From contig BSYQ01000008.1 in NCBI GenBank assembly GCA_030272585.1, positions 4,402,001 through 4,466,000 of the forward strand: a stretch of DNA of 64,000 nucleotides, given 5' to 3'. Below the pieces are notes generated by a model. That model did no database searches. It saw only the letters and a program-made list of their open reading frames with translations, and was not told the DNA's origin. The stretch comes from Bryopsis sp. KO-2023. Taxonomy: Eukaryota; Chlorophyta; Ulvophyceae; Bryopsidales; Bryopsidaceae. This document shows, in pieces, positions 1 through 64,000 of the stretch; the stretch's first letter is position 1, and each line of letters starts with the position of its first letter. Both the position numbers and the translations under genes were made by a program.

Positions 1-205
1 TGTTCTGGATACGTGCAACCCGTGTGGCGACTGACTATTCTGGTTTCGTCCCATCATCTCCATCTATCTATATATATGCCTACATACGCCTCATCATCGT
101 TAACCAACGAACCTGAACATCCTCCCAAAGTCTGTAGTTCCCGTACACACGTCCGTCCGCACGTCTATGCTTGGCGAGTTTGTGATGTTTCGATGTTCTC
201 ATGTT

Positions 206-278
206 CCGTCAGTCCGTTTAGGTGCCGCCTCAGCAAGCCCCCGTTATCGCTAGAAGACATCATTCAACGGACTGACGG
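206..278. repeat. 13-bp perfect inverted repeat
   Basis: The arm CCGTCAGTCCGTT at 206-218 is exactly inverted as AACGGACTGACGG at 266-278, with a 47-base loop. The same GTCCGTCCGTC-type words and the string CCGTTTAGGTGC recur near 375, so this stretch also carries a degenerate direct duplication. No gene is visible in 1-480. Confidence 0.6.
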
Positions 279-494
279 ACGGACGGGCATGGAAACTGGC
301 ACCAACGCCGGTCGCACGCCAAGGTCCTAGACATGGGAGTTTCGATCCCCGTGGATACGTCCGTCCGTCACTCCGTTTAGGTGCAACCAAGGCGCCCGTT
401 GTTCGCCAGAAAAGATTTGCCTCATTACATAGACTCATTCTAGACCTAAATTAGTTCCTATCCCATCCCGTGCGAAAACTTGTTGATATCGCCG

Positions 495-1010
495 AGGACA
501 CCCACGTCCCCGTTCACCCGTGTGTACGCGTGCCCGCCCTCCACCACCCGTACCCGTACCCGTCCCAAACGTGTCCACTCCCTCACTAAACTCGTTGGAA
601 ACTCCAGGGAGACTCTCCTCCCCGTTCCCCCGTGTGTACGCGTGCCCGCCCTCCACCACCCGTACCCGTACCCTTCCCAAACGTGTCCACTCCCTCACTA
701 AACTCGTTGGAAAGTCCAGGGAGACTCTCCTCCCCGTCCACCCGTCTGTACGCGTGCCCCCCTCCTCCACCACCCGTACCCCAGACCTCTCCACTGCCTC
801 CGTGCGAAAACTTGTTGATATCGCCGAGGACACCCACGTCCCCGTTCACCCGTCTGCCCGCCCTCCACCACCCGTACCCATACCCTTCCCAAACGTGTCC
901 ACTCCCTCACTAAACTCGTTGAAAACTCCAGGGAGACTCTCCTCCCCGTTCACCCGTCTGTACGCGTGCCCGCCCTCCACCACCCGTACCCGTGTGCGAA
1001 CGTGTTCACT
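495..1010. repeat. 112-bp tandem repeat array, about 4.5 copies
   Basis: A C-rich unit of about 112 bases recurs from roughly 511, 624, 737, 843 and 949. Each copy contains the words CCCGTGTGTACGCGTGCCC, CCACCACCCGTACCC and CTCACTAAACTCGTTG. The third and fourth copies are joined by a second module (TGCGAAAACTTGTTGATATC), also present once at 470-490, giving a higher-order arrangement. The long Pro/Arg/Thr-rich reading frames on both strands are by-products of the repeat and are not proposed as genes. The array ends about 80 bases before the TATA box of the gene at 1141. Confidence 0.85.
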
Positions 1011-1088
1011 GGATATCCGTCAAAACTCTGTGATGTCGTCATGGCAGGTCGGCGGCTATGTATACGTATACGCGGTACAAACCGCGAG

Positions 1089-1096
1089 TATATAAT
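1089..1096 (+). promoter_or_regulatory. TATA box of the 1141 gene
   Basis: TATATAAT lies 45 bases before the ATG at 1141. Just upstream are the palindrome GTATACGTATAC and a short CGCGGT/ACCGCG hairpin. The spacing leaves a leader of only about 15-25 bases, typical of a compact promoter. Confidence 0.6.
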
Positions 1097-1140
1097 GTGC
1101 GTCTATCACGGCCAGAAAGAAGAACCTATTTTTCTTTTCT

Positions 1141-3824
1141 ATGGACTCTCAAGCTCCCGGGACTAAAGCGCCCTTCATGGTCGAAAACCCTGTGTTTGAA
1201 GGCTTGGACGAAGACCTGGACGAAGGCCTCCCAGACGAACCAGGGTTATCCGTGCATGTCTCCCATGAAGCACCCGACCAGGACGGACAAGTACCGGACG
1301 AGGAGGTTGTTGTCGAGGAGGAAGAGAGGCAGCCTTCCGACAACGTTTTGAGTATGCCGGCTGAGGAGAGGGACGCACTACTGAAGACTATTTTCCCTGA
1401 GTGCCTTGCAAGCCGCTTAAACCATGACGACGTCATGGGGACCACGGGGGATGTTTTTGGTTTTTCGAATCGTATTCCTTCGTGGAAGCGACTTTCGGAG
1501 AATTTCAATCTCCGACAGACTCTCGTTATGCGGTTTTTATGCGGAGACTCGGAGGGTCTAGGTGAAGTCGATGCACGCGATGTTCTGGGACCGGTCCTTG
1601 GTGGGTTTCTTGTCCACGTTGCTGAGGATGTTGGATCAAACTGGCCGGCGATGGCGGGAAGTTTCTTCTCCATATCGTCTTTCGCATTAGGGCCTAACTT
1701 GACCGTCGTCCCATCACGTTCCGGTCCTCTGTCCACGTTTGAACTACCATCCTTGTGGTGGTCGTGGACCTTAGCTCCCTCTGGCAGCAATAAGTCGGGG
1801 GTGCACAAATTCTTCTCTCCTGTCTTGAGGATGCTAGAGGCATGGATGAATTCTGCCGCGTACGGGAAGGCATCAGGGTACCGTGTCGTTAGAGACGAGG
1901 AAACTACGGGGAAGAAGGCGAGAGTGGATGTGGCTAACGATGCCCGTGAACGCTTCAAGTCCTCCATGAGGATCAGGTGAGTCTCTATTTTGTTTTCGTG
2001 TGGAAATGCTGTCCGTATTCGTGTACACTTGTATTTTTGCGTTTCGTCTGTTTCGTGGACTTTCGTATCCGTTGTACACTAATTATATCCGTTTCGTTCA
2101 GGTGCCTGTCTTCGCATACTACTTGGGAGTCCCTTGGGGAAGAGCTGATCTGTTCGTTCGAACATTCGGTTGTGGACTACAAGGATGAGATGTTCCACCG
2201 CCTGGAACTCATGCAGCGGGGGACAGAGGTTAGCGGACTCCTTCAGTTGCGTGAGGGTGGGGGACTGGACCGGGGGACCGTCACAAATGGTTTATGGCGG
2301 GGTCTCGACTCGTCGTATTTCTGTCTCGTGAGTTTCTGCCAGCCCGAGAAGGCGATGGCCTTTTTGCGTGGGGAACTGGATAGCGGGCTCGGCAACAAGA
2401 TTTCGGTGACGTGTATGGCTAGAACCAATATATCTGTCAGGTCTCTTGTCGATAGGGCGGCGGCGGCCGTAGTGGATGACGACTCCGACAAAAGTCGGTC
2501 ATATTATTTGGTCGGGAACGGAGAAGACAAGAATGATTCCGTCAACAAGATCGAAGAAACGTACGCGTCCGCATGCGAGTGGAGCGAATTTTTGAAGTCT
2601 GCTGACTGCGCGACCCATTCCGTTTACGCCAACAAAGAAGGAGGAGGAAAGCGGGAAGTCGTCCACGCCCACACTCTTGGAGTTGTGGTGAAGGATGATA
2701 AAAGGGACGGGTGGGAAAAAAGGGATCCGGGAAACGGGAAGCCATCTCTGACCGCCTCCCAACGGAGGGTACTTCGGATCTTTGCACAGATGTGGGGTTA
2801 TACTCATACCCGTGGGAGCGTTGAAAGCATGAACGTACACCCAAAGCGTTTGTGCCTGTCCCCTGAGGCCTTTCGTTTGTACTGCAAGAGTTTCGACTGG
2901 ATTCTTCATGAGGTGGCCGTCGGAATGAACTCTGGGCACGCAACCGAAGTCGGCGAGTTGAGTAAAGGCCAGGGGGCAATTCTTCAACTATCGCTTTTGA
3001 TACACTGCATGGAGCACTGTATATCGAAACCGTGTGACGATACCCCACCCGCAATCGTCTCCGAGGAAACTGTTCGAAAAGCCATATCATTCTGGCTCTT
3101 TGGGTTGCTCCAAAAACACTTGCTGTTTGGGAACCGAACCCTTCTGGCAAAATTCGGCAAGCATTTGTTTCGGGATGGAGGTGGATCAAGGGGGACGGCG
3201 ACGGCTTCGGGGACGGGGATTACAGGACTTTCGGTGCCTGTTTCGTCTCCAAACGAGGTGATGAAAGATCTCATTCTTCCAAACCATCTGGATGGCGTGT
3301 TCGATGCGTGCAAGTTTGCACAGAAATCGCGATTTGTCCGCGATAATTCAGTCCGTTTCAGGCAATCGACTACGGAAATGACCGTTCATTTTGGTACGTT
3401 GACGATTGGGGTCTTCATCGAGAGCGTGAAGAAACTTTTCAAGGCCACGACCAACGGTCGTCGTCTGTTTATGATGAAGGACATCCCAGTTCTTCCATTA
3501 AATTCCAAGTTCAAGATCGGGACGAAGTCGATTATAGTCTCTGATAGAAAGCCTGGCCAGTTTAATGTGTCGGACATCGTTTTTTTGTTGATCGTTTGCT
3601 CTGTCGGGCACGTCGGAATTCCGCGCTTGGGGGACCTTAGGGGTTGCGGTGCTGGCAAATTTACCTGGGAGAGTTTGAGGGTCGAAGACCAGTCTGATGA
3701 ATTTTATAATAAGTTACGTATTAACTTGGGAATTACCCCGGGGGAATGGTTGGACGATGAAGGGTTTGCCGACGCATTCAGGGGGGAAGATAGAGTTGAT
3801 TTGGGTGCAATAGGTAATTTGTAA
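1141..3824 (+). CDS. DUF3987-like P-loop ATPase (two exons)
   Basis: Exon 1 is 1141-1976, the intron is 1977-2101 (GTGAGT...TTCAG), and exon 2 is 2102-3824. Joining restores one frame of 852 residues, with AG|G making an Arg codon. The N-terminus (about residues 15-70) is acidic. I read PSGSNKS at about 213-219 as a degenerate Walker A, after a Trp-rich strand (LWWSW), and VVDYKDE at about 302-308 as Walker B. Further matches to the DUF3987 pattern are a Gly-rich LQLREGG turn, a FCQPEK strand, and a helical C-terminal part beginning LSPEAFRLYCKSFDW and running to an ISFWLFGLLQKH helix. That layout is known from primase/helicase-like ATPases of phages and eukaryotic mobile elements. The assignment rests on remembered pattern, not a search. 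The Walker A lacks the usual Gly before Lys (Asn instead). The gene lies between tandem arrays and has its own TATA box, which suggests a mobile-element or virus-derived gene. It could instead be an unrelated lineage-specific protein. Confidence 0.62.
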
Positions 3825-3980
3825 TCGTGCGGTCTGGGGTGGCAGGCGAGTGAGTCGTGGGTTTCAGTTCGTGAGGGGTGCTGCAGGATGGCGTTTCGAA
3901 TACCCAGGCTGGGGTATATTATGGGGACTGAGTTCGCTGTTGTTTTGTAACGGTTTCTGTTTAATTCGAAGTTTCGAAGA

Positions 3981-4843
3981 GGTTCGGTTTTGACACACAG
4001 TTACAATGAAAGTGCCGCTCTTCTGCCGCTGAGTTTAATTTATGGAGATGCATTAAATTGCTTTATAACGGAAAACCAATCGCGCTTCACTGGTGGTCGT
4101 TGCCTCTTTGTGTGCCGCTGTCTGTGCCGCCAAAAAGAGGCGGCGGCACGGTGAGGTTCGGTTTTGACACTCAGTTGCATTGAAAGTGCCGCTGTCTGTG
4201 CCTCTTTCTGTGCCGCCAAAAAGAGGCAGCGGCACGGTGAGGTTCGGTTTTGACACACAGTTACAATGAAAGTGCCGCTCTTTTGCCGCTGAGTTTAATT
4301 TATGGAGATGAATTAAAAACGGAAAACCAATCGCGCTTCACTGGTGGTCGTTGCCTCTTTGTGTGCCGCTGCCTGTGCCTCTTTCTGTGCCGCCAAAAAG
4401 AGGCGGCGCCACGGTGAGGTTCGGTTTTGACACACAGTTCCAATGAAAGTGCCGCTCTTTTGCCGCTGAGTTTAATTTATGGAGATGAATTAAATTGTTT
4501 TATAACGGAAAACCAATCGCGCTTCACTGGTGGTCGTTTCCTCTTTGTGTGCCGCTGCCTGTGCCTCTTTCTGTGCCGCCAAAAAGAGGCGGCGGCACGG
4601 TGAGGTTTGGTTTTGACACACAGTTGCAATGAAAGTGCCGCTCTTTTGCCGCTGAGTTTAATTTATGGAGATGCATGAAATTGTTTTATAACGGAAAACC
4701 AATCGCGCTTCACTGGTGGTCGTTGCCTCTTTGTGTGCCGCTGCCTGTGCCTCTTTCTGTGCCGCCAACAAGAGGCGGTGCCACGGTGAGGTTCGGTTTT
4801 GACACACAGTTCCAATGAAAGTGCCGCTCTTTTGCCGCTAATT
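3981..4843. repeat. 186-bp tandem repeat array, about five copies
   Basis: Units start with GGTTCGGTTTTGACACACAG at about 3981, 4155, 4241 (short unit), 4418, 4604 and 4789. Each full unit carries an A+T-rich middle (GAGTTTAATTTATGGAGATG, TTTTATAACGGAAAACCAATC) and a hairpin-forming end in which GTGCCGCC pairs with GGCGGCAC across an A-rich loop. The array ends about 195 bases before the ATG of the next gene. A single inverted copy lies on the far side of that gene. Confidence 0.92.
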
Positions 4844-5037
4844 GTCATTTCACTTGATGAAGGCGACGAGCGAAAAGACTCTGAGGAGCTGTGTCAGCAT
4901 TGAAACAACGCAGTTTTGGCCTCAAAACGCACGCTCTTTTTTTCGCTCTCCGCTTTTTTTTGAACGGTTGCTGCCTGTCGCTGGTTGGGTGTGTGTGTGT
5001 GGTTGTGAGAGAGAGAGTAAGAGCGTGCGTGTGCGGG

Positions 5038-6102
5038 ATGGACGCATTGAAAAAAGAAAATGAACGATTGAGGGCAGAGGTGGAGAAATGGAAAAGAAGG
5101 GCAACAAAGGAGAGGAGGAATTTGAAGAGGATCCAAAAGTCGGTGATGGAGACGCTGGACGAGGAGGATTGGACGGAAGAGGAGGAAGAGGAACGTTGGG
5201 AAGGGGGGGCGGATATGGATGAATTCCAGGAGGGTGGGGACACAGAGGGTCCGAGCAGACGTCAGAAACGGACACGGGGATCCGAGACGGAGACGGGGGC
5301 GGAGGAGGAGGCGGAGGCGGAGCTACCGATAAGGCGGAGGGGATTGACAGGGAAGGAGCCGTCAAGGAGACGGAAAAGAGCCCGCAAGGACACGCGGCCG
5401 CACCAGCCGAGGCGCACCCCGGACACCCCATGTATCACCCCGGCTGCTTGCATCTTTTGCAAGAAGGGTGAATCGGACAGGCCGGCGGGGGGCAGCTTCA
5501 ACGGCATGGCCGTGAAGTTCTGCGACGCTCACATCGTTTGTGAGAATGCCCTCTGCCGGGACAAGTTCTGGCTGACCCAGACACTCGAGGTCACCCCAAC
5601 GAAGACTGTGCGCCGCGCGTTCTTCCCCGAGGCCATGGCAGCACCGAGAATCGGAGTGCACGAGCCGCCGTTCTGCCTCCTTTGCGAGAGGTCTCCGATC
5701 CCACAAACCCGCCGCCTTGCAAACCAGATCTCAAAGATCTACAGGGAGAAGGGGAGAGCGATGGAGATCAGGAAGGTGGGGATGGTGGTGGGAGGGGATC
5801 CACTTGTGGATCCGAAAACTCTACCGGGTGTTTTTTTCACCGTTGGGCAGGGGAATGAGCCAGAGGGGGGTCAGCCAGAGGGGGGTCAGCCAGAGGGGGG
5901 TCAGCCGGGGGAGGGGGGGGAGGCACAGGGAGGTCAGCCGGGGGAGGGGGGTCAGCCAGAGGGAGGTCAGCCGGGGGAGGGGGGGGAGGCACAGGGAGGT
6001 CAGCCGGGGGAGGGGGGTCAGCCAGAGGGAGGTCAGCCGGGGGAGGGGGGGGAGGCACAGGGAGGTCAGCCGGGGGAGGGGGGGGAGGCAGGCGGGAGTT
6101 AG
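5038..6102 (+). CDS. coiled-coil, Cys-rich protein with Gly-Gln-Pro repeat tail
   Basis: A single open frame of 354 residues. The ATG at 5038 is the first ATG in frame; the frame is open upstream to about 4891 without another ATG. Residues 1-40 form a basic coiled coil beginning MDALKKENERLRAEVEKW. An acidic stretch and a run of RRRKRAR-type basic clusters (likely nuclear localisation) follow to about 130. Residues 135-225 hold CxxC (CIFC), then FCDAHIVC and ENALC, then CLLC, a plausible zinc-binding module distantly reminiscent of LIM or treble-clef fingers. The last ~80 residues repeat EGGQPGEGGEAQGGQP. I do not recognise the family. A DNA-binding role is inference only. The gene sits between the 186-bp array and its inverted copy. 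Confidence 0.5.
   Translation: MDALKKENERLRAEVEKWKRRATKERRNLKRIQKSVMETLDEEDWTEEEEEERWEGGADMDEFQEGGDTEGPSRRQKRTRGSETETGAEEEAEAELPIRRRGLTGKEPSRRRKRARKDTRPHQPRRTPDTPCITPAACIFCKKGESDRPAGGSFNGMAVKFCDAHIVCENALCRDKFWLTQTLEVTPTKTVRRAFFPEAMAAPRIGVHEPPFCLLCERSPIPQTRRLANQISKIYREKGRAMEIRKVGMVVGGDPLVDPKTLPGVFFTVGQGNEPEGGQPEGGQPEGGQPGEGGEAQGGQPGEGGQPEGGQPGEGGEAQGGQPGEGGQPEGGQPGEGGEAQGGQPGEGGEAGGS
5857..6100. repeat. G-rich minisatellite encoding the protein tail
   Basis: Units of GGTCAGCCAGAGGG and GGTCAGCCGGGGGAGGGG alternate, with a longer period of about 66 bases. The period is a multiple of three, so copy-number change keeps the frame. The opposite strand is also open (Pro-rich) but is a shadow. Confidence 0.85.
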
Positions 6103-6324
6103 CTAAGGGGGGGGGGACTTCATAATTGAATTTTATGATTAATGACTGACTGAATGAAAAATTGAAATATTATTTTTGTAACCAAGGTTGGTTCGTTTGT
6201 TCTGTTGGCTTGTTAATTCCGCTGATCAGTTTTATTTCATTTTTATCATAAATCAAACGGCAACCCAGTGTCGCGTCGACACGAACACGCAATGGTAGGG
6301 GCTTCCAACAGCCAACCACCTGAA

Positions 6325-6525
6325 CACAAACTTCGTGCCGCCGCCTCTTTTTGGCGGCACAGAAAGAGGCACAGACAGCGGCACATAAAGAGGCAACGAC
6401 CACCAGTGAAGCCTGATTGGTTTTCCGTTATAAAACAATTTAATGCATCTCCATAAATTAAACTCAGGGGCAAAAGAGCGGCACTTTCATTGTAACTGGG
6501 TGTTAAAACCGAATCTCACCGTGTG
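6325..6525 (-). repeat. inverted single copy of the 186-bp repeat
   Basis: Read on the minus strand this matches the array at 3981-4843: the hairpin end, the CACTGGTGGTCGTTGCCTC segment, the TAATTTATGGAGATGCATT middle and a GATTCGGTTTTAACACC edge. It is more diverged than the array copies. With the array it brackets the 5038-6102 gene in inverted orientation. Confidence 0.9.
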
Positions 6526-6629
6526 ATTGACTGACGTCGTTGCAGACACTTGGGACTCCAACAAACGAACACAATTAAATAATATAGCGCCACAGGCACG
6601 CTAAAAAGCATCTTCCAACTAGCATAACC

Positions 6630-6641
6630 ATATATATATAT
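6630..6641 (+). promoter_or_regulatory. TATA-like (AT)n element before the 6781 gene
   Basis: ATATATATATAT followed by TCCTCCAACT lies about 140 bases upstream of the ATG at 6781. The position fits a TATA box with a leader of around 110 bases. Confidence 0.4.
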
Positions 6642-6780
6642 CCTCCAACTACACCGGTTATGTCCACCTGTTATTTCGTACACGCAGTCCCCCCTCAAAC
6701 CTTGCCCTGCACAGACACGACGTCACATCCTCCGAAGACCCTGGCTGACTCAACCTATCAAAACTCCACCTATAGAAACC

Positions 6781-7107
6781 ATGGCTCCCCTGTTCTACCA
6801 ACTCTGGAAAATGGATTTGAACGGCTTCCTCGAACAACTGCGACACGAACTCGCCCGTGCGCTCGCAGCATACCGGCGATTACGGGAAGCGAGGGAGGGC
6901 TTCGAGGGTGCGGAGGCGATTGCCGCCGCCAGGCGACAATGCACGGAGTGCGATGACCGGCTTATCGGCGTGATAGGCATCGTCCTCTCGCTGTTGCCCG
7001 CAAACGCCCCCGCGAGACCCACTCTCCGACGCCTGTTCCTCCGCTACGTTCGCAGGCACTCTGTTCTCCGCAATCATGTGCCGCGGCGGTGGAATCGACG
7101 AGGCTGA
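6781..7107 (+). CDS. small basic hypothetical protein
   Basis: A 108-residue open frame. Residues 1-55 look like one long amphipathic helix rich in Leu, Arg and Ala; two Cys follow (CTEC), then a hydrophobic segment (LIGVIGIVLSLLP, about residues 61-73) and an Arg-rich C-terminus (RRLFLRYVRRH, then RRWNRRG). The hydrophobic segment could be a short membrane helix or a packing helix. The stop is followed within six bases by 25 adenines. GC-rich codons contrast with the AT-rich flanks. I do not recognise it. Confidence 0.4.
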   Translation: MAPLFYQLWKMDLNGFLEQLRHELARALAAYRRLREAREGFEGAEAIAAARRQCTECDDRLIGVIGIVLSLLPANAPARPTLRRLFLRYVRRHSVLRNHVPRRWNRRG

Positions 7108-7112
7108 ATCTG

Positions 7113-7137
7113 AAAAAAAAAAAAAAAAAAAAAAAAA
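7113..7137 (+). repeat. A25 tract directly after the small gene
   Basis: Twenty-five consecutive A residues begin six bases after the stop of the 6781 gene, like a genomically encoded poly(A) tail of a retroposed transcript. No target-site duplication was found by eye. Confidence 0.9.
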
Positions 7138-7639
7138 CATCCTTTTCTTTATCAAACTGGGGTTCAGTGCATCCTGAAGGACATTATGGATTGGTAGATC
7201 CGTTGTGGTGAACGACTTGTTCAATTGGTGTTGGAGAAATTCTAAAGCCAGAAATAATGGCAGTAGATATATTAAAACCTACGGAGAGGTGTTTGGACGG
7301 ACTGTACAATGAGGTATCTTTGGGAAGAAAGGGAGAGTGTTTCGGTGTTTTTTTCTTGCCAGAAGGGCTCATGGATCCTACGTATTTTTGGAGAACGTTA
7401 TTGTTTGGTACTGAGTTGCGATGGGAACAAAACAAACAAACACAGACACATGTAATCATTGATTGACTCATTGGTTTGGTATGCCTTCCGCTCTTAAAAA
7501 AACAAAATAAACCATAGTTCCAATTACAAACAATCAATACCAAAACAATCAATTTGTCTGTCCGTAAGGAAAAAGAAATCGCCACCAACAACACAAAAAC
7601 GTTTCGTTTCATAACCTCCTTCGTTTCGCTCGTTTCGTT

Positions 7640-9665
7640 CATTCAGTGTGGACGGAGACACGGACGGACGGGGAGGCGGGTTTCGTTTGCTGGCCTCCCT
7701 AGTCTGATCGACTTGTGATTTTCACTGGTTTCCTTCATTGAGTGTGGACGGAGACACGGACGGGCGGGGAGGCGGGTTTCGTTTGCTGGCCTCCCTCGTT
7801 TTGTTCTTTCAGTGTGGACGGAGACACGGGCGGACGGGGAGGCGGGTTTCGTTTGCTGGCCTCCCTAGTCTGATCGACTTGTGATTTTCACCTGTTTCCT
7901 TCATTGAGTGTGGACGGAGACACGGGCGGACGGGGAGGCGGGTTTTGTTTGCTGGCCTCCCTCGTTTCGTTCTTTCAGTGTGGACGGAGACACGGGCGGG
8001 CGGGGAGGCGGGTTTCGTTTGCTGGCCTCCCTCGTCTGATCGACTTGTGATTTTAACTCGTTTCGTTCATTGAGTGTGGACGGAGACACGGGCGGACGGG
8101 GAGGCGGGTTTTGTTTGCTGGCCTCCCTCGTTTCGTTCTTTCAGTGTGGACGGAGACACGGGCGGGCGGGGAGGCGGGTTTCGTTTGCTGGCCTCCCTCG
8201 TCTGATCGACTTGTGATTTTAACTCGTTTCGTTCATTGAGTGTGGACGGAGACACGGGCGGACGGGGAGGCGGGTTTTGTTTGCTGGCCTCCCTCGTTTC
8301 GTTCATCCAGTGTGGGCGGAGACACGGGCGGACGGAGAGGCGGGTTTCGTTTCCTGGCCTCCCTCGTTCCGTTCATCCAGTGTGGGCGGAGACACGGGCG
8401 GACGGAGAGGCGGGTTTCGTTTCCTGGCCTCCCTCGTTTTGTTCTTTCAGTGTGGACGGAGACACGGGCGGGCGGGGAGGCGGGTTTCGTTTGCTGGCCT
8501 CCCTAGTCTGATCGACTTGTGATTTTCACCTGTTTCCTTCATTGAGTGTGGACGGAGACACGGGCGGACGGGGAGGCGGGTTTTGTTTGCTGGCCTCCCT
8601 CGTTTCGTTCATCCAGTGTGGACGGAGACACGGGCGGACGGGGAGGCGGGTTTTGTTTGCTGGCCTCCCTCGTTTCGTTCATCCAGTGTGGGCGGAGACA
8701 CGGGCGGACGGAGAGGCGGGTTTCGTTTCCTGGCCTCCCTCGTTTCGTTCATCCAGTGTGGGCGGAGACACGGGCGGACGGAGAGGCGGGTTTCGTTTCC
8801 TGGCCTCCCTCGTTTTGTTGTTTCAGTGTGGACGGAGACACGGGCGGACGGGGAGGCGGGTTTTGTTTGCTGGCCTCCCTCGTTTCGTTCATCCAGTGTG
8901 GGCGGAGACACGGGCGGACGGAGAGGCGGGTTTCGTTTCCTGGCCTCCCTCGTTTCGTTCATCCAGTGTGGGCGGAGACACGGGCGGACGGAGAGGCGGG
9001 TTTCGTTTGCTGGCCTCCCTCGTTTTGTTCTTTCAGTGTGGACGGAGACACGGGGGGGCGGGGAGGCGGGTTTCGTTTGCTGGCCTCTCTCGTCTGATCG
9101 ACTTGTGATTTTAACTCGTTTCGTTCATTGAGTGTGGACGGAGACACGGACGGGCGGGGAGGCGGGTTTCGTTTGCTGGCCTCTCTCGTCTGATCGACTT
9201 GTGATTTTAACTCGTTTCGTTCATTGAGTGTGGACGGAGACACAGACGGGCGGGGAGGCGGGTTTCGTTTGCTGGCCTCCCTCGTCTGATCGACTTGTGA
9301 TTTTAACTCGTTTCGTTCATTGAGTGTGGACGGAGACACGGACGGGCGGGGAGGCGGGTTTCGTTTGCTGGCCTCCCTCGTCTGATCGACTTGTGATTTT
9401 AACTCGTTTCGTTCATTGAGTGTGGACGGAGACACGGACGGGCGGAGAGGCGGGTTTGGTTTGCTGGCCTCCCTCGTTTTGTTCTTTCAGTGTGGACGGA
9501 GACACGGGCGGGCGGGGAGGCGGGTTTCGTTTGCTGGCCTCCCTAGTCTGATCGACTTGTGATTTTCACCTGTTTCCTTCATTGAGTGTGGACGGAGACA
9601 CGGGCGGACGGGGAGGCGGGTTTCGTTCGCTGGCCTCCCTCGTCTGATCGACTTGTGATTTTCAC
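7640..9665. repeat. 70/96-bp minisatellite array, about 25 units
   Basis: The 70-bp unit holds CAGTGTGGACGGAGACACGG, a GGCGGGTTTCGTTTGCTGG block and CCTCCCTCGTTTCGTTC. A second unit type adds a 26-base module (CTGATCGACTTGTGATTTT) to make 96 bp. From 7640 to about 8520 the types alternate, the middle is mostly 70-mers, and 9060-9440 is a run of 96-mers. The 70-mer shifts frame each copy, so all plus frames stay open for hundreds of bases. The 96-mer gives a 32-residue period on the minus strand. I treat all of these as non-coding. Confidence 0.95.
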
Positions 9666-9739
9666 GTGAATCCCCTTCAGTCCGACTTCCGATTATTCCG
9701 TTTATTTATATTTGGTTTAGGGTCGCGTTAGCCGCCGCA

Positions 9740-9832
9740 TCGACCGCGCGACCGGCGTGCGTGTTAGACCGGCGCGACCGGCGTGCGTGTTAGACCGGCG
9801 CGGCGACCGCGACCGCGACCGGCGGACAAAGA
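9740..9832. repeat. short GC-rich repeats
   Basis: GCGACCGGCGTGCGTGTTAG occurs twice in tandem, followed by GCGACC-type triplet repeats. It marks the right edge of the repeat-rich accessory block. Confidence 0.6.
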
Positions 9833-11106
9833 GGGGGTAAACCCGCGGGGACCAGGCCCTGTTAACCCTTCCTCAACCCCCTTGTCCAGCACAAGCAATC
9901 CTTTGGTAGAAGTGTCCCTCTGACCAGGAAAATGGTGATGTTTCACTGCACGAAGAGCAATTGCTCTCTTTCTGCTGGATGTTGACCGATGCGGGCTTGC
10001 AGGATCGCGAGGCTGAGTGCAGCCTTCGAACCCATCCAAATGAAGCTGGGAGTTGCACCTGGAGGAGAGCCCTGCCCAGCTTGACGAAGACGAATGCCAT
10101 TTTTTCCACGAAAGGGTGATGGTGGAGTCGGTCGAGATCAAGCAAGCGGAGCTCAATGCAAAGGGGGCCCCACGGAAAGAGCTCAAGCCCTGGACAATGA
10201 AACACAGAACGGGACATTTGACAGCTACAATTTCCATTTCAGGAGCCAGATTTTCACCAGGAAAAAAAAATTATCAGCACAAATCACGGCCGCAAAAAAA
10301 GCCCACAGCAAGCTTTCAAAAACAAAAAAAAGAAATACTTAAATTGTAACTGATGGTCATTTTTCCCACAGAGAAGCTGTCACCTCTTCTTTTTGACTAC
10401 CTGGCACATAAACTCCAAGCCAATGTTTTGAGGATGCAGTTCAACATAGAGACAAAGAATAATAATACTCACCGTTCTGGTCGCTTGTGCAATCCCTCTG
10501 CAGCGAGATTCCTGATGAGCTCCACCGTTTGTTAATATTTTTTTTAGTCCAAATCCATGAACAAACTGCCAATATCAACTGACTGCAACAAAGGATAAAT
10601 CAATTTGCAAAAGGAGGAGAAATACCCATGTCACATCAAGTTGTAATAGCACAACATCAAATGAGTGCATCCGCGAGATGATGTTTGTTTGATGTTCTCG
10701 GCTGCTGTAGCTTGCAGAAATAAAAGAATAAACACGTTGTCTTTCTGTTGGTCATTTTCTCTGCCATGTTATTTTTGGCATCGCTTCTCCCAATATTAGG
10801 TGGTGGGAGGGAAAAAACAGATACAAACCCATCCGGGAATCGGTAGTCACATATTTCAAAACAGGAAAATCGAAAAATTCAAGCATTCTTACCTTCCATC
10901 GAGAAGTTCTTTCTCCACCAGTCCAACAGTGCCCAACACATAACTATCCAGGGCTCAAAAACACCTCGACTTTCTGGAGGATAAAAACACACACATAAAT
11001 AAATAAACAGACACAGGCAATCGTTATCAATCACTTTTCGAGTACAGTAGAGAAAATCCTATACCTGGTATCAGATAAACGAAAACTTTTTTGCACATGG
11101 CACCTT
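9833..11106. other. stretch without a recognised gene
   Basis: Open frames occur (for example 10053-10349 plus, 98 codons) but lack a convincing ATG start, homology or splice-supported extension. An acceptor-like TTTCCATTTCAG lies near 10240, so a small exon cannot be excluded. The rest is AT-rich intergenic sequence. Confidence 0.4.
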
Positions 11107-11424
11107 TCAGTTCTCCACATAGAAGCCACCGTCTTGGAATACGGGGCCACCTCTCGCTAGGTTTGCTTGATGGTGATGTTGGGAAGGGCACAAGTCGAAG
11201 TCATCACCACGTCCTTCACCGGCCAGCAGGCTTCGAAAACCAAAAAATTGAGAATTTTTCGGGGCGAATGGGTGAATTGCCCCGCCGCCGACAAGCCCCC
11301 CCCCCCCCCCACCCCGCATTCGCGTCGTACTGGGATGTGACCGGGTCGCAGGAGTGTCTGACACGATCGACACTTGAACCAAAAGAAGAAAGGCAATGAT
11401 CCAACCACTGCTCAGGACACGCAT
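11107..11424 (-). CDS. possible small secreted glycine-rich peptide
   Basis: A 105-residue frame from the ATG at 11424. It opens with a textbook signal peptide (MRVLSSGWIIAFLLLVQVS, cleavage likely near residues 20-22), then a Ser/Thr-rich stretch, a Gly run (GGGGGGLVGGG) encoded by a C-tract on the plus strand, and a polar C-terminus ending GGFYVEN. The frame is also open 15 codons upstream of this ATG, but the ATG at 11424 places the hydrophobic core at the usual distance. No family is recognised. Either a real secreted peptide or a chance frame. Confidence 0.33.
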   Translation of the reverse strand: MRVLSSGWIIAFLLLVQVSIVSDTPATRSHPSTTRMRGGGGGGLVGGGAIHPFAPKNSQFFGFRSLLAGEGRGDDFDLCPSQHHHQANLARGGPVFQDGGFYVEN

Positions 11425-12338
11425 TTTTATGGGGAATGGAATCTTTTCACACAAAAATGGCAAAAACAATTTCTGACAAGCCAGGAAAAATAGAATACAA
11501 CGAGAGATGGTTTCGCAGGATTAGTAATGCACTGAATGGGGGACCCCTCGTGGTGGATGTTCAGTGACGGAGGGAGGGATCACCTGTCTGGAGGTTTCCT
11601 CTCAGGGTTGGGGGGAAAGTAAAACGGAAAAGGAAGGCTTTGAAGTGGATGAGATGCGATCACGACTTACTGTGAATGCGGAAATGTGGAAAACTAGTCA
11701 TTGGGGGTAATGATGTGTGAGGCCCAACGTTCTGGTTCCCGCAACAAGCACTTCAATTAATATATCAAGGATTACATGTTGAACTAGTACTTAAACCGGG
11801 GTATTTATGCAAATGTCATTAGGAAACTTCAAAAAATCCATACAACCGAGAGAAAATTTGTGGAATCAAAGGAAACACAAGACAGGGGGCCGGAAAAATC
11901 GGTCGTCGTTCTGTTTCTGTCGGAGGCTGTGTTGATCGCAGCACTTTTTCCCTTACTTTTTTAGTATTTTTCAGGTTCCAAAGCCCTTCAAAGCATGCCA
12001 GAAAATTGCAACACCTTGGACTAAAGAAAGTAAAGAACCAGCAAAACTAGGATACATGGTTTTTGCACATGTATGTGAATCTTCTTCAATTTCGATTTCT
12101 GCAAAATCTTGTTTTCAATTTGATCTGGTTGATCTAGAACAGTGGGCATTCTCTGGTGGTATTCTGGTGTTTGAGGTTTACGTTTCCTGGAGGCCAAAAA
12201 AAACAACAACAAGAAACAAAAAAAGGTTCGATATATATATATATATATCAATGCAGGATGTTGGTGCCCCTATCGATAGGCCTCTCAATATCGTGAGGCT
12301 ATTCATCCACCTGGAATACCTCTCGAGTCGAGGAGAGA
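11425..12338. other. intergenic, no gene seen
   Basis: AT-rich sequence without a supported gene. A (TA)n microsatellite lies at about 12231-12249, shortly before the DIRS-type element. Confidence 0.5.
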
Positions 12339-12521
12339 TAATGGCTAGTACGGTTAGTACGATAGGTTAAAGAACGCAATGACTCAGGGTGGGACGAAAA
12401 GCTATCCCTGGAAGGGACAGGTGACGCCAGTTGGGGATCCAGTTGGACTGGATCTTAGAATGATTGAGGGAGTAGTTCGCTTAAAAGAGGGCGGTTTTCA
12501 TATTACAATCGAGGTTTTTCT
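12339..12521 (+). repeat. A1 terminal direct repeat of the DIRS-like element
   Basis: Begins TAATGGCTAGTACGG and ends GAGGTTTTTCT. It matches A2 at 17246-17428 over its whole length by eye. Confidence 0.95.
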
Positions 12522-12630
12522 TTCTTTGGATCTCCAAAGAAAGTATTGGTTCTTCGAACTGATAGTTTTTTCTGCCGCTCGCGGCGTCCCAACCCAGAGG
12601 GTTGTGTTGTTTTCACTTTGATCCATCTGT

Positions 12631-13326
12631 ATGGATCGTCTTTTACCATTGTATACCACAGCAGCTCGAAATTACGGAGTTTCTATCCCACAAGATCTGG
12701 CCCTGTATCGACAATTGTCGGATACAACACTTTTGCCCGCGGCGAATAACCCGGTCGAGGCCCCCTCGACAGGAGTGACCTTGGGGCTTTGGTTTGATTT
12801 TGGGCGAACGGCGGACGGTCTGGAATTGCAATCGACTGTGGGGAAGCGTTCAGGCTTCTGGCAGGAGATTGCGAATACAGCTCCGGTATTGTATTCGCTG
12901 TTTGTGACCACAGCTAATTTGGTTGGTTTCTTGGCGCATCCTGGAGTACCAGAGGCTTTGCGTGAACATATCCATCCGATTGTGTCAGCGCAAGTGCGCA
13001 CTTTGGATTTAGCTGTTGCCCAGTGGCAGGTGTTACAGACTCGGGGTTCTCAAGATCCCGACGTTCCTGGTGCAGCAGCGGGTCTGCAAAACCAGATTCG
13101 ATTACAAGGAGCTCAGTTCCGCGGATATTCTGCCCCAGTGGCCCACGAATACTTTGGCTCGTTTCGAGAGCAGTTGCAGCGGGCGCAGGTTAAGCACGCT
13201 ACTACGCCCTCTCGGGGTGATCAGAAAAAAGGTCGTTCTCGTAAAGGAGCGCAGCAAGGACAGGGCGAGAATTCTGGGGCTCAGCAGCAGCCGCCGCCGC
13301 AGAATCAGAATCACCAAAAGAAGTGA
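12631..13326 (+). CDS. gag-like ORF of the DIRS-like element
   Basis: An intact 231-residue frame from the ATG at 12631, 110 bases after the A1 repeat. The first 180 residues are a mixed helical region without zinc knuckles. The C-terminus is basic and Gln/Pro-rich (KKGRSRKGAQQGQ, then QQPPPQ), as expected for a nucleic-acid-binding Gag. It stops immediately before the pol frame, so translation coupling or frameshifting is likely in the intact element. Confidence 0.75.
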   Translation: MDRLLPLYTTAARNYGVSIPQDLALYRQLSDTTLLPAANNPVEAPSTGVTLGLWFDFGRTADGLELQSTVGKRSGFWQEIANTAPVLYSLFVTTANLVGFLAHPGVPEALREHIHPIVSAQVRTLDLAVAQWQVLQTRGSQDPDVPGAAAGLQNQIRLQGAQFRGYSAPVAHEYFGSFREQLQRAQVKHATTPSRGDQKKGRSRKGAQQGQGENSGAQQQPPPQNQNHQKK

Positions 13327-14312
13327 ATGGGGTATAGGCCGCCATCGGGATGGCCAGTTCGCGATCCGACGACTTTTCTCTTCAATCAGCCGAGGAAGCG
13401 GTTGACGATTTGGAGACGTATGGGAGCTTCCCGGCGCACAATGAAATGGTTGCATCAGGGGGTGGATTGGAATTGGATCTCAGGACCACCACCCCCCTTC
13501 CACGAGGGGAATTCAGTGATGGAGGGGGCAACTGGTCAAGCATGGGACAAGATTCTGCAAGAGTATTTGTGTTACAGCCGCAGGCGTGACAATTTGGATC
13601 TCGGGGTGTTGCGTCCGGCCCGTTCGAATCGCTGGGTGTCCAAGGCTTTCTTGATCAAGAAACGCGATTCTCCCGACTACAGGCTCATAATGGATTTACG
13701 ACCTATCAACCAGTGGATTCAGGTTCCAAAAGTCCGGTTCGAGACTCTGCAGTCGGCGGTCGGCCATTTTCCAGAAGCCGCCCACATGATCCAATGGGAC
13801 TTGAAACATGCGTACTTTCATGTGCCCATCCACCCCAAGCTGAGGAAATATCTGACGATTATGGTAAATGGTCGTCTATTCGAATGATGTGCATTACCTT
13901 TTGGTTTGTGTATTTCGCCCTTTGTCTGGACAAAGGTGATGAAGGATGTGTCGTCCTTTTTGCGTTTTCCGTGACAAGTGGCTTGTCCGCCAGGGGGCAT
14001 TTTGAAGAAAATTTGGAAAGCCGATATCCCCGTCACACTTTTAGTGTATTTAGACGATTTCTTAGCACTATACAGGGGAAAAAAGGTTTTGGCTCGATGG
14101 GGCAGGTGGATTCAGAAATTTTTCCAGGCGTTAGGCCTGTTAGTCCACCCTGTCAAGAGCGATTTTTCGCCCTCCTGGAGGAGGATTCATTTGGGATTAG
14201 AAATAGATACCAATCAATGTTTACTACGAGTACCGGTTACAAGGTTGTGTCGGATCCAGGGGTTGGCACGGTTGTTGCTCGATCGGGGGCGACGACATCG
14301 TTGGAAGCTCCC

Positions 14313-14383
14313 TGATACGGGATAAAGCGGCACAGCCCGCAAAGGGGGCGGGCCGGTCCACCAACGTCCCGTATCGTGTATCA
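14313..14383 (+). repeat. 5' LTR of the TRIM-like element
   Basis: 71 bp, TGATACGGGA...GTGTATCA. It also contains an internal 9-bp inverted repeat (GATACGGGA/TCCCGTATC) that could form a hairpin. Confidence 0.92.
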
Positions 14384-14385
14384 TT

Positions 14386-14398
14386 TGGTTTCGGAGCC
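14386..14398 (+). promoter_or_regulatory. primer-binding site of the TRIM-like element
   Basis: TGGTTTCGGAGCC lies two bases after the 5' LTR and resembles the complement of a Met-tRNA 3' end. Downstream GAGTTCGAGTCC resembles a tRNA B box but is not part of a foldable tRNA. Confidence 0.6.
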
Positions 14399-14779
14399 GA
14401 ACTTGCGATCCGAAGGTCACGAGTTCGAGTCCTAGCGAGGCCATGGAAGTTGAGAGTGAGTTGGCGCCTCTGACCCGAGAGTGGTAGTAACGAGAGGTGA
14501 AAGAGCATGAGGATCACTGCGAAGGAGGGGAGGGGGCTGAGATCATCACAGTGATCGCCGCCGCAGAGCAAGGCAAAAGACCATAAGCTCAAGAGACTAG
14601 ACGGATCAAAGGGATAAGAACAAAGGATCAGAGGATCACAAGAAAGATCCTGGAGAACCCCCAAATAGACCCGCGAGAGAACGGTAACCCGGTAATCGCA
14701 GAGAGGGTCAAGGAGAATGGAGTAACGGGCACGAGGAGAAGGTGGTCGAGGGCGACCACTGGCCCGGGGGGGGACGAGA

Positions 14780-14850
14780 TGATACGGGATAAAGCGGCAC
14801 AGCCCGCAAAGGGGGCGGGCCGGTCCACCAACGTCCCGTATCGTGTATCA
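14780..14850 (+). repeat. 3' LTR of the TRIM-like element
   Basis: Identical by eye to the 5' copy over 71 bp. Directly followed by the CTCCC target duplication and the continuing RNase H frame. Confidence 0.92.
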
Positions 14851-15887
14851 CTCCCAGTCCGACTGGTGGCTTCATTCTGTGGCCTTTGTCAGAGCACCAG
14901 CCCAGCTTTAAGCGCCGCCAGGTTCTATCTGAGTCACTTATACGCTCAGATTGGTCAGAAGAAAACCTGGAAATCATGGGTCCCCATATCTGCAGCCGCG
15001 AGGAGGGAGTTGCAATGGTGGCGAAACGTTCCCGCGGCCTGGAATGGAACTCGGTGGAAACCCGGGAAGGTCCATTGGACGCTGGAAACCGACGCCTCCC
15101 TCACCGGCTGGGGGGCCTCATTGTTGAAGGGCTTGGTAGAGACCGACGAGCGGGAGCGACGAGCACAGGGGGCAGTGTGTCACGGCTTTTTTCAGGCCGA
15201 ACATCAGCAGCACTCGATCAATTGGAAGGAGCTGACGGCAGTGTCGCGCGCCTTGGAGCATTGGGAACCATGCCTCGGCAAATGTCTGGTATCCGTGGTT
15301 ACGGACTCCAGGGTAACCTATTGGGCGCTCAAGAAACTACGTGTGTACGAACCGACTCTGGTTCCAGTATTACAGCAGATCGTCGAGTTTTTGACGCGGA
15401 CGGGGGCGCGCATGTGCCCGCGTTGGGTGGCCTCCCAGGACAACTTTCAGGCAGATGCATTGAGCCGCCTCCAGTCTCATGGCTGGAGACTCAATCCGGC
15501 TATTTTTCGTCAGTTGGAGGTTCACTTTGGCCCGGTTCGGATAGACCGGTTCGCCACGCTCAGAGACCGGCAAGTGGAGGAATACAACTCACGAACTTGG
15601 GAACGCGAGAGCTCAGGCATAGATGCTCTCTCCCAGAGGGATTGGGACAGAGGCGTTTCGTTCGTTCACCCACCTTGGGGCTTGTTGGAGAAAACTATCG
15701 ACTTCCTCAGCAACCTACCGCGAGTTCGTGCCCTGTTGGTACTGCCGTGGTGGCCAGGAGCAGTGTGGTGTCGCCAAGTGATGAGCCTAGCCCAAGGAGG
15801 GATTTGGCTCCCGGACCGAGCAGGGACATTTTTACCTCATCCGGGGACGTGCAACCAGACCCCGTACCCCCCTTGGCGTTCGGTGGT

Positions 15888-17087
15888 GTGGATTATCAAC
15901 AAACCGAAGAAGGTTTGGTTCTGGAAGGACAAGGTAATTCCCTTCGTCAAATTGTCCTCGCAGTGTTAAACGAGGAGTTTGGACAACAACAGTATGATTG
16001 GGAGCGTTTGCTAGAAGTGGATATACAATGGCCGTCCGAGATTGTGGCTTTACGGCTTCATGTGGTGTCCGATTTGATTCGCAAGGTTATCGCATCGAAT
16101 GCGCCGTCTGGACGGGACACTATTTTTGCAAAGTTTAGAAAATTTTGGCACTTTATGCAGTCTACCAAAGAGAAACCCCCGTTTCCTGTATTAACCCCGG
16201 AGATTTATGAGTACTTGACTTTTTTGAAAGAGGAAGGGAGAGTGAGTCCTGGGTCCGCGCGACAGTATCTTACGGCGATCCAATCCATGCATTCGTGGAC
16301 TATGTTGGGGACCTTGAAGCTTTCGGACGAGGTTACCAAAAGGTTTATCGCAGGATGGGGCAAGGATTTGGCGGAACGATCACCGGAGAGGATTCCAGTG
16401 CAGCATTCGCCAGTGCCCTCCAAGGCGGTTCATTTTTGGTTATCCCTGGTTCGAGAACAGGACTTGACCCTTCCCCAAGTCAGAGATCTTTTATTGATGG
16501 TATTCGATTTCCTTTTCTTTGCTCGGGCGGATACGGCGTTCGCGGTTCGCCTGCAGGACCTGGAACTGGATGCGGGTGAGTGCACGATACATTTCATTGA
16601 GCGGCGCTACAAATCGCATAATGCTTTTGAGTTGCGACGGTCGAGGCTTTTTCCTTGTTCGGGGTGCCCAGAGGTTTTCGGGGCGTTTGAAAAGTTTTTG
16701 AAAGCGCGGAAAGAAAACTGGGGACAGGATCAAGAAATGGCGACGTCTCCTCTCGCTTCATTATGGCGGTTGCCTGGAGATCCAGTTACATTGGATGCGA
16801 AATTTGTGGCGAAGTGCTTCTCCAGAGTCATTTGGAGTTTCGGAGAAGCAAGTGGAGTGCCTAAAGGGTGTGTGTATGGCCATCACTCTCTTCGTCGGGG
16901 CGGCGCATCCGCAATGTATGCGATAGGGATTAGTGAAGGGGACATTAAATTTGGGGGGGGGGGGGTCTGCATCGTCGACGGCCGTTTGGTCGTATATCGA
17001 CAAAGCTCAGGTCGCGACGGAGTCCGACTTGTTATTTTTTACATGGAAAAAGCGGAGCTGAATTCTTTTTTATTAAGTATTTATTAG
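15888..17087 (+). pseudogene. frameshifted tyrosine recombinase of the DIRS-like element
   Basis: The frame overlaps the end of the RNase H frame and encodes a ~360-residue phage-integrase-type recombinase: an N-terminal SAM-like DNA-binding part (WHFMQSTKEKPP, SPGSARQYLTAIQSM), the catalytic Arg region (FLFFARADTAF), and the box II motif HHSLRRGGAS. A run of 13 G (16953-16965) then shifts the frame. The next frame over holds AVWSYID, which supplies the nucleophilic Tyr, and ends at a TGA at 17059-17061. So the catalytic Tyr is out of frame in this copy, or the G-run length is wrong in the assembly. Confidence 0.9.
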
Positions 17088-17151
17088 GGACAGCTGGGGA
17101 CCGTTTTTTTTCATGGTATTTGATTCCTTACTGCTTACTTGTGAGTTAAGG

Positions 17152-17248
17152 GGCATTTAGTAATACTAAATTAGTATTAATATGTTTAGCCTTTTGTGAA
17201 GAGAACTCCTCCAGCTTTTCTGGGTGGGATCCTCATGCAGTGGGTTAA
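17152..17248 (+). repeat. B1 repeat of the DIRS-like element
   Basis: Contains AGTATTAATATGTTTAGCC and ends GCAGTGGGTTAA. It matches B2 at 17680-17762 except for one substitution and a ~14-base indel at its left side. It abuts A2 with a shared TAA. Confidence 0.9.
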
Positions 17249-17428
17249 TGGCTAGTACGGTTAGTACGATAGGTTAAAGAACGCAATGACTCAGGGTGGG
17301 ACGAAAAGCTATCCCTGGAAGGGACAGGTGACGCCAGTTGGGGATCCAGTTGGACTGGATCTTAGAATGATTGAGGGAGTAGTTCGCTTAAAAGAGGGCG
17401 GTTTTCATATTACAATCGAGGTTTTTCT
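17246..17428 (+). repeat. A2 repeat of the DIRS-like element
   Basis: Second copy of A1, identical by eye. About 250 bases of unique, homopolymer-rich sequence separate it from B2, more than the simplest A2-B2 junction would need. Confidence 0.93.
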
Positions 17429-17679
17429 CCCGCCCATATATTTTTTCCTTTTTTCGCGGGACTCAGTGGAAAAAAAATTTCCCCCCCCTTTTTTTGTTCG
17501 GTTTATATTGGGTAGTCAGCCTGGTGGGCTTTCTCCCCTGACAGTTTGTGTTTTTTGTTTTTTCCAGTCCAATTTTGTTGGTGGAAAATGAGTCTGTCAA
17601 ATTAATGCTTGTTAATGAGGGTTTGGAATGGTTAGGTTTGGGGACAAACAAACAAACAGTTCGAAGTGTAAACCAATAT

Positions 17680-17762
17680 GGCATTTAGTATTAATATGTT
17701 TAGCCTTTTGTGAAGAGAACTCCTCCTGCTTTTCTGGGTGGGATCCTCATGCAGTGGGTTAA
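17680..17762 (+). repeat. B2 terminal repeat of the DIRS-like element
   Basis: Right end of the element, ending GCAGTGGGTTAA. Dynein coding sequence ends 130 bases further right on the opposite strand. Confidence 0.9.
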
Positions 17763-17894
17763 ACATTAATGAATGATCGCATGCAATTAACAATAGCTAC
17801 AGCATACTCATGCTCAAAATCAAAAAGAATTACAGAGTAGTCGCCACGACAAAAACATTTTTTTCAAAACTGTTATCAAAACCCAAGTGGCTGG

Positions 17895-20800
17895 TCACTC
17901 TGCCAGGGAACAGAGCATGCAGACACCCCTCATTGTCCAGTGATACTCTGGCAAGTCGGTTGGCAGACGAATCATCATCAAGAAGTTTGTGGAATGGCCA
18001 GTAGTCGCCAGCACACCCCGTCTATCGCCTGTCCTGTAAACTGGGCAGTTGTAGTGCTGGTATTGGGCGAAATCTTCCACAGGCATTGGCCTGAGCCAGA
18101 TAACAGGTCCAGGCTCGAACAAAACTTTCGACTCGCTCTCCCTCAGCTGTTTTTTGGAGTCATCCCAACCGCAGCCTTCGACGAACAAGCCATGCACGTA
18201 CACGCCATCTTCTGGCGGCGTCGTATACTGACTCTCGTCCACGCCCAACATTTCGAAGTCGAACCCTACTTTATCGATGGAAAATTGGTGCTTCCTGGCA
18301 TAGTTTTGAAGAGCGGCCGTGGTAAAAGCTGGGGTGAAGAAGAATCCTGATATCCAAAATGTGGAGGGCTGGCCGTTTTCGAACCAGCCATGGAGCATAC
18401 CCAGTCGATCCATCAACTCATTCACGTAGGATGAGACCGGTTTCAGAGATGGAAACGACTTAGATTTCCACAGATCGGGGATTTTGCCGATGGCCAGGGA
18501 GCGAAACACCTTGTCCAGCTCTCCAGACATCACTTGAAGCCCTTGAATAGCTTTTTGCAAGTTCACAAGACTGTTTCGGATGATGGTTATGAGTAGATTG
18601 TAACGCAGCATTTCTTGGCACAGAACCTGTGTGGATCAACAGCAGTGAAATCAACGTCCTTCATTCACATGCACTAGCAAAGGGGTAAGAATCTCAACTT
18701 TCTCCCGGTCCCCAACAATAGCTCAGTTTGCAGACAATGATCGCTAATTCTTCTCACCTGATTCATGGATTCCTCATACTTCACAGGGAACTTGGCCTGC
18801 GCTTTCTCTATGTCAAAGTTCGCAGGCAGTCTGTTTAATATGTCTTCCACCATTCGACCCACTAGCTCCTCATCATTTCCTCCCCCTCCCCCGCCGCCAG
18901 CTCCACCAGTCATCAAGAGGGTGCTCATCATCAAATCCGTCTCTTGTAGATCTTTTGTGATGTTCGCATTCTCGTGAAGCCCGAAAACTTCAGGCATTGG
19001 GTTACTGGGAAGTGCGTCGATATACCTGTATACGAGAAGCAGATAACCCGTCTCACATAAACCAAACCCTTTCCTTAAAAATACTTCTTACTTCAACGTT
19101 GAAGTCGTTAACGAGAGTCGTTCGAAAAAATGGGTACAACGCCTGGCTGATCGAAAGGCTTTGCTGCATACTTGATATAGGACTCGTGTGCCCCCTCTTC
19201 AGGGACGTAGTAAGTGCCCGATGCGCTCAATTTGAACGGGTTGTCCGTCATGATGTCTCCACGGTACACACGCTCCAGCACCGTCTGCAAAAGCCTTCTG
19301 TCTTTGTCGTCCGTCACTCGTCCTCCATAATTGCACTCGCCGACGGCATACTTCAGCGCGTCATAAGGAATGTACTCGTTGTCATCCAAATACATTCTCA
19401 ACTGTCTGGCCGAAATGCGCAGGTCTCCATCGTCGAAACTGTAAGGTATATTCCAACCGATGGGCCCAAATTTGCGACGCTCTTGAACAAAGCCGTGAAT
19501 AAAGCACAATCCGAAAAGAAGACGCTTGAAAGCTCCAGGTTTCGTACATCCTGGAAGGGAAAAAAAAAATACTTAGGCTCAAATCAAATTCCAGCGAACC
19601 ACCTGTTCATTAATCGTGTCTTCTGGTTATCCAAATAAACAGCAATCACCTTCGAAGAAATTCTCGTCGTTGAGGGGGTCCAGTTTGTAGGAGCGCCTCA
19701 AATTTGCTTTCAGCCCTGCAGGTGGCTCATTGGTCATTTTGACCGAGTTCTGCAGAATTGTCACAGGAAACGCTGGACTCGGCATGCTGGTCATCCACAG
19801 ACGAAAATCTGGGTCGGTGTTTTCGGGCAGTATTCCTTCACAGATCTTTTCCAGAGAAGGCATCCAGGATGCAGCCAAGTGACAATTCTGCAGGACCACC
19901 CAAGTTCCTTCTTTTCTGGCCGTCTTTATGAGAACTTCAGCTTTCGGCCCCTACAGTTGAACCCACCATCAAAACCTTGTCAGCTACATGCTCTAGTAAA
20001 CCTATGAAGTTGCGACCATCCTTTTTTACAGAATTTTTAAAGATTCCATAAGAAGCAACATGCCAGAACTCTACCTGTCCTTGTCCCATCGATATCACTG
20101 AGATTTTGGAGCCGCCATAGCCCATATCGTCCGCAAACCTTAGCAAGGCTGCCGTGGGATCTGATCCAGGCGACAATACGAACAATAAGGGTGCTGTGAC
20201 ACTTGATTCCTTGTAACAAGAGCCCAAGTCGATGGTGGGAGGCTCCACGAACTTTTGCCCCAGTGTTGCAGAGACAAAATCGCGGACTCCAGGCACCACT
20301 TTGTCGGGCCTCAGCATTCGTAGCACCAAGAGTTTCTCGAAGCTAGCCAAAGACGAGAGTCCTTCAAATGACACATCCTGCGGCTCGACGGCGTCGAATA
20401 TTTTTTTCCACGCATCTGGATCTTTTGAGATGGCTTCAGGGAGGTTTTTGAATTTGTCATCGACGTTTGCGACACGGCATATTTCTCCCCACGCTTTTTG
20501 TGAAATCCAGCTGCTGGCGGGATTGGGTACATCTTTTTCTGGTACCCCAACTCCACCAGACAAAAGAAACGAATACATTGGTGGAAGTAACTCCCCGCGC
20601 ATCGACAAGAGCCTGTCATAGACGCAACAAGAAGTTGCTATAGCCATCCACTACAGTCGATGGGCGGCGCAGCGTGTATTGATACTGTGCTGGGGGGGTT
20701 CCTTACCGAGTGTTTAGCAGGAATGCGAAAAGGACTTTGTCTTTTTCAAACAACGAGAGGCATATATTGGTGTAAAGAGAGTAGGTGAAGTGGTCGTTGA

Positions 20801-22130
20801 TGTTGTTCAGCCTTGCCCCCAAGTCTTCGGTCTTTTCGCTGCCTCTGATGGACCGCACGAACAACCCAATGAACCATGCTAGAGAATACTGGTACATGGG
20901 ATCCACGGCAGCCATATCCCGGATACAGAAGAAAAGCACAGCGTTGTAAACCCCACAAGGCTTGTATCCCGTTCGAGCTTCAGCGATTTCTTTTTGAGTT
21001 TGCTCAGCGACCACTTCCTTTTCTTGAATTTGATTGCTGACCTGTGAAGATACGAGTAAAGCTGAGGAATGGATTTTTTGCCAGTACACAAACGTTTGAT
21101 TCGAACTTTGCAAAGTCAATTGACAAAACCAGTAGGAGTCGTCGTGTTGATATTGGGGGGTCAGGCCAACTCACCTCTTTGGCTTCTGACAATATCTGTA
21201 TGGCTGTTGCGTCCTCCAAAATATTTCCCTCGCTTGATGATAGGACGTGTAGAATCTTATCTTCAATCTCCTTCAGTTTCCTCTTGTTTTCAGCAGACTC
21301 CACAACCAAAGCCTGCCGTTGGCTCTCCAGATCTGGACGCTCCTCAGCAACGACCACCCCAAGGAGCTGATCGCTAAGACCTTCTTGTGTGATCATGAAA
21401 TTGAGGAGAGTGACTTTAACGGCTGTCTCAGGTAAATAATGAGGGTTCGACAGCGCTGTCGTTATGTAGAACCTGGCAAAGCACAGTGCTCGAGTATTGT
21501 TAAGAGATGCTCTTCTTTTTATCGAATGCATGCATCCATAAGATTTCGACGTTCCAATGAGTTTGAGCTCTTTTTGAGCTAGAGCAAAGTACCTGAATTG
21601 ATCGCTGTACTCTATTGTGGAGTCGCCAAGACGAATACAGTTCGCTCCTCCTGATTTAAAGACCTGCTTCAACAGCAGAGGCTCCAACGAAGGCTCCAAT
21701 TCCTCTCCCACATTTTCAAGGAGCACCGGCATTCCAAATTGAATCGCATTTTCCAGGGTTCGGAGGTAATTTCCGTCGGTTAGCTTAATAACCTTCAGAT
21801 TGTGCTCCTTCTCCATGTTCTTTACCCATTTGTTTGCCTAGACAACGTATGTAATTAATTTTTCAGGCACCACACGCAAGACTTTCAACGGTTTGCTGTT
21901 GAAAATCAGGCTCGTTCAGCACCCACCTGCGTCTGTGGGTCTATCATCAGGGGCCATCTCCTGGCATTAGCTACCATGATCCCATTGTCAACCGAAAAAG
22001 AATCGTTGGGCAGCCCAGCAATGCCCCACGCTCTGATTTTGACGGGGTCCCCCAAAGCTTCGCACAGGGAAAACGATGGAGAGGATGGTATTCCTTTAGA
22101 CTTGCAAGATGCCACCCATTTTGTAGTGAC
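17895..22130 (-). other. dynein AAA5, AAA6 and C-terminal exons
   Basis: Exons 21927-22130, 21593-21837, 21175-21472, 20707-21041, 20075-20612, 19650-19950, 19172-19550, 18758-19025, 17895-18626. Landmarks are [13 protein letters not shown] (AAA5), MGQGQ joined to [26 protein letters not shown] (AAA6), [15 protein letters not shown], and the long C-terminal domain ending [19 protein letters not shown] then stop. The 18758-19025 exon carries a lineage-specific Gly run (TGGAGGGGGGG). Confidence 0.92.
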
Positions 22131-25100
22131 CTGCGAAAAAAGGGGATTAGGCAAAGATCGAAAGAACAACAAGAAATAGTGTCAAGTAATGCGAAAGACC
22201 AGGCAGATGGACAAACCTATTGTAAACTTCTCGAGTATCTTTACACTGTTTCACCTGATCGCGGAATGCCATTGTAAATGCTCCCAAGTAAGAAATGACA
22301 CCAGCACTGATGAGCATGTCCCCAGTTAGCTTGACGTACGCATCCCCAAGGGCCGTCGCGGACTCGGTCCATCGCACTTTCTCCCCCCCCAGACCTCCGA
22401 TCAGCTTTTCAGCTCTTTCGAGCTTCTTGGTGCAAAGTTCGACCTCATTCTCCAATCGAGTTTTCTCTTTCACGGAATGATCAAGCTGTTTTTCGAGGGT
22501 CTCCAGTTTGTCCATCACTTCTTTCAAGTCTGCTTGCTTTGCCTAAAGAGGGGAAAACGAAACTCTTGCAGTCTGTTTTTTTTTATGAAACAGTGTTTGT
22601 CGTCGCCCTAGCCTATATTTCTATCAGGGAAGCTTCACCTGAAGCGCCGTCATGACTTCACTATACTGTCCCTCAGCGTCCGCGAGCGCTGCTTTCTTCG
22701 GGGCTACCACTTTTGCTACTTTATCGTACTGATCCATCGCACATGCCCACTTGCACAGACCTTCAGCAGCTGAGGACGCTTTCGCAGCGTTCGCAGGCGT
22801 GAAGTCGGGGTTCGAGGTGTAGTCTTTTCGAATTCTTTCTATGATCTTTGGAGGAACGTTGTCCTTGTCATACTCTTTGAGCTTCAAAACGAACTGAGGG
22901 TCCCCCAACAAACGTTTCGAAGGCTCCCAGTAGTCGTCGATCTTCTTTCCAGACCCTGATGGATCGTTCACCCTAACAACAACAAGCAATACGTTACATG
23001 TTGCATGCATCCATATTTGTTGCATGTTCAACCTGACAATAATACAATGAAAACTGGCTGCAGCATAAGCTGGGGACGTTCCCAAAGCTAATTCTGTCAG
23101 GGTCAGTTAATATCCCAACCTGGGAAACACCCTCTCTAATGGAAAGTTCGTACCTGGCAGGTTTGACGTCCAACAGCACACAGACAGCCTCCATGACAAG
23201 TTTGATAGCTCCTGGTGGGTTTTTGAACGATTGGACCAATTTGATATCTGCAGGCTTGATGGTGTCCAATGCAGCAAGTGCACCCTCCAATACTGGAATC
23301 GCTTCAGCGAGAGCCTCCTCGCATTCCACTTTGATGGCATTTGCGGCTTCAGCTGCTGCTTCGGCTTTCTTCACTTCCTCATCGACCACTGCTTTTTTTG
23401 GTTCTGCCACCTGCCGAATAAGGAGGAGGGTGCCGCGTGAATGACAATTGGGGTTGCAGTGAGGTCTCAAACAAAGTTTCACTCACGGCGACCGGGCTAC
23501 AAAACGCAAGGGGGGAGAAGGTTGACAGTACCTCAGTTTTTTCTTTCTGGACAGTAGCCATGAGCTGTTCCGTTTCCGAAACCGTCTTCACCAGGGTGGG
23601 TTTCAGGGCAGTTAGCTCGTTTTGCATGATATTGACCTGTTTCGCTGTGAATTCAAGCTTCTCCAGCCCCACTTCGTATCTCTTTTTGGCTGACGAAATC
23701 TCGGTCCTCTTTTGAGCGAGAAGCGTCGCAAACATTGTGATGAGCTCAAGATATGAGGTAGGTGTCACGTAGTTGATCCGCCCAGCTTGAGATCGAAACT
23801 CATCACTCAGACCCACGATATCCTGAACACGCACCACGCATCTTTCCTTTCCCACTTCCAAAGTCAAGTATTGGCTGCAACTCTAGTTGAATAGTGGATC
23901 GAAAATCGCACCTGATGGAACATTTTACACATGTCCATGATTTGGACTCTTTCCTCTTTGGTCATGTTTTCGATTTCCTGGAGGAATTTCATGGCAACAG
24001 CTTCCAGTGCATCGTTGGGCCACCTTTGAAACCTGGAAACGAATCACGCCACAGATATTGAATATCCCAGAGTGAGATTTGGTGGTTGGTGATACATACA
24101 AGTTGAATGCATGCCACTAATATTGTTTGACGCTCATGTGAGAATTGTACCACACCAACATTGGATTTCAATACCCTACTGCAATGTGAACAGAGAATCA
24201 CGAAAGCAAATGTGTTTTTGATGACTTCGATGATGCATCACGAAGGGGCTATTACCAGTCTATTGTGCAACAGTTCACAAGCGATGGAAACTGGCGCAAT
24301 CGCTCTCTGAACGCATCCCCAATGGGACTGAAGCAGAGTATCATGTGCAAATTTTCTTTCGTCTTCTCCACGAAATAGTTCCAGAGCTCAGTGGCCCCTT
24401 CCAGTTGCTTTCCTTCTTTTTTGGCCAGGCCTCTACACTGTTCAAGAACTGCCGCTCTTTCATCGTAGGGAAACATGTTCGGCACCTTTCAGGGGGAAAA
24501 AAAGCGATGAACACCAGATCAAATCAACATCTATGAGTTAAAATATGAGCTTGGAGATGCATGTCGGTTCAATACCTCGCCAGCATTGAGTAGGCAATTG
24601 ATGTCCTCCACAAAAGACTCTTCTTTAATTTGTGTGTCGGAGAAAAGGAAGACACAAGCTTGACCATCACCCCCAGCTCTCCGCGTCATTTTCTTCAAAT
24701 CCTCGCGCCACTCGACGGTTGTGTAGTTCTTAGATATTTCTATTTGGAAAGTCTCCATACCACAGATGTAAGCTCCAAGACGAGAAAGACTTTTCCTTCC
24801 GCTACCCCCGAGCCCAACGCAGAGCATATGCGCGCCTGTGATACAAAACATCCTCCATGGCTAAAAACTTGCCTGTTTTTTCGACTCCAAAGCACCAAAA
24901 CAGATCTAGAAATACATCGAAGCGCATAGCTCCTCACCAGGCTGTTTCAGAACTCTGCAAACTCGCGAGACGTGTTCCACCGCGTACAGAAACATAGCTA
25001 GATTCATTGCCTGCTTGCTGGTGCTGTTGTGATCGACAAGGAATTCTTCCATTTTTGATATCAATGGCCCAATGTCGATGACCTCAGAATATGGTCGCAG

Positions 25101-28100
25101 GCTTGGTTCTTCTGCCTCCTGGAAATCCAAAGAGGTAGTATGAGGGCATGTCGGAGTGATTCGAATTCGACGCCCCAGGAGCAAGCTTGGTATCTTTCCC
25201 GCATCATGTCAAGGGCGTACCTGCATGTAGTCTCCGAAAAAGCACTTTCTGATAGATTCTGTGTCCACTATGCTCGCCTCATTGGCTACATGCTTGAACA
25301 ACTTGTCGAAGTCTGCATTCAGACTGGCGGCGGTTGTCTGCTTGAGGGCTGACAGGAACCATTGCTGGTCTTTTTCATCCACAAGTCGATCGTAGAAAAC
25401 CCGCAGTATCTACCAAGAAAAGCCAAAGTTGGTGGTAGTAAACAGACTGTGCATGTTGTATACAACTATATGCTCAAGAAACACCAGAAGCGCCAACCAT
25501 CACTCGCACCTCATGGTTCCACAATCTTAAATACAGATCCTTGGCTGCACCTCCCTTCCCGAGCGTTTCTGGTTTCATCATAAGTAGCCCGTTTACCACC
25601 CGCGAAATATCTCGAAGATTGAACGTGTAGTGAGACTTTGCCGGAGTGGGAAGTAGCTGGTTCATGGCCGTGAAGTATACCTCCAGTGTAGCAGCAACTA
25701 TGGGTGACGAAAGCTCCTGCAGAACACAATTGTTTTCCTGAGCGTTGTCTACATTTCCAAGACAATGTCCAGAGCTGTAGTTCTGGTCGGAATCTCACCT
25801 TGACATTGTCAGGGAACGCTTCTTTCTTCATAAACCAGTCGATTATCGACGTGAAAATCTGCGTCAGGGTGGCGTTATCAAAATCGACAATGGACACCAT
25901 GTTGAAGTGCCTCGAGTAGCGTTGAGTCACAGGATTTCGACCTCCCCCAGGTGGGCCCATAGCACAAACGAACTGACAATCCTCCATTTTACGGAAAGAG
26001 TTCGATCTACGCAGCAAAACCGAGCAAAGTGGATATGACGTGGTCCAGAAGATGCATGAAGAAAGCAAGAGATTCCTGAATAAACTAGTAGCACCTGTCA
26101 TACCACCCTTGATGGTCCATAAATTGCCGCAGGAGCTCGATCGGAGGCTGAGCACCGTACTGCTCGACTTGAGGCATGTTCAAGTCGTCGACAAATATAA
26201 TAGCCCGCTTGCCAACCGGGGGCCCAAACACTCCCTTGCGACGTCTGTCAAGTTTGGCATCGATAAGATACTGGGTCATGTTCGCGGAAGTGCGTGCAGA
26301 GAAGCCAACCACGTTCGGAGGAACGTAGGAATCCGTAGGCAGGCTGAACAAATATGACTGAACGTACACCGACTTGCCTGAAAAGAGATGAAGTTAGGAC
26401 CAAGTTCAGTTTAGGAAGCTGGACAATCATGGAACAAACACTAGCGCTCACAGTCTTGCTAGCGATATCCTACACTCCAATATTCATTTATCTTAGTCCG
26501 ATCACTGACTAATTTGTTCCATATTATGAAAGGCCAAATCCTGTAGCCTCTATGCTCAGCTTACCAGTTCCTGTTGGTCCAACAAGCAAGCAGGGCTGAA
26601 CGTTCTTCACAGCGAGATCCAGTATGTACGTGTAGCGAACGGTGTCGACAGTAGGCACCACAATTGCTCGTATTGGAGTGTCATGCGGGAAATCCACCTC
26701 TCCTATTTGAGTGGTCCAGAGCTTCCACTGTCCTGATTTTTTCTCGAAGAAATAGTCATAGACAGACGTTTCGTCGGCGTGTGGGATCATCGGTGCCTCC
26801 ATCGTGACATGATTCTTTGGTATGTCTTCTGGAAGGTTGTACCTTGGGGTAAGGAAAAGACACAAAAATTAGAAAAAAGAATCAACTAAGGAAAATCTCT
26901 GGTTGGCCCCTCGAAATCTTTTCACGATACCTTTCTCCGGACGGTCCAGAAAAAGTTTCCAGCTGGGATGCCACTGCCGTCCTGAAAAACTTGTCGAAGT
27001 CATCCCGAGCTTTGAGTGTGGCACCCGTGCAGCCAATGGACCACACCAAAGAAAACACAAATATGCTTTCAAGGTGATGCCGAACCGTCGCTTCGTCCAT
27101 AGCGTTGAACACCTTGGCATCCTGTTAGCAGACACAGGTCATGGAACAGGGACGGAACACGAGCGCTCTACATTTTTTTATTTTTTTTTGAGAATAAAAA
27201 ATAATTTGTTAATCGACTTCTGACAAAACAAACTTGTGCTTGAGTAAGATCATTCTTATATTAAAGAATTAATTTTGTAGCATTAATGCAAATATTGGCA
27301 CTTCATTTCCTTTGGTTTCTTTCTTCTTTCTAAAGGAAAATATGAGTTTTAGAAAACAAAACAAAACTTGACATGGTGGATGATTCGTCTAAACTTCATT
27401 TCTTTCGTTTCCTCTTTGTTTTACCTTCCAGTCCTCTGTCAAGCTGGTGATCATGCGCATCAGCGTCACAATAAGATTGCTATCCATTGTTGGAGCTGCT
27501 TCCTTTATCTCACGGCGAACAAATCTGAAACAAAAAAGCACTCCTCAATCGCTCTGAACCACCGTTCCGTTTCGTCTTCATTCTATTTGAACTGAGAATT
27601 TACCTCAAGGAGACTGGGGCCAGCCAATCAAACAGACCCAACAAGTTCTCCTTGGCCTTTTCAGGTATGTGTTCTGGAAGTGTGTTGAGCCAGGAGACTG
27701 TCAGCGGCCGCCACCCCAGCTGATGTGGTTCCAAGTACACCATCCCACATCGACTCACGGTTGCAGGAGACGCCACCGCCAAATCCATAACTTCGAATAT
27801 CATGTTCTGTTGAAAAGCATACATCGCTCAACAGATCACCAAGCCTTTTCTAGCATCCCATATGACCTTTTTTGATATCGTTGCTCTGAAGCAACACTAA
27901 CTAAGCAGTCCCCACCATTCTTGAGCTCATTTGGATGATTTCCCCGGAGTTCAGACACAGTTTCTTGTTGTCGTCCAATACTGTGTTCATGTTTTCGATC
28001 CATATGGCATCAACTGGACCGTCGAGCAACAGCCACTTTCGAACAGGGCCTGGGTCGCTAGCTGCAGCCCTTTGAAAGAAACACAGAAACACCTCCTTTT

Positions 28101-31100
28101 TAAAATCCGTTTGGTTGAGCAACGATCTCTGTTTTTATTTTATTTTTTATTTTTATTTTATTTATTGTGTCCGAGAGCTCACCTGAAGGTGACAGCGAGG
28201 ACTCCATCCGTCCACTCGTGACTCACTGGGTCGTTCTGTCCATACAGCTGCCCCATTGTGACACTTTTGGGGTTTATTACATGGTATTCCTGCTTCTCCT
28301 GGTTTTCTTGTCCTCTTTCGTTCATGAGTGTCAGGGCTCTGGCGAGAGCTCTGTACGAGCTTGTTTTCCCCGAAAAGGGCAACCCCACAATCATGAGTCC
28401 ATGACGCACAACTATCATCTCGTAGAGTTGTATCGTCTGCAAAACCATCGCCGCCACCACAGAGTGAGCACAAGCTGGAGATTTAAGTACCCTTTAGCTA
28501 AAGGATCCTATTGGACCATGATTTTTCTGAAAGTAGATCCCATGGTGATCACCTTCAGTAAAAAGTACTCTTCTGGTTGTAAGTTCATTTCATTGCAAGC
28601 ATCCCTCAGTGCCGTCTCCATACTCGCGTAGTCTGCTTTTGGCAAGACCACTCCTGGGAATAAGTCTGACATGATCCCTTGGAACAAGGGAACATCATGG
28701 CTCAAGAACTTGCACAAGTTCACGTCTATGATCGATCTCATGAGCAAAACGAACTCGTCCTCTGAGGGGAACCTCTGCTTGAGGTTTCCCGCCGCCCGCA
28801 ACACCGCCATCACGGCTCTCATTCCTAGATAAACATGAGCTTCGTCGGTGGAAGGGTAGTTGGGTGAACGTGAAAAAATTGCACAAGGACTGAGGCCCAA
28901 CTGTTACCGTAATCATAATGGTCTTGAGAGGAGAGCTGCTCAGAACACAGTTTGTAGCACTGGACGATTTTCTTTGCACACTCTCGTGCTTGAAGGTATC
29001 CGAACGAAAACAGTATGATTTCCGAGATCATGGCGTAGTCCGGAACCATCATGGCCACCGTTCTGAACAGAGCCTTTAAATTGTCAGGAAGTTCAGACCT
29101 CCCAGCGTATCCAGGGTTCATTGTGATCGCACACCAGGCGCTCCACTTGAGTTGCATTTCTGTCCCTTCGAAGGTGAAGACCGTCAGGCGAGCGGCTATT
29201 GCCCTTTGGATGTCTAGAACCTAAAATCAACGAGATATCAAATGTCAGTGCTGGCTCTCGTATTGTTTTCGTTTTGTCCCTGCTTGGTAAAGCACAGTTG
29301 TTGCAAGAATCTGATACAGAGTCAGAGTTAGGGATGAGCGGAGGCGTCAGACCCGCACCTGTTGAGCGACGACACTGAGTACTTCAAGATCGATACGATT
29401 GAATTCATCAAAGCATGCCCACGCCCCGGACGAGGCAAGACCTTTGAAGAATTTTCCCATCGCTATGTAATCCAGCGAGTCTGAACAGTTGAAGACCACA
29501 CATTGGCGAGCCAATGCTTTCGCCAAATCCTTTGTGGTCTCAGTCTTTCCTGTTCCAGCTGGCCCTTCTGGAGCTCCTCCCAAAGTCAAATGAATCGCGC
29601 CAAGGAGTGTTCGATAGCATCTGCATGTGAAACCTTACTTTTCCATCAAAGGAGCCTTATTCCGTCTAGCACTTCCGCAAAGGATCCGTCTCACAGGACA
29701 AATTCCTCCTAGACCTGATCTGAGGCTATGCTTTCTGCTCTGATTGAACGCACCTGTCTGTTAGGGGAGTAATGACCAATCTGGAGGAGTTCCCCAGGTA
29801 CTCGTAGCCGTATTCCAGAGTAGCCGACATCATACGCATGAGCATTGTGAAATCTTTTTCACCAGATTCGTCTTTCTCCCAGTAGCTTCTCAGCTGTGCT
29901 TGCCACTCAAAGTCGGCGATGTTGTCGATTCCCTTCGCAGCCAAGGTCGTCACGACGTCTCTTGCGTGGACGTCCATGACAACAAGAGCCCCTTTCAGAG
30001 ACACACAGCCAAAACTTTAATTTTAAGTTCACCAGGAGAAACACAACTGCTCAGATTTCCATGAAGAACGTGGCCACTTCGAATCCTGTGAGCGGCAAAT
30101 GTTTGAATCAGATCCTTGTTACCTAGGGTTGCCCTTTGAAGCTTGGTCAGTTTTCCTCGAACTAAATCAACAATCTTCAGCAAGTCTTGAGTGCAGGATT
30201 CCTCATATTGCTTCACACATCTCTCTTGGATCGCTTTCTCTACGCCTTGCGTCCAATACAAGGCCGTCACCACGAGAACCACCATTCCTGGCCACTCCAG
30301 CACCCAGTCGTTTCGAGGCTTCGCTGCGTAATCCTCAATTCCAAGTGCAGTGGTATTGTGCACGGACTCAAACATGGCAGCCTCGACTTCCAGCAACCAC
30401 TTTTCAACAGATCCACGAGCCTGAATGCAAAGGTCGCGACAGGTAGAAATTTTGTCATTTTTGGCTCAAATTGTAATCAACAAAGTCCATGAAGGAACTG
30501 GAGTTGAGTTTATCATGCTCTGTCTCTTACTTTCACAGTATCGACCAGATTCTTGAATGGTACTTGCTCTTGTTCAACGGATTTCATGCTTGTGATGGTG
30601 AGGTTCTCCTCAAAATGCAACTCTGCAACTCCCTCGAAGCATTTCTTGAGATGCGGTTGCACCCGAGTAGGGTCCTTAGTCTCGGAGAGAATCTGAATAA
30701 GAAACAGTCGACAAGTGTTTACCTGCCCCTAATTTCAAGACTACAATCTGTGATATTTGTTCAATCAGTCCCTAGCACAACAGGAAGAAGAAACCAACAC
30801 TGCGACCTCACCTCCAGCATTTCATCGTTCGACAAAAAGAAAAAGCGAGGGAAATAGAGCCGTTTCTTTTCAAGATATGCCGCCAATCCTTTTTGAATCG
30901 CATCCAACAGCTCGTTACACTCCACTAGTTTCTCCAAGCGCTCTTTTTCTCTGGCGATTGGAATTGCATGGGGAGCTTCGTGAGTCGCCGCCATGATTTC
31001 CCGCCAAACGCCATCCACTTTCCTGAACTTCTCTCCCTCCTCAGGAATTTGCTTTACAATATCATCCGAACTGAAAATTGGCTCCAGATATAGCCATGTC

Positions 31101-34100
31101 GATTGGCACTGGAGCCAATTATCCAGCATATCCTGACCATCACAGAAGCTTTTCACAATGCAGCTAGAGCCAGAGTAGCTAATACTTAAGTATCACCCAG
31201 AACGATTCAGATATAGACCTGGGTCCTTGTTGTCGCTTTGTCATACAGCTAAACTACACACGCACGGTTGGCATTCCGTTTTCTGGTGTTGAAACACTTT
31301 TCATCACCACTTTTCGAAAGTGCAGGTGATGGTTGAGATATTCTGAAATTGAATTTCCACACCCACAGATGTTGATGATATGGATAAGTTGTGGGAGGCA
31401 ACACCTGCAAAGTTTGCAACGTGTCTTCCCACAAAGAAGCTCTGGCCTTGAAGGGTGCTACAAAGGGGGATGCATTCATAGCTTGTATCTTCACGATTTG
31501 GTCATCCAAGGTCATCTGAATCTCATCCGTTCCACCAATAATGAAAGTGCCAGTGTCCTTGTAGGAAATGCAAACGAACTGAAGATCCTCCCACTCGCTC
31601 TCCATTTTTTCCATTGTTTTGAGCATCGAAAACTCTTTGGAAGCGCTCGCAGAAACGGTTTGTACCTGGGGGGGTCGAACGTTCGATGAAAGCAAGCAGA
31701 ACCACAAGAAAAATATTGAAAAAGGAGCTGGCACACCTCAGAGCTACAGACATGCATTCGTGGAGCTCAAAGGTGTTCGCCATACCTCTTCCAGTTTGTT
31801 CATTATGTTGTATCGAACCAGATCCTCTGTGCAGAAATGCATTCCCTCCTGATAGGGCTCCCCGATGATAGTGAATATATTTTCCCAATGACGATTCTCC
31901 AGGGCAGGACTAGCTACTTCTTGCAGGAGTGGCATGGTTTCTCGGAAGGCCTCAATTTCTTCCTTCAGCTTTAAGACTACCACATCGTCCCGTCGCGACT
32001 TCACCATTTTGTAGTTATTCTTGTTGAATTCATCCACCTACAGGGTAAATGCACAGGAAGCTAACCCCCCCGGTCATTTTGACATTCCCATGCGATGTCC
32101 AGGAAGTTGTACCCAAGTGATTGCCGAGCCTACCTTGGCTTGTATTTCCTCAACATTCAAGCTGGAGCAGGCACCCTTCATCCATCCTTCGACTGACTGT
32201 CTGAAATCATTGAGGAACTTCCACTTTTGGTGGTGAACCATCAGCTCCTTTTGAGTTTGTTCAAAGCTGGAGAAGTCGGCCGGTGCCATGTTGAACAGAT
32301 CCTCGTACTTTACAAGCTTATCCTTTCGCTCGTCAATTCCTGTCGACGTTTCCAGCATGCGGTCGAGTTCTCCCAATGCTTCACTCGGGGGGAGCTTGCA
32401 GCTGTCGTATCTTCCAGAACGCAGCTGCTTTGTGATACCCTTTGAAACAGCATCCATTCTTGTTAGTGGAACGTAGAAGCGAGTTAAAAAAATCACAAAG
32501 GAAATCGCCCTGTTGTGCGCAGCCGACCGACCTGCTTCTTGTCATACAGCTCCTTTATGTTTCGTTCGAGCATGCTGATCATTCCTGACTTCCTTTCATC
32601 GATATAGGATGCACTATCCTCCATTGCATGATTAAAAGTTGAAACAACATCCTTCAGGTCGTCAAGATTCACCTGGGATCCAAGGAATAGAAAGTCATGC
32701 ACAGTTTACAACTATATTTGATGCAAAATGGGAGGAGGCTGGGGAAAATTTTCAGAGCTTTGCATGATACGGAGTTTGTGTGGGTTTGGGAGCTGAAGTT
32801 TGAAGAATGCATGAAACTCAAATTGAAAAGCACCAAACCTGGTCATTTGGAGGCATCTTTCCACCATAGTCGATAAGCATGCTGTACATTTCGTTTACAA
32901 GCTCATTTTGCTTCAGGTACATAGGCTTCTCCTCCGTCCATTTCACGTGATTGCCAAAGAATGCAGCAAACTCGTCCAAGCGAAACGGACGTTCTTCCAG
33001 ATCACTTCAGCAAAAAAAAAAACAATTGATGGTGAGCTCATCCAGCATTGTGTTACGGGATAAAAATAAAGTTATAACTTTATTTTAATTAAATTAATCG
33101 CCAAAATCGCACACCTGATGAGCTCGTGGAACACACCCAGCACTCGGATGCATTCCTTGTGGGCGGCATTCGTCAGCAGCAGCTTAAGAACATCTAACGC
33201 TCTATCCACCGACTTCACAAGACTCGTCTGCATCCCCAGAGAATCGACAAGGAGACAACCACTGTTTTGACTTGTCTTCATGGACTCCAGACATATTTTC
33301 CATTCCCTATATTGCACAAAAATGCAAATGCCTGAGTAGGAAAGAAGCATGAAAGAAAAAACAGTTTTTAGAACAGGGGGAGGCCTCGAGCTCACTTTAG
33401 TAGCATCATGTCTTTCCTGAACTGCCCCACATCTCTCTTGTTCGCCTTGTACTCCGCCATGTCCCAAGACTTGGCGAAATTATGGATCATTCTCAAATCT
33501 TCAAAAGTCTCTGCACGCTTCCGCGATTCCTGGAAACTCCTCATAACTATGTGATCGCAAGCCAACCTTGCATAGAGCACAAGGCACACACTTAGCAAAA
33601 GCTAAACATCTGTATTCCAACTTGGAAAGCAACATATTCTCCCAGGCGTTCACCTGGCTTTAGCAAGACTCTTGACGCTTATTATCACGGAAGTAACCTC
33701 CACACCCCCTGAGGTATCAGGCTCCAGAAATGGTGAAAAAGAGTCTGCACACAAGAGCCTTGGTGCACCCTTCACTGTGTCAATCAGCGACTCCATGATG
33801 TCCTTGGTAATGACCTGCCAGTAGCAACACAAGAAACAGAGTTTTTAATCTCCCTCCAGGTAATCTAGGGTCAGTGCTATGAAACCTGTAACCCTGTCCC
33901 AGCCCAAGCTGGCGTTACCTTTTGAATCTCTTCCTCATGCGGCAAGAAATCCATTCCAGGATCAGCGAATCGAACTTCAGTAATAAGCACGGGCCTTGAT
34001 CCCAGTGTCCCCCTCAACTTTTCGACGGTCTCGGTGAGCAAGAAAACGCTCGACTCGACCATCATATAGTCTGCCATACGGACTAGATTCGACAAAAGGC

Positions 34101-35900
34101 GATGGTCGTTTATGGCCTGACGGTAAGCCCTGTGGTTGCACATTACCCCACAATGTATCAAGGCATGGTTAGATGAAGGAATAAGAAACAAACCAAACCA
34201 AACCAAAAAACAAGAAACAAGAAACAAGATGCCAAGTCCCAGCATGAATCAATTCCGTCTTTTACCTCTTGATTTCCATTCTCTCTGTTTTAATTTTGAT
34301 GGTGCTGATTCCTCTTGATGCGCCAGCGCTGGGATCCTTTTCGAACTCGTCGATTTCCTTCCTGAGATATGCCACTTGCATGGATATTTCGTTAATCAAC
34401 CGATGCAAGGACTGCTCCGCTTCCTTGATAATGGCTTCCATCTTTGGTCCCACCTTGAGCTCGTGATGGGTGAGCTGCGTCTGGCGGAAGTCTTTCAATC
34501 TGCAAAAGACACCCGAAACTCAATGGTAGGCACCCTTCCCTTTGCTCGTTCTGAACGAGAACAAAATTGAGATCAAAACTGAAATTCTGATATGAGGATG
34601 AGCTTCTTTTCGGTTGGACCTTTGGGGTCTAGATTCGTCTCCTGAGGAGCCATCCTCAGCTTCTTGTCCGTGAACCAGCAGGTCTAGACTACTCAATTGA
34701 GCCACATATCTCCTGAGGTCCATCACGGCGGCGCAGAAGCTTGGTTTTGCTAAGAATGCCCTGGACTCCAAGCGAGTCTTAATTCGGTTAAACCTCAGGC
34801 ATCGCGCTGTTGTCCTCCATATGTTGAATGTCTTGCTTCTGAGATAAAGCTTGAATACCCGAAGCTCTCGCATCAAGTTGAATGTGGAGAGCTCGCGGAG
34901 CCATTCCCCTGAAAGTAACCCACCCCGTTTTATATTGTCGACATGAGGAGCTATCATCAGGCATGCATGGGGCTTTTTCAATTACAGTTGCTCTGTATTT
35001 TCCCTAACGTTCAGCGCCTAAAAGGAGTATCAATGCTGTACCTATGGGGGTAAATTCAGGATCCAGACCAGGGCCAGGAATATACACAACCCCTGAAGCG
35101 GAGAACGTGTAGTGCTGCTTGTTCACATGATTTTTTGGGACCACGAGAAGCTCGTATGGGCTCCCTTCATTTGCAGGCTGCCCCCTGTGAAGTATCAGGC
35201 CAGAAAAATAAAGACATTTTAGAGAGATTGAACGTGAGAAATCCACAGATTGGTGAAAAAAAATAGTACGAGGAGCCAAAGAAATTATGTTCTCAAAATA
35301 CGCACCTGTTGCAGTGAAAAACCTTGACCTTTGCGCTGTGGCCATAGGTAGAGTAGTAGTCGATGATATCCAATCCCTAAAGTCAGGCATTGGACCTCAA
35401 GGAATATCTTGACTCAACATAAAACAGAAAAACACAGTGTAGCAGAAAATGTTTTTTCCCAGCACTTTCTTTCCGCCATTCTAAATTATGGGAAGCATAT
35501 AGTTGTGTTCAGCATGTGGAAAAAATCGATCAGGACACAACTTTACCGTCCATATCTTCCCCTTAAAATCTGGTTCAATGTTTGGGTATGCCCCACCCAA
35601 AGCCATCTGTTCTGTGTTGGCACTCTGCGGTGCGTACATAGACTCCCCATTGTCGAACGTCAACAATCTCTGAAAATCAAATTTGAAGTATTAGAGGGGT
35701 GAATGAAACTGAAACTGCATCGCCTGATCGCTCCAAGCTGGATATAGCAGATCTGCTATATCCAACTCTAGAGCTGTTTCCCGAAAGGCTTCCACCATTC
35801 TTTCAGAAGCTCACCTCTGTTGTCCTGTTGGTTGGATGGAGAGGTGGCAGGCTGTTGATGGGGAGACTACTGGAGGCAGTTGGGTTTGTGTTTCCATAAG
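17895..35900 (-). CDS. axonemal inner-arm dynein heavy chain (~49 exons, 5' end unresolved)
   Basis: This is the ATP-driven minus-end microtubule motor of the flagellar axoneme. Exons placed from 35900 down to the stop at 17895 sum to about 12.1 kb, roughly 4,030 residues, the usual size of single-headed inner-arm chains. Order: tail, linker, AAA1 (GPAGTGKT), AAA2 (GLPFSGKT), AAA3 (GPTGTGKS), AAA4 (GLGGSGRKS), antiparallel coiled-coil stalk with microtubule-binding tip, AAA5, AAA6 and C-terminal domain. Sequence style ([38 protein letters not shown]) is closest to the DNAH3/DNAH7/DNAH12 class. The most 5' exon found (35815-35900) has no in-frame ATG, so at least one upstream exon is missing. 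The motifs visible are intact, so the gene looks functional. All junctions were inferred by eye. Confidence 0.96.
22255..23882 (-). other. dynein stalk and microtubule-binding domain exons
   Basis: Exons 23532-23882, 23154-23410, 22639-22972, 22255-22542. Coiled coil 1 is Ala/Glu-rich and runs to about 23250. The microtubule-binding tip spans the 23154 junction ([25 protein letters not shown]). Coiled coil 2 follows ([16 protein letters not shown]) with a Lys/Glu-rich helix in the 22255-22542 exon. Confidence 0.9.
23912..26842 (-). other. dynein AAA3 and AAA4 exons
   Basis: Exons 26565-26842, 26095-26377, 25799-26006, 25510-25716, 25221-25409, 24938-25118, 24576-24835, 24256-24485, 23912-24032. 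AAA3 carries GPTGTGKS, with an intron inside the last Gly codon of the P-loop, then [10 protein letters not shown] and [16 protein letters not shown]4 carries GLGGSGRKS and FLFSDTQI. Confidence 0.9.
26931..29991 (-). other. dynein AAA1 and AAA2 exons
   Basis: Exons 29754-29991, 29359-29620, 28908-29220, 28553-28824, 28183-28436, 27916-28069, 27604-27806, 27425-27524, 26931-27121. AAA1, the main hydrolytic site, has Walker [11 protein letters not shown], Walker [11 protein letters not shown] and sensor [13 protein letters not shown]2 has GLPFSGKTS and the Walker B region [20 protein letters not shown]. All key residues are present. Confidence 0.9.
30123..35900 (-). other. dynein tail and linker exons
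   Basis: Exons (minus strand, 5' to 3'): 35815-35900, 35548-35669, 35306-35376, 35042-35184, ~34585-34908, 34266-34499, 33919-34129, 33654-33814, 33396-33566, 33115-33306, 32839-33004, 32532-32672, 32134-32439, 31786-32037, 31405-31665, 30812-31132, 30531-30692, 30123-30420. Landmarks are [14 protein letters not shown] (35.1 kb), [10 protein letters not shown] and [12 protein letters not shown] (31.0-31.5 kb), and [13 protein letters not shown] at the linker end. The donor of the 34.6-kb exon is uncertain. Confidence 0.85.
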
Positions 35901-36048
35901 CTGGACAAAAACAGAGGACGTTTCTCAATATTGAGAGATTGTACACACACGATTCATTGCAGGAATTGGTGCTTTGGCTGGTCGGGTTGAGAAATAAACA
36001 CTCTTGACCGCATCTATTTCATTCAAACCAAAGCTGGCGCGACATCGT

Positions 36049-36243
36049 TCACCGCCGCCGACCGCACCTGTCGAGCGTCCACTCGAGGCGCTCTTTTTCT
36101 GTGAAAAAAGGACTCAAGCTCAGAATATTGTTGTCGACACGACAAAAACGGCAGCGCATTCGCATTCGTGAGACGACCAGAGGTCCGCGAACCTCGAGAG
36201 CAGGCAGCCGCACGCCGCCGGGCCCTTCAGCCCTCCGCGTCAT
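36049..36243 (-). other. candidate first exon or promoter region of the dynein gene
   Basis: A GC-richer block with an ATG-initiated frame ends in a good donor (GACAG|GTGCGG), but its phase does not fit the 35815-35900 exon, so it is not accepted as coding. It may be 5' UTR or promoter. Nothing else gene-like is visible from 36.25 to 37.6 kb. Confidence 0.25.
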
Positions 36244-37898
36244 TTCTGTGTACCTGAATGGCGTTCGTGTTTCTTTGTGTTATCTGTGGTTTGGGAGAGC
36301 GCTTTTCTGCGCCAGAGAGCAGCACTGACAAGAATGGTTTACAGTTTCCACAAAGAACGTCGCGTGGGATATTTCTTTGCACCAGCGAGTCTGCGTCTTA
36401 CGGGCTGTTTCTTTTCTACATAAGCTTTCACTATTTGGTGGGTTTGCGAGGTTTCCTTTGCGACAGTTGACAGGGAAAGACAAGCTCGTGTGGTCGCGAG
36501 AGAGCTCGCGAAACCCAGTTGGCTTCCAGTCCAACAGCCTGGGCCGCAAGGATTCTGGGTCAGTTTCTGTCTGGTCAACAGTGGGGCGAGTACTTAATGT
36601 CAACTTTGTCTGTGGTGTTCTATGGTGGGCTAAGACTCGATATGAACGAAACGCCTGGACGTGCGTTCAACGATACACCAAGCAACATCGATAACTAACA
36701 GCGTCTTTATCGACACAGCCGCAATCATTCGAGCCGATTCGGAAGCTCTCAAAAAGATATAAAAGCTGAGTTCATTTGCCGGCGGAGGTTGACCAGGTCC
36801 ACGAGGGACTGCAAGGGAGTGAAGCTCCCAAGCCCCCATAATCGAACAATCAGCATCCCCACTTCCCACTTCGATCAGAATCCAGTCTGGTGAGGCAGGC
36901 GAGTACGGAAAAGGAGCAAGTTTGGACAGAAACTAACCTGCATGCACTGACTGCGGCCACTGGACCCCAAGCGCTGTGCCACCCAGCAGATGTGGAAACG
37001 CGCTCAGTTCAGGGAAGAGGTCCCCAGTCACTTCCAAGCTGCAAACAGGTAGGGCAGTTTTGGCAAAGAAAAGAAATGGATAATGCAAAATAAATTTTTG
37101 GGGTCCAGGATGAAATATCACGAGGAGTCAACGTTTTCCTACTTTCCCAGTGTTTTTCCTGGCTTTTTTTTTTTTTGAAAAGCTCTGGTGGATGTTTTAG
37201 AGTATAGACAATGCATCTAATATTTAAAAAACTGTCGATCCACGTGCACTACACTCCTGGTGAACATATGGGTTGGAGTGGTGTTTGTAGATCTTTTACA
37301 AATCTAGAAAATGTTGCCCATCCAGATGAAACTGAGGTGAAATATGGATATGATGTGTGAGGAGATCATAAAAAGCTGCCGAAAATATTGAAACCTGACC
37401 AAGGTGTTTTTCAGTAAGAAAAACTGGCAAGGCTTTGCAACTTCTTGCTACATAAACGAGTGTTTTAACAGCTGTCAGTGCATCTATTTCACATGAATGT
37501 AAACCACACATCAAGTCATTGTGTGGAGGTTGGTCAACTGGCTTTGGGGACTCTGCAGTATGTCATAAGTACTTGATAATAGCACAGTAAGAAATGCACA
37601 GTCGCTAGGATCTCATAGGTGCATTTCAAAAACATCTCGGATAGCATGGTTTAAATATTGAGCAGCTACAAACAAAAAATTCCTGTTGAATCCATCTCAC
37701 TATTTTTACAATTATGAACATGTACTGAAGGTAATGGAAAGCTGGAATCATAACATTAACCCCTCCCCAATTCTGCAAAACCAATAACCGCACGAAATCT
37801 GAACCCCCCCCTGTCCCCATCCAAACATCAAAATGCATAGGAGCATTTTTTTCTTTCTGTTCCACCATTCGACATTGTTATTTTTTCGAGCGAAACGA
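36244..37898. other. intergenic between dynein and the mTERF gene
   Basis: No supported gene. Short frames on both strands lack starts, motifs or splice support. The right part (37.6-37.9 kb) is probably the 3' UTR of the mTERF gene. Confidence 0.5.
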
Positions 37899-39119
37899 TC
37901 AAAAAACATAGGGAGAATAAGGGCTCTCTCCTGACCATCGGGTCGAACGAAACAGTTTCGGGGGGGTTCGATTTCTCATCAGGGCTAGCAGCTCTTCATA
38001 ATTATCGAACGACTGGCTTTTTTCCTCCAAATCAAACCACCACCTGGCAAATTTATGAAACTTTTTTTCGCTACCCTCGTTCAAAACTGAAGTTACGAAA
38101 TCGGAATCTCTGGAACAAAAGAGGTCATCCAGTGTGAAAACGTCAAAATTCTCGTGGGTGCGTTGCAAGAAAGCCACCCGTGTCAGAAATCGATGGTAGA
38201 AAGGCAAGGTCAAGCATTTGGGGAATCTTGCGATTTCACTAGGATGCCTTTTCAGTACGGTCAATATCATCCAAAGCTTGGCTTTCAGATTTTCCATTTC
38301 GTGTGGGGGAGCCGAAACGAGCACTTCTCCTGCATTCACATTGCTCAGCCCCCACTCGGTCAACACACCCAAATTTTCCTTCAATCGTTTCAAGCTGTAA
38401 GACAGCGCCCGAGGATGGTCGGCAAAAACTGCTTGCACCATGGAGCCCTGGTCTGATTCAAAAACCTCCCCGAAAAAGGCGAGTTTTGCATCTAATTGAT
38501 GGGTGGATCTGAAAAAATCAGGGCTTTTGAGCAAAGTGATCAATACAGTTTGAGGCACCCCGATATCCAGCAGTTTCTTTAGCCGAGGTCTCAAATTTTC
38601 TTCCAATGACACCCCCAGCAAGTGAGGGTTACTAATCAATATCGACCTCAAGTCACGCTGCTGCATGCCCATATCAAAAAATAGATTCCCCAAAGCTTTG
38701 GGATCCTTAACCCCCTCGAAAAAGCTCCCGAACAGACTGGGATTTTTTCCCAGCATTTTGGCCAGCTGCCCGTCAGTCATCCCGAAATTTCTGGAGTACC
38801 AGTTCAATTTTGCCTTCAAGGCTTCTGGCCCTAATTTGAAAACCAGCAGGTTGTCCAAAACCATCTTCTTTCGCACATCCACTGACATACCATAATCGTT
38901 CAGAATCCTCAAATTCTGAAGCGGGTCGTGATCGAATTTACCGTCCAAATCGCAGCCGATTTTCTGGAGCTTCTTTCTCGTTTTGTTGACGTCCTTCGTG
39001 GTAAGACCCAATTCGGACGTCAAGCGCTGGGACAGACTCGAAAAGAAACATCCGTCCAGATGGGCTGGCGAAAAACTGGAAATAGAGCCCCACGGCAGGA
39101 ATCCTCGAAGCATTTTCAC
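37899..39119 (-). CDS. mTERF-family organelle gene-expression factor
   Basis: An intronless 406-residue frame from the ATG at 39119. Mitochondrial transcription termination factor proteins bind organelle nucleic acid with a solenoid of ~30-residue helical repeats and control organelle transcription, splicing or ribosome assembly. Repeats are visible as SNPHLLGVSLEENLRPRLK, LLDIGVPQTVLITLLKSPDF and FADHPRALSYSLKRLKENL (about residues 165-290), each with the typical Pro-containing turn. The first ~35 residues are poor in acidic residues and fit an organelle-targeting peptide. Lack of introns contrasts with neighbouring genes. Which organelle it serves cannot be told. Confidence 0.85.
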   Translation of the reverse strand: MKMLRGFLPWGSISSFSPAHLDGCFFSSLSQRLTSELGLTTKDVNKTRKKLQKIGCDLDGKFDHDPLQNLRILNDYGMSVDVRKKMVLDNLLVFKLGPEALKAKLNWYSRNFGMTDGQLAKMLGKNPSLFGSFFEGVKDPKALGNLFFDMGMQQRDLRSILISNPHLLGVSLEENLRPRLKKLLDIGVPQTVLITLLKSPDFFRSTHQLDAKLAFFGEVFESDQGSMVQAVFADHPRALSYSLKRLKENLGVLTEWGLSNVNAGEVLVSAPPHEMENLKAKLWMILTVLKRHPSEIARFPKCLTLPFYHRFLTRVAFLQRTHENFDVFTLDDLFCSRDSDFVTSVLNEGSEKKFHKFARWWFDLEEKSQSFDNYEELLALMRNRTPPKLFRSTRWSGESPYSPYVF

Positions 39120-39488
39120 GTGGTGGGTGCCTTTGCCCCTGTTTTTTTTTGTGAGGATAGGTATTCTTTGATCGATTGATTCTTGTTTCTCGCGCGTCCT
39201 TGTCAGACACTCATTAAAGACATTTGAGTCATTTGGTTGATTTTACGATTGTGGAGAAGTGGAGCGTTTTGATCACCCTGTCTTGCATTCCTCTGGAAAC
39301 AAGAAGCTAGGTGGAGCCACAAACACACACACACAGGCGAAATTATTCCTGAAGCAAAAATCTTTAAATAGCACATGTCACCTGTCACATCGATCAGCTG
39401 CATCAAGCATGATGAAACATAACACAGGTTGGCACAAAACCTTACACACATGTCCAAACAGCAGAAGCTGTGCACTGCCTGTGGTGTG

Positions 39489-39545
39489 AAAGGGTTCGGG
39501 TGGTTGGGAGGTCTGCAGTTTGAATCATGGTTGGTGCAGGCATGC
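39489..39545 (+). repeat. SINE-like fragment with tRNA promoter boxes
   Basis: GGGTGGTTGGGAGGTCTGC resembles a degenerate A box, and GCAGTTTGAATC a B box, at tRNA-like spacing. It aligns with the copies near 39.7 and 61.0 kb. Confidence 0.5.
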
Positions 39546-39669
39546 GGAGGGTGGTGGTATCGTGATAATCTGACATAGTTACTCGAGACATTCCTTGTAA
39601 TAGGCGGTCGAACGGGACTAACCTCACAAGTGTAAATGGTTGATTGATTGATTGTGCACTCCCCCCCCC

Positions 39670-39800
39670 CTGTTTTTGTTTGAGAGATATGCAGTTCGAA
39701 TCCGTGGGTGGACGATTGGAGAGAAATGGATGGGGTGGAAAGTGAGCAGATGAGTATGAGGATGATGGTGCGCATGAACAGAGTGTAAACAGATTCCAGA
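39670..39800 (+). repeat. SINE-like element copy
   Basis: Carries GCAGTTCGAATCCGTGGGTG (a near-perfect B box) and then GAGAGAAATGGATGGGGTGG and GAGGATGATGGTG. The same string order is found at 60.97-61.07 kb, far away, so it is a dispersed repeat. Its 5' end is damaged by a C-run. Confidence 0.7.
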
Positions 39801-40803
39801 TTCCCCCCCTTCCCCTTTTCATGCTGATCGGAGATCGCCACCTGTTTACATGCATCAAGAGAAACCACACAAGCAGAAATTCATGATTTCTTCACGTTTC
39901 TTGTTGTGCACGACTATATGTTGTCTGCTCAGAGCCAAGGCTTAGTGAAGCAGTGGATTTAGTGATGATCGACGTCTGTCATGGATCGATCAATCAGGAC
40001 GAGAATGTTCCTGTCGGTTGGGCGTTGATGTGGGTGTGGAAGAGTTTCTGTAAGATTGTATTTCGAGGTTTTTGTCCAAAATTAAAACAATAGGGCACAA
40101 GTGGAAATGTAAATATAATGACAATGACGACTTCACACTGTGCACAATAACAACATCTAAATCAGCGAAATATCATTTCTTTCGATATGACACTAGTCTT
40201 GTTCCTGCCCATTCCTCCATTCCCCTTGAGAAAGGCAACCCAATCAACCCCCCCCACTCTCCCCCACCCTGTGCAATCCCAACCAGCCAATCATTCACAT
40301 GCCAACAGTTTCACCCCATCTGAAAAAAACAGCAGAAAAGGTGTTGGAAAAAACACACACTTGCAAGGGGATGTTGATCTGACCACAACAGAGAATCCAG
40401 CACCACCCATCCTGATATATATATACATGTGCTGCCCATTCTCAACCACTAACAGGAAATACGAACTGCAGGGCATTCCCAAACACACATTTTCCATAAA
40501 TAAATCCCTGGGGCAGATAGCCAGGCAAAAGGAAGATACATATACGTGTTTAAGAAAATATGTGAAGGTAGTGTTGTGCATGAAGTCCAGTGCTGGGGCT
40601 GCTTTGTGAAATGGAGAAATAAACAGCCCTGTACTGGAAATCAAACAGGGGTCAGCGCATTCGATTCACTGCCACCAGTAAGTTGAGGAAACTTGGGGCT
40701 GTGACTCCAGCAGCCAAGAAAAGTTGGAACTGAGTACAGAACAGCAGCAGAGGATAGGAAATTGCACAGAATCAGATTCTAAGGGTGTCTAGAAAAAATC
40801 TGC

Positions 40804-40809
40804 AAAAAA
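40804..40809 (-). terminator. Pol III T6 terminator of U6
   Basis: Six T residues on the minus strand directly after the U6 3' end. Confidence 0.85.
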
Positions 40810-40857
40810 CTATTGGACCTTTTCTCGAACCGAGCGTGTCATCCTTGCGCAGGGGCC

Positions 40858-40889
<32 letters not shown>

Positions 40890-40913
40890 TCAGACGTTCA
40901 CGAATGAACGATC
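40804..40913 (-). ncRNA. U6: U6 spliceosomal snRNA
   Basis: The minus strand reads a 5' stem-loop (CGTTCA-TTCG-TGAACG), then the invariant core with the ACAGAGA box, AGATTAGCATGGCCCCTGCG and CAAGGATGACACGC, and the 3' part TTCGAGAAAAGGTCCAA, ending at T6. U6 pairs with U2 and the 5' splice site and forms the catalytic centre of the spliceosome. The 3' part matches plant U6 rather than animal U6. Both ends are compatible with Pol III transcription. The exact 5' nucleotide (40913) is an estimate. Confidence 0.96.
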
Positions 40914-40931
40914 AAGAGGGTCGCGAAATTT

Positions 40932-40954
40932 TTATATAGTCGTTTTTGACGACT
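40932..40954 (-). promoter_or_regulatory. U6 TATA box and upstream hairpin
   Basis: TATATAA on the minus strand (40932-40938) lies about 20-25 bases before the U6 start, as in type 3 Pol III promoters. Immediately upstream is a perfect 6-bp inverted repeat AGTCGT/ACGACT with a five-base loop (40938-40954). The plant upstream sequence element RTCCCACATCG was not found. Confidence 0.75.
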
Positions 40955-43900
40955 CCCCAAACTTTCGACCCCCCAAGCTGCCCTGTTTTAACGCTCCTAA
41001 CGCGTTGTAACGCTGGCCTGGACCACGTACTCCCCGAGCGCCTTGAAGCGGGATTCTGACGCGATCATCTTTTTCCACCGCGGAGTGTTTTGTGTCGTCG
41101 TGACAAGGGATGCAAAAGTTTGTCGTTTGGGACTGGATGTAGTTCACGACGCAGATGGAAGCGCAGGGGCCGCTTGTTGCAAGGAAGAATGGATCACGTG
41201 ACCCTTTCCTGGTTTCCGGTTGGAAAAGGAAAGTCGTCGTCACGGCAGAATTGCGTCGCAGCGCTTTTTGGAAGCCGCCAGGGCTCCTCAAACTCCTGCC
41301 GCAGTATGTTGACCCGTCCCATCACAGTGTCTTTGTCGCACGGTTTGCCAGAAACACGCAAATGAGACAAATGAATGTGAATCAAAGATTGATGGATGTA
41401 CGATTTGCTCCTCCCGACCGCTGTCTGCTGGGAAGTGCGAGGCTGTCGGAAACAGCGTTGGTCGAATCGTGGGAAGGGGGCGGGGGGGACTGAACTGTCT
41501 TTTTCCGCTCGATGCTAGAATGTTTCGTGACGGTGGTGTGCGGACCTCGTGATACGAAATTCATGAGGGTTGAAAATATTGGGGAAGTGGGCATATTTTT
41601 TCTTATCCTTTGAATCACCCCCGAAAGCTGAATTTTTTTGAAGAAGGGGGAAAAGAAGAAAATTCTTAGTGGGTGGTGGAATCACAAAAACGGTTTTTTA
41701 GGCTTTTCCCTTAAGGATATGTTTTGTGACGGGAAGGCTTAACAAGCAATGCATTAACGAAATCGATAAACCCTAAAGCAATGAGCAAGACATTCCCCCC
41801 CCCTCCAGGAAAGGGGGCAGTGGATCTCTTTTGTTGTGGGTTGTAATTCTTCCCCCCCCCCCCCCCTTTTTTTAATACTTTTATATTTTTTTTTCTTAAG
41901 GAAGATATGGTCTCGTATGAACAGAACAAATATATTAACACCCTAAAATCGTAAAATCAATTGAGTCTGTCATTCGCACTGCCTTCGATATCAATAAATC
42001 AAACTTTTGTTTCTCATCCCCCACCCCCAGCTGATTTTTTTTGCCCCCACAGACAAACAGAAGTAACAGTAAAAAACCCTCACAAAAATCAAAAAACAAA
42101 TGGGCAAATAGCCCAAACAAATAGAAAAAAAATCAGTTTGAAAAAACTGAAAAATAAAAATCTTCCCGATTTGCCAACCATGTTTTGCAGGATTCGTCAC
42201 AAAATATCCCACCATCAATTTTCTTTTCTTTTCTTTTCCCCCCCAAAGTTGTTCAAAATTCAAAATATATCTCAAAGACGTTTTGAAGGTGAAAAAAAAA
42301 TTATATAGTGGGAGGTGCATGCATTTCCTGTTCCACCTTTTCTTGTCTTTTTCTTTTTTTCCCCCAATTCTTTTTTTTTCCCCCTTGTTTTTGTTAAATT
42401 TTTATTTTTTCCACTTGCTCTTTAAGCAGTGTTCCTTTTTGTTATCTTTCTTAATATCAACTTGCCAAAATGCTTTTTTTTTCCTCTTGTTTCTTTTTTT
42501 TTTTTGAAACACCTGCTGCACCCCCCTCTCTCTCTTCTAGTTACAAAAAACCTGTCGTTGCCTTTATCTATTCCGAAAAAAATATTAGATTGATTTCGTA
42601 ACTCCATGCTCCAAGGCAAAAAAAGAAATATATAAAAATAACCGCCCACTGAATACTCTTGAGAGAAGAAGCTTGACAAGAAAAATAATAAAAAAAGCAG
42701 TAAGAAAAAAAAAGAGAGGAGGAGCAGTTTTCCGGATTTTTTTCCTTTTTTTTTTTAATATCTGTAACACAAGCATCACACCAAAACTAAAAATAGAGTA
42801 GAAACACTAAGACTGACATTGAAATTGCCCCAAACCAACAAAGCAAAGCTGTGTTTTTTTTGTTTTTTTTTAAATCTATACCATCAAATATTTTCAGGAT
42901 GTCATTCTTTTAAAAAAAAAAAAATCTGCCATTATTTTTTCTTCCTAAGAAAAAAAAAAGAAGAAAACACAAGCACACACATGAAAAAAAAGGAGCCATA
43001 TTTCAGAAGAAATATGAGAAAGCATGTGTCGAAACTATACCGAGGCAAAAACAAAAAAAGAAATACGAGCGGAAAAAATAAGGGAAAAAAAAATTGTTTG
43101 TCATCATAAGTGTGTTTTAAAGCATCGCTAACTCGTATATTCGTATAAAATCTATTTTACTCTTTTTTTCCTTTTTTGGCAAAATATTAGAAATGTGCAA
43201 AAGATAGTCTCACACTTTTTTCAAAGTTAAAAATCAGTCACATCAAGAAGTTCAAAAAGAAAAAAAAGTCATTCAATTTGGGTGGATAAATGGGAAAAAG
43301 AAAAAAAAAAACCTTTGGGTGTATATCTCACAAATATAAATTCACACATCTGCAAATGCATATATACATACAGCTTTTTGGACTCCCCCCCAAAAAATCC
43401 ACCCTTTGATTTGAACGTTTTTTTTTTCTTTTTTTCCTTTTTAACCTTCCTTTTGATGAGTCCAAACAGAACAAAATAACAAGAAAAAAAAAACCCTCAC
43501 ATTTTTTTTTTCTACCATGAAAATTACTGACGAATGGAAAAATCCCCAAAACCACCAATAATTTTCTACCGGAAAAAAAAAGAAAAAAAGAAAAACGTAA
43601 TAAGTAAAAAAAAAAGTCAGGTGAAGAGAGAAGCAGGAGGGATTAGTCATCCCTCCCCTCTTCGATCTCCCTATTTCCCCTCACCTTCCCTAACAACAAA
43701 AAAAATTAAAACAAAAAAAATTAAAACAACCCCTCCCTCCCAGAAAAAAACAAAAAAAAACAAACACTATTTGTGAAAACAAAAAACAAAAAAAAGGAGC
43801 GAGGCAATCAACCCTCTCCTTAAACAAAAAAAAAAAAAACAACGTTCCTACCACCAAAAAAGGTATTTTCTTTTTTTACAAGAGCGAATCATGCTTTTTT

Positions 43901-44316
43901 TTCTTTCTTTTTTTTTGCCTTTTTTTTTTTCAGAGAGAATTATTCCTCCTTGCCATCATTTCTCTTTTTTTTTTCTAATCCTTTTTTTTTGCTTTACGTT
44001 TTCCCAATCCCTGGACCCCACCGCTTCGACAAATATATTTTCCGAAAGACGATCATTTCACATCCCCCCCTCCTCCTCAAACTTCCCCGTGTTATTATTA
44101 TTTTTTTGGTTTTAGAAAAAAAATTCTAACAACACACTTTCTCAACAGTTTCTTTTTTTTTTTGCCCCCCCCCCTCCCACCCCAACCCATTCAAGATAAA
44201 AAAAAGGGAAAAAAAACCAAACCAAAAATCCACAAGGAAAACCCCATACATTCCGGTTTGGCTTCCCCTTTCTTTTTTTCTTCTTTTGAACCCCCCTCCC
44301 CCCCAAAATCAATCAT
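40955..44316. other. homopolymer-rich intergenic zone
   Basis: 40.96-41.5 kb is of normal composition with open frames on both strands but no supported gene. From about 41.6 kb the sequence is dominated by runs of A, T and C of 8-15 bases, and nothing codes convincingly until the TRP gene's last exon at 44317. Confidence 0.6.
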
Positions 44317-47300
44317 TCAATCAACTGCAGGGTGCGATCTCAGTCGATCATCCACAATACCCTGCATCAAATCGGCAAGAGTCCAAAAACTGTCTTTCAG
44401 CCCATCGATTTTCTCTTCCATCGACCTATTCAGCTCCTCCATTTTCGCATCCAACGACTTTTCGATTTCCCCCCACTTCTCCTCCATCCCCCCCCGGATC
44501 GTTTCGGAAGACCTCCGCCTCCCCCTCCCTGATTCTTCATGCGATTTCTGTTCCACCGGGTCGAGTCTTGGTTGGCGGTGTGCCGACGGCCGCCTCCTAT
44601 TCGGGGACCTAGCTAATAGCTCCGCAGTTCTCCCCATGCTCGATTGATCATCTCGCTTTCGCCCGCCGACATTTGGCTCGCTGGTTTCCCTACCCTCGAT
44701 CGAACTCTGGCTTCTGCCCCACCCCCCGCTCCATGAAGGAGCAGCACCCTCCGCGCCCCCCCGATTCTCTATCATCTCGATTTCTAAAGGCTCCGACTCG
44801 CTGATTGTCGTCAGATCCGAACTGGTTTCGGAGCTGCTGCTTTTGTTTTCCTGTTCTCCGGGTGGGGAGGTGGTGGTGGTGGTGGGGATGTCAGACTCGC
44901 TGGCGAAAGGAGGGTTTCTTCTCGTTGGGGTGGGGTCTGGCGAGTGCGTGGATCGTAGAATGTTTCGGAGGGTGGTGTCTAGTTTTTGGACTATGGAGCG
45001 GGAGTGATAGGTGCCGGAAGCTTCCAGCTTTTCCATGGTAGCTCCCATGGATTCCAGTTTCGACTCGAGGGTTTCTGAAACCAACACGATTTCTTTTCGT
45101 GTTTTCCTGGTCGATTCTTGCATCAAGCCCCTGTGCCGGAGTAAGAAAAAAAAAAAGTGAAATGCATGTTTCTGGAAGAAAACAAAAAAATGGAAAAAAC
45201 AACGGGCGAAGAAAAAATAAAAGGGGGATGGAAACCTAGTGGAGCAAACCTTTTTTCCTTTTTTTTTATATAGTTTTTGAGGCACATATGCAGAGATTAA
45301 AAAGCAAAAAACAAAAAATTGTCAACAATCCAGAAGGAAGAAGAGTATATTTTGTTAAAAAAATTGTAGAATATGCAGATTACAAGTTTTTACACCGAGT
45401 ACCCCCCCCCCCCCCAAAAAAAAAAGGGAAGAGGGAAAAAAAAATTAAAATGACTAGTGTTGATCAAGAATATCCAATGTCGGTCGAAATGGGTCCACCT
45501 AGTGAAGCCATATCCACAATAAAATAAAATATAATTAAACAAAAAAAAATACTATGAAAGCATGTTTACTTTGTCCCTATGCATCAGCGATTGGGTAGAA
45601 AAAATAAAAAATAAATAAATTTCTTTTTTGTTTAAGAAATTTTACCAGAACGCCTGAGTTTTTCACCTGAGTTTTCTTTCCAAATGCACCATTCTGCCTT
45701 GCCACACTTCGTCCGAATTTGGTGCCCACCATTGATCGCCTTCGTCAGCTTTACTGCTGCTGTGAGTGGGAACGACGATGTGCATATATTTGGGTATGTC
45801 GATCCTGCAAAATATAATAAGTCAAAATGGTTTAAAAAAAAAAGAAAAGAAAAGCCACCTAAGAATGCCATTTTTTATGCTATTTTTCCGCCTTGTTGAC
45901 GTTTTGGAGAAGAAAAAAAAAAGGTTGGTCGTTTAGTTTGGATAGTTTTTTGGATTTGACCCTCTTTTTTTTTTTTTTTGGAAAAAAAAAAATAATAAAT
46001 AAAAAAAATAAATAAAAAAAAATAACCGCAAAAAAAATCTGATTTATTATTACTTGCATACAGCTACCTAACTATTTAACCTCTATTCTCACACTTTCGT
46101 TACTCTTTCTTCGAAACACAAAATCAGACAAAAATCTACACGAAAAAAAAATAATCACGATCCCCCTTCCCCCCCCAAAAAAAATACCCTATACCCTATT
46201 TTCTGTTTTTTTTTTTTAATCCCAAACACCAGAACTCACTTTTTGACATGACCATAGCTAATGCACTCCATATCTTCCGTGATCGCCGCTTTCGCCATGA
46301 GAAACGTGGTGGCCTCCCTTTCTTTGATCCGATCAAAACTATCCCCCATGATGGCGATCAGCAGATTCAACAGCACGATGGTCATCGTCATTTCATACGA
46401 AATGAACATCCCAAACGTAACGCTGGGGTAACGAGTGCTGGCGAATTCCTCCAGATCGAACGCCCCCAGCAGGTAAGCGAACAGCGTCAAGCAACCCCTG
46501 GATAACGTGGAAAACTCCTGCGACACTTCCCCCGTTTCTGACTGAAACAGCACCATGAATCCGAGGGCAAACCCCATAAGCAAGAAAATGGCGATCAGCA
46601 CGAACGCCATCATGTCTTTCGCAATGTCAAAAATCATGGTCACGAGCGGGGAGGTTTTCTCGAACAGCTGCAAGTAGTAGAGCATCTTCCACCAGAGAAG
46701 CACCCCGGTCGCTCCGATCAACCCTGACAGCTGGAGCACGTGTTCGACCTCCGACAGGAAATGTAGAGCTGGGATTACGATCGCCACCAGCAGAAAAGAC
46801 ATCATTTCCATGACATTCCATTTGGTATACAGCCAGTAGTGCAACCCTGCGGAGGGGGACAGCCAGCAGTAATGCTTGTGTCGATATTTCGTTCCGTCCT
46901 TCATATAAACCGCCAGCTGGCGAATCTCTCCGATCAGCAGGATCCATGCCAGCAGGGAGCTCAGCCCCAAGAACACCCCCATTGTGATTTCGCACTCTCG
47001 GGTGCAATTCACCCGGCCGCAAGTTATGAAAGAGAGGGAATACGCCGTGAACGCCAGCATCAGCGACACGCATTTCACCATCTGAATTTTTGCCAGCCGA
47101 AACGCATACTTTTCCCACTTCCATTTGATCAGCGCCGTTACCGGCAGGGATTTGAACACCCGATCTTGACAGCCTAGGAACAGAATCGGCCGTAGCACCC
47201 CATCCATGCCTGGCTTGGCGATGTTCGAGTAGGGGACCAAGTAAGACTGGGCAGAAATTTTTATCGCATGCTCGTAATCGTCGTCGGTGAAGTCTGCGAG

Positions 47301-49984
47301 CTTGGGTTCCATTTCTCGCCACATTTGCCAGAGGGTTTTTTCTCGGGGGGCCAGGTCTTGGTGCAGACCGACCAAGTAGGGGTCTTTGGAAGAGTGGAAT
47401 GCACTCTCTGGGATTTGAACCTCCCCCATTGGGATCAAAAAAGACTTGTCGGCGATGGCATCTGTGAAGATCGTCCTGAAAGACAGTGTTATATGTCCAA
47501 ACCTGGGGGAAATAAAACCGAAAAAGTTTGCTTCCTAGGCATTGCTTGTTGGGAAGTGGTGTTTTGTAACCCTCCCTCCCCCCCGCCCCACCCCGCCCGC
47601 CCGCCCGCCAACAATGTGAAAATTGATTATCAAAAAAAATTTTTTTTTGGAAACAAAAGAGAGAAGATTTGGTGAGTTTTTTTTTTTGGGGGGGGGGGAG
47701 GGAAGATAATCAGTGACTGGGACGAATTTTTATTTTTTTTTTTGGGGGGGAAAGCACATGTTCTCAGGGGCATGATGGGCACAAAACAGAAAAGGAAAAA
47801 AAAATAAAAAAAATTCAGGGTTTGTGCATTATTTCACTCTTTCCCAGGTGGAGGACCGGGGGAGGGGGGAGTGCAGCAATGCCTTGAAGCAACAACTTGG
47901 AAAGTGTCGGCAAATTCTTTTTCTTTTTTCAAGGGATAAAAATCAGTAATATTCTTTTGGTTATTGATATTATTGCTGTAGTGAGATTTCTACTCGATTC
48001 GAAATATTTTCCAACAAGATGTAGTAAAAGGACCGCTGAAAAATCCTGTCGGAGTCTCTCTTTCCTGTGTTTTCTTATCATCTGTATTTCAGTGACTGTG
48101 CAGCTGGTCAAGTGTGACCATCACTCTCCACATAGAGTGATTTTCCGCATAAAAGAGTAACCCTTGCCCTTACTTTGCTCAGCAAGAAGGAAAAACACTC
48201 CTTTTCCAAGAGTTTTTTTCTATGTTTTTACTTCATTTTCTCAAAATTTTCCCTGATCATCTTGATTTCGCCAATGATGAGTCACCCATAAACAATCTAA
48301 TCCAAACTACCTCAAATATATATATTTTTTTCTTCTTCTTTTTTTTGGGGGGAGATGAAAAAAAAAAAATCAACACAACCACACCTGAAATTGCTACCCA
48401 TGTCTTGCTTCTCCAACAACCGGCACAGACTCTCCGAAAACACGGCAGACATTTGCGGCAAATCGCATGCCCCCAGCAAGGCATATCTCACGATCAGCTG
48501 CACAATTTCCGGCGACCGAGTGTCGATCGAAATCTGAACAGCATTCTGTGGCCTGTATCCATGCTTCGCTGGCACCGATTCCAGAGAAATTCCGTTTTTT
48601 TGAGTAATGGCGTATTCCAGCAACGCCTCCACGATCGCCATTTTTCTTTCTTGGACGAGTTGCAGGAAGAGGGTTCTGCCCTCGGCGAATGCCGGTTCGT
48701 TTACGATTTCGTAACCCACGTCCAGCTCCATTTCTGTCAGACATGCGTCGATTTCGTGCGGAGTGTTGTCCACCTCTCGTAAATTGGCATACCTTTCGAA
48801 AAAAAAAAAGAGTTTGGTAAGAAAAATTAAAAGTGCTAAAAAAAAAAATAATCCGAGACTTGAAGAAAACAAATCGATCGATTGAATATGCGCATGCCTC
48901 CTTTTTTTTATGTGATAGAAAATGAGGTAGTGGTTTTCAGTGCGTTTTTTTTTTCTTTTTTTACTTATTATTATATATATACATTTATTATTATTAATCT
49001 TATTTTTTTTTTGGTGGGGGGGTCTATCTGCTCTTATACCTTTCGTTATTCGCTGGTCTGTCGAGTTAAGCTTAGATTCTCAGTTGCTTTTTTTTTTCAA
49101 ACATCATTGAACCGATCATTCCCCCATGAAAGGCCAGAATATATATATTCTCACAGCAAAAAACAAGGGGTGGATTTTCAAATAAAAAATTAACAAAAAA
49201 ACCAAATTTGGCGATTAGCAGAACCTCACCACGTCATTACTTCGTCTGAGTGATAACGTGGCATGACGAATTCACTGGCGGAATCCACCACTCGACCCCT
49301 GTTGTTCAAACAAGAAAGGAAAAAAAAAGTGAGAAAACTCACTTTTCTTGCATGATATTTGGGAGAATAATAAATGGAAGAAAAAAAATCCAGTAAATAT
49401 ACAGGAAGATTTTATTTAATAAAAAAAAGGGTGAGAAGAATGAGATAAGAGGCAGAGAAGAAAAGAGAAAAAAAAAATATACCCTGAAAATTTACTCGCT
49501 TTACTTATACTTTACTTTGTTCAGAAACAAAAAATTCAATTTCGGTTATTTAGTTTGTCAGATATATTTTTCTTCGATTTCCCTTTTCTTCTTTTTCAGG
49601 GAGATTTATGTTCCAAGAAGAAAAAAATTGGAGGAAAAAAATCTGTAAATATATTTTTTTTTCGAAAAAGAGGTAACCTTTTTTTTAAATGCTGTCATCC
49701 CGACCCCACAACAATGATGATAATTTTTGCTTTTTGCTTTTTTATTTTTGCTTACGTAATTTTCGGATTAGGGTGTTTTCCTTTTTGAAGGCATCTCGTC
49801 AGAACCCTTTCTTGGGGAACAGACAGAGATCTAATATCTCCGAGCAACGGCCTAAAAAAAAAAAAAAAATCAGAAAAATAAAAGCGAAGAGCAGGGCAAC
49901 CTTCAAACAGAAAAATAAAATAAAATAAAGATTCACTTAAAAATTAATTAAAAAGGACATTTACCTTCTTGCATCGTCCGACAT
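44317..49984 (-). CDS. TRP-type ion channel with coiled-coil tail (six exons)
   Basis: Exons 49965-49984, 49230-49298, 48385-48792, 46240-47475, 45667-45804, 44317-45130 join in frame to 894 residues; all five introns are phase 2. The N-terminal ~165 residues contain ankyrin-like helix pairs (FLQLVQERKMAIVEALLEYA, SPEIVQLIVRYALLGACDL). Six membrane helices follow at about 298-318, 328-350, 386-407, 412-435, 450-475 and 518-545. S4 lacks the regular Arg/Lys array, so this is TRP-like rather than voltage-gated. The pore loop is CLTLFAYLLGAFDLEEF, and S6 runs into the conserved LLNLLIAIMGDSFDRI, followed by AKAAITEDME. After a WQGRMVHLERKL segment, the last exon adds a long Ser/Pro-rich linker and a C-terminal coiled coil (EEKWGEIEKSLDAKMEELNRS shortened here). 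The ATG at 49984 is the first in frame. It probably conducts cations for sensory signalling; the stimulus is unknown. Confidence 0.87.
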
Positions 49985-52074
49985 CGATCAATTCTCTGTA
50001 TGAACAGTAAATTGACCCAAAAAAAAACAAAAACAGATTAGTTTTGAAGCAGAAAATTGTACATTCCTGAGAATATAAAGTTCTTTTCTTAAAATCCCTC
50101 CCCAGATATTCTTTTTTTCTCAAATTTTTATGTCATTAATATCATTTTAACGATGATGAGGTGGTCATATTAATTTTTCGGGGAAAAAAAATAAAAAATG
50201 GGGGGGGGGGGGGTTGTTTTTTGTTGTTTTTTAAACACACACACAGATTTTGCAGCCTTCGCAGAGAAAATCGATTTATTATTATTTTTTTTTTTGGGGG
50301 GGGGGGAGCGGGGGGCAGATTTGACTACTCGAATCGTCGTTCAATTATCCAACGCACGATTCCACGCAGGTTTTCAACGTACTGTTGTGAAAAAGAAAGA
50401 AAAAAAAACAAAACGGAAGCGTGCGTCGTCCTTTCCTCGCTGGCTCGTGTGTAGAAACAAGAAAGGAAAAGAAAAAAGAAAAGAAAAAAACTATTCCGCG
50501 TGGGTGTTCTATTTCGGTTTGGAAAAAAAAATAAAAGAAAATCCTTCGTTTCTGCTAAAAATTCCCTGTTCCTCTATCCTTGCTTATCCCCTCTATCCCT
50601 AAAAATTCACTCGCCGACTACACTCAGCGGACGTCGTTCTTGTTTCGAATAACCCCAAAATCTTATCCCTATTTTTTTCTTCTTCTTCAACTTTCTATTC
50701 TCGTTCCTTTCCCAAAAGAACAACGACTGCGTTTTCTACTTTTCCCTATATTTCTTTTAGTGTTTTTTTTTTTTCTTCTCCTAATCGATTCTACAGCGTG
50801 AAGGGGAAAGACTCCAGCGCGAAAAACTGGCAACCAGCAGCGGGGTGGAAAAAAAAACTACACCCTCCAACACCGCGCTTTCAAAAACCCGCCGAAAAGT
50901 GACTGAAAAGTGGTATGACTGTTTTTTTTCTGCGCGGCCCCTTGCTGTCCAACATCGTCCTCCCCGCTTTTCGTTTCGGGCGGTGGGTATTTTATCGTCG
51001 GTTTTCCTTGCACATATCTTTTTTGAGATGTTCACGAGAACCCACGATGTTTTTTGTTTTTTTTACCCTTCGCAGCGACCTCCCTTGGAAAACAGCGCTT
51101 CCACGAATCAAGCATGTTGCTGTCTGGAAAACACGGATGGTGCTTTTCGCTTCCACAAGAAAAAAACGAAACGAGAGGTGGAGAAAACAGAAAGGGCGAT
51201 TGCTGTCATTCATGTTTTTTTATGCGATCCACGGTAAAGCCGCCAAAAACCAAATGACTGCGCGGATCTAGGGGCTGTTCTCTATCCGGCAGCTGTGGGA
51301 TTGAGGAACTGACGCTCGCAAATGCATGGTCGCTAACACCACGAGGGGGTCGGTTGCTCAATGAAGACGCGGGCGGACTGCTGGTTGCGATACAGAATAG
51401 AGATACATATCTTTCAAGATGTGCACAACATGGCCGGCTGTGGATAGCTGAAGGTTGAAGCGCATATATGCGCTGGGTTGCACAACCATAAGGTCGTGCG
51501 GGGAACCTTCAATCCCTGGCGCTGGAATGCACGTCGGATGAGAAAAATTGGGTGCACAAGAGGGATTGGTTGAAACATTCACTGCCAGGGAAATACTCGT
51601 CCAGTGACAATGGCCAGGGGGTAGCTCCCATCTTTCTGGCGTTGGATGTATGCCCCATATAGGCAGGCAACACCTGCAACCAACTTTCACTCCACGTGCT
51701 TATCTTGATCGATTATCCTTCACCGATTCTGGAGTGATGTTGAAGAAAAATGCCCTGGTAGGAAATTGCTGATCCGGCATGCAACTGCTAAAACTCAGTG
51801 CAAAAAATTCTGAACAAAAACTCCATCAAGAACCAAGCACACTCATTGGCACACGACACATTTTCCATCAAAAAATTCATCCTCCCTTTTTTGGGGTTTA
51901 AATTTTTCTGGAGCAAAGACACTACAACAGTTACATGATTTGTCATCCACCTGCACATTTATCTTCCCTTTACCCGCCCCCCCCCCTCTCTTCAAAATCG
52001 ACCGACCTAAAAATAACCAGAGGGGAAAACCCACACAAACCCACACACACACACATCCCCTGTAAACATTTGAA
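49985..52074. other. intergenic upstream of the TRP gene
   Basis: 49.0-50.8 kb is rich in T and G runs. 50.8-51.8 kb has ordinary composition with a 110-codon minus frame (51358-51690) that shows no motif or splice support. I see no reliable gene. The 3' UTR of the eIF2B alpha gene lies at the right edge. Confidence 0.45.
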
Positions 52075-54577
52075 TCAACCCATTTTTTCCCGGTGCCTGT
52101 CCCCATCGCTGTACATTTGGATCAGTTCATCGCTGACGGCAGCTGGGGTCAAAATTCCGAGGTCTGTGAACAGCAAGGAAATCAGCTCGGGGGGGGTGAA
52201 GTCCCTGGTGGGGTTCACCACATTTATGCCTTCGGGGTAGAGCGGTCCGAAATCGACGGGGGTTTCTTGCTTGGGGACGTCGTATTGATTCAGGGGGTAG
52301 AGTCTGGAAAATTTGTAGCTTTCGGTGGCGACGTAGAAAGGTTTGTTGAGCGCTTTTGCACACAAGGCCACCTGATAGGTGCCCAGTCTGCTGAGGATTC
52401 CCCCGTTTTCAGTCACACCGGATGCCCCCACTAGAACCATGTCGACTCTGCAGGGGAAAAAATGAGAGAAAAATAAGCTTGAAAAAAAAAAAAAAAAAAA
52501 CACATGAAGGATTCCATCTGCACAAGGAAAAAAAAGGAAAAAGGAAATAAAAAAATAGACTCCCTATACGAATGCGGTTTGAGACAGGTACAGTATTTTA
52601 GAAGGGAAAAAAAAACATTGCGACAATGTAAAAATAGAATCCAATTTAAAGTGGGTGTATATATGACGCATTTTCTGCTATAAATATTTGGTCCATGCAA
52701 AATATTTCAGTATCGAAAGAAATTATGCCCGGGCTGTCTATTTTACTGAAACAGAAATGTAGATGTTGAAATGCTTGGATGTTTGCTATTTAGTGTGTTC
52801 AGTATTTTGATCCTGTGGAGCTGAAAAAAATAAATAAAAATAAATAAATAAGAATATCAAGCTACAGATGTAAAGGGGTACATTATATGATTTGAGGATT
52901 TTGAAAAAAAAAATACAAAAAAAAGTATACCTGCGCATTATGTAAGCGACGCCGGTGTCGCTAACGACAGTGCACGGAATTTTGAGGTCTGACAGGAAAT
53001 CTGCCATGTCTTTTCCAGAATTGTGAGGTCGACCCTCGGTGACCACCACGTTCACTTCTTTTTTCTGCAGGTCGAACAAATTAAAAAAAAAAAAAATCAA
53101 AAATCAAAAAGATCTAAGAAGAAGCGAGTTGGCATTTTTTTGTGGCCCATTGTGGCCCCTCCCCAAAAAATAAAATAAACAAAATCTTGGGAAATTTTTT
53201 GTGATCATCCTGGACGATTCCACAGAACTCGTAAGCAGCAGAGAAAAATCAATTTTGTGTTCCAAACCTTATAATTAGCCGGGGCGACATTCTCATTTTT
53301 TAGAACAGATTGGGGCCACAAAAGGGCCACGATAAGATGAAACAGGAAAATTTAAGGCATCTTTTGAGCCCACAGCGAAATCAAAAAAAAAAAGCTGGAA
53401 GCGACCAATCAAACGACAGGCTTTTTGATATTTTGAGTTTTTTTGCTTCCGAGTCACTGTGCTAGGCTTTTTTTTTTGGTTCAGGGTTTCTGCACCAGAT
53501 TTTCTTCAACACATAATTAAAAAAAAAAAATGCAAAAAAAGAAAACAGCTTCTTACCATATGTGCAGATTGCTCCAAAATACATTGGACCACTCTGGAAA
53601 ACCCGTGCACCAAAACAGTGACGCCTCGACCAATAAACCGACTTCCAAATTTTGCAATGACTTGCCTTGCATGGATCGATGTGTGTGCAAACTGGGTACC
53701 CCTCTTCATTAAAAAAATAATAAAAATAAATCAATAAACAGCAACACAGAACAGAACGTCACTTGGTGTTGGTTTGATGCAAAAAGCTTTTCTCGTTGCA
53801 AGCGAAACAGCATGCATATTTTTTCTGTATGGTCGGATGTGAGGAGGCTGTGTTGGGTTTTTGTTTTGGGGGCCTGGGGGAAAAAAGGGGGGGGGGGCTG
53901 ACAAAATGTATATTCCAAAAAAAAAAAGTTGAAGTAGTAGCTGTCTCTGTACCTCGATCAGCGTTTTTTTGAGGGTGTCAAAATCAGGGACATCTTTTGC
54001 TCGGCCGACGTATCGTAAAAACAAATCGCATGCGGTCCTCACAGATATGTCTGATGGATTTCCCCTGTTCAATAAATAACAAAAAAAACATGAAAAAAAA
54101 ATTCATAAAAATCATAAAGAAAAAACCCTCCAGATGCATTGCTTTCTGAAATGAAAAACAAAACGCCAGCATTCAAATCCGGCCACATTCCGAATCCCTT
54201 TATTAATTAAATAAAAATAGTAAAATAAAAATAAACAATACTAATAATATTAACAGTAACATAAATAAGTAATAAATAAGTAAATCGATGACTCAATAAC
54301 AAACGATACGAGCCAAGGCAGGTCTTCCTCTTTTTTTCTTCCGATTTTTCCTGTCTATTTTTTTCCTGAATGAACAGTACCTCTGCAGTTTATCAGCTGT
54401 CGTGCTGAGTTCTTTTTCCAGTTCCATGACTGTCGAAGCATTGCTTTTCTTGATTATGTTAGTCAGAACATTGACTGCAGCGACGGCAGCTGCCATGTCC
54501 CTGGACCTCCGTAAGGCCTCATCAAATTCCAACACAACCGTGTCGACAGAAAACTCCCCTGACAGACGTACAGACAT
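52075..54577 (-). CDS. translation initiation factor eIF2B subunit alpha
   Basis: Exons 54381-54577, 53953-54064, 53557-53703, 52931-53064, 52075-52447 join in frame to 320 residues (human about 305). eIF2B is the guanine-nucleotide exchange factor that recharges eIF2; the alpha subunit is regulatory and senses phosphorylated eIF2. An N-terminal helical part (DMAAAVAAVNVLTNIIKKS) precedes the Rossmann-like part with GVTVLVHGFSRVV, VVVTEGRPHNSGKDMA, MVLVGASGVTENGGI, GTYQVALCAKALNKPFYV, PLNQYDVP and the family-typical C-terminus LLFTDLGILTPAAVSDELIQ. The start at 54577 gives a short N-terminus. An in-frame 35-base mini-exon near 54920-54950 is possible, so the true start may lie upstream. The gene faces away from the pyridoxal kinase gene. 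Confidence 0.93.
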
Positions 54578-55565
54578 ATATGTATCAAATATTGAAACTC
54601 TGAGTTAACCCCCTCCAAAATGCAGAACACTGGACAAGTATCAAGCTGCAGTTTTCCAGGGTTTTTTTTAAGACAGCACCAAGTCAATTTCTTGCAGGAG
54701 AAAATGCATTCAAAAAAAAAGAACAATTAAGATTCATGGAGAACCATACGAATTTTAAAACTACTGGACAGCTTCGGTTTCTGTCGTACAGTTTGGATTA
54801 CGTGATCGATTCATCACACACAACCCAAGACGCAGATTTTGCTTTGAGACGGAAGCCGGATTTCCCACCTAATGCACACACCTCGCTTCATTCCGTTTCG
54901 TTTCGTCCTTTACCAGACAATAATTCAACAGTTCGACGGCGGGTTTCTCTGAAAAAAAAACAAGCTGTTGGTTGGTAAAGAATCGGGACGGAATGAAATC
55001 GCGGAACCTTGTCGAGTGTCGTATGACTAATAATGCTGTACAGTCAAATACGGGGGGTCGAGTGGAAGTTGAATGCCAGGGTCCTTGATGATGAGGTTGG
55101 CGAAAAGCATTCGTTGGTTTAGTTTGTTTCCTTACCGAGCTGAAGGGCTGCGTTCGTTTCGCTTTCGTCCAGACCGTAACTCAGGAATCGCTGCAATCTT
55201 GCAACGTCGACTAGGTGAGTGCCGGAAAAGCATGAGAGCCCGCATCATTAGACCCTGTTTGCCTGATCTCGTTCGCCAAACTTTTGGTCCCCTTATCCCT
55301 AAACGGCCGAGAGGTTTTTCGGAGCGCCGTCGTTAGCCTCCGCCGCCACCTGCAGATCTCACAGTCCTTAAAAATTGTTTTTTTTTGGTCCATTCTGGAG
55401 AGGTGACGTCTTTGTTGACGGTTTTATGTGGCCAAGCTTCATGCCGGCAGTTTTTTCTCCCCAGAGCCTCTGAGGTGTGAATCTCTGTTCGAAGGAAAAC
55501 ACCATGACCATCTTGTGAACGACTTCAGACATTTTGGCTGCGCGATTTCGCCCACGACGGCCGCG

Positions 55566-57527
55566 ATGAGCGAGACCGTCGGGACGTCGCAGGATCCTCG
55601 CGTGCTATCGATCCAGTCCCACGTCGTGCACGGCTTCGTGGGGAACAAATGCTCGGTGTTTGTGCTCCAGCGCCTGGGCCTGGACGTCGACCCGATCAAC
55701 ACTGTGCATCTATCCAATCACAAGAGGTATCCTGTGTGCAAGGGCGGCGTGCTGCAGGGAAACGAGATCGAAGAGCTGTTCTCTGGACTGGAAGCGAACG
55801 GGCTGTTGGACTACAGCCATGTTTTGACGGGATATGTGGGGAGTCCCAGTGTGCTGGTTGCGATTGCTAAGGTGCTTTTCCGACCTGCAAACCGTGGTCG
55901 TTTTTCGCGCGCATAAGAACGGGGTGCATGCATGCATGCATGCATCGGCACAGCGTCATTTTTTTTTTTCAACATCAAAATTCGTCAATTGGACGTCAGA
56001 AACTGTGTATGTGTGTTGAATATCTCTCCTACCTGCACCCCCCCCTCCCTTTTCAAAAACTAGCAGCAAGAATATCTCTATTCAAACAATAATAGAAAGG
56101 AAATGCAGCGATGCGAAAGAAACAAGCTGCTCCGGTTGGTCGCACAGTATCGAAAAGAATTTCATTTAGTCAGACTTCCCTGTATGAACCACACGACCCG
56201 GCAAGTGCAATTCCCTGATTTATCGCTGCAGCATGTCTGACCAAAACGCATCCTCCTCCCCCCGATCGTTCACACTCCACCCTTTTCTTAAGTAAAACCG
56301 ATCATGCTCAATTAGATCAATTCCATAAATTCCACCTCAAAGATTACCTCCCCTCGCACAGTTTTGCACTGGGGTTCTCTTTTCTGACCTAGTCTGCTCC
56401 AACTCGAAACGATCGATCATCTGCCTAACCAATCATTTTTTTTTCTGATTTTTGCCAAGATCGTGGAAAAAATGAAGAAATCTAATCCTGGGTTGACCTT
56501 CGTGTGCGACCCTGTCCTGGGGGATGATGGGCGATTGTACGTTCCGGAAGAGCTGGCAGCTATTTACAAGGATTCGATCGTGGGGCTGTCTGATGTGCTG
56601 ACCCCCAACCAAACGGAGCTCGAGCTGCTCACAGAGGAAAAAATCAAAACCCAAGAGGATGTGCTGCGAGTGTGCGAAAATCTGCATGCCAGGGGCCCGC
56701 ATACGATCGTGAGTGTGGTTTCGTGCTGATTTATTCTCGTCAGAAGATTATTGTGGATGAGAAACAAAGTGAACTGTAAAAATGACATGATCCAAGCACC
56801 CCCCCCCCCCTGAAAGAAATAAACAGTTCCTGAGTTTAAAATTGAAATATAGTTGTACTGTGCTCGAGTTTAGCATTCGGAGAAAGAATTAGTCATGTCT
56901 GGCTCTCCATTATGTGGATTTCCAGTATGTGTTTCAGTTTTTTTTTGTTGCTGCTTTTAAAGGAGGGGGCGGGAAATAATTCTGTGAACCTTTCAAGATA
57001 ATTTTGTATGGTTTTGCACAAAATAGAAGAAAATTGAGAACTGATTTTCGATCCGATGTTCCACCAGGGATCCTGTTTTAAAAAAAAGAAATACTAAGAA
57101 ATTACTAAAATAGATAAACCATTCTTTATTACAGGTAGTCACCAGTGTCAATCTTGGGGCTGCCGATCCTGATGCCCCCATCACAGTAATAGCAAGCACC
57201 AAGCGACCTCAGGCGGCGGGGCACCCCTCCAGAATGAAGTTTCAGATTCAAAAGATCCCAGGCTATTTCGGTGGAACGGGGGATGTTTTCACCAGTTTGC
57301 TGCTGGCTCGCCTATCCAAGGCTCCGCAAAAATTGGACGAGGTGGTGGGGAAAACCCTAGGGACTTTGAGTGGGGTGCTGAAAGCGACGTGCGGCAGCGA
57401 TGGGAAAGGTCCGTTTTCGAATGCTACGGATGCCCGGTCCTGTAACGAAAGAGAGCTGAGGCTGGTCCAGTGTCAGGATTTGTTGGTGGATCCGATAAAA
57501 ACTGTGGAAGCCATCCCATTGGATTGA
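55566..57527 (+). CDS. PDXK: pyridoxal kinase (three exons)
   Basis: Exons 55566-55871, 56460-56708, 57135-57527, both introns phase 0, give 315 residues, the usual family size. The enzyme phosphorylates pyridoxal, pyridoxine and pyridoxamine with ATP in vitamin B6 salvage, in the cytosol. Visible: N-terminal VLSIQSHVVHGFVGNKCSVF, HLSNHKRYPVCKGGVL, LTGYVGS, the CDPVLGDDGRLYVPEEL strand, LTPNQTELELL, and the anion-hole/catalytic motif GGTGDVFTSLLLARL, with its Asp near residue 235. The ATG at 55566 is the first in frame; the frame is open further upstream without an ATG. Its start is about 1 kb from that of the divergent eIF2B alpha gene. Confidence 0.95.
55925..55945. repeat. TGCA microsatellite in intron 1 of PDXK
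   Basis: Five uninterrupted copies of a self-complementary four-base unit (TGCATGCATGCA...), about 50 bases after the exon 1 donor. Confidence 0.85.
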
Positions 57528-59348
57528 AACGATGAGAAAAGAAAGAACAAAAGAGCAGCTGTGAAAGATTTGGATGACATGAGTGGTATATGGGAAATAA
57601 AGGGAAAAAAAGGAGGGAAGAAGAAAGAATTTTTGGTCGAGTTTTTGAGGGTATCATTGATCATTGGTGTTTTTTCAAATCAGTTTTGTGGGGTTTTGCC
57701 CCTTTGTTTGTTTGAGATGGAGGGTTGGCGATCCTTCAGCAACAAATTCGCAGCAGATGTCCATTTTTGAGTTTTTTGGGACTTTTTCTCTACAAATGGG
57801 GGTTTTGGGCTGGGGATCTTCATTGTTGTTCATTTTCTTTGACCAACAAGTGTCGCAAAAGACCTGGGAAATTTTATACTGACTAAGCGCTTATCAATCA
57901 ATCGACGAAATACGAAAATTGCAATCCGCGTCAGATCTTTTTTTTTTTTTTTTGGGGGGGGGGGACTTTTAACACACTACAATTAATTATCACCCAAAAA
58001 GGGTTGGAAAAGTTACTTCGCTGCACATATAATAATATCAATGGCTTTACACGGGTAACGTTTCAAATTTTTGTTTGTTTGTTTGTCCTGCCATGTCGGC
58101 CGGGTCGGCTCCATTCAGTTGGTATGTTTTGAATTCCAGGCAGAGCCCAGCATCCTAGGTACACCAAAAAACAATTAAAAAAATGCAAGAAAAGAGTCGA
58201 TCAGGCACTGCCTGTTACTGGCTGTACCGCACAAAGAAACCCTACAGCTGCCCCTCCGCGTTGATGAAATGAACAAGGATGATAGAAGAATTACTTGTAT
58301 TAAACCCCCTAACTGGCCAGTATTTGTGAACAAAAAAAAGATTATGATGAAAATCGATACAACACACAAACAAAGATATGCTCTAACAAAAATATTCAGA
58401 AAATTGACCGCAGGGCCTTCACTGTTTTGGTTTGTTTTTGCTTTCTTCCGTCGTCTAGTTTAAGGGGTTATTTTTTTTTATGGTTGTGAATTTTATGGTC
58501 GTGAACTCCTTCTGAAAGGATTTGGATCAGCTCAGTCTGAAGGCACTCTGCTGCTCATTAATTTATGCGATAAATTGACCCCTCCAGTATAAGGTGGTGG
58601 TTTGATTTAGAAATCCATTGAAAAGACACTCACAACACTAACACAAATGACAAAGAATGCTCTTTGAAATTTCTGAAATTTCACAAATTGCTTGTGGCAG
58701 CGAACACATCCACACCATATAAATTCAAACATCTCTTTTTACATCCTTTGGGTGTAAATCAAACTAAACAACAGAATTCAGATCACCCCGTTTATTCACT
58801 TCGAGTGACCCCCTGCTGCTGTCAAACCCAAGAATAAAAAATGACACAAACCCAGCCGATCATGATCATCCTTCGCTCACAAATTAAAATCCCACCTCCA
58901 CAAATCAACGAAAAAAATAAAATGAAAGAATGAGGGTTGTTAATAATTCTTAACAATCCCGACAGCTTACAATTAAGAAAAAACGAAAAAAAACAACAGG
59001 AAACAATAGCTTCTCTCTTTCCCTTTTTCCTCTTTTTTTGCTCCCAAAAAAAAAGGTCTATTTAAAAACCAAGTCGCTCTCGGTCCCAATATATTGTGTT
59101 TTTTTCAAGTTCAAAAATATATCAAGACCAGAAGTGCAACATAATCCAAAAAAAAATTAAGCCACCCTTTAGATTTGACATGATCCTATGTCGAGAGTAA
59201 AAGAAAAAAAATCAAAGGGAAAAAAAAGAAAACAAGTATGCAAAATAGAAAAATAGCATTACCAAACCCTAACACCAGAAAACAACTTTAACAAACTTTG
59301 ATGAGAAGCACAGCAAAGAGAGCTGCAAGGTTGGCAGCTGCTGATGAG
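57528..59348. other. intergenic between PDXK and the expansin-like gene
   Basis: AT-rich with T/G runs near 57.94 kb. An AATAAA at about 57596 could serve PDXK polyadenylation. The two genes converge here. No further gene seen. Confidence 0.5.
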
Positions 59349-60512
59349 TTACTTCCCAGTTCCATCGAAAGCTTGGACATTTCCTTCGCTGATGGCTTTC
59401 CTCAACCAGCTCATCCTGAAAAGAGGCAAAATGAATAAACCAATTCATTCACTGAGTATTATGTAAAATCTACAGCGTAACGCTACAGCGTAACGCTACA
59501 AAGTAGGCGCAATAGGCAATCCTCACCTGCTGCTCGAGGCAAGGGCAGCTGGAGGTGGCTGGACGGCTGGAGTGACCGGCGGCGCCGTACCAGGGGCATA
59601 CGATCCAGCAGGGCCTTCCGGTCCGCATGGAACGGGCCTATACTGCAATCCGATCACTCCCCAGCGACGGTCGGCCAGCTTGTCGTAGGCGAACACGGAA
59701 ATGTCGAGATGCTCCATGTCCATGCAGCACCACCTCTTGTTGGAGTAGAAGTTGGTTTCGTAGTGGCAGGGGCAGGTGTCGGTGATGGTCACCTTCAGCA
59801 CCTTGTTGGCGTCGCGGCAGGCGCCGTTCCTGTCCAGGGTGTTACCGTAGTTGTCTCTGAAAGTGCTGGGTTTGCACTTCACCTCGTAGCATCGGCTGGA
59901 GAAAACACAGCCACTTTCAATTCAAGATCCACACACATAAAGCAGTATAAGTTAACACTGTATAACTCGAACGAACAACATGGTCCGGTCTCGGACGAGG
60001 AGCTTTGAACAGTTCAGCAGCAAGCAACAGAAGACATATCATTTCCCGTATATCAATTCTCACCCGCAGCTACCGGAGTACTCGTAGTGACCATCCGGCA
60101 TTGCGGCGATATCCCAGCCCGTTCCTTTGTTGGGGTCCAACTGTCCGTATCCACAACTTCCTCTGCACCACACGATCAATGTACAAGTCATAACCCGACG
60201 ACAATCTTATGTCAGGGCGCGTTTCACGCCAGAAAGAAACCCACTGCAAAGGGATTGAACAAACACTGCGAGCGTTCGCTGATCCACTCTGAATTTGCGA
60301 AGTTAATAAACGAAACCCTGGCCGGCTGCCTGAAGCGGATACCGGCACCGATCAAATTCACGGTCCGAAGGCGGCGCCAGCTCCACTCACTTGTTGATAT
60401 CCCACAACCAGGGCTGGTCTCCATAAAAAGTCGCACGGCCTTCACGCCAATCGGCCTCCGCAGCAGAGAGGAATCCAAACACGACAAGCACAGCGATCGC
60501 CGCTTTCATCAT
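59349..60512 (-). CDS. expansin-like secreted protein (single DPBB domain)
   Basis: Exons 60391-60512, 60064-60162, 59527-59895, 59349-59415 (all introns phase 2) give 218 residues. The start MMKAAIAVLVVFGFLSAAEA is a clear signal peptide. The double-psi beta-barrel follows at about 21-150: RATFYGD, GSCGYGQLD, SGSCGRCYEVKC, VTITDTCPCHYETN, EHLDISVFAYDKLA (the expansin HFD motif as HLD, keeping the Asp) and YRPVPC. Plant expansins continue with a second cellulose-binding domain. Here it is replaced by a Pro/Ala-rich linker and a short tail ending VQAFDGTGK. Expansins loosen wall polysaccharides without hydrolysis; the activity of this single-domain form is inferred. It has at least ten Cys for disulphides. 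Confidence 0.9.
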
Positions 60513-61999
60513 TGTTGCTGTGAATTCAACCCGAACGAAACGGAAAATCGCAAAACGCCTCCACCCGAGCGATCCAAAGCGAAGATGAATCTGCTGCTTT
60601 TGCGCTTGTATCCACCGTTCCTCTCTCTGTTCACCTGAGGACCGTGCTCCTTCAATGGACGATTTGAAAGTGGGGCTGTGGGATATTTGAAGCAACGGCG
60701 ACGGCTGAGGGGCGACATCTCATCCGAGGTGGTGCTCCGCTGGCCGCCTCTGTGGCAAATTCTCCACCCAGAACAGAAAAATCATCATGGGAATTGCAAC
60801 TAATCCAATCTAGTAAATCAATCAACGTGTCCATGCGTAATCATTGAATCATTGGCATATAAACTTCACATAACATTACTTTACATTGAATGTGTGACTT
60901 TGTGTGGTGTATGATTTCCAGTCTGTCAGATAGTTGGGGCTTGAGGTGTAAGAATCCGCCTCACAGGATGGAGGGTGGTTCAGCTCGAGAGGTGTGCAGT
61001 TTTAATCCGTGGGTGAACGATTTGAGAGAAATGGATGGGGTGGAAAGTGTGAGGATGATGGTGTGAATGAACAGCTGCTAAAGACTTCAAATAGGACCCC
61101 AGATGTACAGCCATAGCGACTTTCTACTAAGTGTGCGAACAGACTCCAGAATCCGTCTTACAGGTTATTAGCGCCAACAAACAAACAAGATTACATGCGA
61201 AGAATCGCCCCCCTCCCAAAAAAAAGACAACATTCTCCGCTCTTTCTCTTTGGTCTCTCTTTCTTTAAAGTATTCCCAAGCCCACTCGGTCCTTACCCAC
61301 ATTATTAAAGGAACCAGCCTTTGTTTCTGTCACCATTCCCATGACAGACCAAATTATCCTACGATATATGGTTTGATGATGTGGCATGATAGTGGATTCG
61401 GAATGAATATATGTTGGTTATGTTTTCTTTTGTCTTTTCGGATGGTGACTTGTTGTAATAAATACTGACATGTGAAACAAAGCTGCTTTGTCGAGGAGAC
61501 AAATGAATAAATTGAGTGTTTTTTTGCAACATTGGAGATCACAGATGAATCCAGCTACTCTAATGTAAGATGTTTTAAGAACATGTTTTGTACAAAACAC
61601 CACAATTCCGTTATCAAGATGGCCTGGAGGGTACAAGACTTTACTTTGCAACTTCTCAGAAAAGAATTGTCTGTACTGAGAGCCTACGAGAATGATTCCT
61701 TGATTCGATTTTGTTCATTTTTGTTCTGTTCTATTCCCTTGCGCCGCCAATCCATGGATCTGAACAAACGAACAAACAAGACCCCAAAAAGGACGGAAGC
61801 TGATTTATTTGAGGCCTTGGCTCTTTCCGCAGATTGCTTTCGTTATTTTACAAGATGATGTACCAGTCCCCAAAAAATCCCCAAAGGCTTGTTGACCTAC
61901 TAATGTGCCCTAACCAAGCACTATCTCGCCCTATCCTGCTGCAATAATGACCGACTGGATCGCGTTCGTTGCTTGCCTCGTTGGTTGTATGACACCCCT
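60513..61999. other. intergenic with one SINE-like copy
   Basis: No supported gene. Short frames at 61.5-61.9 kb show no motif. Confidence 0.5.
60960..61160 (+). repeat. most complete copy of the tRNA-derived SINE-like repeat
   Basis: GGTGGTTCAGCTCGAGAGG is a good Pol III A box, and GCAGTTTTAATCCGTGGG about 14 bases on is a degenerate B box. The body (GAGAGAAATGGATGGGGTGG, GAGGATGATGGTG, GAACAG...ACAGACTCCAGAAT) is shared with 39.67-39.80 kb. The end near 61160 is approximate. Confidence 0.72.
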
Positions 62000-62743
62000 T
62001 CAATCTGACATTTCAATCCTTCCCTCTCCATCGTCCGCTTTGGCCAAACTCGCCATTCCCAGCAATGCATTTGATGCATCCATCTCAGCATCCTCCGTAC
62101 TTCTTTCGTTTCCCCCCCTTTCCATCCCTTCGATTTCAGAGGTTTCTGTTTTCGAGGCGCTTGCAGAGGATCCTGGAAACGGGGACTGCGAACCTTTCAA
62201 CTGCATCAATGCCGAGACGGCGTAGCTGTCCGTTTCATTGTGGATGCACCGGCCGTCGGTGGGTTGGTTCATTTGCACCCATCGGTGAACGACATTCATC
62301 GGAAGCCAATACTGACTGTCGTCGTCCTCGAACAAACGAATGATCACCGCTTGTCGCCGCCTCTTGTCCTTTCTTGTTACTTTTGCCCTTTGAGTTGGAA
62401 TAGAAAAAAAAAAAACATCAGTGGCCAAACTACAATACGAAAAACATGTGTTAACGCAACAAAATAACGTTGTTCTTAAAAGCACGATCCCGACATCGAT
62501 GCCAAAATTGCGTCAGAAGGTAATATATGACGCTGTCAATGAATTCATTCATTCATCCACTTCGAACTGGATGCATTTTTGGAGGCATCTTGTGTTTCTG
62601 TACCTGTAAAACAAGCCCGGGATGTTCATGCCAAAATGATCTGCTGGGGCATACACCACTTTGCCGCGAATGGCGGGCCAAATCTTCTTCACACCGCTGG
62701 TGCAGGCTTCATCGTCGTACTTGGAGCATAGCTCAACATCCAT
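62000..62743 (-). CDS. hypothetical protein, possible Tudor/Agenet-like domain
   Basis: Exons 62604-62743 and 62000-62387 join with AG|G (phase 2) to 175 residues from the ATG at 62743. Residues ~20-90 read like a small beta-barrel chromatin reader: KKIWPAIRGKVVYAPAD, then FYRAKVTRKDKRRRQ, an acidic DDDSQYW turn and LPMNVVHRWVQ. The C-terminal half is acidic, Ser/Ala-rich and probably disordered. A strong pyrimidine-AG acceptor lies directly before the ATG, so a 5' UTR or coding exon may lie upstream (62.9-63.5 kb). The domain call is from pattern memory and weak. Confidence 0.55.
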
Positions 62744-63704
62744 CGCTGATAAGAAGAGAGAAGACGAGGTTGTGGGGACGGGATAAAGAATTTGCCATAA
62801 TTTCTCAGAGGAAATATGTCTGGTTCTCGATTGAAGGCGGACGATTTTTAGTCTATCAGGATCACAGGGCAAATTTCTCTGTCAAGACTGATTGTTTTGT
62901 TGCGTAAGGATACAGGGCAAAACAGAGTTGCGACCTTTGGTGTTCGTGATCTGAACAGGCTTGTTTTTGGTGTCACTCACGAATCGATCTGGGTCGATAG
63001 GGTCTTACAAGTGCTAAGTTCTGGTTGGACGGTCGATGTGGGATTGAGGTTTGTTGCGATTCGCAGATTTCCTGAAATTCTGCGTTTGAATTGAATGACT
63101 GCAGCCTTATATCTTCAGCGAATTATCGGTTGTGAAACTGTGGTTAAATTCATAATTATCAGCGAACGTTGACTCGCAATCGCGGGGCCGCAACCATTCA
63201 TTTTCGAGTTTGACCATGATATCCTTGGGCTTTACGAGACCGTTTTAGAGTATCATATGCACCCCAAGTGTGTGAAACAATGGACGGGGAAAAAGCTCGT
63301 TTGCATAGAGGAATGCCGAGTTGGACCAACATGAATCTATGATTTGACAATATCTTGATGTTGGCCAACATGCTTTTGGCCTTAGCGATATTCAGAGAGA
63401 GGGAGATAAGAATTTTATCCATATTCGATCAGATTCGAGCTCCTGCCAGAAGGAATTAAACTTGAGAGAACCTGCATGAGAAAATACATGTGTGGAAAAG
63501 CATACCCGCAGCTACCTTTGACCTTTTACAGGATTTCAAAGTCACAAAACATATCCAAATAAACTCATCGTTGTTTTTAACCTGTTTCTGACCAGAAGCT
63601 TTTATGATCTTGACACCACCACACACAACCAGGCCGTTCCTCATCCATTTTTTTTTTTCAGACCAAATGGCAGCCGTTCACAGTATGAAACAAAGAAGCT
63701 ATTC
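62744..63704. other. intergenic or 5' region of the 62.7-kb gene
   Basis: No coding exon could be tied to either neighbour. A 74-codon minus frame at 63198-63422 is unsupported. Confidence 0.4.
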
Positions 63705-64000
63705 CTATCCCCGCCGCGAATCCCTTTTGAGAACCTCTTTCAGTCGACCCAGCGGCGACGTTTTCGTGTTGGCTGCGCTGGCTGTTCTTCCACCTGAAAT
63801 TCATCAATGCACACAAGGTCCAAAGGAAAACATTCAAAGCTGCACCCGGCTGTGCTGTGTATATCCACACTATTCCAAGGATATGAGGTGCCCAGGACGC
63901 GTTGCTTGAGAAACTGCAGTACCTGCCCCCTCTTTTGATCTTTCAACAAGCTGGTCTTGTTGGACCATGATGATGTGTCGCTGCTCGTCTATGCTCTGAA
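63705..64000 (-). CDS. 3' end of a gene running off the window
   Basis: On the minus strand an open frame enters from the window edge (QSIDEQRHIIMVQQDQLVER), reaches a donor at 63923 (GGCAG|GTACTG) and joins an acceptor at 63793 (TTTCAG) in phase 1 to SAANTKTSPLGRLKEVLK, ending RRG then TAG at 63705-63707. The Gln/Glu-rich helix suggests a coiled coil. The family cannot be named from the visible 55 residues. Confidence 0.4.

What the first reader, a model, noticed from the sequence alone, without database searches (positions are those of the whole stretch)
1..9830. Possible undescribed large mobile element or virus-derived island carrying a DUF3987-like ATPase
Seen: a ~9.7-kb block with three distinct tandem arrays (112, 186, 70/96 bp), one inverted array copy, and three compact genes, two preceded by TATA or (AT)n elements, quite unlike the intron-dense host genes to the right. 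The largest gene has a degenerate Walker A (GSNKS), a DE Walker B and a helical C-terminal layout matching DUF3987, a primase/helicase-like family known from phages and mobile elements. Inference: the genes belong to one accessory unit whose repeats act in replication, packaging or transposition.
Basis: partly seen in the sequence, partly recalled or inferred. Interest (0 to 1): 0.72.

Follow-up and report, generated by a model that had tools for sequence, protein, structure and literature searches.

The report
Algal jumping gene missing its transposase
The block is a damaged copy of a large DNA transposon in what is probably a green-lineage alga: it kept both ends and a helicase-like gene that selection has preserved, but lost the transposase gene that six sister copies still carry, whole or broken.

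Summary
The block is one complete insertion of 9,978 bp, from 104 bp left of the window to base 9874, flanked by an 8-bp target-site duplication (AACCCCCT; right copy at 9875-9882). The 91-Mb genome holds six more large copies (16.1-20.1 kb) and two short ones (~570 bp) with the same ends. In 8 of the 9 paired elements I read the flanks: the duplication is exactly 8 bp each time.

The six larger copies carry about 5 kb that the window copy lacks. It encodes a KDZ-type transposase (CxC5, chromodomain and KDZ matches, each below Pfam's cut-off). The window copy most likely lost it by recombination between two 186-bp arrays; the switch lies near 4270-4350.

The 852-aa gene is a DUF3987 member (46.8 bits, cut-off 27). 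Two versions of it, on otherwise almost identical elements, show dN/dS 0.14-0.23, so it has been kept functional. I found no virus gene.

Giant KDZ elements with extra genes are known from algae. A DUF3987 gene and a chromodomain in the transposase appear unreported in the papers I could search. Verdict: new variant of a known kind.

The parts
1..506 (+). Left subterminal region of the element; the true left end, with the TIR CAAGAGGGGTTAACGGG and a GTTAAC-containing hairpin, lies 104 bp outside the window (C8:4401897; L009:9397)
507..993 (+). Left array, 112-bp unit, about 5 units here against 12-15 unit matches in the six sister copies (partial, diverged matches in C5 and C11)
1141..1976 (+). 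Gene 1 exon 1: DUF3987 protein, N-terminal part with degenerate Walker A APSGSNKS
2102..3824 (+). Gene 1 exon 2: rest of the DUF3987 protein (852 aa in all)
3832..3974 (+). R1, half of a dispersed genomic repeat, ending in CGAAGTTT, which looks like the 8-bp duplication of the 186-bp unit's own insertion
3975..4850 (+). 186-bp array; fusion of the left and right arrays of the full-length element, switch at about 4270-4350; marks where about 5 kb with the KDZ transposase and ORF4 is missing
5038..6102 (+). Gene 2: coiled-coil-like N-terminus (weak matches only), Cys-rich middle, Gly/Glu/Gln repeat tail; no family over a cut-off
6263..6335 (-). R2, other half of the dispersed repeat, inverted
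6334..6523 (-). Inverted copy of the 186-bp unit
6781..7107 (+). Gene 3: 108-aa protein, (AT)n box at 6631-6641; no Pfam or NCBIfam match, two weak PHROGs matches
7629..9665 (+). Right subterminal array, 70/96-bp composite unit, about 25 units
9666..9874 (+). Right end with imperfect TIR (14 of 21 positions match the left end)
9875..9882 (.). Right copy of the 8-bp target-site duplication AACCCCCT (left copy is outside the window, just before C8:4401897)

Best explanation
The block is an internally deleted, non-autonomous copy of a giant KDZ-type (Kyakuja-Dileera-Zisupton) DNA transposon. Full copies (16-20 kb) run: left end, 112-bp array, DUF3987 gene, 186-bp array, KDZ transposase, ORF4 on the opposite strand, 186-bp array, gene 2, gene 3, 70/96-bp array, right end. 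The element duplicates 8 bp of target on insertion (shown from the flanks); cut-and-paste movement is inferred from the superfamily. The window copy lost the transposase block by recombination between the two 186-bp arrays (the array switch is shown; loss rather than gain is inferred). It could then move only with transposase supplied in trans (inferred). The DUF3987 protein is more likely a helicase-like or regulatory ATPase partner of the transposase than passive cargo (inferred; I put that part alone at about 0.5). The confidence given is for the identity and the deletion.
For: Seven large copies and two short ones share both ends. Exact 8-bp flush duplications in 8 of 8 elements whose flanks were read, of 9 with both ends (the C7 short element was not read). 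All seven large copies have the same order of parts, and six of seven have the middle block. The transposase matches KDZ (E 7e-4), CxC5 (2e-3) and Chromo (1e-3) in one predicted protein. 8-bp duplications are reported for Zisupton and for a Dileera, 7 bp without TIRs for two Kyakuja families (PMC12730594, passages). The array switch is visible at 4270-4350. DUF3987 scores 46.8 bits against a cut-off of 27. Gene 1 versions, window against C5: exon 2 dS 0.38, dN 0.05; exon 1 dS 0.56, dN 0.13 (Fisher on the difference counts p 6e-37 and 5e-16). The stretch from GEEL to CMART, 97 residues, differs at one site. Gene 1 reads without stops in 6 of 7 large copies (window frame; others).
Against: All three transposase-domain matches are below Pfam's curated cut-offs (19.8/26.6, 18.5/26.9, 19.3/25.1 bits), and the KDZ match covers only profile positions 113-209 of 217. 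A search of the genome with the KDZ model found nothing at E <= 0.001; its controls rang nowhere, so it is uninformative. 8-bp duplications are also made by other superfamilies (hAT, P; recalled). The Walker A motif of gene 1 is degenerate, so ATP hydrolysis is doubtful. In the C10 copy gene 1 itself is disturbed (altered first residues, frame change near the start of exon 2). The dN/dS rests on one pair of versions. The first splice junction of the transposase was chosen by me. No second KDZ family with DUF3987 was found in this genome. No expression data.
Confidence: 0.88

Rival explanations
1. The window copy is ancestral: an element without transposase that later gained the KDZ block by insertion between 186-bp repeats.
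For: The block is flanked by direct arrays on both sides, so gain and loss leave similar junctions.
Against: Six of seven large copies carry the block, including both versions of gene 1. The window's array switches from left-array-like to right-array-like sequence inside one array, as deletion predicts.
Confidence: 0.06
2. The element is a virus-derived island or Polinton-like element that uses a DUF3987 replicative helicase.
For: DUF3987 is predicted to be a helicase of mobile-element replication in prokaryotes (PMC5862659, passages). Multi-gene layout. Very weak gene 2 matches to a replication initiation protein (E 0.086) and a capsid model (E 0.42).
Against: No capsid, polymerase, protease, integrase or packaging family in the ORFs scanned with Pfam. 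Two scans of viral contigs found no match to their patterns (close relatives only). 8-bp duplication and short TIRs.
Confidence: 0.03
3. A sub-claim, not exclusive with the best explanation: the DUF3987 gene is passenger cargo (selected for a host or anti-silencing function) and takes no part in transposition.
For: Giant KDZ elements carry extra genes of unknown function in Ectocarpus, and several giant families carry no transposase (PMC12477816, passages). Fungal KDZ elements carry TET/JBP (PMC12730594, abstract and passages). The 569-bp element has the ends without gene 1, so gene 1 is not needed in cis.
Against: Present in all seven large copies (disturbed in C10), strongly constrained, with a nearly invariant 97-residue core.
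Confidence: 0.4
4. The element belongs to another superfamily with 8-bp duplications, such as hAT.
For: 8-bp duplications; left end begins CAAGAG, like some hAT ends (recalled).
Against: No hAT domain in the transposase up to E 0.1; KDZ and CxC5, two models tied to one superfamily, match in the same protein. 0 of 8 duplications fit nTnnnnAn, the pattern I recall for hAT.
Confidence: 0.05

Closest known systems
Giant KDZ elements of Ectocarpus and Chlamydomonas (PMC12477816, passages read)
   Same: KDZ superfamily, over 10 kb, extra genes, nested insertions, transposase often broken so that copies must be moved in trans
   Different: The passages read name no DUF3987 and no KDZ transposase with a chromodomain; 'primase' and 'ATPase' do not occur in the main text, and the chromodomains discussed in the passages belong to Gypsy elements
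Zisupton / Dileera families (PMC12730594, abstract and passages read)
   Same: KDZ transposase, 8-bp target duplications; TIRs are stated there for Zisupton
   Different: The fungal ones discussed there carry TET/JBP dioxygenases, and 'DUF3987' and 'chromodomain' do not occur in the main text; here DUF3987 and three genes without family, with large tandem arrays towards both ends
DUF3987 (PF13148) proteins of bacterial mobile elements (PMC5862659, passages read)
   Same: DUF3987 domain above the curated cut-off
   Different: There fused to archaeo-eukaryotic primase domains; here no primase domain was found by Pfam, the gene has an intron and the Walker A is degenerate

Membership tests
KDZ DNA transposons | KDZ transposase domain | tested here: inconclusive
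   E 7.1e-4, 19.8 bits, cut-off 26.6; covers profile 113-209 of 217; encoded in six sister copies, absent from the window copy
KDZ DNA transposons | CxC cysteine cluster associated with KDZ transposases | tested here: inconclusive
   CxC5 E 2.3e-3, 18.5 bits, cut-off 26.9
KDZ DNA transposons | 8-bp target-site duplications (Zisupton, Dileera) | tested here: met
   8 of 8 elements read, of 9 with both ends
KDZ DNA transposons | Terminal inverted repeats (Zisupton) | tested here: met
   imperfect, 14 of 21 positions
KDZ DNA transposons | RNase H-like DDE fold | not testable with these tools
DUF3987 (PF13148) | score over the curated cut-off | tested here: met
   46.8 bits against 27, two stretches, E 3.1e-12
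DUF3987 (PF13148) | canonical P-loop GxxxxGK[ST] of an active ATPase (consensus recalled; not part of the Pfam definition) | tested here: not met
   APSGSNKS in both versions; member by profile, activity doubtful
Polinton / endogenous virus | polymerase B, capsid, integrase or packaging genes | tested here: not met
   none in eight ORFs and two spliced proteins scanned with Pfam; PHROGs and NCBIfam scans of window ORFs gave nothing at E < 0.08
hAT | hAT transposase domain | tested here: not met
   no match in the transposase protein up to E 0.1

The most novel reading that the evidence does not exclude
The DUF3987 protein is a dedicated ATPase partner of a KDZ transposase, working like a eukaryotic TnsC or a replication helicase and reading the left array. 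Two diverged gene-array cassettes (left array plus gene 1) sit on otherwise nearly identical elements, which would make specificity of the pair testable.
Probability: 0.2. Interest if true: 0.65.

Novelty: new variant of a known kind. Interest (0 to 1): 0.42.

Why it matters
It shows a giant KDZ transposon that carries, beside its transposase, a gene of a family that the papers found here link to bacterial and phage replication, and it gives full-length, deleted and miniature copies of one recent family side by side. If the DUF3987 protein is needed for movement, it would be an accessory ATPase for a eukaryotic DNA transposon, which could help explain how such large elements move. The exchanged left cassette is a natural experiment for that.

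Tried and rejected
Virus or Polinton origin: rejected on gene content; two viral-contig scans found no match (these reach close relatives only). Model searches of the own genome: the KDZ model found nothing (controls silent, uninformative); the DUF3987 model found only the C5 and C11 copies, while the protein search found all seven large copies plus two fragments on C2. Independent KDZ-DUF3987 families: one C2 fragment and the C8:5510xxx remnant that I fetched are decayed pieces (the other C2 fragment was not fetched), so no second family supports the pairing. The transposase protein search found only the six sister copies. RNA in the dispersed R1/R2 repeat: no Rfam match up to E 0.1; no tRNA in window 1-12000. 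A shared short motif in both end arrays: GACGGACG-type words occur towards both ends and hardly in the other 54 kb, but I did no significance test and claim nothing. Structure of gene 1: PDB sequence search with exon 2 empty up to E 1, structure prediction unavailable.
Full report
OBSERVATION. Gene 1 has one GT-AG intron (1977-2101) and encodes 852 aa.

COPIES AND ENDS. The window lies in a 91-Mb, 28-contig eukaryotic genome. A search with 1-9830 found near-identical DNA on C4, C5, C9, C10, C11 and C12 (its list was cut). Patterns for the two ends, up to 3 mismatches, gave 11 left ends and 10 right ends, with 0 matches for the control patterns. Nine pair up: C4 16,126 bp, C5 16,801, C8 (window) 9,978, C9 17,389, C10 16,667, C11 17,094, C12 20,078, and two short elements (C4:5959214-5959782, 569 bp; C7:3240860-3241427, 568 bp). 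Two left ends and one right end stand alone. I read the flanks of eight of the nine pairs (not C7): in 8 of 8 the longest flush direct repeat is exactly 8 bp, with different words, AGGTTCTT, CCAACATA, GATAATTC, TCTAATTG, GGTCCCTT, AATGGCAC, AACCCCCT, GTAAATCT. The element therefore begins 104 bp before the window and ends at 9874.

ANATOMY. Feature mapping shows the same order in all seven large copies: left end, 112-bp array, gene 1, R1, 186-bp array, transposase, ORF4 (minus strand), 186-bp array, gene 2, inverted R2 and 186-bp unit, gene 3, 70/96-bp array, right end. Only the window copy lacks the block from transposase to ORF4. 100-base tiles across the window's 186-bp array match the C4 left array at 99-100 bases for tile starts 3830-4290 and mostly fit the C4 right array better from 4350 on (three tiles at 4470-4510 fit the left one better by 1-2 bases), so one crossover near 4270-4350 is the simplest account. 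C12 has extra DNA in the last transposase exon and in the right 186-bp array; C10 has a shifted transposase frame, about 0.5 kb extra before gene 1, altered first residues of gene 1 and a frame change near the start of its exon 2. The last transposase exon is open in C4, C9, C5 and C11, and the first two exons as I drew them have no stop in 6 of 6 copies.

THE TRANSPOSASE. A protein spliced from the C9 copy (765 aa; first junction chosen by me) matches, in order, CxC5, Chromo and KDZ. Each is below its curated cut-off, so membership rests on the agreement of two superfamily-specific models, the 8-bp duplications reported for Zisupton and a Dileera (PMC12730594, passages; two Kyakuja families there make 7 bp and lack TIRs) and the TIRs. 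The chromodomain-like stretch lies between an IDGN motif and the YDNGC...EERF part, which I take, from memory of the family, for the catalytic residues.

THE DUF3987 GENE. Spliced gene 1 matches DUF3987 at 46.8 bits (cut-off 27). Its Walker A is degenerate (APSGSNKS) in both versions. The C5 and C11 copies carry another version of the left module. Of 34 tiles of 100 bp from 1 to 3400, C5 keeps 61-94 identical bases in 30, 99 in one (401-500) and 0-30 in three, while the left 104 bp keep 102, and from 3401 to 9800 C5 keeps 93-100 in every tile; C11 is alike (90-100 there, except 61 in one tile at the end of a fetched piece) (the last tile runs past the element). Between the versions gene 1 has dS 0.38-0.56 and dN/dS 0.14-0.23 (window against C5). 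Transposase exons 2-3 differ at dS 0.01-0.02 (C9 against C5; dN/dS 0.29-0.54 on few changes), ORF4 at 0.02 (C10 against C5), and genes 2 and 3 not at all in the parts compared (gene 2 in a shifted frame, but with zero differences). So the left module was probably exchanged between lineages, and both versions were kept functional by selection. This argues against dead cargo, but does not by itself show a role in transposition; the 569-bp element shows that gene 1 is not needed in cis.

RECENCY. Most tiles are 99-100% identical between the window and C4, C9, C12 and C10, and duplications are intact, so the family moved recently.

HOST. One rhodopsin exon of the genome matches channelrhodopsins best (entry 6eig, E 5e-35; that these are Chlamydomonas proteins is recalled), so the host is probably a green-lineage alga; I did not identify the species. 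A dynein heavy-chain exon lies to the right.

WHAT IS KNOWN. Giant KDZ elements with extra, mostly unknown genes and broken transposases are described in Ectocarpus, and that paper cites transposition of a 31.7-kb KDZ element in Chlamydomonas (PMC12477816, passages). DUF3987 occurs in 10 papers of the library (listing; passages of PMC5862659 only), whose titles concern bacteria, archaea or phages. Searches joining Zisupton, KDZ, chromodomain, helicase or accessory genes (listings, some capped) showed no title on such a pairing. The original Zisupton and KDZ papers and the Chlamydomonas paper are not held, so novelty of the DUF3987 pairing is provisional.

VERDICT. A non-autonomous deletion copy of a giant KDZ-type transposon family with a selected DUF3987 gene: a new variant of a known kind.

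Noticed in passing
window 12631-17087: A DIRS-like retroelement: reverse transcriptase pieces (E 4e-4 each), RNase H (E 3e-7) and a phage-integrase SAM-like domain (E 3e-4, below cut-off) in plus-strand frames.
   Followed up: partly
window 3832-3974 and 6263-6335: The 186-bp unit sits in a dispersed repeat (23 places outside the element listed for the first half) that is contiguous elsewhere, with an 8-bp overlap CGAAGTTT, so the unit looks like a small transposon that inserted with its own 8-bp duplication and later became an array.
   Followed up: partly
L023, L025 (C5 and C11 copies): Left array plus gene 1 form a diverged cassette on an otherwise nearly identical element.
   Followed up: partly
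L037:1501-2069: A 569-bp miniature element with the same ends and 8-bp duplication GTAAATCT; it keeps about 82 bp of the left end, the right end and one inverted 96-bp-like unit.
   Followed up: partly
window 40807-40909, minus: U6 spliceosomal RNA gene.
   Followed up: no
L047: A channelrhodopsin-like gene, used as a clue to the host.
   Followed up: partly
window 17898-18611, minus: Exon of a dynein heavy-chain C-terminal domain, a host gene (E 3e-92).
   Followed up: no
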